Below are positions 1 to 44,962 of a stretch of 44,962 nucleotides of DNA, piece after piece. Every line of letters begins with the position of its first letter. Position 1 is the first letter of the stretch. This DNA comes from a virus. The stretch covers positions 1-44,962 of IMG/VR virus record IMGVR_UViG_3300042301_004089. One strand, given 5' to 3'. Made by a program: the position numbers and the translations under genes. The notes under the pieces were generated by a model. It had not been told where the DNA came from. It made no database searches and saw nothing but the letters and a program-made list of their open reading frames with translations.

Positions 1-143
1 ATTATACTTACCACTAGCCAAAGTAATCCACCAATTAAATATAATATTGGTCCCAAAGGATAAATGTTAAGTGATGTCATTGCAGTTGCAACAACCAGAA
101 CGGCCGTCGCTAACCACTTTAAATTAGTATCTAAGGCTTTCAT
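1..143 (-). CDS. Small membrane protein, C-terminus cut by window edge
   Basis: The reading frame starts at the ATG at 143 and stays open to base 1, giving 47 visible codons. The product begins MKALDTNLKWLATAVLVVAT and continues with two hydrophobic stretches (about residues 9-22 and 28-46) separated by a short Asn/Tyr/Pro/Gly turn, so it should be a small two-helix membrane protein. Similar short proteins with an LDTNLKWLAT-like start occur in T4-like marine phages (recalled, not searched). The start overlaps the end of the next minus-strand gene by 20 bases, so the two are probably translated together. Function unknown. Confidence 0.7.
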   Translation of the reverse strand, partial: MKALDTNLKWLATAVLVVATAMTSLNIYPLGPILYLIGGLLWLVVSI

Positions 144-249
144 ATATTCCTATGTAATCAGCGAAGTAATAGAAGCCGAACATTAAACCGTAACCGAATG
201 CTACTATTGCAGCAGCAACTAGTAAACTTTTTATATCATTTTTTGTCAT
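124..249 (-). CDS. Hypothetical 41-aa membrane protein
   Basis: ATG at 249 opens a 41-codon frame ending with TAA at 126-124. The product has one hydrophobic, Ala/Val/Phe/Tyr-rich segment (about residues 8-30) after a short charged N-terminus (MTKNDIK) and a charged tail, as expected for a single-pass membrane peptide. It overlaps the following minus-strand gene by 20 bases in another frame, an overlap typical of co-translated phage genes. There is no clear Shine-Dalgarno sequence. No function can be assigned. Confidence 0.6.
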   Translation of the reverse strand: MTKNDIKSLLVAAAIVAFGYGLMFGFYYFADYIGIYESLRY

Positions 250-271
250 ATTATTATTAATTGTTAATATA

Positions 272-300
272 CATATAATATAACATATAAAAATCAACAA
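272..300 (-). promoter_or_regulatory. Possible weak sigma70-type promoter
   Basis: Read on the minus strand, TTGTTG (300-295), a 17-base gap and TATATG (277-272) lie 22 bases before the ATG at 249. The surroundings are extremely AT-rich, so chance matches are likely. The rest of the gap between the divergent genes (250-391) shows nothing else I can name. Confidence 0.25.
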
Positions 301-391
301 AACAAGCGAAAAGCGCCATAGTTTTAAAGAAATAAAGCAGTAAAATCAATAACTTAAATGAATATTGCAAAAATATAATCTCTAAAATCAT

Positions 392-399
392 TATAAATA
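392..399 (+). promoter_or_regulatory. T4-type late promoter box TATAAATA
   Basis: Exact TATAAATA, the box read by the T4 late sigma factor gp55 with gp33/gp45. It lies 8 bases before the ATG at 408 and opens the plus-strand late block. Confidence 0.75.
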
Positions 400-407
400 G
401 TAAATAT

Positions 408-545
408 ATGATTGATTTTGAAAAAATTGATGATTTATCGTTTATGATTGATGATATTGATTCGAAAAAACTAAAAAAGGCAAAAAATTATGGCAAGAAA
501 AGTTGCAGGAAACACAAATTCCTCAAAAAAAACAAGCAAACCTAA
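408..545 (+). CDS. Hypothetical small basic protein, 45 aa
   Basis: ATG at 408, 8 bases after the late box, opens a 45-codon frame. The N-terminal half is acidic (MIDFEKIDDLSFMIDDID) and the C-terminal half very Lys-rich, a strong charge asymmetry. It overlaps the next small gene by 56 bases in a different frame. Being the first start after the promoter supports it; the long overlap and small size argue against. No function can be assigned. Confidence 0.5.
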   Translation: MIDFEKIDDLSFMIDDIDSKKLKKAKNYGKKSCRKHKFLKKNKQT

Positions 546-639
546 AAGAACAAACATTGGCCGTGGATTTCACAGCAAATGTATGATGAATAAGCATAAA
601 AGAAGAAGTTTTAAAAAGTATAGAGGTCAAGGAAGATAG
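490..639 (+). CDS. Conserved small basic phage protein, 49 aa
   Basis: ATG at 490 to TAG at 637-639. The product begins MARKVAGNTNSSKKTSK and ends KYRGQGR, and is dominated by Lys and Arg. A near-identical N-terminus and the KKYRGQGR tail are found in short proteins next to the baseplate genes of T4-like cyanophages (recalled, not searched). The stop overlaps the GTG start of the following gene (TAGTG), indicating translational coupling. The high positive charge suggests contact with nucleic acid or an acidic partner, but the role is unknown. Confidence 0.65.
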   Translation: MARKVAGNTNSSKKTSKPKRTNIGRGFHSKCMMNKHKRRSFKKYRGQGR

Positions 640-875
640 TGGCACACGAATTTATCATATTAAATAAAGGTAAATTAGAAAAATACGATAATTATAATGA
701 CATACCACAGACTTTTGATAATGTTATAAAATTTTTACCTGAAATACCTAATGAACCACATACAGAAGAACAGCATATAGAAATAGATAGTTGGAATGAT
801 AAATTAAAACAACTAATGAGTAGAGAAACAAACGGAAATAGGAAAAATAATGCCAGCAGTAACAAGAGTAGGTGA
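639..875 (+). CDS. Conserved T4-like phage protein, 78 aa
   Basis: Starts at GTG 639, overlapping the previous stop by one base, and ends 26 bases inside the PAAR gene. The product (MAHEFIILNKGKLEKYDNY then a DNVIKFLPEIP segment and PHTEEQHIEIDSWN) resembles a family kept beside the baseplate genes of T4-like cyanophages (recalled). The N-terminal half looks like a compact alpha/beta fold; the last 15 residues are Asn/Ser/Lys-rich and probably disordered. Its position suggests a minor virion or assembly protein. The GTG start is favoured because no in-frame ATG lies close by. Confidence 0.65.
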   Translation: MAHEFIILNKGKLEKYDNYNDIPQTFDNVIKFLPEIPNEPHTEEQHIEIDSWNDKLKQLMSRETNGNRKNNASSNKSR

Positions 876-1137
876 TAATGATGTATCACATTGTTCCACA
901 CCTCAAAGAGCTGTTGGTTCAGACAATGTATTTGTAAATGGTATAGCGGTGTCACGTCAAGGAGATAATAATACTGGCCATTTATTACCAGGTATACCTT
1001 GTCCTTCACATTCAGCACCTATCGCTGTTGGTTCTACTACAGTTTTTATTAATGGTATGGGTTGTGGAAGAATTGGCGACGCCATAGCGGGTTGTACGTC
1101 AGTTGCACAAGGTTCGCCAAATGTTTTTGCAGGTTAA
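850..1137 (+). CDS. PAAR-domain spike-tip protein
   Basis: A 95-aa product beginning MPAVTRVGDNDVSHC, with the repeated PAAR pattern: Gly-rich beta hairpins (FVNGIAVSRQGD, FINGMGCGRIGD) and Cys/His residues (HC near 14-15, H44, C51, H54, C73 region) that could bind a metal ion at the tip. PAAR proteins cap the membrane-piercing spike of contractile tails; T4 gp5.4 is the phage example. It lies directly before gp25 and gp6, as expected for the central baseplate. It overlaps the previous gene by 26 bases. Confidence 0.9.
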   Translation: MPAVTRVGDNDVSHCSTPQRAVGSDNVFVNGIAVSRQGDNNTGHLLPGIPCPSHSAPIAVGSTTVFINGMGCGRIGDAIAGCTSVAQGSPNVFAG

Positions 1138-1146
1138 TAAAAATCA

Positions 1147-1154
1147 TATAAATA
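1147..1154 (+). promoter_or_regulatory. T4-type late promoter box TATAAATA
   Basis: Exact TATAAATA in the 23-base gap after the PAAR gene, ending only 6 bases before the ATG of the gp25-like gene. It should drive the baseplate wedge operon. Confidence 0.75.
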
Positions 1155-1160
1155 TAGTAT

Positions 1161-1586
1161 ATGCCAAACTACGATGCTGGTTCTTTAAACAAAAGTAAAA
1201 GAGCCACAAAACAGTATAAAGATTTAGATTTAGATTTTGGTCGTAATTCGGTAACAAATGACGTTAATAAGTTAACTGATATTGAAGCTGTTAAGAGAAG
1301 TGTAAGAAATTTGATTAACACTTCACACTTTGATAGGCCTTTTCATCCTGAAATAGGTTCAAGTGTAAGAGCAATGTTGTTTGAGCCAATGACGCCTCTA
1401 ACTGCATTGAATTTGCAAAGAAAAGTACAAGAAGTTTTGATTAATTTTGAACCAAGAATTAAATTAGTTCAAATAGTAGCAAATCCTAATATTGATAGCA
1501 ATTCATATGATTTAAGAATTTATTTTTACGTTATAGGTTCAAATGATTTGATAGAAGTACAAACATTTTTAGAAAGACTAAGATAA
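1161..1586 (+). CDS. 25: Baseplate wedge protein, gp25-like
   Basis: A 141-aa protein (T4 gp25 is 132 aa) of the gp25/gpW lysozyme-like fold family shared by contractile tails and type VI secretion. The segment RNLINTSHFDRPFHPEIGS (about 48-66), then the Met/Phe/Glu/Pro stretch, and the FEPRI motif near 109-113 are family hallmarks. gp25 sits at the sheath-baseplate junction and forms part of the wedge core with gp6, whose gene follows after one base. The N-terminal 35 residues are an extra charged extension. Confidence 0.9.
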   Translation: MPNYDAGSLNKSKRATKQYKDLDLDFGRNSVTNDVNKLTDIEAVKRSVRNLINTSHFDRPFHPEIGSSVRAMLFEPMTPLTALNLQRKVQEVLINFEPRIKLVQIVANPNIDSNSYDLRIYFYVIGSNDLIEVQTFLERLR

Positions 1587-1587
1587 C

Positions 1588-3444
1588 ATGGCAAGTAACA
1601 AATTAGAAGTATCAGATTTTGATTTTGACAGTATAAAAGCAAATTTAAAAACATTTTTACAAAGTCAATCAGAATTTTCAGATTATAATTTTGAAGGCTC
1701 AGGCTTTTCTATACTTTTAGATGTACTAGCATATAATACACACTATCTAGGCTTCAATGCTAATATGTTAGCAAACGAAATGTACTTAGACAGTGCTGAC
1801 ATAAGAAAAAATATTGTGTCGCTAGCTAAAATGTTAGGTTACACACCTTCTTCTGTAAGATCACCTAAAGCAAATATTAAATTAACTATAAATGACGGTT
1901 CAGGTTCATCTATCACCATGCCATCAGGAACAATTTTTACAACTTCTGTTGATGGAGTATCGTATCAATATTTAACAAATGAAGATTATACTATCACATC
2001 AATAAATGGTCTTTATGTTTTTAATAATATAGATATATACGAAGGCACAGCAGTTACATTTAGATATACAGTAGACACAAATGATGCTGACCAAAAATTT
2101 GTAATTCAAAATTCAAATGTTGACACAACAACATTAAAAGTTTCAGTACAAAACAGTTCAAACGATACAGCTACAACTGAATTTTTATTCGTTAATAGTT
2201 ATGTAGATATAGACTCAACTTCGAATGTTTATTTTTTACAAGAAGAAGAAGAAGGCAAATTTGAAGTTTATTTTGGTGACGGAGTGATTGGTAAAAAACT
2301 AGTTGATGGAAATATTGTAATTTTAGAATACATTGTTACAAATAGAGATGAATCTAACGGAGCTTCTACATTTACTTTAGCAACAACTATTGGTGGATTT
2401 TCTGATATTACAATTACAACTAATTCTATTTCACAAGGCGGCTCAGTTGCAGAATCAAAAGAGTCAATTCGTTTTAATGCACCGTTGCAATACTCGGCTC
2501 AAAATCGTGCTGTAACTACAACTGATTATGAAACAATTGTAAAATCAATTTATCCCAATACATCATCTATCAGTGTATGGGGAGGAGAAGATGATGAAAC
2601 TCCTGTTTATGGTACAGTTAAAATTGCAATCAAAGCGGCCAGTGGTTCTACGTTAACAACTTCTACTAAAGAGAGTATAGTTAAACAATTAAAAAAATTT
2701 AATGTGGTATCAGTAAGGCCAATTATTGTAGATCCAGAAATAACTAGTATATTAGTAAATTCTAATGTAAAATATAATTCAAGATTAACAACAAAATCTT
2801 CTGACACTTTAAAATCAGATATAACAGATAAAATTGCAGAATATAATTTAAATGTCTTACAAAAATTTGATGGTGTTTTTAGGTATTCTAAATTTACGTC
2901 TATAATTGATAATACAGATACAAGCATAGTATCTAACATTACAACAATCAAAATTAAAAAAACTTTCAAACCTATATTGAATTCATCAAACAGATATGAT
3001 ATATATTTTAGAAACGCATTATACAATCCTGTAACAGGTTACAATGCAACACAAGGTGGTATTTTAGAATCAACTGGATTTAAAATTGATGGTGATACTG
3101 CAAATATATATTTTTTAGATGATGATGGTTCGGGAAATATAAGACGTTATACTTTTATATCTGGTATAAAAACTTATGCAAATACTTACCAAGGTTCTAT
3201 TAACTATCTTACTGGACATATTATATTAACATCTTTAAATATTTCACAAATTCAAAATATTAATGGTGTTGCATCTATTGTTATTGAATTAACGGTAAAA
3301 TCAAATTCAAATGACATAGTTCCTGTTAGAGACCAAATTATTGAATTAGATATTGCAAATTCTATTATTACTGTTGAGCCTGATACATTTATAGGTGGTT
3401 CAGCAAATGCCGGAGTAGGTTACAATACATCAAATAGCTTTTAA
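1588..3444 (+). CDS. 6: Baseplate wedge protein, gp6-like
   Basis: A 618-aa protein (T4 gp6 is about 660 aa). The N-terminus, with FEGSGFSILLDVLAYNTHY near 35-53 and then an NANML/NEMYLDSA helix, is the most conserved part of the gp6/J-like baseplate family. The middle (about 90-300) is beta-rich and the region QYSAQNRAVTTTDYETIV (about 304-321) is the conserved core of the family. gp6 dimers form the continuous ring of the baseplate wedges. The gene lies between gp25-like and the 865-aa wedge-like gene with gaps of 1 and 2 bases, one transcription unit. Confidence 0.92.
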   Translation: MASNKLEVSDFDFDSIKANLKTFLQSQSEFSDYNFEGSGFSILLDVLAYNTHYLGFNANMLANEMYLDSADIRKNIVSLAKMLGYTPSSVRSPKANIKLTINDGSGSSITMPSGTIFTTSVDGVSYQYLTNEDYTITSINGLYVFNNIDIYEGTAVTFRYTVDTNDADQKFVIQNSNVDTTTLKVSVQNSSNDTATTEFLFVNSYVDIDSTSNVYFLQEEEEGKFEVYFGDGVIGKKLVDGNIVILEYIVTNRDESNGASTFTLATTIGGFSDITITTNSISQGGSVAESKESIRFNAPLQYSAQNRAVTTTDYETIVKSIYPNTSSISVWGGEDDETPVYGTVKIAIKAASGSTLTTSTKESIVKQLKKFNVVSVRPIIVDPEITSILVNSNVKYNSRLTTKSSDTLKSDITDKIAEYNLNVLQKFDGVFRYSKFTSIIDNTDTSIVSNITTIKIKKTFKPILNSSNRYDIYFRNALYNPVTGYNATQGGILESTGFKIDGDTANIYFLDDDGSGNIRRYTFISGIKTYANTYQGSINYLTGHIILTSLNISQIQNINGVASIVIELTVKSNSNDIVPVRDQIIELDIANSIITVEPDTFIGGSANAGVGYNTSNSF

Positions 3445-3446
3445 CT

Positions 3447-6044
3447 ATGGCTAATTTCAAAGACAAAATATCAAGTCTTATAGGTTCACAAGTACCTGAT
3501 TTTGTACTTGAAGAACATCCTAAATTTCTAAAGTTTTTACAAACATATTATGCTTTTATGGAATCAGCCGAGTTATCGGTGATTTCAATTCAAAGTACTG
3601 ATGGTATACTGTTAGAAACAGAAACTAACCAAACAAATTTATTATTATTAGATGGTACGTCTATTCAAGCTGATAGAACAGTTATTGATGATGGTGATAA
3701 ATTAATTTATGAAAGTTCACAATTTGGTAAATTTACAGCAGGAGAAATAATTGTAGGACAAACTTCTAAAGCAACATCTACGGTCATAACTGAAGATTTA
3801 GATAACACAAGGTTATTCATTGTATCGCAAGACAAATTTTTAAAAGGAGAAACAATAATAGGGGTATCTTCAAATGCAACTGCCATTATTAGCAACTATA
3901 AACCCAATCCTGTAAATACAATACAAGAACTATTAAATTTTAGAGATCCTGATAAAGTTATATCAAATTTTTTAAGTCAGTTTAGAAATGAATTTTTAAA
4001 CACATTTCCTGAAACCTTAAAAGACGGTACTAATAAAAGAAGTTTAATAAAAAACGTAAAATCTTTATATAAGTCAAAAGGTACAATATCAGGACACAAA
4101 CTATTTTTTAAATTATTGTTTGGAGAAAATTCAGAAACAATTTATCCTAGTGAACAATTATTAAGAGTATCTGACGGCAAATGGTCTACAGGTAAAATTA
4201 TGAGAGTTGTGAATACACTAGGAGATACATCAAAATTAATTTCTAGGTCAATAGAAGGAGTCACTTCAAAGGCAACAGCTATAGTTGAAAATGAAGTACG
4301 ATATACATTAGACTCTATATCAGTCGTTGAATTTACATTAAATGAAGAATCTATAGTAGGAACTTTTGTTATAGGAGAAACAGTAAAGGGAACCGAAAAA
4401 GATGATGATGATATTTTTATTACAGGAGAAATTACAGGTATACCTATTGCAAAAAATATTATAGCTGATGGTGCTTTTGAAACTGTAAATGAACAAGCTG
4501 TTATAACAGGTGGAGGTTCAGGAGCTGTTGTACAAATTAAATCTTTAAATTCAGGTTCTGTACAAGGAGATATTATAGATCAAGGCGGTGTAAATTACAA
4601 TGTAGGAGACCAATTAGTTTTTAATAATGCAAATACAAATGGTGGAGGAGCAGCAGGATTTGTTGCCGTTGTAAATGGTGGAGTTTTAAATGAAGATGAT
4701 TCGGGAGATCATATATTATTAGAAACAGATACACTATTAGGAGATACTTATGCCGGTTCTCAAATGATGCAGGAATCTGGTACAGGTGTAAAAGATGTAA
4801 CAAAAATTTATTTATACAATAAAGGTTCAGGATATACTTCATTGCCTTCATGTACAATCTCATCACTAACAGGAACAGGCGCTTCAGTAAAATTATTTGG
4901 AGCAGATATAGGTAGAATAAAAGATTTAAGTATAATTGAATCTGGTATAAATCATCAATTAGCTCCTACGCCTCCAGTTTTAACATTTACAAAAAAAGTA
5001 ATTCTTACACAAATTCTAGGCACTGGTTTTGTACCTGATGAAAATGTAAATATAACTGGTGGAATAACGGGAATAGTTAGAAGTTGGAATCCAAGTTTAG
5101 GATTATTAAGATTACGTAATGTAAGTTCTAATATTGTAGTAGGCGACGGAACAAAAACTGTTACAGGAGTCTTGTCAAATACTCAAGGAACAATTAAAGT
5201 TTCAACTAATGCTTCGGCTACATTGACTATCGGAGCTGTAGGAGATAATGAAGGAAGATTTGTAAATGAAGATGGATTTATTTCTGAAAATACAATCAAA
5301 ATACAAGATAGTTTATACTATCAAGATTTTTCTTATGTAATTAAAGTAGGTCGTTCTATCGTAGATTGGCGAGATGATTTTAAAAAAACAATGCATACAG
5401 CAGGATTTTATTTAGCTGGACAAGTTAATATAGAAAGTGTGATAAATGCTCAAATATCAACACCTCTAACTGGTGCTATTTCCGGCGTAGTAGATGCTCC
5501 TTTATTTGCAATCATTAATACTTTATTCTCAACTGTATTTGGTAGACGTTTAGGAACAAATAGTGATGGAACAACATTAAGAGCTAATGCACAACTAGGA
5601 GTGTCTGCTGATTTTAACCAATCAACAGTATCTAATTTTAGTAATACAACAAGAGATGTAACGTTAAGTAGATTGCCTATCAATATTGCTTACACATCAA
5701 GACCTAGAGGAATATTTAATAACGTTAATATAGCTCAAGGATTTGTATATGCAGGACCAAGATATGGTACAATTAATAGAGAAGTAATTAGATCATTTAC
5801 AAGACAATCAGGAACAAATTATTCGTTTGAAGAATTAAGTAAAAATGTAACATTCGGTACAAGATCATCTTTAGATGGTGTAGATAATACTTTAGCATTC
5901 ACAGCTACTGATTTAGGTAGGTTTATGAAAACAAAATTAACAATACCTTGTGAAGTCTTTACAATATCTCCTGACAATTCTTTTGATAACACTTTAACTT
6001 TCTTTGATAGTGATACTGAAACTTTTGATGATACAACACCGTAA
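3447..6044 (+). CDS. Large baseplate wedge protein in gp7 position
   Basis: An 865-aa protein whose start (VPDFVLEEHPKFLKFLQTYY, near 16-35) matches a protein kept after gp6 in T4-like marine phages (recalled). T4 has gp7 (1032 aa) here, so gp7 is the positional counterpart, but I cannot show homology. Small beta modules recur: GEIIVGQTSKAT, GETIIGVSSNAT and GVTSKATA, plus Gly-rich turns such as GSGYTSLPSC. The helical stretch with LNFRDPDKVISNFLSQFRNEF (about 162-182) is the best-conserved part. It is probably a wedge protein bridging gp6 to peripheral fibres. Confidence 0.7.
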   Translation: MANFKDKISSLIGSQVPDFVLEEHPKFLKFLQTYYAFMESAELSVISIQSTDGILLETETNQTNLLLLDGTSIQADRTVIDDGDKLIYESSQFGKFTAGEIIVGQTSKATSTVITEDLDNTRLFIVSQDKFLKGETIIGVSSNATAIISNYKPNPVNTIQELLNFRDPDKVISNFLSQFRNEFLNTFPETLKDGTNKRSLIKNVKSLYKSKGTISGHKLFFKLLFGENSETIYPSEQLLRVSDGKWSTGKIMRVVNTLGDTSKLISRSIEGVTSKATAIVENEVRYTLDSISVVEFTLNEESIVGTFVIGETVKGTEKDDDDIFITGEITGIPIAKNIIADGAFETVNEQAVITGGGSGAVVQIKSLNSGSVQGDIIDQGGVNYNVGDQLVFNNANTNGGGAAGFVAVVNGGVLNEDDSGDHILLETDTLLGDTYAGSQMMQESGTGVKDVTKIYLYNKGSGYTSLPSCTISSLTGTGASVKLFGADIGRIKDLSIIESGINHQLAPTPPVLTFTKKVILTQILGTGFVPDENVNITGGITGIVRSWNPSLGLLRLRNVSSNIVVGDGTKTVTGVLSNTQGTIKVSTNASATLTIGAVGDNEGRFVNEDGFISENTIKIQDSLYYQDFSYVIKVGRSIVDWRDDFKKTMHTAGFYLAGQVNIESVINAQISTPLTGAISGVVDAPLFAIINTLFSTVFGRRLGTNSDGTTLRANAQLGVSADFNQSTVSNFSNTTRDVTLSRLPINIAYTSRPRGIFNNVNIAQGFVYAGPRYGTINREVIRSFTRQSGTNYSFEELSKNVTFGTRSSLDGVDNTLAFTATDLGRFMKTKLTIPCEVFTISPDNSFDNTLTFFDSDTETFDDTTP

Positions 6045-6050
6045 TATATG

Positions 6051-6058
6051 TATAAATA
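6051..6058 (+). promoter_or_regulatory. T4-type late promoter box TATAAATA
   Basis: Exact TATAAATA in the 31-base gap before the 568-aa fibre-like gene, 17 bases upstream of its ATG. Confidence 0.75.
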
Positions 6059-6075
6059 TAAGAAAAGATTAATCA

Positions 6076-7782
6076 ATGGCTAAACAACTTCTTAATATAG
6101 GTTTTGTACAAAACGACGGAACGGGTACAAACTTACGTGCCGGCGGTACAATTATAAACGCTAACTTTAATGAAATTTACACGGCACTTGGTGATGGTAC
6201 CAATCTTATAATTCCTTCTTTTCTTACAAAATTTTCTGATGATACATCTACTCAAGCTACTATTAATCTAGGACAAACATTAAGAATTTTAGGTGGAACA
6301 GGAACAACATCTACAATATCAGGAAATACTTTAACAATAGATATTGATAATACAGTAGCCACACTTACAGGCGCACAAGCATTAACTAATAAAACCATAG
6401 TTGGATCTTCAAATACAATATCAGCTATAGCTAATAGTTCTTTAACAAATTCAACTATTAGCGTAAGAGATGAATCTTCAACCGCAATTTCTATAGCATT
6501 AGGTGGAACTTTAAAAATTAGAGGAGGAGCAGGTGTAACAACTTTAGTTTCTGGTGGCGATACTGTTAATATTAATTTAGACGGAGAAATTGTAACGGAA
6601 ACTTCTTCAGATACTTTAACTAATAAAAGTATAAGCGGTACTACAAACACACTAACAGATATTGCTAATTCTTCTTTAATAAATTCTTCTACAAAATTTG
6701 TAGATACTACATCTACAGTAGCTACTATACCTTTAGGACAAACATTAAAAATTTTAGGAAGTAATGGTGTAACTTCAACTATTTCAGGCAACACACTTAC
6801 TATTGGAGCAAGTGCTGTACCAAATGCTTCTTTAGCCAATTCAACAGTGTTAATAGGTGGTAACACTATTACATTAGGTGCAGCTGCAACTACTTCTATT
6901 TCTAATCTTTCATTAACGGGAACAGGAATAATTAATACTACAGGCAGTCAAAATAAAATAAGACAAAATTTTACAGGTTCAACTGCAACTTTATTAGCCA
7001 ACGTAACATATCCTCCAACGACTTACCAAGGAGCTTTTGCTGTACCAGACGGAACAACTAAAGCATTTTTTGCTGACAGTGGTGGTTGGAATGAAATCGT
7101 TTCTGAAAACTCTAGTATTAATATATTATCAGATGTTGACACATCAACAAATGCTCCTTTAGCTCAAATGGATTTAGTATGGAACAGTACAAGTGCTAAA
7201 TTTGTACCAGGCGCAGGAGATTCCATTAAAACGGCCGCATTGATAGACGTAACAGCTCCAGGTTCATCTGCATATCTATTTAACTCACACTATTCAGGAA
7301 ACAATCCTACTTTATATTTTAAACCAGGACACACTTACGCTTTTAAATTAGATGTTAGTGGCCATCCTTTTCATTTACAAACAGTTGTAGGTGCATATAG
7401 TTCAGGCAATGCTTACTCAACAGGATTAACACATATAGCATTAACGGGTGCAGTAACAACTGGCGCTGCTGCTTTACTTAAAACTTCAGGTACTTTATAT
7501 TACGAAGTTCCTTCTAATTTAAGCACAACAATATATTATGTATGTCAAAACCATTCAGCAATGAATGGTAAAATAATTATAGGAAATATAACAGAAACGG
7601 CCACAGGAGATGGTTCAACTACGACAATAACAATCAATAGTGGTAGAAACGTAAATGATTTATTGGTTTTTGTTAACGGTTTATGTCTAAGACCAACAAC
7701 AGATTATACTATATCAGGAACAACATTGACTTTCGCAACAGCACCAGCAGGTTCGGCAGCTATTATAGTAAGGTACTTATAA
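6076..7782 (+). CDS. Fibre-like virion protein with cupredoxin-like domain
   Basis: A 568-aa protein. Residues about 50-250 hold three repeats of roughly 75 aa, each with a DxTSTxATIxLGxTLxILG-type strand followed by STISGNTLTI, and a TLTNKxIxGxxNT linker between repeats. Residues about 395-503 look like a small cupredoxin: FKPGHTYAFKLDVSGHPFHL, then about 55 residues on YYVCQNHSAMNGK. H430, C490, H493 and M496 have the ligand types of a type-1 copper site (C-x2-H-x2-M here; plastocyanin has C-x2-H-x4-M). The last 60 residues (GDGSTTTITI to IIVRYL) are a common fibre module. It interrupts the baseplate genes between the gp7 and gp8 positions. Copper binding is inference. Confidence 0.65.
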   Translation: MAKQLLNIGFVQNDGTGTNLRAGGTIINANFNEIYTALGDGTNLIIPSFLTKFSDDTSTQATINLGQTLRILGGTGTTSTISGNTLTIDIDNTVATLTGAQALTNKTIVGSSNTISAIANSSLTNSTISVRDESSTAISIALGGTLKIRGGAGVTTLVSGGDTVNINLDGEIVTETSSDTLTNKSISGTTNTLTDIANSSLINSSTKFVDTTSTVATIPLGQTLKILGSNGVTSTISGNTLTIGASAVPNASLANSTVLIGGNTITLGAAATTSISNLSLTGTGIINTTGSQNKIRQNFTGSTATLLANVTYPPTTYQGAFAVPDGTTKAFFADSGGWNEIVSENSSINILSDVDTSTNAPLAQMDLVWNSTSAKFVPGAGDSIKTAALIDVTAPGSSAYLFNSHYSGNNPTLYFKPGHTYAFKLDVSGHPFHLQTVVGAYSSGNAYSTGLTHIALTGAVTTGAAALLKTSGTLYYEVPSNLSTTIYYVCQNHSAMNGKIIIGNITETATGDGSTTTITINSGRNVNDLLVFVNGLCLRPTTDYTISGTTLTFATAPAGSAAIIVRYL

Positions 7783-7790
7783 AAATGTCG

Positions 7791-7798
7791 TATAAATA
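7791..7798 (+). promoter_or_regulatory. T4-type late promoter box TATAAATA
   Basis: Exact TATAAATA in the 37-base gap before the gp8-like gene, 21 bases upstream of its ATG. Confidence 0.75.
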
Positions 7799-7819
7799 TA
7801 ACAAAAGAAACTAAAAACT

Positions 7820-9289
7820 ATGCCAGCAATTATAACAAATAAATTTAGAATAAACAACGCTGAACAATTTAGCGAGTCATTTTCAGAAGCATCACCAGAA
7901 ACTTATTACCTAGGTATTGGTAGACCTCAAGTGTGGGCTACACAAACAAGAGGCGATTTAAGAACAGATAATCAAGGCACAGATTCAGCAGCGATAACTC
8001 CTTCAGATAGTCCACAAGAAGAATTTTATACTTTTAATGATTTATTAGCTATTAAAAAAATAGCAACTTCGGATATTGCTTTTGTAATACCACGAAGAAA
8101 CTGGACTACAAATACAGTTTACGATTATTACAGACACGATTACGGCACAAGAATTACAGGAACAACTAATACACAAACTGCTTATAGTACAGCTACTACT
8201 TTATTTGATGCAAGTTTTTACGTAGTTACTTCAGTAAGAAATGTTTATAAGTGTTTAGATAATAATAATAATGCTCAATCAACAATTGAACCAACAGGTA
8301 CTTCAACAGCCGTATTAACTACAGGAGATGGTTATAAGTGGAAGTATATGTACACTTTATCTTCTACACAACAAGCTAATTTTTTATCTACAGATTACAT
8401 GGCAGTAGAAACAAATTCTACAGTATCATCTGCTGCTGTTAACGGTTCTATAAATGTTGTAAAAATTAAATCCACAGGAACAGGTGGAACAAACGGAACA
8501 TTTACAAATATACCTATAAGAGGAGATGGCACAAGCGGAACAGTAACAGTAGTTGTAGCATCAGGTATTATATCATCAGTAACAGTAACAAATGCAGGTA
8601 CAAATTACACTTTTGGTTACATAAGAAATGCGGATATTGTTACAGCAGGATCAACAAATTTAATAAATTCAGAATTAGATGTTATTATATCACCAAAAGG
8701 TGGACATGGATTTGATGCCGTATCAGAACTAGGTGGTTTCTTTGTAATGTTAAATATAAGTTTAGAAGGAACAGAATCAGCAAGCACAGGAGATTTTACA
8801 GCAGAAAACGATTTTAGAAAAATAGTTTTAATAAGAAATCCTTTTTCAGGCGGTACTTTAGCCACAGCAAATACTTTGAGAGGTACAAAAGCAATTAGAA
8901 TTGCAGCTTCTCCTACACCAGGAACTTTTTTAACTGATGAAACAATAACTCAAACATCAACTGGAGCTACAGGTAAAGTTGTTGAATGGGATTCAGCAAA
9001 CAGAATTTTACATTACATACAAACAAGATTTAATAATGAAGGTTTAGATTCTAATGGTAATTTAACGGCTTTTAGTGGTACAAATATAATTACAGGATCA
9101 ACTTCAGCCGCTACAGCTACTCCTAGTGCAGTAGCAAGTGAAACAGCGGATCAAATTACATTTACAAATGGTTATAGAGGTGCAGAAGTAGATATACATA
9201 AAGGTGATGTTTTATATATTGAAAATAGAGCGCCAATAACAAGGGCCGCAGATCAGACGGAAAATATTAAATTAGTAATTGAGTTTTAA
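7820..9289 (+). CDS. 8: Baseplate wedge protein, gp8-like
   Basis: A 489-aa protein longer than T4 gp8 (334 aa). The N-terminus (NKFRINNAEQF, then YYLGIGRPQVW near 29-39) and the block VRNVYKCLDNNNNAQS followed by TTGDGYKWKYMYTLS (about 139-180) match the gp8 family as found in marine T4-like phages. The middle carries an inserted Gly/Thr-rich beta segment (about 215-260) and a later GATGKVVEWD module that may explain the extra length. gp8 forms part of the wedge with gp7 and gp10. It ends in the Shine-Dalgarno sequence of the next gene. Confidence 0.8.
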   Translation: MPAIITNKFRINNAEQFSESFSEASPETYYLGIGRPQVWATQTRGDLRTDNQGTDSAAITPSDSPQEEFYTFNDLLAIKKIATSDIAFVIPRRNWTTNTVYDYYRHDYGTRITGTTNTQTAYSTATTLFDASFYVVTSVRNVYKCLDNNNNAQSTIEPTGTSTAVLTTGDGYKWKYMYTLSSTQQANFLSTDYMAVETNSTVSSAAVNGSINVVKIKSTGTGGTNGTFTNIPIRGDGTSGTVTVVVASGIISSVTVTNAGTNYTFGYIRNADIVTAGSTNLINSELDVIISPKGGHGFDAVSELGGFFVMLNISLEGTESASTGDFTAENDFRKIVLIRNPFSGGTLATANTLRGTKAIRIAASPTPGTFLTDETITQTSTGATGKVVEWDSANRILHYIQTRFNNEGLDSNGNLTAFSGTNIITGSTSAATATPSAVASETADQITFTNGYRGAEVDIHKGDVLYIENRAPITRAADQTENIKLVIEF

Positions 9290-9293
9290 GGAG
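9288..9293 (+). promoter_or_regulatory. Strong ribosome binding site AAGGAG
   Basis: AAGGAG overlaps the TAA of the gp8-like gene and lies 4 bases before the ATG at 9298. Clear Shine-Dalgarno sites are rare in this window, so this one marks the 2021-aa gene as strongly translated and fixes its start. Confidence 0.8.
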
Positions 9294-9297
9294 AAAA

Positions 9298-12200
9298 ATG
9301 CCAAGTCCAACAGACTTTAATCTCTCGCCTCACTTTGATGATTTTAATGAAGATAAAAAATTTCATAGAATACTTTATAGACCAGGCGTTGCTGTTCAAG
9401 CAAGAGAATTAACTCAATCTCAAACAATATTACAAAATCAAGTTGAAAGATTTGGAGACCATGTTTTTGAAAAAAATGCAATGGTTATTCCAGGTGAAAT
9501 AACTTTTGATATAAACTATTATGCTGTTAAATTAACAAGCTTTTCAGGAACAACAACTTTAGCGAATTTAAAAAATACTATTTTTACTGGCGTTACTTCA
9601 GGTGTAAGAGCAGATTGTGTTAATTCTGTAATCACTGATGGTGTAGACCCAAATACAATTTATGTAAAATACTTAGACTCAGGAACTTCTAAGACTTCAA
9701 CAGCATTTACAGTAGGTGAAACTATTTCAGGTACAGCAACTATAAATGGAGTAGCAACAGCAGTTTCAGCAGTTGTATCAGGAGTTGCAACAGGTTCAGC
9801 GGCATCTATAGCAGAAGGAGTTTATTATATTAATGGATTTTTTGTTCAAGTAACTTCTCAAACTTTAATATTAGACAAGTACACGAATACGCCAAGTTAT
9901 AGAGTAGGTGTTGAAATAGTAGAAAGTATTATTACTTCAAATGATGATACATCTTTAAACGATAATGCAAATGGCTCGTCAAACATAAATGCACCAGGCG
10001 CAAACAGATTCAAAATAAATTTAGTTCTTAGTAAGAGATTAATAGCTTCAAATGCGGATAGTAATTTTGTTGAATTGTTAAGATTAAAAAATGGTATAAG
10101 ACAAAATCAAGTTCGTTCTACAAATTATTCAATACTAGAAGATACACTAGCAAGAAGAACGTTTGATGAATCAGGAGATTACTCCGTAAAAGATTTCGAT
10201 TTAGATGTTAGAGAACATTTAATAAGTGGTAACAATAGAGGTATTTACAGTTCAGGTAATGGTGGAGTTGAATCAAAACTAGCTGTAGGATTATCTCCAG
10301 GAAAAGCTTACGTAAGAGGTTTTGAAATAGAAACTATAGGTACTACTTTTTTAGATGTAAACAAAGCAAGAGATTTTGAAACTCAAAATGCATTTAATAC
10401 TAGATTTGATGTAGAAAATTTTATCAATGTAACAAACGTATTTGGTTCTCCCGATATTTCTTTTGTTTCAGGAGAAACAGAAGCATTTAAAAATGTAAAT
10501 TTATATAACGGACTTACTGTTGTAAGAGGAAGTGAAAGAGTATCTTCTGGCGTATCTGTTCCTAAAATTGGTAGAGCTAAAACACGAGGCTTTCAATATG
10601 TTACAGGACCAGCTTCTGCAAATATATTTTCAAGTTCAGCATTAACAAGTGCAATATATCGACATTATCTATTTGATATAGAAATGTTTACACATATAGA
10701 TACTTTAACAGGCGTTGTTTTTACTAACGGAGAAAAAGTTACAGGTTCAGTTTCTGGAGCTACAGGTTTAGTACAACAAGAAACATCAGTAAAAATTTCT
10801 TCAGTATCTAGTATTTCAGTTGCCAGTCCAGGAGAAGTTTCTCTTTCATCACATTCACTTAAAGAAGGTATGCAAATAACTTTAACAGGAGGAGTTTATT
10901 CTGTTGATTCTTCGGCTGTATCAACACCTACTGTTTATACAGTTAAAAATCCTACAACAAACACATTTCAATTATATGATGCATCAGGAGTAAATCCAGT
11001 AACCGTAACAAGTTATGTTTCTGCACCAACATTATCACATGGACTTGTAGTATTAGATGATGTTAAAGGAAATTTTATTGCAGGAGAAACACTTACAGGA
11101 TCTACATCAGGATTAACAGCTGTTATACAACAAGATAGATATGGATATAAAGGCAGTGAGTCTTTCGATTTATCTTCTGTAAAACAAATTGGTATGGCAG
11201 GATCTCCTACATTTACAGCTGATGCAGCTTTAGATAGCACATATGGCGATAATTATCCAGTATTTGGAAATTTATCAGTTGCAAATAACGGTTCAACTGT
11301 TACAGGATTTGGTACATTATTTAATACAGAATTAAGAATTGGTGATAAAATTGAATTTACAACAGATGCAGGTGTTGTTATAGAAAGAACGATTGAATCT
11401 ATAACATCTAATAATATTTTAGAATTATCATCTCCTGTTGGGGCTTCTGATGTTTCTACAAAAACAGTAGCAACAAGAAAAAGAGCAAAAATACAAGGGT
11501 CTAATAAAAATATTTCAATATTTAAATTACCATACAGTAATATTAAAACTTTAAAAACAACTTCAAACGCAGGTTTGACTGATACTAGTTTTAAAGTAAG
11601 AAGGCAATATGTAGTAACGTTATCTTCAGGTTCGGCATCAATTACAGCAGGCACAAATGAAACTTTTAATTCTTTAGATGAAGGAGATTATACTGTTTCT
11701 GTTATGTCAGCCGCAGGCACTTCAGTAGTAGGTAACGTATTAAGTTTATCAGGTGCTGGTGTATTTACATTAGGTGGTTCTCCTACAGGCAAAACACTTA
11801 CATTAAATTTTGGAGCTCCTTATTCAAGTACAAAGATAAAAATTTTAGCAACAGTAAATAGAACAAGTGCTGGATCAAAAACAAAAACATTAAATTTAGC
11901 TTCATCCGTTGCTATTTCTTCTCAGACAATAATACAATCTGGAGCAATAGGATTAGCAAAAGCAGATGTGTTTAAATTAAATGCAGTTTATATGTCAGCA
12001 AATTTTGCCACACCTGCAACAACTAGCGATACAAATATTACGTCAAGATTTGATTTAGATACAGGTCAAAGAGATAATTTTTACGATATAGGTAGTATTA
12101 AATTAAAAACTGGAGCTATTCAACCAATAGGCCAATTATTAATTAATTTTGATTATTTTTCTCATGGTGCAGGAGACTATTTTGATGTTGATTCTTATTC

Positions 12201-15200
12201 AGGCACTATAACTTATACAAATATTCCTTCATACACTTCTGATACTTCAGGTACACTTTTTGATTTAAGAGATTGTTTAGATTTTAGACCAAGAGTAGAT
12301 GATACTTCTACTATTATAGGTTCTACAAATCATAAATTTTATAGTGGCACTGGTGCTTCAACTGTAGATCCAATAAAATTTAATTCTGATGTTTTAACGG
12401 ATTTTGAATTTTACTTATCACGAATTGATAAAATATTTTTAGATAAAAATGGTAGTTTTAAAGTAGTAGAAGGAGCAAGCGCTTATCTTCCTAACGTGCC
12501 AAAAAATATTGATAATGCTATGCATCTTTATACTTTATTTTTAAATCCTTATACTATAGATGTAAAAGATTTGAAAATAAAACAAATAGATAATAAACGA
12601 TATACTATGAGAGATATTGGCCGTTTAGAAAAAAGAATTGAGAACGTAGAATATTACACTCAATTGTCTTTACTAGAAACTCAAGCTCAATCTTTACAAA
12701 TACAAGACGCAGAAGGATTTGATAGGTTTAAAAATGGATTTATCGTAGATAACTTTACAGGACACGGCATTGGTGATACTGGAAATGTTGACTATAAAGT
12801 TTCTATGGATATGTCAGGTGGTTTTGTAAGACCAATGTTTAATTCTGAATCAATACAATTAATTGAAGCAGATGACGATGGCACAACTATTATTCAATCA
12901 GATAGAACGGCAGCAAACTATCAAAAAACTGGAGATTTAATTACTTTACCATATTCAGAAGTGAGTATGATAGAACAATCATATGCAAGTAAATATGTAA
13001 ATGTAAATCCTTTTAATATTTTTACATGGGCTGGTTCAGTTACACTTAATCCTCCAGGCGATGAATGGAAAGAAACAAATAGAGTTCCCGATTTATTAAT
13101 AAATCAATCAGGTTCTTTTGATACAATGGTAGCTGGTTTAGGAAATCCTAACTTAGACAGTGTAGAAATAGACACTGTATGGAATGAATGGCAAGATTTT
13201 TGGCAAGGTACTCCGGTAGAAACTGTAGAACGAGGTGGTACTAGAGATGCAGGAGGAGGTGGAAGGAGACCTTGGGTAGCTGATGTTACAACAACTTCAA
13301 CTCAAGCCGTTTCTCAAACAAGAACAGGTATTAGATCCGCTTTAGTTCCTCAAGTTGTAAGAACTTCTTTAGGTGATAGAGTATTAAATATAGCATTTAT
13401 ACCTTTCATAAGAAGTAGAACAATTACTTTTACTGCTACAAGAATGAAACCGAATACAAGAGTATATGCTTATTTTGATAACGTTGCTATTACTTCATAT
13501 ATTACTCCTACAGGTGGTTCTTTAGGTGGAAATATAGTTACAGATGCAAACGGTGCCGTAACAGGAACATTCGCTATACCTGATCCAACTAATGATAATA
13601 ACCCTAGATGGAGAACAGGCCAAAGAGTATTCAGATTAACTAGTTCAGTTACAAATTCAACAACAGATGTTGAAACTTCTGCTGAAGCAGATTACATTGC
13701 TAGAGGCTCTTTAGAAACTGTACAAAATACAATTGTATCAACTAGAGAAGCCCAATTAGTAAGACAAACTGTAAACGATACTAGAAATATTACAAGAGCA
13801 TCAACAAGAACAACAACTGAAGTCGTGGGTTGGATTGACCCTATTGCTCAAACATTTTTAGTAGATGATGATGGCGGAGTTTTTGCAACTTCTGTTGATA
13901 TATTCTTTCAATCTAAAGATGCTAATATTCCAGTTACATTACAAATAAGAGAAGTTGTAAATGGATATCCTTCAAGAACGATATTACCATTTAGTGAAGT
14001 TGTACTAAATCCAAGCTCTGTAAGTATAAGTGCTGACTCTACTGTAGCTACAAAATTTACTTTTCCATCTCCAGTTTATCTACAAGAAAAAACGGAATAT
14101 TGCTTATGTTTATTATCAAATTGCGATAATTATAATGCTTGGGTGGCTAGAGTCGGAGATACACAAGTTGGTTCTGATAGAACAATATCTGCCAATCCTT
14201 ATGCAGGAGTTTTCTTCAAATCTCAAAATGGTTCAACTTGGACTGCTGAACAAAATGAAGATTTAAAATTTAGAATAAGAAGAGCTGAATTCGAAAACGT
14301 AACTGGTGTTGTTACTTTAGTTAATGACGAATTACCTTTAAAAACTTTACCATTAAATTCTTTAAGAACTACAAGTGGTTCAGGAGTTATAAGAGTGTTC
14401 CATAAAAATCATGGTATGCATGGTGCAAATAATAATGTTACTATTTCAGGTGTGCCTGCTGGAACATATAATGGAATATTACATACACAAATAAACGGAA
14501 CTTACACATTTATTTCAAATATAACTTTAGACAGTTACGATATTACAACTGCTGGAACGGCTACATCTACAGGAGATGTTGGAGGTTCAGCTATTAGAGC
14601 AACGGAAAATAGATTATTTGACGTAGCTTGTACTAACCTTGGAGTTTTAACGGTAGCTGGTACTTCAATATTTTATGATTTAAGAGCAACTACAGGAAAA
14701 TCTATACATGGTACAGAATCAGAATTTAGTTTACAAAGTGCAAATAAAGCAATTAATATAATTGCTTCTGATAATATATATTTTACAGAACCAAAAATGG
14801 TTGCAAGTTCTATAAATCAAACAAATGAAATGTCAGGTTCTAAATCTTTGTTTATAAATTTAACTTTAAATACTACAAATACAAAAGTATCTCCTGTATT
14901 AGATACTTCAAGAATCAGTATGGTTGCAATTCAAAATAGATTAAACGATCCAACAGTTGGAAATACACCTAATTTTATAAGTGATATAGCAAATACTGGT
15001 ACATCAACAGCTGCTGTTTATTGTACTAAAACAACAACACTAGAAAATTCTTCTAGTGCATTGGATATAAGATTAACAGCAAACGTGCCAGCAACTTCAA
15101 AAATTAGAGTTTTTTACCGTGTATCAAGTTCAGCAGAAGTAAGGAACATAAACGAATTATCTTGGATTCCTTTTAATTCAGAAGGACAAGAAGATATTAC

Positions 15201-15363
15201 TGTTACTCCTCCTGAAAGTACAAATGTATTTAAAGAATACAAATATTCAGCTAATAATTTATTAGAATTTTCAGCATTTCAATTAAAAGTAGTTTTAAAA
15301 GGAACTATTTCTTCTTATCCTCCAATTATAAGGGATTTAAGAGGAATAGCATTAGCGGTATAG
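9298..15363 (+). CDS. Giant baseplate/fibre structural protein, DUF4815-like
   Basis: A 2021-aa virion protein, the largest here. The N-terminus has FNEDKKFHRILYRPGVAVQA (about 15-34), then RELTQSQTILQNQVERFGDH (about 35-54), characteristic of the DUF4815 proteins found after gp8 in T4-like cyanophages (recalled). Residues about 340-950 contain repeated beta modules (GEKVTGSVSGATG, GETLTGSTSGLTA). A later helical part has RDIGRLEKRIENVEYYTQLS. The C-terminal part includes GWIDPIAQTFLVDDDGG (near 1510) and a receptor-like jelly-roll region. T4 has gp9/gp10 at this place; equivalence is not shown. The strong Shine-Dalgarno site suggests high expression. Confidence 0.72.
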   Translation: MPSPTDFNLSPHFDDFNEDKKFHRILYRPGVAVQARELTQSQTILQNQVERFGDHVFEKNAMVIPGEITFDINYYAVKLTSFSGTTTLANLKNTIFTGVTSGVRADCVNSVITDGVDPNTIYVKYLDSGTSKTSTAFTVGETISGTATINGVATAVSAVVSGVATGSAASIAEGVYYINGFFVQVTSQTLILDKYTNTPSYRVGVEIVESIITSNDDTSLNDNANGSSNINAPGANRFKINLVLSKRLIASNADSNFVELLRLKNGIRQNQVRSTNYSILEDTLARRTFDESGDYSVKDFDLDVREHLISGNNRGIYSSGNGGVESKLAVGLSPGKAYVRGFEIETIGTTFLDVNKARDFETQNAFNTRFDVENFINVTNVFGSPDISFVSGETEAFKNVNLYNGLTVVRGSERVSSGVSVPKIGRAKTRGFQYVTGPASANIFSSSALTSAIYRHYLFDIEMFTHIDTLTGVVFTNGEKVTGSVSGATGLVQQETSVKISSVSSISVASPGEVSLSSHSLKEGMQITLTGGVYSVDSSAVSTPTVYTVKNPTTNTFQLYDASGVNPVTVTSYVSAPTLSHGLVVLDDVKGNFIAGETLTGSTSGLTAVIQQDRYGYKGSESFDLSSVKQIGMAGSPTFTADAALDSTYGDNYPVFGNLSVANNGSTVTGFGTLFNTELRIGDKIEFTTDAGVVIERTIESITSNNILELSSPVGASDVSTKTVATRKRAKIQGSNKNISIFKLPYSNIKTLKTTSNAGLTDTSFKVRRQYVVTLSSGSASITAGTNETFNSLDEGDYTVSVMSAAGTSVVGNVLSLSGAGVFTLGGSPTGKTLTLNFGAPYSSTKIKILATVNRTSAGSKTKTLNLASSVAISSQTIIQSGAIGLAKADVFKLNAVYMSANFATPATTSDTNITSRFDLDTGQRDNFYDIGSIKLKTGAIQPIGQLLINFDYFSHGAGDYFDVDSYSGTITYTNIPSYTSDTSGTLFDLRDCLDFRPRVDDTSTIIGSTNHKFYSGTGASTVDPIKFNSDVLTDFEFYLSRIDKIFLDKNGSFKVVEGASAYLPNVPKNIDNAMHLYTLFLNPYTIDVKDLKIKQIDNKRYTMRDIGRLEKRIENVEYYTQLSLLETQAQSLQIQDAEGFDRFKNGFIVDNFTGHGIGDTGNVDYKVSMDMSGGFVRPMFNSESIQLIEADDDGTTIIQSDRTAANYQKTGDLITLPYSEVSMIEQSYASKYVNVNPFNIFTWAGSVTLNPPGDEWKETNRVPDLLINQSGSFDTMVAGLGNPNLDSVEIDTVWNEWQDFWQGTPVETVERGGTRDAGGGGRRPWVADVTTTSTQAVSQTRTGIRSALVPQVVRTSLGDRVLNIAFIPFIRSRTITFTATRMKPNTRVYAYFDNVAITSYITPTGGSLGGNIVTDANGAVTGTFAIPDPTNDNNPRWRTGQRVFRLTSSVTNSTTDVETSAEADYIARGSLETVQNTIVSTREAQLVRQTVNDTRNITRASTRTTTEVVGWIDPIAQTFLVDDDGGVFATSVDIFFQSKDANIPVTLQIREVVNGYPSRTILPFSEVVLNPSSVSISADSTVATKFTFPSPVYLQEKTEYCLCLLSNCDNYNAWVARVGDTQVGSDRTISANPYAGVFFKSQNGSTWTAEQNEDLKFRIRRAEFENVTGVVTLVNDELPLKTLPLNSLRTTSGSGVIRVFHKNHGMHGANNNVTISGVPAGTYNGILHTQINGTYTFISNITLDSYDITTAGTATSTGDVGGSAIRATENRLFDVACTNLGVLTVAGTSIFYDLRATTGKSIHGTESEFSLQSANKAINIIASDNIYFTEPKMVASSINQTNEMSGSKSLFINLTLNTTNTKVSPVLDTSRISMVAIQNRLNDPTVGNTPNFISDIANTGTSTAAVYCTKTTTLENSSSALDIRLTANVPATSKIRVFYRVSSSAEVRNINELSWIPFNSEGQEDITVTPPESTNVFKEYKYSANNLLEFSAFQLKVVLKGTISSYPPIIRDLRGIALAV

Positions 15364-15364
15364 T

Positions 15365-15583
15365 ATGAAATTAAAAGTAATGGGACATGAAGATTTAATT
15401 AGAGATGTAAAATCAAATGCTATTGTTAATACAAACAAAAATGAATATCAATTATATATGAATAGAATTAAATCACGTGAACAACAAGGCGATCAAATAA
15501 GAAGTACAATAAAAGAAATAAATATTCTAAAACAAGAATTATTTGAAATAAAAGAATTATTAAAAGAGGTAATTAAAAAATAA
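15365..15583 (+). CDS. Conserved coiled-coil protein, 72 aa
   Basis: ATG at 15365 follows the previous stop by one base. The product begins MKLKVMGHEDLIRDVKSNAI, contains the stretch VNTNKNEYQLYM, and ends in a helix (about 42-72) with heptad-like Ile/Leu spacing, probably a short coiled coil. Proteins with a LIRDxxxxAIVNTN start are kept after the large structural gene in T4-like cyanophages (recalled). Its position in the late baseplate operon suggests a minor virion part or an assembly factor. Function unknown. Confidence 0.7.
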   Translation: MKLKVMGHEDLIRDVKSNAIVNTNKNEYQLYMNRIKSREQQGDQIRSTIKEINILKQELFEIKELLKEVIKK

Positions 15584-15586
15584 ACA

Positions 15587-16369
15587 ATGGCTTTTACAAT
15601 ATTCAATACATCAGATACACTAGAACAATTAAGAGTTAAATTAAATAATTTAACACAAGTTGATTTTGGTGATCCTTCTATATTATCTACAGCCGGTATA
15701 TCTGCTACATCTATATGTGGAGCTATGGTTGAGTTGGGTACTGCTGTTTATTCTTCCGTTGGTTTTGGTATTGAAGATTCTACTTCATCATTTCAAATTA
15801 TTGCTCCTGGCGAAAAATTAAAAGTTTTTGGTGCATCAAATCAAATTAATGCCGTTGTATCAGCGGTTGATACTTTAACTGTAAGTTTAACTAATAGTGT
15901 TACGATTACAAATAATTTAACGGCCAATGGAACTTTACATAGATTAGGAACTATTGAATTTAGTGGCAGCACAATAAGATCAGTAGATTCTACTATATTA
16001 AATATAAACGATTCATTAAACGTTGTAGGTACAATAACATCTCCTAGTGTAGATACTACTACTTTAAATTTATTAACAAACGGTACAATTGTATTTGAAG
16101 GTTCATCTAATGATGCTTTTGAAACAATAATAACGGTGGCAAATCCAACAGTTGATAGAATAATAACAATACCTAATATTACAGGTACTTTAATTACTTC
16201 AGGTGATACTTCAACTGTTACAGAAACTATGATAGGAACTAATCAAGTAACAAACACAAAAATAGTAAATGCTGCTATTACTGCAACAAAATTAAATAGT
16301 ACTGTAACATTACAAATTCTTAATTCAGCTGGAACAGCGGTAAAAACTTTGTATGGAGCTGGTGCTTAA
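15587..16369 (+). CDS. Virion structural protein, fibre-module type
   Basis: A 260-aa protein beginning MAFTIFNTSDTLEQLRVKLN. After a helical N-terminus it becomes Thr/Ser/Asn-rich beta structure. Residues about 165-205 (VFEGSSNDAFETIITVANPT, then DRIITIPNITGTL) form a module that recurs almost unchanged in the 126-aa protein at 32104-32484. The stretch TVTETMIGTNQVTNTKIVNA is a fibre stalk-type repeat. It lies 3 bases after the coiled-coil gene in the same operon. Likely a small fibre or baseplate decoration; the precise role is unknown. Confidence 0.65.
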   Translation: MAFTIFNTSDTLEQLRVKLNNLTQVDFGDPSILSTAGISATSICGAMVELGTAVYSSVGFGIEDSTSSFQIIAPGEKLKVFGASNQINAVVSAVDTLTVSLTNSVTITNNLTANGTLHRLGTIEFSGSTIRSVDSTILNINDSLNVVGTITSPSVDTTTLNLLTNGTIVFEGSSNDAFETIITVANPTVDRIITIPNITGTLITSGDTSTVTETMIGTNQVTNTKIVNAAITATKLNSTVTLQILNSAGTAVKTLYGAGA

Positions 16370-16389
16370 TAACAGACTAGGATGTTGAT

Positions 16390-17322
16390 ATGGCAGTTAG
16401 AGTACCTTTATACAATTTATCTGGCGACTTAAAACAAATGAGCTCTGCTCAGATTAATGCTATAATTGACCAAATAATATATCAATATTCTTTAAATCCA
16501 TCCGTTTTATTATCCGTAGTAGGTTCAGCAGGCAGTTTAGGTAATATAAGCGATACAAGATTGCAGGCAGGTGCAGCTTCAACAAGCACAACTGGTTTTG
16601 TTCCTGAAGCTACCACAGACGAACCAACAACTGTTACCGTAAATTTTAGTAGAGTAAACGAAACACGTACAACAGGTATCGTGCCTACAAGTGACGATTT
16701 TAAAACATGGCCTGTTTATTTAACATCTCAAAATCACGTGCAAGCTATGAATATACAAGATGTGTTAGATACTTTTATCTATCCAGCAATAACTTTGTTG
16801 ACGGATGATTTAGTAACATATCAACAAGCAGGAACATTTTTTGTTTCAACTTTAACCTCGGAGGCCGGTGCAACATTAGTATCTGCAACACCTATATTTA
16901 CAGACACAAGAGCAAATACTTCTTTATATTCTGCCGCTGAAATTCCAGAAGCCTTAGACCAACCAATTACTATAAATAGTTATTATTTACATAGAATTAA
17001 TGGTGTAAATAATGCTTATGATGTTCCATTGTTTATTACAAGTGATAATAATTTAAGAGAATACAATAGTGCAACGTTTGCAAGTTTGTTACAAGATTGG
17101 ATTAGATACACAGCTGTTCAAAATACAGCAGGTTATAGTTTATCTTATAATATAAATGGTTCAGGTAATTCGAGAGGAACAGGTATGGCTAATACAATAT
17201 TAAGTGGAGTAGGTAATTTTGCAACTTTACAAGTTGGTGCTGATGACTATAGGTCACAAGAATTTCCTGATGGAGCAGTTACAACAGCAAGTACATATTT
17301 TTTAAAGGTATTACAAGCATAA
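16390..17322 (+). CDS. Virion structural protein, 310 aa
   Basis: ATG at 16390 is preceded by an AGGA ribosome site about 8 bases upstream. The product begins MAVRVPLYNLSGDLKQMSSA and contains FKTWPVYLTSQNHVQAMNIQ (about 103-122) and a helical DVLDTFIYPAITLLTDD segment. Similar proteins occur in the late region of T4-like cyanophages (recalled). There is no signal peptide or catalytic motif. Context and Gly/Ser/Thr content indicate a virion component, possibly of the baseplate periphery. Confidence 0.65.
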   Translation: MAVRVPLYNLSGDLKQMSSAQINAIIDQIIYQYSLNPSVLLSVVGSAGSLGNISDTRLQAGAASTSTTGFVPEATTDEPTTVTVNFSRVNETRTTGIVPTSDDFKTWPVYLTSQNHVQAMNIQDVLDTFIYPAITLLTDDLVTYQQAGTFFVSTLTSEAGATLVSATPIFTDTRANTSLYSAAEIPEALDQPITINSYYLHRINGVNNAYDVPLFITSDNNLREYNSATFASLLQDWIRYTAVQNTAGYSLSYNINGSGNSRGTGMANTILSGVGNFATLQVGADDYRSQEFPDGAVTTASTYFLKVLQA

Positions 17323-17328
17323 TTAATT

Positions 17329-17799
17329 ATGAATATAACTAAAGAGAATTTAATAACTGCCAGGTTTATAGATAGTGATAGAAAACTTATAGAATGTTTG
17401 TTAAAAAGTAATGAACAAACAATATCTCATATTTTAGAATTTAACATTAGTGGTTCTGAATATAAACATTTATTAACTTTGGTTACCCTTGAACAAATAC
17501 ACGCAAATACAGATTTGCACCTTGAAACACAAAAGAAAGCATTTAATAGTATTCTAAATAAAATTGTAGAAAAAAAAGGCGTAGAATTAAATGAAAATTT
17601 TTTTAAATTAATAAATGATTTTTTTGTTAACTATAACCCAGAAACATTAAGTGATAAGTTGTATAATTTTAAGGTAAATGCTTTTGAACAAGATTTAGTT
17701 AAAAATTCTATAGATGAAGAATTAAAATTAAAAATTAGAACAGCTACTACACCTTTTGAAGTATTGACAGCACTTTTAAGTATTAAGAATAAGATATAA
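17329..17799 (+). CDS. Hypothetical protein, last gene of first late block
   Basis: A 156-aa, mostly helical, charged protein beginning MNITKENLITARFIDSDRKL. It lacks the Thr/Ser/Gly-rich character of the preceding structural proteins and has no Cys apart from C22, so it looks like a soluble assembly factor or regulator. I do not recognise the family. It starts 6 bases after the previous gene and its end overlaps the end of the convergent glycosyltransferase-like gene by 17 bases, leaving no room for a separate terminator. Confidence 0.6.
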   Translation: MNITKENLITARFIDSDRKLIECLLKSNEQTISHILEFNISGSEYKHLLTLVTLEQIHANTDLHLETQKKAFNSILNKIVEKKGVELNENFFKLINDFFVNYNPETLSDKLYNFKVNAFEQDLVKNSIDEELKLKIRTATTPFEVLTALLSIKNKI

Positions 17800-18355
17800 A
17801 ATAATTTTTCCACCAACCAGTCCAACCTTCTTCCATTAACATTCTTCTTTGATTGAACAAACAAATACTATACTCTTTATTTTCTTTTTCATATTCTTGA
17901 TTTTGTATTGAATAACATACTTTATCATAAGTATCGTATTTTATATTTTCATATATGAACTGATCTATACCTCTATTATATTTTAACATATAATAGTTAG
18001 GATTTTCTATAAACTTATTGTATATGTGTGATACATCACCTGTCCAAGATATGATAGATGAATTTAAAGGTGTATGAAATTCTTTTCTCCACCATGCTTT
18101 TAATACTGTAAAGTCTTTTCTGATTAAATTGGGCACTGTATCTTTAATAACAATATCCAAATCAAAATAAAGATTTTCACCATCTTTGTAATCATTAAAC
18201 ATTTGCAATTTATTAAAAACGCCTTCAAATTTATTTTCTCGTATAACTTCAAAGCTATCATATTTTAAACCAGAGTATGTATCTATCATATGTTTTAAAT
18301 TTTTAACATACCACTCAGAAAATTTATTACCAGTTTTAACACAAATTATTCTCAT
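17783..18355 (-). CDS. Glycosyltransferase-like protein (DxD), 190 aa
   Basis: The likely start is ATG at 18355, overlapping the upstream gene's TGA by four bases (ATGA); a TTG six bases earlier is less likely. The product has an alpha/beta start (MRIICVKTGNKFSEWYV) and a hydrophobic strand ending in D65-L-D67 (NLYFDLDIVI), the metal/nucleotide-sugar motif of GT-A glycosyltransferases. A Trp-rich patch (KAWWRKEF) follows. It is shorter than most GT-A enzymes and pairs with the next gene, which has the same motif. Substrate unknown: virion protein, host surface or a small molecule. Confidence 0.65.
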   Translation of the reverse strand: MRIICVKTGNKFSEWYVKNLKHMIDTYSGLKYDSFEVIRENKFEGVFNKLQMFNDYKDGENLYFDLDIVIKDTVPNLIRKDFTVLKAWWRKEFHTPLNSSIISWTGDVSHIYNKFIENPNYYMLKYNRGIDQFIYENIKYDTYDKVCYSIQNQEYEKENKEYSICLFNQRRMLMEEGWTGWWKNYFISYS

Positions 18356-19128
18356 TGCCAATAATCCTTAATCCAATTGTCTGTACAGTCGTGTATGGTA
18401 TCGTTTAATTTAGCTCCAGCAAAATGCACAATTTTTAAAACACTATTAGGTTTATATAATATCATATGATCTTGATTAAATAGTTGCATATATTTTTGAC
18501 TGTACATTAAATTTGCATCTTTATCATTCGTATATTTACAAATCCATTCTCCAGGCATGTGAGTAATTTTAATATTATTTTCAACACACGTATCTTCTAC
18601 AAAATTTTGTTCACCATAATATTTAAAGTGTACAGTTCCATTATTGAAGTAATGTGTTTGCCATTTTTCAATACTTTTGGGGCTCTGGCTAAATTTGTCC
18701 CAAACACACTTCAATGAACCAGATTTAAATTTATACCAGCCACCATTTAGTTTTACAGTATTGCCTTTATTGGTATCTCCTATTTTCCACCATTTTTTAT
18801 AAGATATTAATTCATTTTCACCTACAGGCCAATTAATCATTTCGTCTATATTATTTACTATAATCTGGTCAATATCTAACACTATAATTTCATCACCTGG
18901 CTTTTGATTACCAAACAAAGGACTAAAAAATTTTAACTTATGCCAATGTAATTTTATTTCTGAATTTTCTGGTAACTTTATTACTCGGTCGGCTTCTATT
19001 TCGTCTGTATCACTATAACATGTAAACTCAAATTGTCCACTATAGTATTTTTTTAAAGCTCTATATAAATTTGTAACGTATTTTGGTTCATATTTGCCTT
19101 TAAAATATACTGTAAAAATTTTAATCAT
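18352..19128 (-). CDS. Glycosyltransferase-like protein (DxD), 258 aa
   Basis: ATG at 19128 shares one base with the preceding stop (TAATG on the minus strand). The N-terminus (MIKIFTVYFKGKYEPKYVTN) and the strand EIIVLDIDQIIV with D85-I-D87 fit a GT-A fold. KLHWHKLKFFSP precedes it as the usual donor-binding loop and helix, and a C-terminal HFAGAK (near 238) resembles the metal-binding His motif of GT8-like enzymes. It is the middle gene of a three-gene minus-strand operon. Donor and acceptor cannot be inferred. Confidence 0.7.
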   Translation of the reverse strand: MIKIFTVYFKGKYEPKYVTNLYRALKKYYSGQFEFTCYSDTDEIEADRVIKLPENSEIKLHWHKLKFFSPLFGNQKPGDEIIVLDIDQIIVNNIDEMINWPVGENELISYKKWWKIGDTNKGNTVKLNGGWYKFKSGSLKCVWDKFSQSPKSIEKWQTHYFNNGTVHFKYYGEQNFVEDTCVENNIKITHMPGEWICKYTNDKDANLMYSQKYMQLFNQDHMILYKPNSVLKIVHFAGAKLNDTIHDCTDNWIKDYWQ

Positions 19129-19736
19129 TATGTAAAAATTACCATATGTCTATTGTATTTTTTTAAGTCTATAGAACCTTTATAAAGCAATTTTGTATAA
19201 CTGTATTCAGATAAAAACTCATCAACGGTATTTTTACAGTTAATATGTTGACTAACCTTTTTATAGTTATTGGACTGTAAAACAACGATACTATCTTTTT
19301 TTTTGTTTATTAAAAACTTATTGATATTTTGTTGAGGAATATGTTCACACGAAGTGCATATAATAATATCATAATCTTTACAATCAAAATCTATAATGTC
19401 TTTAACTTCAAAGTTAATATTTGATTTAGAATTAAATATTTCTCCTACATCTTTACATAGTGGATTTTTATCAAAAGAAGTGATAGTATTATCTGTTAAT
19501 TTTCTTAAATCTAAACCTAATGTGCAATACCATCCAGCTGCAACACATATTTTAGGATTACTTTTTAAATTTATAACTGATTTTAGATTTTCTATTAACC
19601 ATTTTTTACATTTTAATTGATTATCATTTACTGAATTTATTATATCTTTTACCGTATCTTGGTATAAAAATAAATCTTCAAACTTACGTAATTTTGATAG
19701 TTTCTTAATGGTTATCAATGCATTTTTTAATTTCAT
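19128..19736 (-). CDS. SAM-dependent methyltransferase-like protein
   Basis: A 202-aa protein, first gene of the three-gene operon. After a helical N-terminus of about 60 residues comes ICVAAGWYCTLG (63-74), a motif-I-like Gly-rich loop; SFDKNP (87-92), whose acidic residue would hold the SAM ribose; and DIIICTSCEH (123-132), a motif-IV-like strand and active-site loop. This fits a class I Rossmann-fold methyltransferase. The motif I variant (AAGWY instead of GxGxG) makes the call tentative. With two glycosyltransferase-like neighbours it may make or cap a glycan. Confidence 0.55.
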   Translation of the reverse strand: MKLKNALITIKKLSKLRKFEDLFLYQDTVKDIINSVNDNQLKCKKWLIENLKSVINLKSNPKICVAAGWYCTLGLDLRKLTDNTITSFDKNPLCKDVGEIFNSKSNINFEVKDIIDFDCKDYDIIICTSCEHIPQQNINKFLINKKKDSIVVLQSNNYKKVSQHINCKNTVDEFLSEYSYTKLLYKGSIDLKKYNRHMVIFT

Positions 19737-19747
19737 AAAGTATGGTA

Positions 19748-19755
19748 TATTTATG
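19748..19755 (-). promoter_or_regulatory. Late promoter variant CATAAATA
   Basis: On the minus strand CATAAATA ends 11 bases before the ATG at 19736 and faces away from the plus-strand TATAAATA at 19769. The same one-base variant occurs at two other operon starts in this window (25602-25609 and 27154-27161). Confidence 0.5.
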
Positions 19756-19768
19756 CACGTAAAACCAT

Positions 19769-19776
19769 TATAAATA
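19769..19776 (+). promoter_or_regulatory. T4-type late promoter box TATAAATA
   Basis: Exact TATAAATA ending 5 bases before the ATG at 19782. With the minus-strand box at 19748-19755 it makes a divergent promoter pair in a 45-base gap. Confidence 0.75.
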
Positions 19777-19781
19777 CATAT

Positions 19782-20093
19782 ATGGCATATCTAGTACAAA
19801 GAACCTCTACAAGACCAAATACTAATGTGAAATTTTTTCAAGGTATGTATCCTGAAGATATTGTTATAGCAAAACAAATTGTTATTAGATTTTTAGGAGA
19901 AGGAAAACTTTTGTCTGAATCATCATCCGTTTCAAATGATAAACTTACATACAGTTATTCTGCTTTATGGTCATCATTAGCTGCTCACGAAGAATTTTTA
20001 GCAGATGAAACTTTAAAGGCTATATGGGAAAAAAGAAAAAGTTATAACATTGCTAATGGTATTACTGTTAACATCACTAAATCAATAACTTAA
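19782..20093 (+). CDS. Hypothetical late protein, 103 aa
   Basis: A lone plus-strand gene between two minus-strand accessory operons, with its own late promoter 5 bases upstream. The product begins MAYLVQRTSTRPNTNVKFFQ, has a helical centre (EDIVIAKQIVIRFLGEG) and a helix AHEEFLADETLKAIWEKR before a beta-like tail. It looks like a small virion or assembly protein and is probably part of the backbone around which the accessory islands inserted. Its stop abuts the end of the convergent cupin gene with no gap. I do not recognise the family. Confidence 0.65.
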   Translation: MAYLVQRTSTRPNTNVKFFQGMYPEDIVIAKQIVIRFLGEGKLLSESSSVSNDKLTYSYSALWSSLAAHEEFLADETLKAIWEKRKSYNIANGITVNITKSIT

Positions 20094-20771
20094 TTATTTT
20101 AAATAAGTTCTATTTAACATTGAATGGTTGTGGTCGGTAGGACCCCAATCTCCGTCTGGATGAAACGCAATAATTTTCATACTCTTATTAAAAGTTTTAA
20201 ATCTATGTTTCTGCATCTTAGGTAAACAAAACACAACACCTTTTTTTAATTCTAGGTGTTTTTCTTCTGTAGAATTTTCAAAATAATCTGACTGGCCTTC
20301 ACCATCAATTACAACTCCTAATCTATAACTAGGATGTATATGAAATGTTTGGTCTATTTTTTCAGGGAAAAATAAATAGTTTAAAGAAGGATCGCCTAGT
20401 CTAGGAGGATATATTATTAAACTATCTGAACATCCATCTATATAAACTAAACGGCCTGTTTCTTCTAATGGCCCTCCAACTTGGTTTTGTCCTTTAAAAC
20501 CTAATCTTTCTATTAAACAAAAATTTGTTTCTCCAAAGTAGTCTATATTAAAATAATCGGAACCAGGTAATGCAGTAAAACAAAAATACTGTCCTGCAGT
20601 GGCCGTGAGATTAGCAGCTTGTACTGTTCCTTCAAAAACATAACCATAGAACGTTGAAGATACTGATAGTGATTTAAGATTGCCTCCGTTTTGAACTTTA
20701 ATGTTATGTATTTTGCCAGGATAAATGTCTTGCAATAAATCTAATGTCTTATTTTCTTCTACTATTTTCAT
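20094..20771 (-). CDS. Cupin-fold protein, possible bicupin
   Basis: A TTG at 20786 gives five more residues, but ATG at 20771 is preferred; it leaves an 11-base gap after the PP-loop gene. The 225-aa product has two beta-barrel-like halves. The second carries FHIHPSYRLGVVIDGEG, with H144-x-H146 as cupin motif 1, and GVVFCLPKMQKHRF with H189 as motif 2, plus a His-rich FHPDGDWGPTDHNH near the end. The motif 1 histidines, H189 and nearby acidic residues could bind Fe, Mn or Zn. The first half lacks these histidines. It ends the six-gene minus-strand operon; it may be an isomerase, dioxygenase or binding protein. Confidence 0.7.
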   Translation of the reverse strand: MKIVEENKTLDLLQDIYPGKIHNIKVQNGGNLKSLSVSSTFYGYVFEGTVQAANLTATAGQYFCFTALPGSDYFNIDYFGETNFCLIERLGFKGQNQVGGPLEETGRLVYIDGCSDSLIIYPPRLGDPSLNYLFFPEKIDQTFHIHPSYRLGVVIDGEGQSDYFENSTEEKHLELKKGVVFCLPKMQKHRFKTFNKSMKIIAFHPDGDWGPTDHNHSMLNRTYLK

Positions 20772-20782
20772 ATACTTATTTA

Positions 20783-21931
20783 TCAAACAAAACTGTTGTT
20801 ATTCTCCCATATATCATTTGGATATTTTTCATTATGAAATTTAAAGTCAGAAGTAATAGCTTTAGCACTAGGTGCCATTTTAATTATCTTCATAAGACTT
20901 CCTATTTTTAATTTTGTTTTTCTGTATTCTTCATCTTTATGGTAATCGTTTATAATATCTTTAGCTACATATTTGTAACTTTCCCATGTGTCTTTAATTA
21001 GTTTATCTGGATTATTCATACACCAAAGTTGCATTTCAGTTGTATTAAAAAATGTAAAATAGTTTTCTTCAGGTTTAATGGTAGATTGAAAACGTGTGCT
21101 TGTGTAGGCAAGTGTCCTAGTATAAACAGACTGCCATTTTAAGGTAAAATTTAACCACCAAAAATAATGATAGACTGTATTAATTTCTATAGGTGAGGAG
21201 TTTACAACTACGTTTAAAGGAGTTATTATTTTGTCTATAGTAAGTTTGTCTGCATTATTTAATACTCTATCTTGAAAAACGCTGTATGCAAATAAATCAA
21301 AAATTTTTTCATAAGTAGGGTATGAGAATAGGTAGTCTTTACCTTTTCTTTCTATAACTTTTTGACATACAGCTGAACCAAACAATTGGTCACCACTTTC
21401 TCCGCTTACAAGAATGTAATTTTTATGGCCCAAGTAATTATAAAAATCATAACTACTTTCCAATATGCATTTTTTTAATATATGTTCTTTATAAAAAGAT
21501 TTGTTTTCTAAAATACTTTCAATACTAAGTAAGACAACTACATTTTCTTTTAATTCTTTAGGTGTTGCTATCTTCAGCAAACTTACCATAATAAGAGTAC
21601 TATCAATACCTCCACTATACATTATGGCCAATTTTTTATTATTTTCTTTTGCTTTATTTAAAAGGTTACGAGCTCTTGATTGACATAATTCATCCAAATT
21701 TAAATTAACTTTTTTAAATTCGGGCATTTCACACTGCGGCAGTATTGATGTTTTTAAAGGTGTATTAATATTTCTTGTTCTATCTATTAATGAAAAATTA
21801 GCTGTAAAAAATCCAAACATGTGTCTAAAAATTTCAAAACCTGGTTTAGATTTATATTCATTATATGATATTCCATGTTTGGCGTGAAACATGTCAACAC
21901 TATTATACCATATTAAATTAGAGTTTTGCAT
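20783..21931 (-). CDS. Asparagine-synthetase-like PP-loop protein without glutaminase domain
   Basis: A 382-aa protein. KLAIMYSGGIDSTLIM contains the ATP-pyrophosphatase PP-loop SGGIDST at 106-112, and VSGESGDQLFGS (about 174-185) matches the second conserved motif of asparagine synthetases (GxGxDELFGG). The N-terminal Cys-nucleophile glutaminase domain of AsnB is absent: only about 100 unrelated residues precede the PP-loop. Such proteins activate a carboxylate as an acyl-adenylate and join it to an amine, as in asparagine synthetase, beta-lactam synthetase and lasso-peptide cyclases. The substrate is unknown. It overlaps the preceding gene by 14 bases and shares the operon with a second PP-loop protein. 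Confidence 0.8.
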   Translation of the reverse strand: MQNSNLIWYNSVDMFHAKHGISYNEYKSKPGFEIFRHMFGFFTANFSLIDRTRNINTPLKTSILPQCEMPEFKKVNLNLDELCQSRARNLLNKAKENNKKLAIMYSGGIDSTLIMVSLLKIATPKELKENVVVLLSIESILENKSFYKEHILKKCILESSYDFYNYLGHKNYILVSGESGDQLFGSAVCQKVIERKGKDYLFSYPTYEKIFDLFAYSVFQDRVLNNADKLTIDKIITPLNVVVNSSPIEINTVYHYFWWLNFTLKWQSVYTRTLAYTSTRFQSTIKPEENYFTFFNTTEMQLWCMNNPDKLIKDTWESYKYVAKDIINDYHKDEEYRKTKLKIGSLMKIIKMAPSAKAITSDFKFHNEKYPNDIWENNNSFV

Positions 21932-22628
21932 AAATTATACTTTCAGCTTTAAACTGACTTACTATTGGTTTTATTTTTGTAATATCACTACAGTCTTGTA
22001 TAATTTTTTTAAATTTTATTCTTAATCTTTCTGTGTTTAATAAAAAAGATTTAAAAAACTTGTGTTGTAATACTATTTCTTTTGATGCTGTTTGTAAATC
22101 TATATTCATAATTTTTGCATAATCTGATACAAAAGGCCAATTATTATCTTCATCTAAATCAATATTCTTTTCAACTATTTCTTTTGCTTCTCTATATTTT
22201 AAATCATAAATTACATCTTGATAAATTATAGCATTTAACACTGTTCGTCTATAGTGATTAATATTACCATTTAATATATCTAAAGCTGCTCCTTTTTCTA
22301 TCATTAAATTATAGTAATAAAGTTCGTTAAATGTGAATTCTTTTTCTTTCTTAACATAATTTTCTCTTTCACAATAAAACAAATATGGTTCTAAAGAATT
22401 TATACTTTGTGAATTATTTGTTTCGTTAAAGTTGATGGAGTGCCTAACAAAACAATTACTACTTACATCTAATAATGAATTTATCGTTTCTGTCCATACA
22501 GAACAAACCACAACTCTAAGGTCTGAATGGCTTGCTAAAATATGAACGTTTGGCCCATTTTTTTTTATAATAGTTTTATATGCTACAGATGTATAATCAA
22601 TTTGTTTTTTAAATTCTTCTAACGTCAT
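21918..22628 (-). CDS. Hypothetical protein within the PP-loop operon
   Basis: A 236-aa product starting MTLEEFKKQIDYTSVAYKTI. There is a beta-rich N-terminal half (NVHILASHSDLRVVVCSVW) and a helical C-terminal half with many Lys, Ile and Asp residues. No catalytic motif or signal peptide is visible. The ATG overlaps the stop of the upstream oxygenase-like gene by four bases (ATGA), and its end overlaps the PP-loop gene by 14 bases, so it is translated with both. It might be a dedicated partner of the PP-loop protein, but that rests on context only. Confidence 0.55.
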   Translation of the reverse strand: MTLEEFKKQIDYTSVAYKTIIKKNGPNVHILASHSDLRVVVCSVWTETINSLLDVSSNCFVRHSINFNETNNSQSINSLEPYLFYCERENYVKKEKEFTFNELYYYNLMIEKGAALDILNGNINHYRRTVLNAIIYQDVIYDLKYREAKEIVEKNIDLDEDNNWPFVSDYAKIMNIDLQTASKEIVLQHKFFKSFLLNTERLRIKFKKIIQDCSDITKIKPIVSQFKAESIIYAKL

Positions 22629-23383
22629 AAATTGTTTGTTTCATATAATGGTTTAAATATTTCTAGTGCATGTTCCCATGATTTAAAAGAATCAGGATGA
22701 AATCTAATACTAATAGCAAATCTTAATTTATTTTCAGAAGCATAACTTATACTATGAGGTATATCTGTTCTAACTAATGTTGCTTTTTGATTATCTATTA
22801 GTTTTTTTTCTAACAAATCAAAGTGTTCAAAAGGATTATCGAAATATTTAGACCTACCTTCAAAATGAACTCCACTTAATTTTCGTAAAACAGGATCTTC
22901 TGTTTCTCTTTTACCTGGATATAATTCTTTAAGGTTTTTACTTTTCCACCAATGAAAATATTGAAAGCCTGTTTCTATTTCAGAATTGATGCCGCATACA
23001 TAAGGTTTCCAAAAATTTGATTTTTCGTCAAAATATATATCACTGTGTATTAATGAATCGGATAATCCTCTATTAGCTAATACCCTTTTGTTTTCATTAA
23101 ATTTTTTGATTTTACCAAAAAGTATAATCGTATAAACCTTTAATGATAGTTTTTCAAATTGTTCTATTACAGAAGCGTTTAAAACATCCATAGGATTTTT
23201 AAATATATAATAGGAATCAAAGTCTGATTTGTCTATAAACATATTTAAAATTTCATCATATTCATCTTTTTGTAAATTTATACTATTACTATTTGAAAGG
23301 CTATTTGATAATTTCTTAAACAATGTTATTGTTTTTTCATTTAACAGTGGCAATTCTAAATTTAAATATTGACTATGTTTCAT
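22625..23383 (-). CDS. Fe(II)/2-oxoglutarate oxygenase-like protein, 252 aa
   Basis: The C-terminal half shows the order of a double-stranded beta-helix oxygenase: H113-S-D115 in SLIHSDIYFD, a beta-rich middle with FQYFHWWKSKNLKE, a distal H210 in RTDIPHSISY, and R221/R227 in KLRFAISIRFHP as candidates for binding the 2-oxoglutarate carboxylate. The first 90 residues are helical. This family pattern usually means hydroxylation of an amino acid, peptide or small metabolite. It lies between the two PP-loop genes, sharing one base with the upstream one. Assignment rests on motif order, not overall similarity. Confidence 0.6.
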   Translation of the reverse strand: MKHSQYLNLELPLLNEKTITLFKKLSNSLSNSNSINLQKDEYDEILNMFIDKSDFDSYYIFKNPMDVLNASVIEQFEKLSLKVYTIILFGKIKKFNENKRVLANRGLSDSLIHSDIYFDEKSNFWKPYVCGINSEIETGFQYFHWWKSKNLKELYPGKRETEDPVLRKLSGVHFEGRSKYFDNPFEHFDLLEKKLIDNQKATLVRTDIPHSISYASENKLRFAISIRFHPDSFKSWEHALEIFKPLYETNNL

Positions 23384-24405
23384 TATATCGGTTGGTTAAT
23401 ACTATCTTGTTGTAAAGAACATGGATTGGTAATGAAAGGAGATAAGTTTTTAGGCATTTCATTTATTTCGTTATTCATGTATTTAATAATATCTGTAACT
23501 TTACTCCAATATTCATATTCATATATACCATTAGTTTCTCTTAATTTTTTTCTAACAATTCTATCTAAACCATAAAGCAACTCAAAACCTGTAGATTTTT
23601 GTCTTGTTATTAATTCAGGCCAATATTTTTTACACATATCAAATTTTGAACTTAAATTACTTAATTTATCTTTTATTTTATTGTTATGTAATTCTGTTGA
23701 CTTTGGATCTGTTAATATAGACATCATTAATTCTGGTGTATATTGGAAAAAAGCAGGTACGGCTGGACGGTTTTGTTTAAATGCATATCTATACCAAGCG
23801 GCAAATTTTTCTCTTTCGACTAAAACCCAATCAACGTTAGTATAAACTCTAGCAGATTTATTCCATTGTTTTTGTTCTGCTATATCAACTCTAACTGTGT
23901 AACAATCTCCACTTCCTAATATAGGTAGACCATCTAATTTATTCATTAACCACATATGAGTTAATATTTGGGGGCTAACTGCTTTACTAATGTCCGAGTA
24001 CTGTAAATATTCTCCGCTTTTCCAAAAATTTTCTACATCTAATTTATGTATTATGGGAGTTATATTTAAATTATTACAAATAGATTTAGCGAACGAAACG
24101 TCATAAGCATTTAAAAAATTATCAAATTCAATTATATTTACATTAATAGGAACCTTTGTTTCTACAAAAGAACGTAATACTATTTCACTATCTATTCCTC
24201 CTGAAAACAATATATCTATCGGTAAACCTTCTCTTTGTTCCCAAATAATAGATGCTGCTTTTATACATTCATCTCTAAAATTTAAATTAGTTCTTTGACA
24301 GCGTCCATATATAACTGACCAGTTATCCTCAATTGAGGTTTTGTCAACGAACCAGTTGCCGTTATATCCAAATTTAAAATGATTATCTTTAGTGTATTGA
24401 TACAT
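23383..24405 (-). CDS. Second asparagine-synthetase-like PP-loop protein
   Basis: A 340-aa protein with LPIDILFSGGIDSEIVLRSF, the PP-loop SGGIDSE at 68-74, and ILGSGDCY (about 163-169), a shortened counterpart of the second synthetase motif. Again there is no glutaminase domain: about 65 residues precede the PP-loop. It differs clearly from the 382-aa PP-loop protein in the same operon, so the two are not a recent duplication and may act on different substrates or as a pair. Likely reaction: ATP-dependent activation of a carboxylate or carbonyl. It starts one base after the GNAT gene. Confidence 0.75.
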   Translation of the reverse strand: MYQYTKDNHFKFGYNGNWFVDKTSIEDNWSVIYGRCQRTNLNFRDECIKAASIIWEQREGLPIDILFSGGIDSEIVLRSFVETKVPINVNIIEFDNFLNAYDVSFAKSICNNLNITPIIHKLDVENFWKSGEYLQYSDISKAVSPQILTHMWLMNKLDGLPILGSGDCYTVRVDIAEQKQWNKSARVYTNVDWVLVEREKFAAWYRYAFKQNRPAVPAFFQYTPELMMSILTDPKSTELHNNKIKDKLSNLSSKFDMCKKYWPELITRQKSTGFELLYGLDRIVRKKLRETNGIYEYEYWSKVTDIIKYMNNEINEMPKNLSPFITNPCSLQQDSINQPI

Positions 24406-24406
24406 A

Positions 24407-25582
24407 TTAACTTATAAATTTAATTCTTCTTTTTATATAACTCCAATGTTGTGCAAAAATATTTTGTTCTTTATGAAATTTTAAAGGAGGCATTGTCTTT
24501 ATTAACTTCCATCCTATACTTTCGTATCTGTTATCACCAGGTGTCACAGCAACAATATGTGCTGTATTATCTTCACACCATTTGTTATTGTTTATGTAAT
24601 TTAATTTAAAATTCCATAAAGCATTCCATACACCTTGTTTTCTAAAATCTTTGTGTGTCCAAGAACATCTATGGTATACTGTTAATTCGTTTGTTTCATC
24701 ACTTATGTATTTCGCCATAGCTATTGTGCCTACTAATTTTTTATTAATATAAGCACAAAAATATTTATGCTCTCCATTTTTAACACAATCCTTATAATTA
24801 TCAGGATTAAGCATTACATCATCATCTTTTAGTAATGTTTCGTATTGCATTAAATTATCTAAAGTTGTTTCTTCTATTTTTATTCTTTTTCCTACATACT
24901 TTTCTTCGTCTTTTAATTCCTTGTATTGTAGTGGAACAAAATCTTCTTTTAACAATCCTTTATCTTTATAATAATTATGTAATAACTCTGGTTTTAATAC
25001 GGCCATTTTAATACTTAGTTTTGCATTTGCACCATTATTGCCGACCATATTTTTTTGATATTGATATATTGGTTGATCTCCTACACCATACATACTGTCT
25101 ATAAAAACATGGTATCTTCTAAAGGCATAACAATTTTTATACCATTGTTCTTCTCTAAAGTTCCAACCTCTTGTTTCAGAAATCCAATACCACTGAAAGT
25201 AATTTTTTGTTTCGGCAAACTCTACACAATAATCAATACATTTAGCTAGTCCCATAGATTCAACATTATAGAGATTACTTAAACCTACACGCACAACCAT
25301 ATTACCAATATAATAAGAAGGCCGTGTACTGTCAAAATATTGTGTTACTACTGATATTAAATTTTTATTATCGTCAAAAGCACCTAAACTTTGTCCTAGC
25401 CCCGATAAATTGTTTTGTTTTTCTATGCCTATAGATAAAGCACCATATCTCTTTACTATTCTATCTATTAAGGTTTGATTGTGTTCTGATTCTGGTCTTT
25501 TTAATTTGACTTTACTCCATCTGGAATTTACCAAATCGGAAACTTGTTCAATATCAGTTATGTTTAATCGTCTAATAATCAT
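24407..25582 (-). CDS. GNAT acetyltransferase-like protein, possibly two domains
   Basis: A 391-aa protein, first gene of the six-gene minus-strand operon. The start MIIRRLNITDIEQVSDLVNS is a typical GNAT beginning, followed by a strand-rich first half. The second half ends in VYHRCSWTHKDFRKQGVWNA, where RKQGVWNALW (314-323) resembles the acetyl-CoA pyrophosphate loop (Q/RxxGxG/A), then a helix and the VAVTPGDNRYESIGWKLIK strand common near GNAT C-termini. Single GNAT domains are about 150-180 aa, so two tandem domains are plausible, the first probably degenerate. It should acylate an amine; substrate unknown. Confidence 0.65.
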   Translation of the reverse strand: MIIRRLNITDIEQVSDLVNSRWSKVKLKRPESEHNQTLIDRIVKRYGALSIGIEKQNNLSGLGQSLGAFDDNKNLISVVTQYFDSTRPSYYIGNMVVRVGLSNLYNVESMGLAKCIDYCVEFAETKNYFQWYWISETRGWNFREEQWYKNCYAFRRYHVFIDSMYGVGDQPIYQYQKNMVGNNGANAKLSIKMAVLKPELLHNYYKDKGLLKEDFVPLQYKELKDEEKYVGKRIKIEETTLDNLMQYETLLKDDDVMLNPDNYKDCVKNGEHKYFCAYINKKLVGTIAMAKYISDETNELTVYHRCSWTHKDFRKQGVWNALWNFKLNYINNNKWCEDNTAHIVAVTPGDNRYESIGWKLIKTMPPLKFHKEQNIFAQHWSYIKRRIKFIS

Positions 25583-25584
25583 AT

Positions 25585-25592
25585 TATAAATA
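25585..25592 (+). promoter_or_regulatory. T4-type late promoter box TATAAATA
   Basis: Exact TATAAATA 14 bases before the ATG at 25607, inside the 24-base gap between divergent genes. Confidence 0.7.
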
Positions 25593-25601
25593 GTATTACT
25601 A

Positions 25602-25609
25602 TATTTATG
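25602..25609 (-). promoter_or_regulatory. Late promoter variant CATAAATA
   Basis: Minus-strand CATAAATA ending 19 bases before the ATG at 25582. It overlaps the first codon of the plus-strand gene, so the two divergent promoters are interleaved. It would drive the six-gene operon down to 20094. Confidence 0.45.
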
Positions 25610-26446
25610 ATGGATAAAAAAGAAAAATTTTTAAAAAAATTAGTTCAAATACCACATTTAAACTTAACACAATATATAAAAAAAGTCAAGCTAAATGAGA
25701 TGTTATCTGATTTGCAACAGTTCAAAAACACTGATTATTTACCTTATCAGACTGCAACAAAGAATAAAGAGTTCTTTGATTTTTTAGCTAAAAATTGGCA
25801 AGGCATGTGTTTAATTGATAGTGTTAAAAATGGTAAACAGTTTATGGACTACACCACAAACACATTGAATGATGAGAAGTTAGAGTTTAATTTTAACGAA
25901 TATGGTAGACCTATTTTTTTACCCACTGACGTTGGTAAGTTATGTCCTAACATATTAGAATATTGTTACAACATTGTAAAGAGTCCTAAAAGAACCAGAT
26001 TAAGTAGATTGGTGCCTCAAGGCCATTTTCATTGGCATAGTCATAAAGTTTTATCACAGGCGGGCGTGGCAAATACTAAATTTGTAAGTGGTAAATATTC
26101 AAACACAGTTATAATGCATATAGTTTTAAAAACTAATTCTAAGTGTTGGATGGGAGTTAGTAATCAACATCCATTTGGTGGTCATCCTTACGAAATATAT
26201 AAAGAACATTACGGATTAGGAGAAGTATGGATATTAAATGGTGACTACTATCATAATGTTTTTAATGGTAGTGATGAAGAAAGAGACCATATAATGTTAT
26301 ATGCAGATCCTTTTGATAAAAATTTATATGACGTATTAGAACAGTGTGTAGAAGAATACAACGGCCCACTTTTAACTGATGATATTATACCTCAAAGAAT
26401 ACATGGTGAGTTAAAATTAAACTTAGAAACTGGACTAAAATTATAA
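25607..26446 (+). CDS. Aspartyl/asparaginyl hydroxylase-like oxygenase
   Basis: A 279-aa protein. RLSRLVPQGHFHWHSH carries a cluster of four histidines (H140, H142, H144, H146); it is followed by MHIVLKTNSKCWMGV (H171), a GEVWILNGDYYHNVFN strand pair with distal H216, and R226. This arrangement fits the cupin/double-stranded beta-helix fold of aspartyl/asparaginyl beta-hydroxylases, Fe(II)/2-oxoglutarate enzymes. The first 120 residues are helical. A second ATG lies one codon after the first. It ends with no gap against the convergent oxygenase-like gene. Hydroxylase activity is inferred. Confidence 0.65.
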   Translation: MMDKKEKFLKKLVQIPHLNLTQYIKKVKLNEMLSDLQQFKNTDYLPYQTATKNKEFFDFLAKNWQGMCLIDSVKNGKQFMDYTTNTLNDEKLEFNFNEYGRPIFLPTDVGKLCPNILEYCYNIVKSPKRTRLSRLVPQGHFHWHSHKVLSQAGVANTKFVSGKYSNTVIMHIVLKTNSKCWMGVSNQHPFGGHPYEIYKEHYGLGEVWILNGDYYHNVFNGSDEERDHIMLYADPFDKNLYDVLEQCVEEYNGPLLTDDIIPQRIHGELKLNLETGLKL

Positions 26447-27133
26447 TCAGTAAACAATAGAATATTGTTTATATTTTTTTACACTTCTTTCAAGCAACTC
26501 AAATAATTTTTTATAATCGTAATCGCCATTTAGAACACAAGTAACTCTATTTCCCGTAGGATTAGGATTTTTTTCTATACCATGGAATGCATCAATACTG
26601 TTTAACATCCATGCACATCTTTTTTGAGGAAATTTTGCATATAACTTTTCTTTTTGACTATGTTCCCACAAGTCTGTATATTTGTTGTCAACCATAGTTC
26701 GTAAACGAGTTGTTAATCGTTCTTTACTTTTTACAAAATATAATTTTTCTCCTAGTCCATTAAATAAATAAAATCTCATACCCCATCTATTGTCTGGATC
26801 TGTATGTAAATATACATCTCTACTTTCTTTTTGATCTAAAAAACTTATGCTTTTAAATTGTTTAAAAGGATATAATTTAAAGTATTCAACAAGTTCAGGA
26901 AATGTTTTTTCAAAATTGCATATCCAAGGATTTGGTTTATCGTAGGTATTCCACCATAACGCCCAACTTACTTCCCATGGATACTCTTGTTTACCATCGG
27001 CTACTAAGGCTGTGACATTGTGTTTTTTGTTGAAATCTAATTGTTCATTATACCAAACTTTAAATTTACTATAGTCTATAACAGGAGGGGTTGGTAAATC
27101 CAATGGGCAAAATAATAAGTCTTTGTAATCCAT
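26447..27133 (-). CDS. Fe(II)/2-oxoglutarate oxygenase-like protein, 228 aa
   Basis: The motif order is clear: DVYLHTDPDNRWGMRFYLF contains H110-T-D112, the first two iron ligands; RCAWMLNSIDAFHGIEK contains the distal H184; and NRVTCVLNG has R196, the usual co-substrate anchor. The N-terminal third is Trp-rich (WEVSWALWWNTYDKPNPW), possibly a substrate pocket. It is a single-gene unit with its own minus-strand late promoter 9 bases upstream. It is one of four proteins with this pattern between 22.6 and 28.7 kb and shares little sequence with the others beyond the ligands. Confidence 0.65.
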   Translation of the reverse strand: MDYKDLLFCPLDLPTPPVIDYSKFKVWYNEQLDFNKKHNVTALVADGKQEYPWEVSWALWWNTYDKPNPWICNFEKTFPELVEYFKLYPFKQFKSISFLDQKESRDVYLHTDPDNRWGMRFYLFNGLGEKLYFVKSKERLTTRLRTMVDNKYTDLWEHSQKEKLYAKFPQKRCAWMLNSIDAFHGIEKNPNPTGNRVTCVLNGDYDYKKLFELLERSVKKYKQYSIVY

Positions 27134-27142
27134 AATAATAAC

Positions 27143-27150
27143 TATTTATA
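27143..27150 (-). promoter_or_regulatory. T4-type late promoter box TATAAATA (minus strand)
   Basis: Exact TATAAATA on the minus strand, 9 bases before the ATG at 27133. It forms a divergent pair with the plus-strand CATAAATA at 27154. Confidence 0.7.
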
Positions 27151-27153
27151 CAG

Positions 27154-27161
27154 CATAAATA
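27154..27161 (+). promoter_or_regulatory. Late promoter variant CATAAATA
   Basis: CATAAATA ends 5 bases before the ATG of the desaturase gene; no exact TATAAATA lies upstream of that gene on the plus strand. Confidence 0.5.
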
Positions 27162-27166
27162 TAATT

Positions 27167-27934
27167 ATGTTTACCAATTTAATAAGATCAAATACAAAAT
27201 ACTTTATACCCTTACAAATTACACTTACTCTTGTAATACTTTGGGCATTAATATTTGGTGGCTTTTCATGGTATTGGTGGGTGTTTGGACTTATAGGTTA
27301 TTTCGTTACAGGCTGTTTAGGCATCACTGTTACTTTTCATAGATATTTAAGTCATAAGAGTTTTAAAATATCAAAATGGTTAGAGTATCTTTTTAGTTTT
27401 TTTGGTGCTATGGGTGGAACAGGTTCATCTATAGGTTGGGTAGCCGTTCACAGACAACACCATTCTCATAGTGATGTTGAAGGAGACCCACATAGTCCTA
27501 GATTAAATGGTTGGAAAGTTTTATTTCCTAACTATGATTTTAAATGGAATAAATGGCCAATAAGAGATTTAATCGTTGATAAATTTCATTTGTTTTTACA
27601 TGAATATTACTTTGGTATATTATTTTCTTGGGGTCTATTATTAAGTTTACTATTTGGACTTGAAGGATTTATATTTTTATTTTGTTTTCCTATTGTATGT
27701 CAAGTATGGTCTAGTGTATTAAGTAACTATGTTAATCATGCAACATGGTTGCCTTTTGGTTATAAAAACTTTGATATAAAAGATGACTCGGTAAATAGTT
27801 TACCTTTAGCATTGATTACTTTTGGAGAAGGATGGCATAACAATCATCATAAATTTCCAGGACGTTCTTCTTTTAAACACAAGTGGTGGGAATACGATCT
27901 TACTGGTTGGGTTATTAAAATTATTAAAAAATAA
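27167..27934 (+). CDS. Membrane fatty-acid (acyl-lipid/acyl-CoA) desaturase
   Basis: A 255-aa protein with all three histidine boxes of membrane di-iron desaturases: H58-RYLS-H63, H95-RQ-H98-H99 and H224-NN-H227-H228. Hydrophobic segments at about 15-55, 73-93 and 145-190 would form the membrane helices, with the boxes facing the cytoplasm. Length and the HRYLSH/HRQHH/HNNHH spacing match delta-9-type desaturases, and desaturases are known from cyanophages. It should insert a double bond into host fatty acids, changing membrane fluidity during infection. Its end overlaps the convergent oxygenase-like gene by 11 bases. Confidence 0.9.
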   Translation: MFTNLIRSNTKYFIPLQITLTLVILWALIFGGFSWYWWVFGLIGYFVTGCLGITVTFHRYLSHKSFKISKWLEYLFSFFGAMGGTGSSIGWVAVHRQHHSHSDVEGDPHSPRLNGWKVLFPNYDFKWNKWPIRDLIVDKFHLFLHEYYFGILFSWGLLLSLLFGLEGFIFLFCFPIVCQVWSSVLSNYVNHATWLPFGYKNFDIKDDSVNSLPLALITFGEGWHNNHHKFPGRSSFKHKWWEYDLTGWVIKIIKK

Positions 27935-28688
27935 TATCTTCTTTAGATAAAATATCCATATACGGCTTCGATAACTTTGCAAAGATTCTTAATTGTATTC
28001 TAATATCTGATATTTCATTAGTACAGTGTAAACATGAATCATCAAAATGCCATGCTTTATATTTACTCTCATCTAGGTTGTGTTTCGTTTTAGTTCTATG
28101 ATTTTCAAAATATAAATGACCACCACCTGCAGCTATATTTAATGTTATTGAACCAAATCCATTTTTGTAAAATTTTTCATTCGTTATAGGCCCACTATCT
28201 TTATGTACAACTCCTATACTAGGAGGACTTTGAACAATGCAACGTATTGTTAATGGATATTCTATTGGTAGTGATTTAATAACCTGTTGAGTGTATGGTA
28301 TATTTAAATCCGGTCTCCAACTCCAAGGTGATTGATATTTTATCCATAAAGGCAAACGATCATTAGTTTCTAATTTTCCTTCCCAAGAATCTTTTTTAGA
28401 AATTTCTTTTTCAGGGAGATAGGTTAAATTTAACATACGAAAGGTATTGTAATTACCTTTTACTAGTAAACGACCATCATCACTATTTTTATAATGATGT
28501 ATTTCTTTTTGTTTTTCAAATATTTTTTCGGAAAATAAAGTTCCTTCTGGGTCCCATATACTGTTACCCTTTTCATTGTAATTGGTTGTAGCAACCATAC
28601 TGTTTTCAAGTATATTATTTTCTAATAATTCTTGTTTGATTTTTTCTTGGTCAAAATCAAAATCTATCTTTGCCCATATAGGAAACAT
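27924..28688 (-). CDS. Fe(II)/2-oxoglutarate oxygenase-like protein, 254 aa
   Basis: The C-terminal half contains SIGVVHKDSGPI with H162-K-D164, a Gly-rich strand (NIAAGGGHLYFENH), WHFDDSCLHCTNE with distal H221, and DIRIQLRIF with R230/R234. This is the ligand order of 2-oxoglutarate oxygenases of the aspartyl-hydroxylase/prolyl-hydroxylase type. The first 120 residues are polar and helical with Trp-rich loops (KYQSPWSWRPD). It follows the GNAT-like gene after one base, so the two are co-transcribed from 29331. The substrate is unknown. Confidence 0.62.
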   Translation of the reverse strand: MFPIWAKIDFDFDQEKIKQELLENNILENSMVATTNYNEKGNSIWDPEGTLFSEKIFEKQKEIHHYKNSDDGRLLVKGNYNTFRMLNLTYLPEKEISKKDSWEGKLETNDRLPLWIKYQSPWSWRPDLNIPYTQQVIKSLPIEYPLTIRCIVQSPPSIGVVHKDSGPITNEKFYKNGFGSITLNIAAGGGHLYFENHRTKTKHNLDESKYKAWHFDDSCLHCTNEISDIRIQLRIFAKLSKPYMDILSKEDIIF

Positions 28689-28689
28689 A

Positions 28690-29313
28690 TTATGTAATTT
28701 TCTCCGGTAAGTATTTATTTAAAAATTCTTGTTCTGTACAATCTAATAGTTTTATTGCTATTTTTTGTTTCGTTGAGTTTATGTTATACATATCATCTAA
28801 TAAAACAAAATCTTTATAAAAATTGCTAGGCTTATAACCTAAGGTTACGGCCTTATTTTGTTTAAGTCTTTCTATAAATTTATATAACCACAAATTGTAT
28901 AAGTTAAAAGTCATAACTGTTGCCTTGCAATTGAGCTCTTTAGCTAATTCAATTTGTTTAGGTAATAAAAAATTACCATGCCACCAATTTTTACGTAACT
29001 TATTAGATGTCCATGTACGAGATCCTATTATCATTATACTTTTTGACCATGGACTTAAATAACAACCACTGCATGCTATAGGTTTGTTTTCTTTTAATAA
29101 TATAAAAAAACTTCCTGATGGTAAATCGTACCTTTTTTTAATGGCAATTTTATACATTAAAGAAGATGCATTGGATTGCCAATCTTTCCAATTTATGTTT
29201 TTAGCAGCTGGACTGGTGTCTTTTTCAGATAAAGAACAAATATCTTTCAATACGATTTCATGTTCTTTCCAATTTTGACTATTAATTGTTATAATTTTTA
29301 AGTCATTTTCCAT
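28690..29313 (-). CDS. GNAT-like acyltransferase, 207 aa
   Basis: The centre reads like a GNAT fold: SGSFFILLKENKPIACSGCY (about 72-91) as the central strand pair, then IIGSRTWTSNKLRKNWWHG and a helix, LPKQIELAKELNCKATVMTF, and NLYNLWLYKFIERL as a C-terminal element seen in acetyltransferases (N-x-x-x-x-x-x-Y-K/E). The acetyl-CoA loop is not canonical, so the activity is uncertain. It is the first gene of a two-gene operon with the oxygenase-like gene and has an exact minus-strand late promoter 10 bases upstream. Confidence 0.55.
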   Translation of the reverse strand: MENDLKIITINSQNWKEHEIVLKDICSLSEKDTSPAAKNINWKDWQSNASSLMYKIAIKKRYDLPSGSFFILLKENKPIACSGCYLSPWSKSIMIIGSRTWTSNKLRKNWWHGNFLLPKQIELAKELNCKATVMTFNLYNLWLYKFIERLKQNKAVTLGYKPSNFYKDFVLLDDMYNINSTKQKIAIKLLDCTEQEFLNKYLPEKIT

Positions 29314-29323
29314 AATATATAAC

Positions 29324-29331
29324 TATTTATA
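29324..29331 (-). promoter_or_regulatory. T4-type late promoter box TATAAATA (minus strand)
   Basis: Exact TATAAATA on the minus strand, 10 bases before the ATG at 29313, back to back with the plus-strand box at 29335. Confidence 0.75.
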
Positions 29332-29334
29332 TCG

Positions 29335-29342
29335 TATAAATA
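29335..29342 (+). promoter_or_regulatory. T4-type late promoter box TATAAATA
   Basis: Exact TATAAATA 20 bases before the ATG at 29363. Only three bases separate it from the minus-strand box, the tightest divergent pair in the window. Confidence 0.78.
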
Positions 29343-29350
29343 ATACTATT

Positions 29351-29357
29351 AAAGGAG
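29351..29357 (+). promoter_or_regulatory. Ribosome binding site AAAGGAG deciding the start at 29363
   Basis: AAAGGAG ends 5 bases before ATG 29363. A GTG at 29357 overlaps the site itself and cannot use it, so the ATG is the real start. Confidence 0.8.
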
Positions 29358-29362
29358 TGAAT

Positions 29363-29563
29363 ATGACAATTACAATTAACGGTAAAGAATATGATGAAAC
29401 TAAGTTCAGTGATAGATTGAAAAATATTATTATAGCAAGACAAGAGATACAGTCTAATAAGACTAGATTAACTATAGAGATGGAAAAAATAGACGTTTTG
29501 ACTGAATATTATAATGCAAAAATAACAGAAGAATTAGGGTTAGAATCTAAAGAAACGAAATAA
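29363..29563 (+). CDS. Small helical late protein, 66 aa
   Basis: With the ATG set by the Shine-Dalgarno site, the product begins MTITINGKEYDETKFSDRLK. A short beta hairpin is followed by a long helix (about 18-60) with regular Ile/Leu spacing, suggesting a coiled coil. Small proteins of this kind (a TINGKEY hairpin plus a helix) are common in the late regions of T4-like marine phages (recalled). Its TAA shares one base with the ATG of the next gene. It is the first gene of the second late block; function unknown, possibly an assembly factor. Confidence 0.7.
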   Translation: MTITINGKEYDETKFSDRLKNIIIARQEIQSNKTRLTIEMEKIDVLTEYYNAKITEELGLESKETK

Positions 29564-29901
29564 TGGCCGCTGTAGCAAACTTATCAATAGACCAAGGCGC
29601 AACATTTACTTCAGATGTTACGATAAAAGGTATCAATGGTGAAGTTTTTAATCTTACAGGTTATACAGCTAGAGCTAAAATGGCTAAAGGTTATTCTTCA
29701 ACAAGAACAAGAACAACCATTACAACTACAATAGCCAACGACCCCACGACTGGTGTTATTACATTATCTTTAACGGCTACTGAAACAGCTGGTTTAGATG
29801 GCGAAAGATATGTTTACGATTTAGAAATAGTATCAGCTGGAAACACTGTTACAAGAGCATTAGAAGGAATCATAACCGTTCGACCTGAAGTAACTACTTA
29901 A
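29563..29901 (+). CDS. Conserved Ig-like virion protein, 112 aa
   Basis: Begins MAAVANLSIDQGATFTSDVT and is all beta: the INLTGYTA-type strand (here FNLTGYTARAKMAKGYSS), TTGVITLSLTATETAGLDG, and RYVYDLEIVSAGNTVTRALE give the strand order of a small Ig-like domain. A very similar protein is widespread in marine T4-like phages (recalled) and is usually listed as a structural or hypothetical protein. It is translationally coupled to the preceding gene by a one-base overlap. Likely a decoration or fibre-attachment domain. Confidence 0.72.
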   Translation: MAAVANLSIDQGATFTSDVTIKGINGEVFNLTGYTARAKMAKGYSSTRTRTTITTTIANDPTTGVITLSLTATETAGLDGERYVYDLEIVSAGNTVTRALEGIITVRPEVTT

Positions 29902-29929
29902 ATTATTATATATTATAACTTAAAGATAA

Positions 29930-29937
29930 TATAAATA
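29930..29937 (+). promoter_or_regulatory. T4-type late promoter box TATAAATA
   Basis: Exact TATAAATA in the 56-base gap before the gene at 29958, 20 bases upstream of its ATG. Confidence 0.75.
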
Positions 29938-29957
29938 TACATAAAAAGGTATTTTAG

Positions 29958-30239
29958 ATGGTTGATATAACAGCTACAATTAATCCAAATTCAGGTACTA
30001 CAGCTAGGATAAGCTCATCCACGTCTACAGGACCTCAAAAGGTTTCTGTAACAATACCATCATCAGGTCCCTTAGTGCAAAATGGCGCTTTAAAATTAAG
30101 ACTATTACAAGATGTTGATGCTTCTATTTTAGAAGATGGTGCCATGTTACAATATAGTGCCAGTCACGATAAATTTGTAACTAGAACCGAAATTATTACA
30201 ACTACAGGTACGTTAACTATGAATGGTGGAGAATATTAA
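29958..30239 (+). CDS. Small virion protein, 93 aa
   Basis: Begins MVDITATINPNSGTTARISS and is Ser/Thr/Gly-rich beta structure. Residues about 45-75 (LKLRLLQDVDASILEDGAML, then QYSASHDKFV) are the phage-fibre module often seen as LxDVDxSxxxDGxxLxYxxxxxKFV, which also appears in variant form near residue 350 of the 568-aa protein (ILSDVDTSTNAPLAQMD). It lies two bases before the 571-aa fibre gene, probably as its partner or a split N-terminal part. Confidence 0.65.
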   Translation: MVDITATINPNSGTTARISSSTSTGPQKVSVTIPSSGPLVQNGALKLRLLQDVDASILEDGAMLQYSASHDKFVTRTEIITTTGTLTMNGGEY

Positions 30240-30241
30240 AG

Positions 30242-31957
30242 ATGTCAACTATTTTAAGGATAAAACGTACTAGTTCAGTAAATAAGCCGGGTACTCTTAA
30301 ATTAGGAGAAGTAGCTTATTCATACGGTACAGGTGTCTATAATAATAACGGAGACAGATTTTTTATAGGTACTGGCGGTGTTGATGGAAATGGTGATGCA
30401 AACGTCATTGATGTTATAGGCGGTAAGTATTTTACAGATTTATTAGATCATGCTCCAGGTACATTAACCGAAAATTCATCAATCGTAGTAGATGCTAATA
30501 AAGCGACAGATAGATTAATTGTTGGTAACAGTGCAGTTGAAGGTGGTTACGTTAGATTTAACGAAGCTACAAATAATGGAACAAATCATATAGATTTAAA
30601 AGCCCCTGCATCTTTGGCTACCAATACAGTATTTACATTACCTATAGATGGAACTGCCGGTCAATTTTTAAAAACAGATGGTAATGGAAATTTAGCATTT
30701 CAAACTGTTTATTCTAATTTTACAATTACAGGTGATACAGGCACAGATTCATTTAATACAAATGAAACTTTAGATTTTGAAGGTAATTCTCAAATTAATA
30801 CTACTGTTTCAAACAATAAAATATCTTTTAATATAATTAATGAGTCTATTGGCACAACACAATTAACAAATGCTGGTGTTACAAACGCAAAATTAGCAAA
30901 CCCTTCAGTTTCAATTGGTGCTCAAACAATTACATTAGGTGCTGCAGCTACAACAGACCTTTCAGGAATTACTTCTTTAGTCGTAGATGATATTACGGTT
31001 AATGGTCAATCAATTGCGACAACTGCTTCAAACAAAGATATTAATTTAACTCCACACGGAACAGGTACAGTAATTGTTCCATCAGGTTACGAAGGCCGTG
31101 CAGGATTTACTTCTCAATCTTTAGTTAACAAAGCTTACGTTGATGCTATTGCAGAAGGCCTACACGTTCACGCTTCTGTTAAAGCAGCTACAACTGATAC
31201 ACTTGCTGTTTTAACTGGCGGTACAGTTACTTACGATAATGGTACTTTAGGTGTAGGTGCAACTTTAACATTACAAAATGCTTTAACAACTTTAGATACA
31301 TCATATACAGTTCAAACAGGCGATAGAATTTTAGTTAAGAACCAAGCAAACACTGCTCATAACGGTATCTATACAATAAACGCTGCAAAAACTATATTAA
31401 CAAGAGCAATAGATTTTGATACAATTGCAGAAGTAGCTTCAGGAGATTTTTTATTTGTAACTGAAGGAACATTAAATGGTTCAAACGGTTACGTTCAAAC
31501 AGAAGTAACAACTATTATAGGTACTAGTGCAATTATATTTGAACAATTTTCAGGTGCTGGTCAAATCGTAGCAGGTGCTGCTTTAACAAAATCTGGTAAT
31601 CAATTAGATGTAGCTGTAGATAACAGTTCAATAGAAATTACTGCTGATGCTTTAAACGTAAAAGCTTTAGGTATAACAAATGCTATGTTAGCAGGTTCAA
31701 TTGCTAACAGTAAATTAGCTACACCTTATTTTTATATTTCTGATGAATCATCTTCTACAACGCAAATTAATTTAACAGAAACATTATCAATATATGCCGG
31801 CGAAGGTATCGATACTGTAATATCAGGCGATAGAATAACAATTTCAGGAGAATTAGCAACAGCTTCAAACGCTGGTGTTGCTTTTTTCCCTACTGCAAAC
31901 TTTTTAGTAACAAGTGGTTCAGTAGCAATAACAACAATAGACGGAGGAACATATTAA
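30242..31957 (+). CDS. Tail fibre-like protein, 571 aa
   Basis: Begins MSTILRIKRTSSVNKPGTLK, with KLGEVAYSYGTG following: the usual N-terminal attachment segment of marine phage fibres. Later segments include FTLPIDGTAGQFLKTDGNG, a stalk with SIGAQTITLGAAATTDLSG (about 220-240), a conserved globular part from LVNKAYVDAIAEGLHVHASV (about 296-315) to GDRILVKNQ and NGIYTINA, and a C-terminal ISDESSSTTQINLTETLSIY repeat like those in the 568-aa protein. Likely trimeric and involved in host binding or as a fibre shaft. Its stop overlaps the next small gene (TAATG). Confidence 0.78.
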   Translation: MSTILRIKRTSSVNKPGTLKLGEVAYSYGTGVYNNNGDRFFIGTGGVDGNGDANVIDVIGGKYFTDLLDHAPGTLTENSSIVVDANKATDRLIVGNSAVEGGYVRFNEATNNGTNHIDLKAPASLATNTVFTLPIDGTAGQFLKTDGNGNLAFQTVYSNFTITGDTGTDSFNTNETLDFEGNSQINTTVSNNKISFNIINESIGTTQLTNAGVTNAKLANPSVSIGAQTITLGAAATTDLSGITSLVVDDITVNGQSIATTASNKDINLTPHGTGTVIVPSGYEGRAGFTSQSLVNKAYVDAIAEGLHVHASVKAATTDTLAVLTGGTVTYDNGTLGVGATLTLQNALTTLDTSYTVQTGDRILVKNQANTAHNGIYTINAAKTILTRAIDFDTIAEVASGDFLFVTEGTLNGSNGYVQTEVTTIIGTSAIIFEQFSGAGQIVAGAALTKSGNQLDVAVDNSSIEITADALNVKALGITNAMLAGSIANSKLATPYFYISDESSSTTQINLTETLSIYAGEGIDTVISGDRITISGELATASNAGVAFFPTANFLVTSGSVAITTIDGGTY

Positions 31958-32097
31958 TGACATTTTTAACTTGGCATTTAATTGCAATACTTACAGTTAT
32001 GGCTGCATCTTTTTTAATAGGATATAGTATAGGTAAAAAAGACGAAAAAGTTAATTACAAATTTGTAGATAAATTAAAAAATATTTTTAAAAAATAA
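31957..32097 (+). CDS. Small single-pass membrane protein, 46 aa
   Basis: ATG at 31957 shares one base with the fibre gene's TAA. The product begins MTFLTWHLIAILTVMAASFL; residues about 3-26 form one hydrophobic helix, ending GYSIGKK, followed by a basic tail rich in Lys. The arrangement suggests an N-terminal membrane anchor with the tail in the cytoplasm. A membrane peptide between fibre genes could be a lysis, assembly or superinfection factor, but nothing in the sequence decides. The tight coupling supports a real gene. Confidence 0.6.
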   Translation: MTFLTWHLIAILTVMAASFLIGYSIGKKDEKVNYKFVDKLKNIFKK

Positions 32098-32103
32098 TTT
32101 ATT

Positions 32104-32484
32104 ATGCCAACTGTAATTAAACCAAAACGCTCAGAAGTAGCTTTATCAGTACCTTTAGCATCTAGCTTAGAAATAGGCGAAATGGCCGTAAACGTAACTG
32201 ACGGTAAAATGTATGTAAAAAGTAGTGGTAACATTATTAAAGAAATCGGCGGTGCCGGTTCTGTTACATTACAAGGTGCTACTACAGCAGGAAATGTTAC
32301 AACAAACAATATTATATTAAATGGTTCAAATTTAGTATTTGAAGGTCAGATTGAAAATGCTTTTGAAACAACTTTAACAGTAGATGAACCTACAGGCGAT
32401 AGAACAATATATTTACCTAATCAAAATGGAACAATAGCGATGGTTGATGATGCATTAGCATTATCAATTGTTTTCGGAGGATAA
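32104..32484 (+). CDS. Virion protein, fibre N-terminal module, 126 aa
   Basis: Begins MPTVIKPKRSEVALSVPLAS, then LEIGEMAVNVTDGKMYVKSS, the attachment segment typical of marine phage fibres. Residues about 77-115 (LVFEGQIENAFETTLTVDEP, then DRTIYLPNQNGTIA) repeat the module found at about 165-205 of the 260-aa protein at 15587-16369. The protein stops just after this module, so it is either a short adaptor or a fibre whose distal part is encoded by the genes that follow. Confidence 0.68.
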   Translation: MPTVIKPKRSEVALSVPLASSLEIGEMAVNVTDGKMYVKSSGNIIKEIGGAGSVTLQGATTAGNVTTNNIILNGSNLVFEGQIENAFETTLTVDEPTGDRTIYLPNQNGTIAMVDDALALSIVFGG

Positions 32485-32492
32485 TTTAAAAA

Positions 32493-32840
32493 ATGGCAAG
32501 TACGTTTAAAAATGCAGGCATGGCAGTTATTACTTCAGATAACTCTAGTGCTAATTTATACACTTGTCCTGTTTCTACAACTGCTGTTATTCACGCATTG
32601 TACATATCAAACAAAAGTTCTATTAATGCCGCTAGAGTTGATGTAAAAGTTACAATTGATGGTGGTACAACTTTTAGACATATAGGAAAATCTTTAGAAA
32701 TTGACACGAATAATACTTTGACACTTGATAAGCCTGTAAACTTAGAACAAAATGATATACTTAGAATTGTGGCTGAAGTAAATCAAGACTCAACTTCACC
32801 TGATGTAGAAGTTTTTGCTAGTATATTGGAGATTGCTTAA
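32493..32840 (+). CDS. Virion structural protein, 115 aa
   Basis: Begins MASTFKNAGMAVITSDNSSA; strands such as VIHALYISNKSS, VDVKVTIDGGTTFRHIGKSL and PVNLEQNDILRIVAE suggest a compact all-beta domain. Proteins with this TxxVIHALYxSN pattern occur among fibre genes of T4-like cyanophages (recalled). It starts 8 bases after the previous gene and its stop shares one base with the next ATG. Probably a fibre-associated or decoration protein; no enzyme motif is seen. Confidence 0.66.
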   Translation: MASTFKNAGMAVITSDNSSANLYTCPVSTTAVIHALYISNKSSINAARVDVKVTIDGGTTFRHIGKSLEIDTNNTLTLDKPVNLEQNDILRIVAEVNQDSTSPDVEVFASILEIA

Positions 32841-33451
32841 TGGCTTATATTGTTCCTCAAAATATAACAATACCTAAATTAAAAAATTTTAATGGTTTAA
32901 GAAGAACAACTGATGGTATGTTGTATCTAACAACTATTGATAGAGAAAAAAGCACAGAAGAAATTACAGTTTCAAAATATTTTGAAGAAGGTAAATCAGA
33001 TTTAGTGCCTAAAGATGAAACAAATTATGTTGATGAAAGAGATGAATATTATGATGTTCAAAATTTTCTCCAAGATTCTGGAACTAACGTTTTTACACTA
33101 GCTTATTCAATAGGTAGTGCAAATATGATAGCTGTTTTTGTAAATAATATTAAGAAAATTGCCTTTTCAGATTTCAATGTTTCAGGTAATAATCTAACAT
33201 TAACCATTACTCCAGTTAACGGAAGTATAATAAATGTGTGTATGAATAAAAAAAGATATTACAATAATGATAGCGATAAATTTCAACAATTTACTTACGA
33301 TTTTAAATCTACTTATCTTATAAATAGTGATGGAGAATTAGTAAGGAGAGAAAACAAAGCAGTAGCGAGAACAGCATTAGTTTCTGACGATTTTGATACT
33401 TTTGAAAATACAGCTGCTTCAGTTAACTCTACAACATACGTTGGTGCATAG
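32840..33451 (+). CDS. Virion structural protein, 203 aa
   Basis: Begins MAYIVPQNITIPKLKNFNGL. The N-terminal part has RRTTDGMLYLTTIDREKS; the middle (about 80-140) is a beta module, NVFTLAYSIGSANMIAVFVN, then NLTLTITPVNGSIINV, comparable to the C-terminal GDGSTTTITI/VFVNG/IIVRYL module of the 568-aa protein. The last third has a polar stretch with many Asp, Asn and Ser. It lies 13 bases before the 1259-aa fibre gene and is likely part of the same fibre assembly. Confidence 0.65.
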   Translation: MAYIVPQNITIPKLKNFNGLRRTTDGMLYLTTIDREKSTEEITVSKYFEEGKSDLVPKDETNYVDERDEYYDVQNFLQDSGTNVFTLAYSIGSANMIAVFVNNIKKIAFSDFNVSGNNLTLTITPVNGSIINVCMNKKRYYNNDSDKFQQFTYDFKSTYLINSDGELVRRENKAVARTALVSDDFDTFENTAASVNSTTYVGA

Positions 33452-33464
33452 GTACAGATAAAAT

Positions 33465-36400
33465 ATGGCAGATTTCAAATTAGGTAGATTAAAATTTAAA
33501 TGGAGAGGCGATTGGGCAACTTCAACTGTTTATGTTATAGACGACATAGTAAAATATGGTGGTAACTCTTACGTTGTTTTAGTAAATCATACTTCTCAAT
33601 CTACAAGTCCAGGATTTTATACAGATTTATCTGCTGGTAAATATTCACTACACAGTGAATCTTTTTTCTTTAAAGGCACATATGCGGCCTCTACACATTA
33701 CAAATTAAATGACGTTGTAAAATATGGTTCAAGACAATATCGTTGTACAACTCAACACACATCAGCTGCGGCTGTAAGTGGTGTAGCAATATTAAACGTA
33801 GCTAATTTTGAATTATATTCTGATGCAACAGATTACAAAGGAACTTATGCTATCAGTACTTACTACAAAGTAAATGATGTTGTAAAATACGGTGCAAGTT
33901 TATGGATTTGTACAACAGCTCATACATCATCAGCAAGTGCTTCAGCTTTTGATGAAACAAAATTTAGTGTTTACACTGAAGGTTTACAATGGGAAGATAG
34001 TTACAATCCTTCTACAAATTATCAAACAGGCGATGTAGTAACTTACGGTGGTTATACTTACGTTGCAATACAAGAAACTCCAGCAGGAAATACTCCTACA
34101 GATAACGCATATTGGGACGTTGTAACAACAGGTTATAAACCTACAGGAACATTTTCATACGGCACTGCATATAAAACAGGAGATGTAGTTAATTACGGAG
34201 GTAACTCTTACGTATCAAACTCAAATCATTCAAATCAATATCCTGCTGTACAGGCAACAGGTGCAGTAAATTCAACTTATTGGAATTTAGTTACAACAGG
34301 TTTTAAATATCAAGGAGCATATTCTTCAGGCACAACATATTTAATTGGCGAAGTTGTAAGACATTTAGGTTCATCTTACATACAGAAAAAAGATAGACAA
34401 AGTGGAATAACTCCTGGAACAAACGAATTTGTTTGGGAAACATTAGCAGTTGGTGATGAAGGCAACGTGATGACTGAATCTGGCGATATGATTATTCTTA
34501 ACGCTTCAGGTGCACCAACAAGATTAGATTTAGGTCCACAAGGTTCGATATTAACTTCAAACGGTTCAATACCTGAATGGCGTTTAGATGAAGCTGGTAA
34601 AAACGTAATTTATGTTTCAAATTCAGGTAACGACTCAAATCCTGGTTCAAAAACTTTACCTAAAAAAACTATTAAAGCTGCTTTAACTGCTTCTAACAAA
34701 AGTGATATATTAGATTTAACAAGTGTTTCGGGAGGTGTAGGAGGAGCAGGAGGAGTATTTGACGTTTCTACTTTCACAACTTCAGGAACAGGAACAGGAG
34801 CTACTTTTAGAATTACATTAGATGGTTCAACAGTGCCTACTGTTTCAAATGTAAAAATTACAAATGGCGGTAAAAATTTTGTTACTGGCGATACTGTTAC
34901 AATTAACGGTGCATCATACTTAGGCAACGCTACTAACATGACACTAACTATAAACAGTGTTGGCTTCGGAGATATGGTGTGGGTAAAAGCAGGTTCTTAT
35001 AAAGAACATTTACCATTAGTTGTGCCTGCTAACGTAACAGTAAGAGGTGAAGCATTAAGAGCTGTCGAAGTAAGACCTGAATCGGGGTATTCATCTACAG
35101 CTGCAACAATTTCATTCGCATCTACAATTTCAGGTGCTACACCAGGAACTTACAAATATAAACACCCAACAACAGCTACAGGTTCAGGAGATGGATTAGT
35201 AGTAAACGTTACAATTACGGGAGTTTCTGTTACAGCTGTTGCTGTTTACCATGGTGGTTTCGGATACGAAATAGGAAATACTGCAACACTAAGTGCAGCT
35301 ACAATTGGTTGTGGTGGTACAGGTACCTTAACAGTTCAGATTGCATCATTAGAAGCAAACAACGCTTCTTATATGTGGTTATTAAATGATGGTACAAATT
35401 TACGATTAATGACATTAAGAGGTATGACTGGCACTTCTACACATTTAGCTGCCAACACAGGTTTTGGTGGTGCTGTTTTAACTTCATTAGATCCTGCAGG
35501 AGCAATTTTAACTCAATCTCCATATCTACAAGATATGACATCTTACAATCCCAACGCTGTTGGTATAAAAATAGATGGCCTTTTACATACAAACGCTGCA
35601 AGTAATAAATCTATTTTAGCAACACACTTTACACAAATTAATTCTGACGGTATAGGTATTTGGTGTCACGGAAATGGTCGAGCAGAAATGGTTTCTTGTT
35701 TTACTTATTTCTGTAATAAATCTTATTTTGCTTCAGAAGGTGGTTTCATAAGAAGTCTAAACGGTTCATCTTGTTATGGTGAACAAGGCGCTGTTGCTAC
35801 AGGTCAATTAGTTGCTGAAACTCCTATTCAAATACAAGGTAATGGTGAAATGCTTAGATATAACGCCACTTTATCATCAGTTGGACCTGGAGGTTTTATA
35901 GGTCTTGCAACACAATCAGATATTTCAGGAGCAATTGCAATTAACGGTTCAGGAAACGCTAATATTGTAGGAGTTACGTCAGGTGCAACTGCTAAGTTTT
36001 TAAGATATAACACACAATTAAATAATATTCACATAACAAATAGAGTTGGAAATTTCCAAAAAGGTGAAGTCATTACTATTACAAAAGAAAATTCATCAGT
36101 ATTTCAAGTTACTTTAAATGCAACTTTTGGTCCTTCAGATTCCACAAACGTTGCACAACAAGGGCAATTAGGTCCTATTATTTCAGTAAAATCAGGATCT
36201 ACATCTTTATCTACAGCAGGTGTAATAACTGTAGGAGCAAACGTTAAATTTACTGGCAACTCCAGATATTATCGTGTTAACTTAGTAACAGAAGAAAACA
36301 CTGCTGCAGGTACAGCGACTATACGTTTAACAGATAGCGTTACTCAACTTGATGGTGCTGTAGGTAATAATAACGCAACTCTTATTACGACAAAATTTTC

Positions 36401-37244
36401 AAACGTCCGATTAACAGGCCATGACTTTTTAAATGTAGGAACTGGCGATGTAGTAACAACTAATTATCCAGGAATTCCTTCACAAGCGCCTGACCAAACA
36501 GACGAGGTAGAAGAATTATTAGGAGGCCGTGTTTATTTCGTTTCTACAGACCAAGATGGAGATTTTAGAGTAGGAGATTTATTCCGTATTCAACAGGCAA
36601 CAGGTATTGCAACTTTAAATGCTGACGCTTTTGACCTTTCAGGATTATCTGAATTACAACTTGGTTCTATCGGTGCTCAATTAGGTGCTACGATTAATGA
36701 ATTTTCAATAGACGAAACATTATCTGGTAATAGTAATACAGCTATTCCGACAGAAGGTGCTGTATTAGGATATTTGACAAGAGATTTCGCCGGCACAGGA
36801 GCTTGGGTGCCACCTACTGGTACAACAGCAGAAAGACCCACAGGCGTATCTTTATATACAGGTGGATTTAGATATAACACAACTTTGAATCAGTGGGAAG
36901 GATATAATGGTAATTCTTGGACAGGATTAGGAGGCGGCAACCCTTACTCAACAGTTATAGGAGATGGTTCAACTATAGTTCAAGCAGCATCTAATGATAG
37001 AATTTTTGTAAATACATCAGCAGCAACTGCTACTGTAAGATTACCAGCTTCTCCTTTATTAGGTGACGAAATACAATTTTTAGATTTAAACGGCACTTTT
37101 GATACCAATATTTTAACTATAACTAGAAACAGTTTAAAAATAATGGGATTAAATGAAGATATGACTGTGAATGTTAAACATGCAGGATTTGTTTTAGTTT
37201 ACACAGGTGCAACTTACGGTTGGAAAATAACAGAAAACGATTAA
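33465..37244 (+). CDS. Large fibre/adhesin with six repeats and beta-helix-like core
   Basis: A 1259-aa protein. Residues about 10-330 are six tandem modules of about 50 aa, each with W/YxGxYxxxTxYxxxDVVxYGG followed by a second aromatic strand, resembling small chitin/cellulose-binding (CBM5/12-like) modules. From about 382 (VIYVSNSGNDSNPG, then SKTLPKKTIKAAL) to about 800 the sequence looks like a right-handed parallel beta-helix, as in pectate-lyase-like phage adhesins, including VWVKAGSYKEHLPLVVP and NVTVRGE. The last 110 residues are a tip module shared with the 209-aa protein at 38800. Likely receptor-binding, possibly polysaccharide-directed. No catalytic residues can be assigned. Confidence 0.72.
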   Translation: MADFKLGRLKFKWRGDWATSTVYVIDDIVKYGGNSYVVLVNHTSQSTSPGFYTDLSAGKYSLHSESFFFKGTYAASTHYKLNDVVKYGSRQYRCTTQHTSAAAVSGVAILNVANFELYSDATDYKGTYAISTYYKVNDVVKYGASLWICTTAHTSSASASAFDETKFSVYTEGLQWEDSYNPSTNYQTGDVVTYGGYTYVAIQETPAGNTPTDNAYWDVVTTGYKPTGTFSYGTAYKTGDVVNYGGNSYVSNSNHSNQYPAVQATGAVNSTYWNLVTTGFKYQGAYSSGTTYLIGEVVRHLGSSYIQKKDRQSGITPGTNEFVWETLAVGDEGNVMTESGDMIILNASGAPTRLDLGPQGSILTSNGSIPEWRLDEAGKNVIYVSNSGNDSNPGSKTLPKKTIKAALTASNKSDILDLTSVSGGVGGAGGVFDVSTFTTSGTGTGATFRITLDGSTVPTVSNVKITNGGKNFVTGDTVTINGASYLGNATNMTLTINSVGFGDMVWVKAGSYKEHLPLVVPANVTVRGEALRAVEVRPESGYSSTAATISFASTISGATPGTYKYKHPTTATGSGDGLVVNVTITGVSVTAVAVYHGGFGYEIGNTATLSAATIGCGGTGTLTVQIASLEANNASYMWLLNDGTNLRLMTLRGMTGTSTHLAANTGFGGAVLTSLDPAGAILTQSPYLQDMTSYNPNAVGIKIDGLLHTNAASNKSILATHFTQINSDGIGIWCHGNGRAEMVSCFTYFCNKSYFASEGGFIRSLNGSSCYGEQGAVATGQLVAETPIQIQGNGEMLRYNATLSSVGPGGFIGLATQSDISGAIAINGSGNANIVGVTSGATAKFLRYNTQLNNIHITNRVGNFQKGEVITITKENSSVFQVTLNATFGPSDSTNVAQQGQLGPIISVKSGSTSLSTAGVITVGANVKFTGNSRYYRVNLVTEENTAAGTATIRLTDSVTQLDGAVGNNNATLITTKFSNVRLTGHDFLNVGTGDVVTTNYPGIPSQAPDQTDEVEELLGGRVYFVSTDQDGDFRVGDLFRIQQATGIATLNADAFDLSGLSELQLGSIGAQLGATINEFSIDETLSGNSNTAIPTEGAVLGYLTRDFAGTGAWVPPTGTTAERPTGVSLYTGGFRYNTTLNQWEGYNGNSWTGLGGGNPYSTVIGDGSTIVQAASNDRIFVNTSAATATVRLPASPLLGDEIQFLDLNGTFDTNILTITRNSLKIMGLNEDMTVNVKHAGFVLVYTGATYGWKITEND
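33492..34440 (+). repeat. Six tandem ~50-codon carbohydrate-binding-like repeats
   Basis: In-frame repeats at the start of the 1259-aa gene, with the cores WRGDWATSTVYVIDDIVKYG, FKGTYAASTHYKLNDVVKYG, YKGTYAISTYYKVNDVVKYG, WEDSYNPSTNYQTGDVVTYG, PTGTFSYGTAYKTGDVVNYG and YQGAYSSGTTYLIGEVVRHL. Repeats 2 and 3 are the most alike. A seventh copy opens the separate gene at 38800 (FQGAYNNSTAYVVDDIVTFG). Confidence 0.85.
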
Positions 37245-37250
37245 TAAATA
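37243..37250 (+). promoter_or_regulatory. Possible late promoter variant AATAAATA
   Basis: AATAAATA ends 10 bases before the ATG at 37261 and overlaps the end of the 1259-aa gene. It differs from the late box by one base and could be chance in AT-rich sequence. Confidence 0.3.
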
Positions 37251-37260
37251 GTATAAAAAT

Positions 37261-38718
37261 ATGAGCGCATATATAGATTTTAAATTAAGTAAAAAAGAAA
37301 AAAGTGATTTCTTTGGAGTGTTGTTATCAACAGTGCCAAGAACTATTAATAGAACAGTTACAAGAATTTCTGGTAACGATAGCGTTTTTGAATTTTCTTT
37401 AGCCACACCATATTCTACAACTACAGCTACTTTTACTGATTCATTTTCTTTAAACATGAATAATGAATTAGCATATAATTCATCAAACGCAGCAACACCA
37501 GCAACTATAAGTATTTCTGGAATAAAATGGAATGTTGCAGGAACTAGATTTTTTGTTTGCGATACAGCAAATAGTAGAATCAATCAATATAATTGCAGTG
37601 TAGCTTTTGATATATCAACAGCTTCTTATGCATCAACATTTTCTACTTATGATAAAGAATCTCAACCAAGAGATTTACTTTTCAGTACTGATGGTTTAAA
37701 AATGTTTGTTTTAGGTTCAGGAGGAAATTACGACCAAGGTATAACTGCTCCACAAATTGTACAATATACATTGTCAACAGCTTTTACTATTTCAACTGCA
37801 ACTTTTTCAAAAAGAGCATCAGTAGGTACAGATACGGCAGTAAAAGGTTTAGCTACTAACGCAACTGGAAGTGTTTTTTATGTTTCAGGCGATACAGATA
37901 ATCTTACAACTGCTTATACTTTATCCACACCTTTTGATTTAGTTAGCGTAGTATATTTAGCTGCATATGACCACACTTCTTCAGCTCCAAATCTTAATGC
38001 AATAACTTTTAACGCCACTGGAACTAAATTGTTTGCTATTAATAATGCAACAAATACAATTTACGAATATCCTTTAAACACAGGATTTAATTTAGTAAGT
38101 GTGCAACCAACTAACGCTAACTTTTTATTAAGAACAAATAATATAAATCCAAAAGGAATTACTTTTAATAGCACTGGAACAAAAATGTATATTACCGGTG
38201 ATGCTGGAAGATTTCAAATAGATGGAGGAGAAGATGAAACTCCTTATTCTCATTTACCTAAAGCTAGAAACTCAATCAAATTTTATGAAGGTTACACTTA
38301 CGTTTTCAATGTTTCGAGTTCTACGTTATTACTTCATAATTTTAGTTTTTCAACAACTTCAGATGGAACTCATGCAGGTGGTGCAGCTTATACAACAGGC
38401 GTAACAACGTCAGGTACTATTGGTACTGGAGGCGCAACAGTTACAATTGTTGTTCCAAAACTTGATGATAGTATAGTTCCTGGTAGTGCTGTGGCTGATT
38501 TATTTTATTTTGATAATAAACATAGTAAATTAGGTGGTAGTATATCAACTCCTGAACATAAAGAAGAATTAAAATTAATAAGCACTAACTTTGTTGATAA
38601 TATATTAACAAGAAAACAAACAAAATTACAAGAAGATGTGTTTTTAGGTAGTTTTATGGCACACGCAGGTACAAGTTTTTCTGTTGTTAATGGAGATTTA
38701 GTAATAAATATAACATAA
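37261..38718 (+). CDS. Beta-propeller-like virion protein with degenerate cupredoxin module
   Basis: A 485-aa protein. Residues about 75-320 contain four to five repeats of the type GIxFNxxGTKxFVxxxxxxxIxQYxLSTxFDLSTAS (for example GLKMFVLGSGGN, GTKLFAINNATN, GTKMYITGDAG), the blade pattern of a beta-propeller. Residues about 335-430 align with the cupredoxin-like part of the 568-aa protein at 6076: H359 is kept, but the Cys and Met positions are D418 and L424 (FDNKHSKL), with H421 kept. Copper binding is therefore unlikely. The C-terminal 55 residues are helical. Probably a fibre or adhesin part. Confidence 0.65.
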   Translation: MSAYIDFKLSKKEKSDFFGVLLSTVPRTINRTVTRISGNDSVFEFSLATPYSTTTATFTDSFSLNMNNELAYNSSNAATPATISISGIKWNVAGTRFFVCDTANSRINQYNCSVAFDISTASYASTFSTYDKESQPRDLLFSTDGLKMFVLGSGGNYDQGITAPQIVQYTLSTAFTISTATFSKRASVGTDTAVKGLATNATGSVFYVSGDTDNLTTAYTLSTPFDLVSVVYLAAYDHTSSAPNLNAITFNATGTKLFAINNATNTIYEYPLNTGFNLVSVQPTNANFLLRTNNINPKGITFNSTGTKMYITGDAGRFQIDGGEDETPYSHLPKARNSIKFYEGYTYVFNVSSSTLLLHNFSFSTTSDGTHAGGAAYTTGVTTSGTIGTGGATVTIVVPKLDDSIVPGSAVADLFYFDNKHSKLGGSISTPEHKEELKLISTNFVDNILTRKQTKLQEDVFLGSFMAHAGTSFSVVNGDLVINIT

Positions 38719-38772
38719 AAATTATGATTTTTATGGTAAAAACAATAGTTTAAAAATGGAAGTATAAACTAG

Positions 38773-38780
38773 TATAAATA
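38773..38780 (+). promoter_or_regulatory. T4-type late promoter box TATAAATA
   Basis: Exact TATAAATA in the 81-base gap before the 209-aa gene, 19 bases upstream of its ATG. It probably also drives the duplicated adhesin cassette that follows. Confidence 0.75.
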
Positions 38781-38799
38781 TAAGAAAGAAAAAATAATT

Positions 38800-39429
38800 A
38801 TGGCAACACTCAATTTAGGAAGAATTAAACCAGTATTTCAAGGTGCTTACAATAACTCTACAGCTTATGTAGTAGATGACATTGTAACATTTGGAGGAGA
38901 AACATTTATTTGTATTTTAGCTTCCACAGGAAACGCTACTTCAAGTGCAACATATTGGAGTAAATTAGCACAAAAAGGAGCAGACGTAACAGCACTTACG
39001 ACTCATGGTGATTTGTTATATAGAGATGCTTCAGGTGTAGCAAGATTACCAGCTGGAACAAGTGGACAAGTTTTACAAACTAAAGGTGCTGGCCAAAATC
39101 CTGTTTGGGCTTCTGCAAGTTCAATTTTATGGGAATATAAACAAGCCAATTTTACAGCGGCCGCAGGTGGTGCTTATATAATTAACACAACAGCTGCCGG
39201 ATTTACTATGACTTTACCAAGTACTCCTGCAGATAATGACCAGGTTTTATTTGTTGATTCATTTGGAACTTGGGCAACAAATAATCTTACAGTAGCTCAA
39301 GCTGGTGGATATAAAATAGCAAATGCAAACGAAAATTTAACTTGCGACCAAAACTATGCTACTATTAGATTGACATTTAAAACTACACCAGACGTTACAT
39401 CATCTTATATTGGATGGTTATTAACATAA
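38800..39429 (+). CDS. Mini-fibre protein: one repeat module plus tip domain
   Basis: A 209-aa protein that looks like a shortened version of the 1259-aa fibre. It begins MATLNLGRIKPVFQGAYNNS (compare MADFKLGRLKFKWRGDWATS) and has a single binding-like repeat (about 10-60). A linker, LTTHGDLLYRDASGVARLPA, then GTSGQVLQTKGAGQNPVWAS, is common in phage tail fibres. The C-terminal tip (about 115-209; GGAYIINTTAAGFTMTLPST) parallels the last 110 residues of the 1259-aa protein. It may be an alternative fibre or a mixed-trimer partner. Confidence 0.72.
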   Translation: MATLNLGRIKPVFQGAYNNSTAYVVDDIVTFGGETFICILASTGNATSSATYWSKLAQKGADVTALTTHGDLLYRDASGVARLPAGTSGQVLQTKGAGQNPVWASASSILWEYKQANFTAAAGGAYIINTTAAGFTMTLPSTPADNDQVLFVDSFGTWATNNLTVAQAGGYKIANANENLTCDQNYATIRLTFKTTPDVTSSYIGWLLT

Positions 39430-39490
39430 TTTAAATATGAAAGTAAAAGCTTTTATAATTAAAAACAAGAAATTTTAGGAAAAAAATACT

Positions 39491-40996
39491 ATGGCATCAA
39501 TATCACAATTAGTTTTATCAAAAACAGATAGTCGTAAAGAAGGTTTACCTTTATACGGATTTTTAGGTGATAGTGGAGATGGTAATGGCGGTTGGTCATT
39601 TAGAGTTTTTGATTCTGGCCATAAAATCGTAGGAAATCCTTGGGGACAAGGTACACATTCAACAGCAGGCCATAGATTTGGTATTTGTAGTGATGCTATG
39701 CACTCTTACAACTATGCAGATTTTGGTACTGATATAACTCATTCTGATTTAACAACACAAACTTATTCCTCTTGGACTAATTATAATAAGAGCATATATC
39801 AAACAGACCAATATCCTTGGGGACAATATTACTCTCTTTCCAGAACAGGATATGTTACTTGGAATGGTTATCATCAATATACCGAGAGCATGGAATATCA
39901 AATAGGTTGGACAAAAGTTAATCACGTTCTTCCTGAAGGAATTAGACCTAGAAGATTATTCTGTAACAGACGACAGACTTTAAGAGAATTAAATGCAGGA
40001 AATAATACTTCAGGACAAATTCAATATTACAATTATACTTCACACATGTTAAGTGTTGTAAACGATTATGCTGTAAGTACAGGATATAATGAAAAAAATA
40101 AAATGTTGGTTATGCTTCATTCAGCTAATGAAACAACTTCAACAGCAATGACTATTCATGTATTTAAATCAAGTGTATGTTTAAATAAAGTAAAAACAAT
40201 TAAAGAATTTTTTGATAATCTAACGGCTACTGAATACTTTACCGATACATGGACAACAGGTCAAAATAAAGATTGGGTAACAGTTGTAGGTAATAATGGT
40301 TATGTAGGATTTGGACAAAAATATGGCAACACTATGAACTATGGAGTGTTCAACTGTAATACTGGACAATCTTTAGGAACTACTGGTGCGGCTAGACAAT
40401 TTTCAACATGGCAAGCTTTTCAAGGTTCTACAACAACCTCATATGGTACTGACCAAGCAAATTTATACTACACAAAATTTAATCATACATGGGACGGAAC
40501 TTGGGGAATGATTTATAGTTCTTACTACTATTATGGTGTAGGTCTAAATGCTTTTTGTATGAATTTAGAAAATCCTAGAAAATTTATAAGCGTAAGTGTA
40601 ACAAGAACAAGTAGAGGTAATCCATATTTAGCTTGGGGTAGAACAGGATTTCATGGAGGTCAAAGTGAAAACACAGATTCTCAATCTCACAGAACATACG
40701 CTTGGTCTTTTGATCCAAACGATTCAGATCATACAACGACAACTAAAGTACTTTATGGAAACGATAATTGTGGTACTCTAGTACCTGCAAGTAACGATAC
40801 AAATTTAGCTACGGCATCATCTATTAACTCTGGTTCAGTAGTTGTAAATAAAACAGGAGTTTTTGGTGTACCTCAATCAAGAACTTTTTTACACGGAGGT
40901 TATCACTCAACTTCTTATCCACTAATGTTTCAAGTAAATTGGTGGGGCAAATATGGGCAACATGACTTTTCATACGGAGGACTATACGGTAGTTAG
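39491..40996 (+). CDS. Putative adhesin/receptor-binding protein, copy 1
   Basis: A 501-aa protein rich in Gly, Trp, Tyr, His and Asn, starting at ATG 39491 after an AGGA site. It opens MASISQLVLSKTDSRKEGLP and has GHRFGICSDAMHSYNY, then HVLPEGIRPRRLFCNRRQTL (about 145-164) and a C-terminal LMFQVNWWGKYGQ. Such aromatic- and Gly-rich, non-repetitive sequence is typical of receptor-binding tips. It aligns over its whole length with the 500-aa protein at 41347-42849. I do not recognise a known fold. Its position at the end of the fibre genes supports host recognition. Confidence 0.6.
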   Translation: MASISQLVLSKTDSRKEGLPLYGFLGDSGDGNGGWSFRVFDSGHKIVGNPWGQGTHSTAGHRFGICSDAMHSYNYADFGTDITHSDLTTQTYSSWTNYNKSIYQTDQYPWGQYYSLSRTGYVTWNGYHQYTESMEYQIGWTKVNHVLPEGIRPRRLFCNRRQTLRELNAGNNTSGQIQYYNYTSHMLSVVNDYAVSTGYNEKNKMLVMLHSANETTSTAMTIHVFKSSVCLNKVKTIKEFFDNLTATEYFTDTWTTGQNKDWVTVVGNNGYVGFGQKYGNTMNYGVFNCNTGQSLGTTGAARQFSTWQAFQGSTTTSYGTDQANLYYTKFNHTWDGTWGMIYSSYYYYGVGLNAFCMNLENPRKFISVSVTRTSRGNPYLAWGRTGFHGGQSENTDSQSHRTYAWSFDPNDSDHTTTTKVLYGNDNCGTLVPASNDTNLATASSINSGSVVVNKTGVFGVPQSRTFLHGGYHSTSYPLMFQVNWWGKYGQHDFSYGGLYGS

Positions 40997-41004
40997 AAAA
41001 AATT

Positions 41005-41337
41005 ATGGCAATAAAATATTTTAATTCACATGACGGATCAATTTTAACAGATAAAACTGCTGCAGGCGAAGAAGCAGTAAGACAAGGAAGAGCTATAGCA
41101 ATTAATTGTCCTGATAATATTGAATCTTGGAGATTAAAAGCAAATTTATCAACAAGCCAAGTTATTGTTTATGGTGGAATTGAAAAAACTGAAGCACAAG
41201 CTATACAGCAAAAAGCTGATGAAGATAGAGCAAAAGCGGCAACAGAAAAAGAAATAGCAGATTTAAGAATGGCATTACAGGAAAAACAAGAAGAAGAACG
41301 TAAAGCTTTACAAGCTACGTTTAATAATTTAGGATAG
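41005..41337 (+). CDS. Adhesin partner protein, copy 1 (110 aa)
   Basis: ATG at 41005 follows the adhesin stop by 8 bases. The N-terminal half (MAIKYFNSHDGSILTDKTAA, then VIVYGGIEKTEAQAIQQKAD) is a small alpha/beta domain; from about 65 to 105 it is a long charged helix of Glu, Lys, Ala and Gln. It pairs with copy 2 at 42862-43194. A gene of this size right after a putative fibre-tip gene often encodes a fibre-assembly chaperone or a capping protein, but no family similarity is recognised, so this is inference from position. Confidence 0.6.
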   Translation: MAIKYFNSHDGSILTDKTAAGEEAVRQGRAIAINCPDNIESWRLKANLSTSQVIVYGGIEKTEAQAIQQKADEDRAKAATEKEIADLRMALQEKQEEERKALQATFNNLG

Positions 41338-41346
41338 GAATAAACA

Positions 41347-42849
41347 ATGGCAAGATTACTTAATTTACTCCAAGCTCGTACAGACCACCGTAAAGAAGGT
41401 TTACCTCTCTATGGTCAACAAGGTGATACTGGCGATTCAAACGGACAAATGAATTTTAGAGTTTTTGATTCTGGCCATAAAATTGTAAGCACTCCTTGGG
41501 GTGGAACAGGACATTCTACAGCACACCATAGATTTGGTATTTGTGCTGATGCTATGCACGCTTACACTAATAATGATTTTGGTGACGCTGTAACACATTC
41601 TGATTTAACAACTCAAGCATCAGGCTCTTGGCAAAATTGGTTAAAAAGTGTATACCAATGCGACCAATATCCTTGGGCACAATATTATACTCTATCCAGA
41701 AATGGTGATTATACAATGCAGTCTTATCATAATTTAACAGAAGGCATGGAATTTACTGTTGGATGGACAAAAATTAATCATGTTCTTCCTGAAGGAATTA
41801 GACCTAGAAGATTATTTTGTAACAGACGACAGACTTTAAGAGAATTAAATCCAGGTAATAATGCTTCTGGACAAATAGGTTATTACAATTATGAATCACA
41901 TATGTTGAACGTAACTAATACATATGCTGTAAGTACAGGATATAATGAATCAACAAAAACGTTGGTTATGGTTCACTCATCAGGAGAGGGTTCTGAAACA
42001 GCAAAAACTATTCATATATTTAAATCGTCAAAAAACTTAAATACAGTTAGCACAATTAAAGAATTTTTTGATAATCTAACGGCGACTGAATACTTTACTG
42101 ATACTTGGACAACAGGTAACAATAAAGATTGGGTAACAGTTGTAGGTAATAACGGTTGGGTAGGATTTGGACAAAAATACGGTAACTCTAAGAGATATGG
42201 AGTGTTCAACTGTAATACAGGATTATCTTTAGGAACTACTGGTGCGGCTAGACAATTTAGTACTTGGTTTGATTTTCAAGGTTCTACAACTACATCTTAC
42301 ATGTCTGACCAAGGCAATCAATATTACACAAAATTTAACCATACTTGGGATGGAACTTGGGGAATGATTTATTCTCCATATTATTATTATGGTGTAGGTC
42401 TAAATGCTTTTTGTATGAATTTACAAAATCCTAGAAAATTTATAAACGTAAGTGTAACAAAATCGACTAGAGGTAACCCTTATTTTGCTTGGGGTAGAAC
42501 AGGATTTCACGGTGGATGGAGTGATAACTGCGATGGCGATACTTTTAGAACATACGCTTGGTCTTTTGATCCAAACGATTCAGATCATACAACGACAACT
42601 AAAGTACTTACTGGACAAACCGCTGGTGATTCTTTAGTAGGAACATCTAATGATACTAATATAGAAACAGCATCAAGTATTGGATCAGGTTCAGTACTTA
42701 CAAACGCTACAGGAGTTCTTAGTCCGCCTGCTTCCAGAACTTATTTACATGGTGGAAACACTAGTACTAACTATCCACTAATGTTTCAAGTAAATTGGTG
42801 GGGAAGTTTTAATTCAGGAGAACAATCATACGGCGGAATTAGAGATTAA
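41347..42849 (+). CDS. Putative adhesin/receptor-binding protein, copy 2
   Basis: A 500-aa paralogue of the protein at 39491. It opens MARLLNLLQARTDHRKEGLP and keeps GHRFGIC-like (HHRFGICADAMHAY), HVLPEGIRPRRLFCNRRQTL, EFFDNLTATEYFTDTWTTG and AYAWSFDPNDSDHTTTTKVL-like blocks. Differences concentrate near the N-terminus (about 70-130), around 185-225 and in the last 80 residues, where the C-termini diverge (NWWGSFNSGEQSYGG against NWWGKYGQHDFSYGG). This is what is expected if two copies evolved toward different receptors. Confidence 0.6.
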   Translation: MARLLNLLQARTDHRKEGLPLYGQQGDTGDSNGQMNFRVFDSGHKIVSTPWGGTGHSTAHHRFGICADAMHAYTNNDFGDAVTHSDLTTQASGSWQNWLKSVYQCDQYPWAQYYTLSRNGDYTMQSYHNLTEGMEFTVGWTKINHVLPEGIRPRRLFCNRRQTLRELNPGNNASGQIGYYNYESHMLNVTNTYAVSTGYNESTKTLVMVHSSGEGSETAKTIHIFKSSKNLNTVSTIKEFFDNLTATEYFTDTWTTGNNKDWVTVVGNNGWVGFGQKYGNSKRYGVFNCNTGLSLGTTGAARQFSTWFDFQGSTTTSYMSDQGNQYYTKFNHTWDGTWGMIYSPYYYYGVGLNAFCMNLQNPRKFINVSVTKSTRGNPYFAWGRTGFHGGWSDNCDGDTFRTYAWSFDPNDSDHTTTTKVLTGQTAGDSLVGTSNDTNIETASSIGSGSVLTNATGVLSPPASRTYLHGGNTSTNYPLMFQVNWWGSFNSGEQSYGGIRD

Positions 42850-42861
42850 GGATAAAAAATT

Positions 42862-43194
42862 ATGAAAACAGTTTATTTTGGTACACACGACGGACTAGTT
42901 CTTACAGAAAACACAGTAGCTGGAGAACAAGCATTAAGTTCAGGAAGAGCTTTTAAAGCTGAAACTCCTGATATTTCAAGTTGGAGATTAAGTTTAAATT
43001 TAGTAACAAAAGAAGTTACTGTTTATGGCGGCATTGAAAAAAATGATGCACAAGCTATACAACAAAAAGCTGATGAAGATGCAGCTTTAAGGGCAGCTGA
43101 AAAAGCAGCTGAGGACTTGGCAAACAAAGAGATATATAAAGCTGCAGAACGAGAAAAAGAAAGAAGAAAACAGTTATTAGCAAGCAAAAGTTAA
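42862..43194 (+). CDS. Adhesin partner protein, copy 2 (110 aa)
   Basis: ATG at 42862 follows an AGGA site. The product begins MKTVYFGTHDGLVLTENTVA and keeps VTVYGGIEKNDAQAIQQKAD, matching copy 1; the C-terminal charged helix has diverged (AAEREKERRKQLLASKS against RKALQATFNNLG). It is the last gene transcribed with the late block; after it comes a 74-base gap containing a host-type promoter. Role inferred as assembly helper or fibre cap for the adjacent adhesin. Confidence 0.6.
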   Translation: MKTVYFGTHDGLVLTENTVAGEQALSSGRAFKAETPDISSWRLSLNLVTKEVTVYGGIEKNDAQAIQQKADEDAALRAAEKAAEDLANKEIYKAAEREKERRKQLLASKS

Positions 43195-43225
43195 GTAATT
43201 TCTTTCTTATATTATTAAAAAATAA

Positions 43226-43243
43226 TTATTGTATTGACAATAA
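43226..43243. promoter_or_regulatory. Inverted repeat overlapping the -35 box
   Basis: TTATTGT and ACAATAA form a perfect 7-base inverted repeat around ATTG, covering the TTGACA at 43234-43239. It could be an operator; as an RNA hairpin it would be weak, with no T-tract, so a terminator is less likely. Confidence 0.35.
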
Positions 43244-43262
43244 GTGATATATAGTGTATGAT
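43234..43262 (+). promoter_or_regulatory. Consensus-like sigma70 promoter
   Basis: TTGACA (43234-43239), a 17-base spacer, and TATGAT (43257-43262): the -35 and spacer are ideal and the -10 is one base from TATAAT. Transcription should begin near 43269, the ATG of the following gene. No TATAAATA box lies upstream of this cassette, so it is expected to be read by host RNA polymerase, as early phage genes are. Confidence 0.65.
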
Positions 43263-43268
43263 TATATA

Positions 43269-44078
43269 ATGGAAAAAACAAACAATCCCAACATAGAATT
43301 TATCTGTACGGAACCAGGTGTTGAATCAACAATGCCTATTATACGATCATCAGAATATAAACCTTCTTGGTTAAAAAAAGCCGCAGCTGATTTTAAAAAT
43401 AATGGGTCGCTGTCAATGAACACTCCAAATGATGATGATGAAATATTTAGAGCTGTATCAAGTAATAATTTTAAAAAAGAAGATAACAGACACACTATAA
43501 AATGCCCTGGTATGAATATGTGGCATAATACCGGTTGGATTATGAGATTGCCTTATGACATTAAATTTGAAGTTATACAAAAAGGCGAATACTGGGATTT
43601 TGTATCTGCTGACCAATCAACTAAAAAAAGACTAGTTACTTTTCATCTTAAACATTCTTTTTATCCATTTTTTGAAAACTGGCCTAAAAATACAATGAAA
43701 AAAATTGTTAAGTTTCATTTACCTTGGTCGGCAAGAATACCAAAAGGATATAAACTTTTAATATTACACCCTATGTATTTGGATGATAATAGATTTACTA
43801 CTTGTAATGGCGTCTATGACCCACAATTAGGTATTGCTGACATAGGTACTGTTCCTTTATTTTGGCATAGTTTAGAAGGACAACATACAATTACTGCAGG
43901 TACACCTGTAGCTCAATTCATATTAATACCAAAAGAAGAACCTAATTTTAAAATTATTGAAGAAGAAAACGATAAAAACTTTAAAAAAGAACAAACGATT
44001 ACACGAAAATTTTTAACGCAAAGTTTTACTACAAATTATACTCAAATAAAAGAATTTTGGAAAAAATACGGATGGTAA
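43269..44078 (+). CDS. DUF6065-like protein upstream of the bilin genes
   Basis: The frame can be extended to GTG 43254, but that codon lies inside the promoter, so ATG 43269 (MEKTNNPNIEF) is taken as the start, giving 269 aa. The segments IEFICTEPGVESTMPI, PGMNMWHNTGWIMRLPYDIK, HLPWSARIPKGYKLLILHPM and ITAGTPVAQFILIPKE resemble a phage/prophage family of unknown function that I recall as DUF6065. The fold looks mainly beta. It is the first gene of the cassette, 24 bases before the heme oxygenase gene and probably co-transcribed with it. No catalytic motif is evident. Confidence 0.6.
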   Translation: MEKTNNPNIEFICTEPGVESTMPIIRSSEYKPSWLKKAAADFKNNGSLSMNTPNDDDEIFRAVSSNNFKKEDNRHTIKCPGMNMWHNTGWIMRLPYDIKFEVIQKGEYWDFVSADQSTKKRLVTFHLKHSFYPFFENWPKNTMKKIVKFHLPWSARIPKGYKLLILHPMYLDDNRFTTCNGVYDPQLGIADIGTVPLFWHSLEGQHTITAGTPVAQFILIPKEEPNFKIIEEENDKNFKKEQTITRKFLTQSFTTNYTQIKEFWKKYGW

Positions 44079-44102
44079 AATACGTAAAGGCATATTACAA
44101 TT

Positions 44103-44681
44103 ATGTCAGATATTAAAGAGTTAACTAAACAACATCATGCAATTGCCGAAGAACAAGAGTTTGTAAAAACTTTAATGTCAGGTAAAATTCATAAAGAATT
44201 ATATGCTACATATTTGTTTAATTTGTTACAATGTTATTCACTATTAGAAAAATATTCTTTGCAAAATGGACTTTTTAGACAACTGCCACAACTAGAAAGA
44301 GCTAATAATTTAGATTTTGATGTTCGTTCACTTTGGAACAAACCAGAAAAACCTTACATCACAGATAGCACATTAAGATATATCTATCATTTAGATGATA
44401 TAAAAGACCAACCTGAAAAGTTGTTTGCTCATATCTATGTAAGACATATGGGAGATTTATATGGTGGCCAAATGATTAAAAGAAAAACACCTGGCCCTAA
44501 TACATATCTTGTTTTTTTAAAACCTGATGATTTAAAAAGAGTTATTAGAGAAAATATTAATAACTACATGAACACCTATCAAGTAAACGTGGTTGCTGAA
44601 GCTAAATTATGTTTTGAATATGCTACAGAATTATTTAAGGAAATGAATGATTTGGGAAAATCTTATACAGTGCAAAAATAA
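44103..44681 (+). CDS. Heme oxygenase
   Basis: A 192-aa, all-helical protein. LTKQHHAIAEEQEF places H12 in the H-x-x-A-E context of the proximal heme ligand, and HMGDLYGGQMIKR (116-127) is the distal-helix signature (GDLSGGQ in human HO-1), whose glycines let O2 reach the heme. Length is nearer to bacterial HemO (about 200 aa) than to cyanobacterial Ho1 (about 240). The enzyme opens heme to biliverdin, CO and Fe(II) using reduced ferredoxin or another donor. The bilin reductase gene starts inside its 3' end (35-base overlap), so product should pass to that enzyme. Confidence 0.92.
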   Translation: MSDIKELTKQHHAIAEEQEFVKTLMSGKIHKELYATYLFNLLQCYSLLEKYSLQNGLFRQLPQLERANNLDFDVRSLWNKPEKPYITDSTLRYIYHLDDIKDQPEKLFAHIYVRHMGDLYGGQMIKRKTPGPNTYLVFLKPDDLKRVIRENINNYMNTYQVNVVAEAKLCFEYATELFKEMNDLGKSYTVQK

Positions 44682-44962
44682 CATCATAGACATATTAGAT
44701 TTAAATTGTGTAGAATACTTTGAGGAAGGTATGACACGATTTAATAAAGAAGGTTGGGTTAACCGTACCTGGAAAAATGATAACATAAGACGAGCTCACG
44801 TTGATGTAGTTGATGCCAGAGAAACAAAAGGACTTTGGATGATGCACGTTTGTTTATTTCCTGGCCTTACAAATGGTGGCCCAATATATGGATTTGATGT
44901 AATTGCAGGTAAGAATAAAGTAACAGGTGCATTCCACGATTTTTCACCATTACTTAAAAAAG
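44647..44962 (+). CDS. Ferredoxin-dependent bilin reductase (PcyX/PebS-like), N-terminal part
   Basis: From ATG 44647, in the +1 frame relative to the heme oxygenase gene, 105 codons are open to the window edge; family members of about 230-250 aa imply that over half is missing. HVDVVDARETKGLWMMHVCL, then FPGLTNGGPIYGFDVIAG and GAFHDFSP, are the FDBR core. H67 and D84 are 17 residues apart, exactly as His88 and Asp105 of PcyA. The position of PcyA Glu76, 12 residues before the His, is Val55 here, as expected for PebS/PcyX-type rather than PcyA enzymes. Such enzymes reduce biliverdin by four electrons, probably to phycoerythrobilin. ATG at 29 is a possible alternative start but would lose conserved sequence upstream. 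Confidence 0.85.
   Translation, partial: MIWENLIQCKNNIIDILDLNCVEYFEEGMTRFNKEGWVNRTWKNDNIRRAHVDVVDARETKGLWMMHVCLFPGLTNGGPIYGFDVIAGKNKVTGAFHDFSPLLKK

Follow-up and report, generated by a model that had tools for sequence, protein, structure and literature searches.

Heme oxygenase, PcyX and a predicted porin in a gene cluster of pelagimyophage-like contigs: a possible route to heme iron

The stretch of DNA analyzed here (the window, a complete virus record of 44962 bases) ends in a complete heme oxygenase (HO) gene, hemO, that overlaps the start of a gene for a ferredoxin-dependent bilin reductase (FDBR) of the PcyX type. In relatives from the window's clade, these two genes and a third, coding for a predicted outer-membrane porin, form what is well supported as an operon, hemO-pcyX-porin. 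The question at stake is that of a light-harvesting pigment made by viruses of non-photosynthetic bacteria, and the third gene points towards heme-iron recycling, not photosynthesis. A pelagimyophage operon hemO-pcyX(-porin) that would serve heme-iron salvage is an account that, taken as a whole, comes close to being probable. The pair of enzymes is less novel than the initial annotation of this DNA had suggested: Pelagibacter phage Mosig carries it, and the hemO-pcyX cassette and its pelagiphage origin have been published (Wegner et al., 2024, PMC11480375). What is new is the operon form with the porin and an occasional neighborhood of iron genes; no report of either was found in the searchable literature, which does not extend to supplements and subscription papers.

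Heme oxygenase and bilin reductase at the contig end

The final 860 bases of the window hold the complete hemO and the first 105 FDBR codons; because the window is the whole record, the reductase is cut off at the contig end and its C-terminal half is not readable there. The features of this region are:

39491-43194, plus strand: tail-fibre-like module of two paralogous pairs (about 500 aa plus 110 aa), recognized as open reading frames and by the shared clusters TF13/TF11
43254-44078, plus strand: upstream gene, phrog_7084 (PHROG E = 1.2e-36), a doubtful member of the cassette
44103-44681, plus strand: heme oxygenase (hemO), complete, 192 aa, PF01126, with proximal His12 and distal GDLYGGQ
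44647-44961, plus strand: PcyX-type ferredoxin-dependent bilin reductase, N-terminal 105 of about 227 aa, PF05996, open at the contig end

HO matched Pfam family PF01126 with E = 3.8e-20 and 73 bits (curated cut-off 23). HO-1 from the PDB matched it with E = 5e-14 and with the active site aligned: His12 falls on the proximal heme His of mammalian HO-1 and GDLYGGQ on the distal GDLSGGQ. Judged by the profile, the proximal His and the distal GDxxGGQ, the protein is firmly assigned to the heme oxygenase family, as the initial annotation had proposed from the same residues. Cleavage of heme to biliverdin IX alpha has been shown for the CB_2 phage enzyme, a different HO (PMC11480375). The overlap with the FDBR start, also part of that annotation, measures 35 nt and recurs in 39 related loci (duplicate loci counted).

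The FDBR matched PF05996 with E = 7e-8 and 32.8 bits (curated cut-off 31). Only 105 aa of the fold are readable in the window, but the form of about 227 aa is intact in full-length relatives that are 99% identical over the shared part. A full-length near-twin aligned end to end with PcyX EBK42635 (5OWG), the phycoerythrobilin synthase from oceanic phage metagenomes, at E = 2.4e-107, compared with just E = 6e-14 for PcyA. The window's His67 and Asp84, previously described as spaced as in PcyA, indeed align with the PcyA His/Asp pair and equally with His69/Asp86 of PcyX. Window Asp53 aligns to PcyX Asp55, a residue named as PcyX-specific (PMC11480375). This position is Asp in 58/58 viral relatives, whereas Synechocystis PcyA and the six cyanophage PcyA compared have Glu; Asp55, His and Asp are all kept in 58/58 viral FDBRs. 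In a tree that included 5OWG, PcyA 2D1E, six cyanophage PcyA and three PebS as references (PebA, PebB, HY2 and alphaproteobacterial PcyA were left out), the window FDBR grouped with 5OWG and Mosig inside the PcyX clade, which is separate from both PcyA and PebS. We conclude that the reductase is PcyX; an identity as PcyA or PebS is ruled out by the residue at the Asp55 position together with the tree, and a grouping with cyanobacterial PcyA, which had been considered beforehand, was not observed.

PcyX converts biliverdin through 15,16-dihydrobiliverdin to phycoerythrobilin (PEB) (PMC6755814, PMC13193486). Since Asp53 is of the PcyX type, PEB is the predicted product of the window's copy, which sharpens the original proposal that the pair would turn heme into a reduced bilin. 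All three EBK42635 residues are conserved in the window's family; unlike EBK42635, the window's copy is cut by the contig end and its product is a prediction only. A frameshifted or decayed reductase, likewise raised beforehand, is ruled out, as the relatives are intact and constrained: 58 distinct viral FDBRs reach 200 aa or more and have an intact C-terminal half. In the window's clade median dN/dS was 0.06 for the FDBR, 0.15 for HO, 0.105 for the porin and 0.093 for gp13, and these low values argue that all four are working genes. The cassette genes are intact and under purifying selection.

The gene behind pcyX in relatives

Relatives were collected by scans of IMG/VR, which gave 34 HO loci and 493 FDBR loci, 80 of the latter being kept. 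After removal of doubly fetched contigs, 90 contigs remained, with an FDBR gene in 82 and HO also in 77 of these. One contig, L005/L038, matches the window colinearly over 6.2 kb (87.6% nucleotide identity) and then runs on through a complete FDBR gene, a porin gene, gp13, gp14, gp15 and gp16.

The gene 3' of pcyX in relatives is 353-366 aa long and lies just past the window's contig end, which is why the initial annotation does not mention it. It is separated from the FDBR gene by a gap of mostly 1 nt (37 loci, duplicate loci counted), and this spacing and the shared strand suggest co-transcription. The porin adjoins PcyX in 36/70 contigs with enough room and is lacking in the other 34. Among contigs with an FDBR sharing 89% identity or more with the window's, it is present in 27/27; the window's own phage therefore very probably carries it.

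The AlphaFold2 model of this protein (pLDDT 73, pTM 0.69) has 16 predicted strands. At the N terminus, a hydrophobic signal helix (residues 5-27) is followed by a short, coiled-coil-like helical stretch. Foldseek matched the model to the general porins 1PRN, OmpU and OmpF with E about 1e-9, and a C-terminal Phe is found in all 57 distinct porin sequences, 50 of which end in YKF. A predicted 16-strand outer-membrane porin with a signal sequence is thus well supported by the model. The protein shares this predicted barrel and signal sequence with general porins such as that of R. blastica (1PRN), OmpU and OmpF, but differs from them in being phage encoded, in its N-terminal coiled-coil stretch and in the lack of any sequence-level match. 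Indeed, searches by sequence gave no match in PDB, Pfam, NCBIfam or PHROGs, and 50,697 phage records yielded no relatives. Phage porins per se are not new, since BFVD contains others that are structurally distant from this one. A genome-contig scan for bacterial homologues found two MAG contigs, 50-54% identical by tblastn; one, from a SAR324 MAG, has the homologue adjoining ABC transporter genes, and in the other it adjoins sufS/sufE-like genes. The phyla of both MAGs yielded no further members of the family.

Porin and PcyX do not always travel together. Many porins stand alone, in other phages that carry them away from HO and PcyX. In 7 of the 28 T4-like contigs with a porin and, at first look, no PcyX neighbor, PcyX lies elsewhere on the contig, and several of the seven appear to represent a single phage. 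In a comparison of the porins, those of cassettes L085/L162/L164 nest among the porins of other phages, apart from the main cassette clade; hence there were at least two separate joinings of porin and PcyX. In one lineage only (L028/L029, in other respects a match to L010/L011), PcyX and porin were lost jointly while HO was kept intact: just the hemO-overlapping start of pcyX is left, 90 nt before gp13.

The hemO-pcyA/X-valaS cassette (Wegner et al., 2024, PMC11480375) likewise has HO and PcyX in pelagiphage-like T4 contigs, but its third gene is AlaS, whereas that of the window's clade is the porin. AlaS, the gene expected behind pcyX from the literature, was accordingly ruled out for that place. 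It corresponds to cluster F49, present in L092/L102/L105; the window lacks it, as do those contigs of its clade that were searched, and 2/30 contigs searched have it (L102, L105).

Phage kinship and the surrounding locus

Among 50,697 phage records, the best match for both HO (58% identical) and PcyX (71%) was phage Mosig, whose host is Pelagibacter HTCC1062. The baseplate protein is 46% identical to that of Mosig, compared with 34-35% for Methylophilales phage Melnitz and HTVC008M, and gp15/gp16 DNA, taken from a relative, shares 75% identity with Mosig. With Mosig the best match for baseplate protein, gp15/gp16 DNA, HO and PcyX, phage kinship suggests that the window belongs to a pelagimyophage, a T4-like phage of SAR11-type bacteria. 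This agrees with the initial view of a T4-like contig with a probably non-photosynthetic host. As myophages of freshwater SAR11 exist (PMC7029224), a freshwater SAR11 host is possible too.

Mosig (EXVC030M, MT647606.1) has, like the window's clade, a T4-like backbone with overlapping HO and PcyX genes before gp13/gp14. It differs in having no porin in the whole genome, and in carrying 2OG-Fe(II) oxygenases upstream, where the window's side has TF13/TF11/phrog_7084 genes. Mosig_00059 (L110 8910-9680), which adjoins the cassette, is labelled 'putative ferrochelatase'; Pfam gave no match for it, and it scored weakly as an Fe2+-dependent dioxygenase. The ferrochelatase label, shared by PHROG 2954, looks doubtful, and the gene was set aside as heme evidence. 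Genes for 2OG-Fe(II) oxygenases are common around cassettes and lie between HO and PcyX in L024, L039, L042, L044 and L046; a cluster F59 gene takes this place in L033 and L106. The usually overlapping pair is split by an antisense MFS transporter gene in L061 (4656-5921) and also in L157. A second FDBR lineage was seen in L035 (5168-5970) and L187, with Hsp20-like and ClpS genes directly 5' of HO and PcyX; L187 also has a CHASE2 plus adenylate/guanylate cyclase gene (6419-8473) a few genes from HO-PcyX-porin.

In the window the cassette follows tail-fibre genes, and in relatives gp13, gp14, gp15, gp16 and gp17 come after it; by these sequences, it sits between tail-fibre and neck genes. The region 5' of it is highly variable among relatives. 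The tail-fibre-like module at 39491-43194 consists of tandem pairs (501 aa + 110 aa and 500 aa + 110 aa), a module duplication present in one or two copies in relatives. The gene directly upstream of hemO had been called DUF6065-like and a possible sharer of the cassette's function. We could confirm neither suggestion. It had no Pfam match at E <= 5, and DUF6065 (PF19541) gave none even at E <= 10 with the family's own profile. Only 10 contigs have it immediately 5' of HO, relatives of about 27% identity being found further off in others, and its median dN/dS is 0.26. Its low-confidence model (AlphaFold2 pLDDT 65; Foldseek E = 7e-4 to a dUTPase) hints weakly that it may have a dUTPase-like beta-clip fold. 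We do not count this phrog_7084 gene as part of the cassette, of which it is a doubtful member.

Elsewhere in the window, tail proteins with carbohydrate-binding CBM_5_12 modules are encoded at 33465-37244 and 38800-39429, with three such stretches in a 1259-aa protein. Amid the plus-strand structural genes lies a mostly minus-strand island of about 12 genes (17783-29313), many without Pfam match. It holds a fatty acid desaturase gene (27167-27934, E = 1.6e-16), a weak match to Asp/Asn beta-hydroxylase (25607-26446) and, at 20783-21931, a protein family without Pfam or PHROG match that is common to the FTR1-bearing phage contigs L061 and L224; the L224 copy has an SGGIDS motif of the kind seen in PP-loop ATPases.

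Three phage genomes (L061/L062, L157, L158) carry the cassette followed within a few genes by FeS_assembly_P (E = 7e-16) and the iron permease FTR1 (PF03239, E = 2e-13, with two FREGxE motifs). One of their contigs, G006 (L062), has T4-type replication genes, e.g., UvsX, gp32 and DnaB. FTR1 occupies the same place in related phages without HO and PcyX, so its linkage to the cassette may be a coincidence within a variable region. Overall, phage FTR1 was seen at a conserved place in at least 14 viral contigs (L061 9186-9812, L157, L158, L215-L228), mostly with ClpP before it and a conserved gene behind; a search of the phages collection gave no match to it. Both Mosig and G009 have a gene for ferredoxin.

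What the cassette may be for

The purpose of hemO and FDBR genes in such phages has been called 'still enigmatic', with iron supply mentioned as an earlier idea (Wegner et al., 2024, PMC11480375). We judge heme-iron salvage, with PcyX clearing biliverdin, to be the most likely purpose, though it stays some way short of probable. During infection HO would open host heme to biliverdin, Fe2+ and CO. PcyX would then use four electrons from reduced ferredoxin to convert biliverdin to PEB, and this removal of biliverdin would pull HO forward. The porin would go to the outer membrane and alter what passes. The likeliest gain would be heme iron for the enzymes of phage and virocell, and the bilin would be a by-product. 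In this account the C-terminal part of the reductase and the porin lie outside the window and are read from relatives.

Several observations count for iron salvage: the FTR1 and FeS_assembly_P neighbors, the joint loss of PcyX and porin with HO kept in L028/L029, the bacterial porin homologue beside sufS/sufE-like genes, and the absence of phycobilisome or phycobiliprotein, CpeT, and PsbA or other photosystem reaction-centre genes from 20 contigs including Mosig. Against it, a four-electron reduction is a costly disposal of biliverdin if iron alone is wanted, and iron complexes are not a usual cargo of general porins. PcyX is, moreover, more constrained than HO, so the bilin itself could matter.

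This last point leads to a reading in which the bilin is what is selected: PEB would serve as a chromophore, a light-sensing or antioxidant pigment, or a signal on an unrecognised host or phage protein, and iron would be the by-product. The strong constraint on PcyX, the lowest dN/dS of the genes compared, and the full retention of its three catalytic-site positions speak for it, and heterotrophs are known to have bilin-binding globins and phytochromes (PMC10151467). However, HO persists without PcyX in L028/L029, and the 20 contigs lack phycobiliprotein-family and CpeT genes, in a search that did not extend to phytochrome or GAF genes. We consider a bilin-centred purpose unlikely, though well worth keeping in view.

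To about the same degree unlikely is that the porin is the selected gene, for receptor replacement, superinfection exclusion or nutrient uptake, and stands beside hemO-pcyX only through an insertion hot spot between tail-fibre and neck genes. The variability 5' of the cassette, the occurrence of the porin in phages away from HO and PcyX and its absence from 34/70 pcyX contigs are what such a hot spot has in its favor. It fits less well with the suggested co-transcription, with the repeated recruitment of porins from different lineages next to PcyX, and with the seven porin contigs that carry PcyX at a distance, even if several look like one phage.

A supply of phycobilins to the light-harvesting antennae of a cyanobacterial host, the published view for cyanophages (PMC11480375), P-SSM2, P-SSM4 and other T4-like members of which carry, like the window, heme-to-phycobilin enzymes (in their case HO and PcyA or PebS), is very improbable here, given that cyanophages have another FDBR lineage, separate from the window's clade and with Glu for Asp55 in PcyA, that PcyX is reported absent from them (PMC13193486), that their hosts are cyanobacteria with antennae while the closest cultured relative of our phage infects Pelagibacter, and that the 20 contigs lack PsbA, phycobilisome and CpeT genes.

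Returning to heme-iron salvage, the porin, the FTR1 neighbor and the HO-only lineage make the iron idea testable and provide new genes to assay. In its widest form, which we put forward tentatively and as less likely than the salvage purpose itself, aquatic SAR11-type phages may carry a dedicated heme-iron salvage operon, hemO-pcyX-porin, joined in some lineages by FTR1 and an Fe-S assembly protein, with which the outer membrane would be remodelled and heme iron stripped, the bilin being a disposal product.
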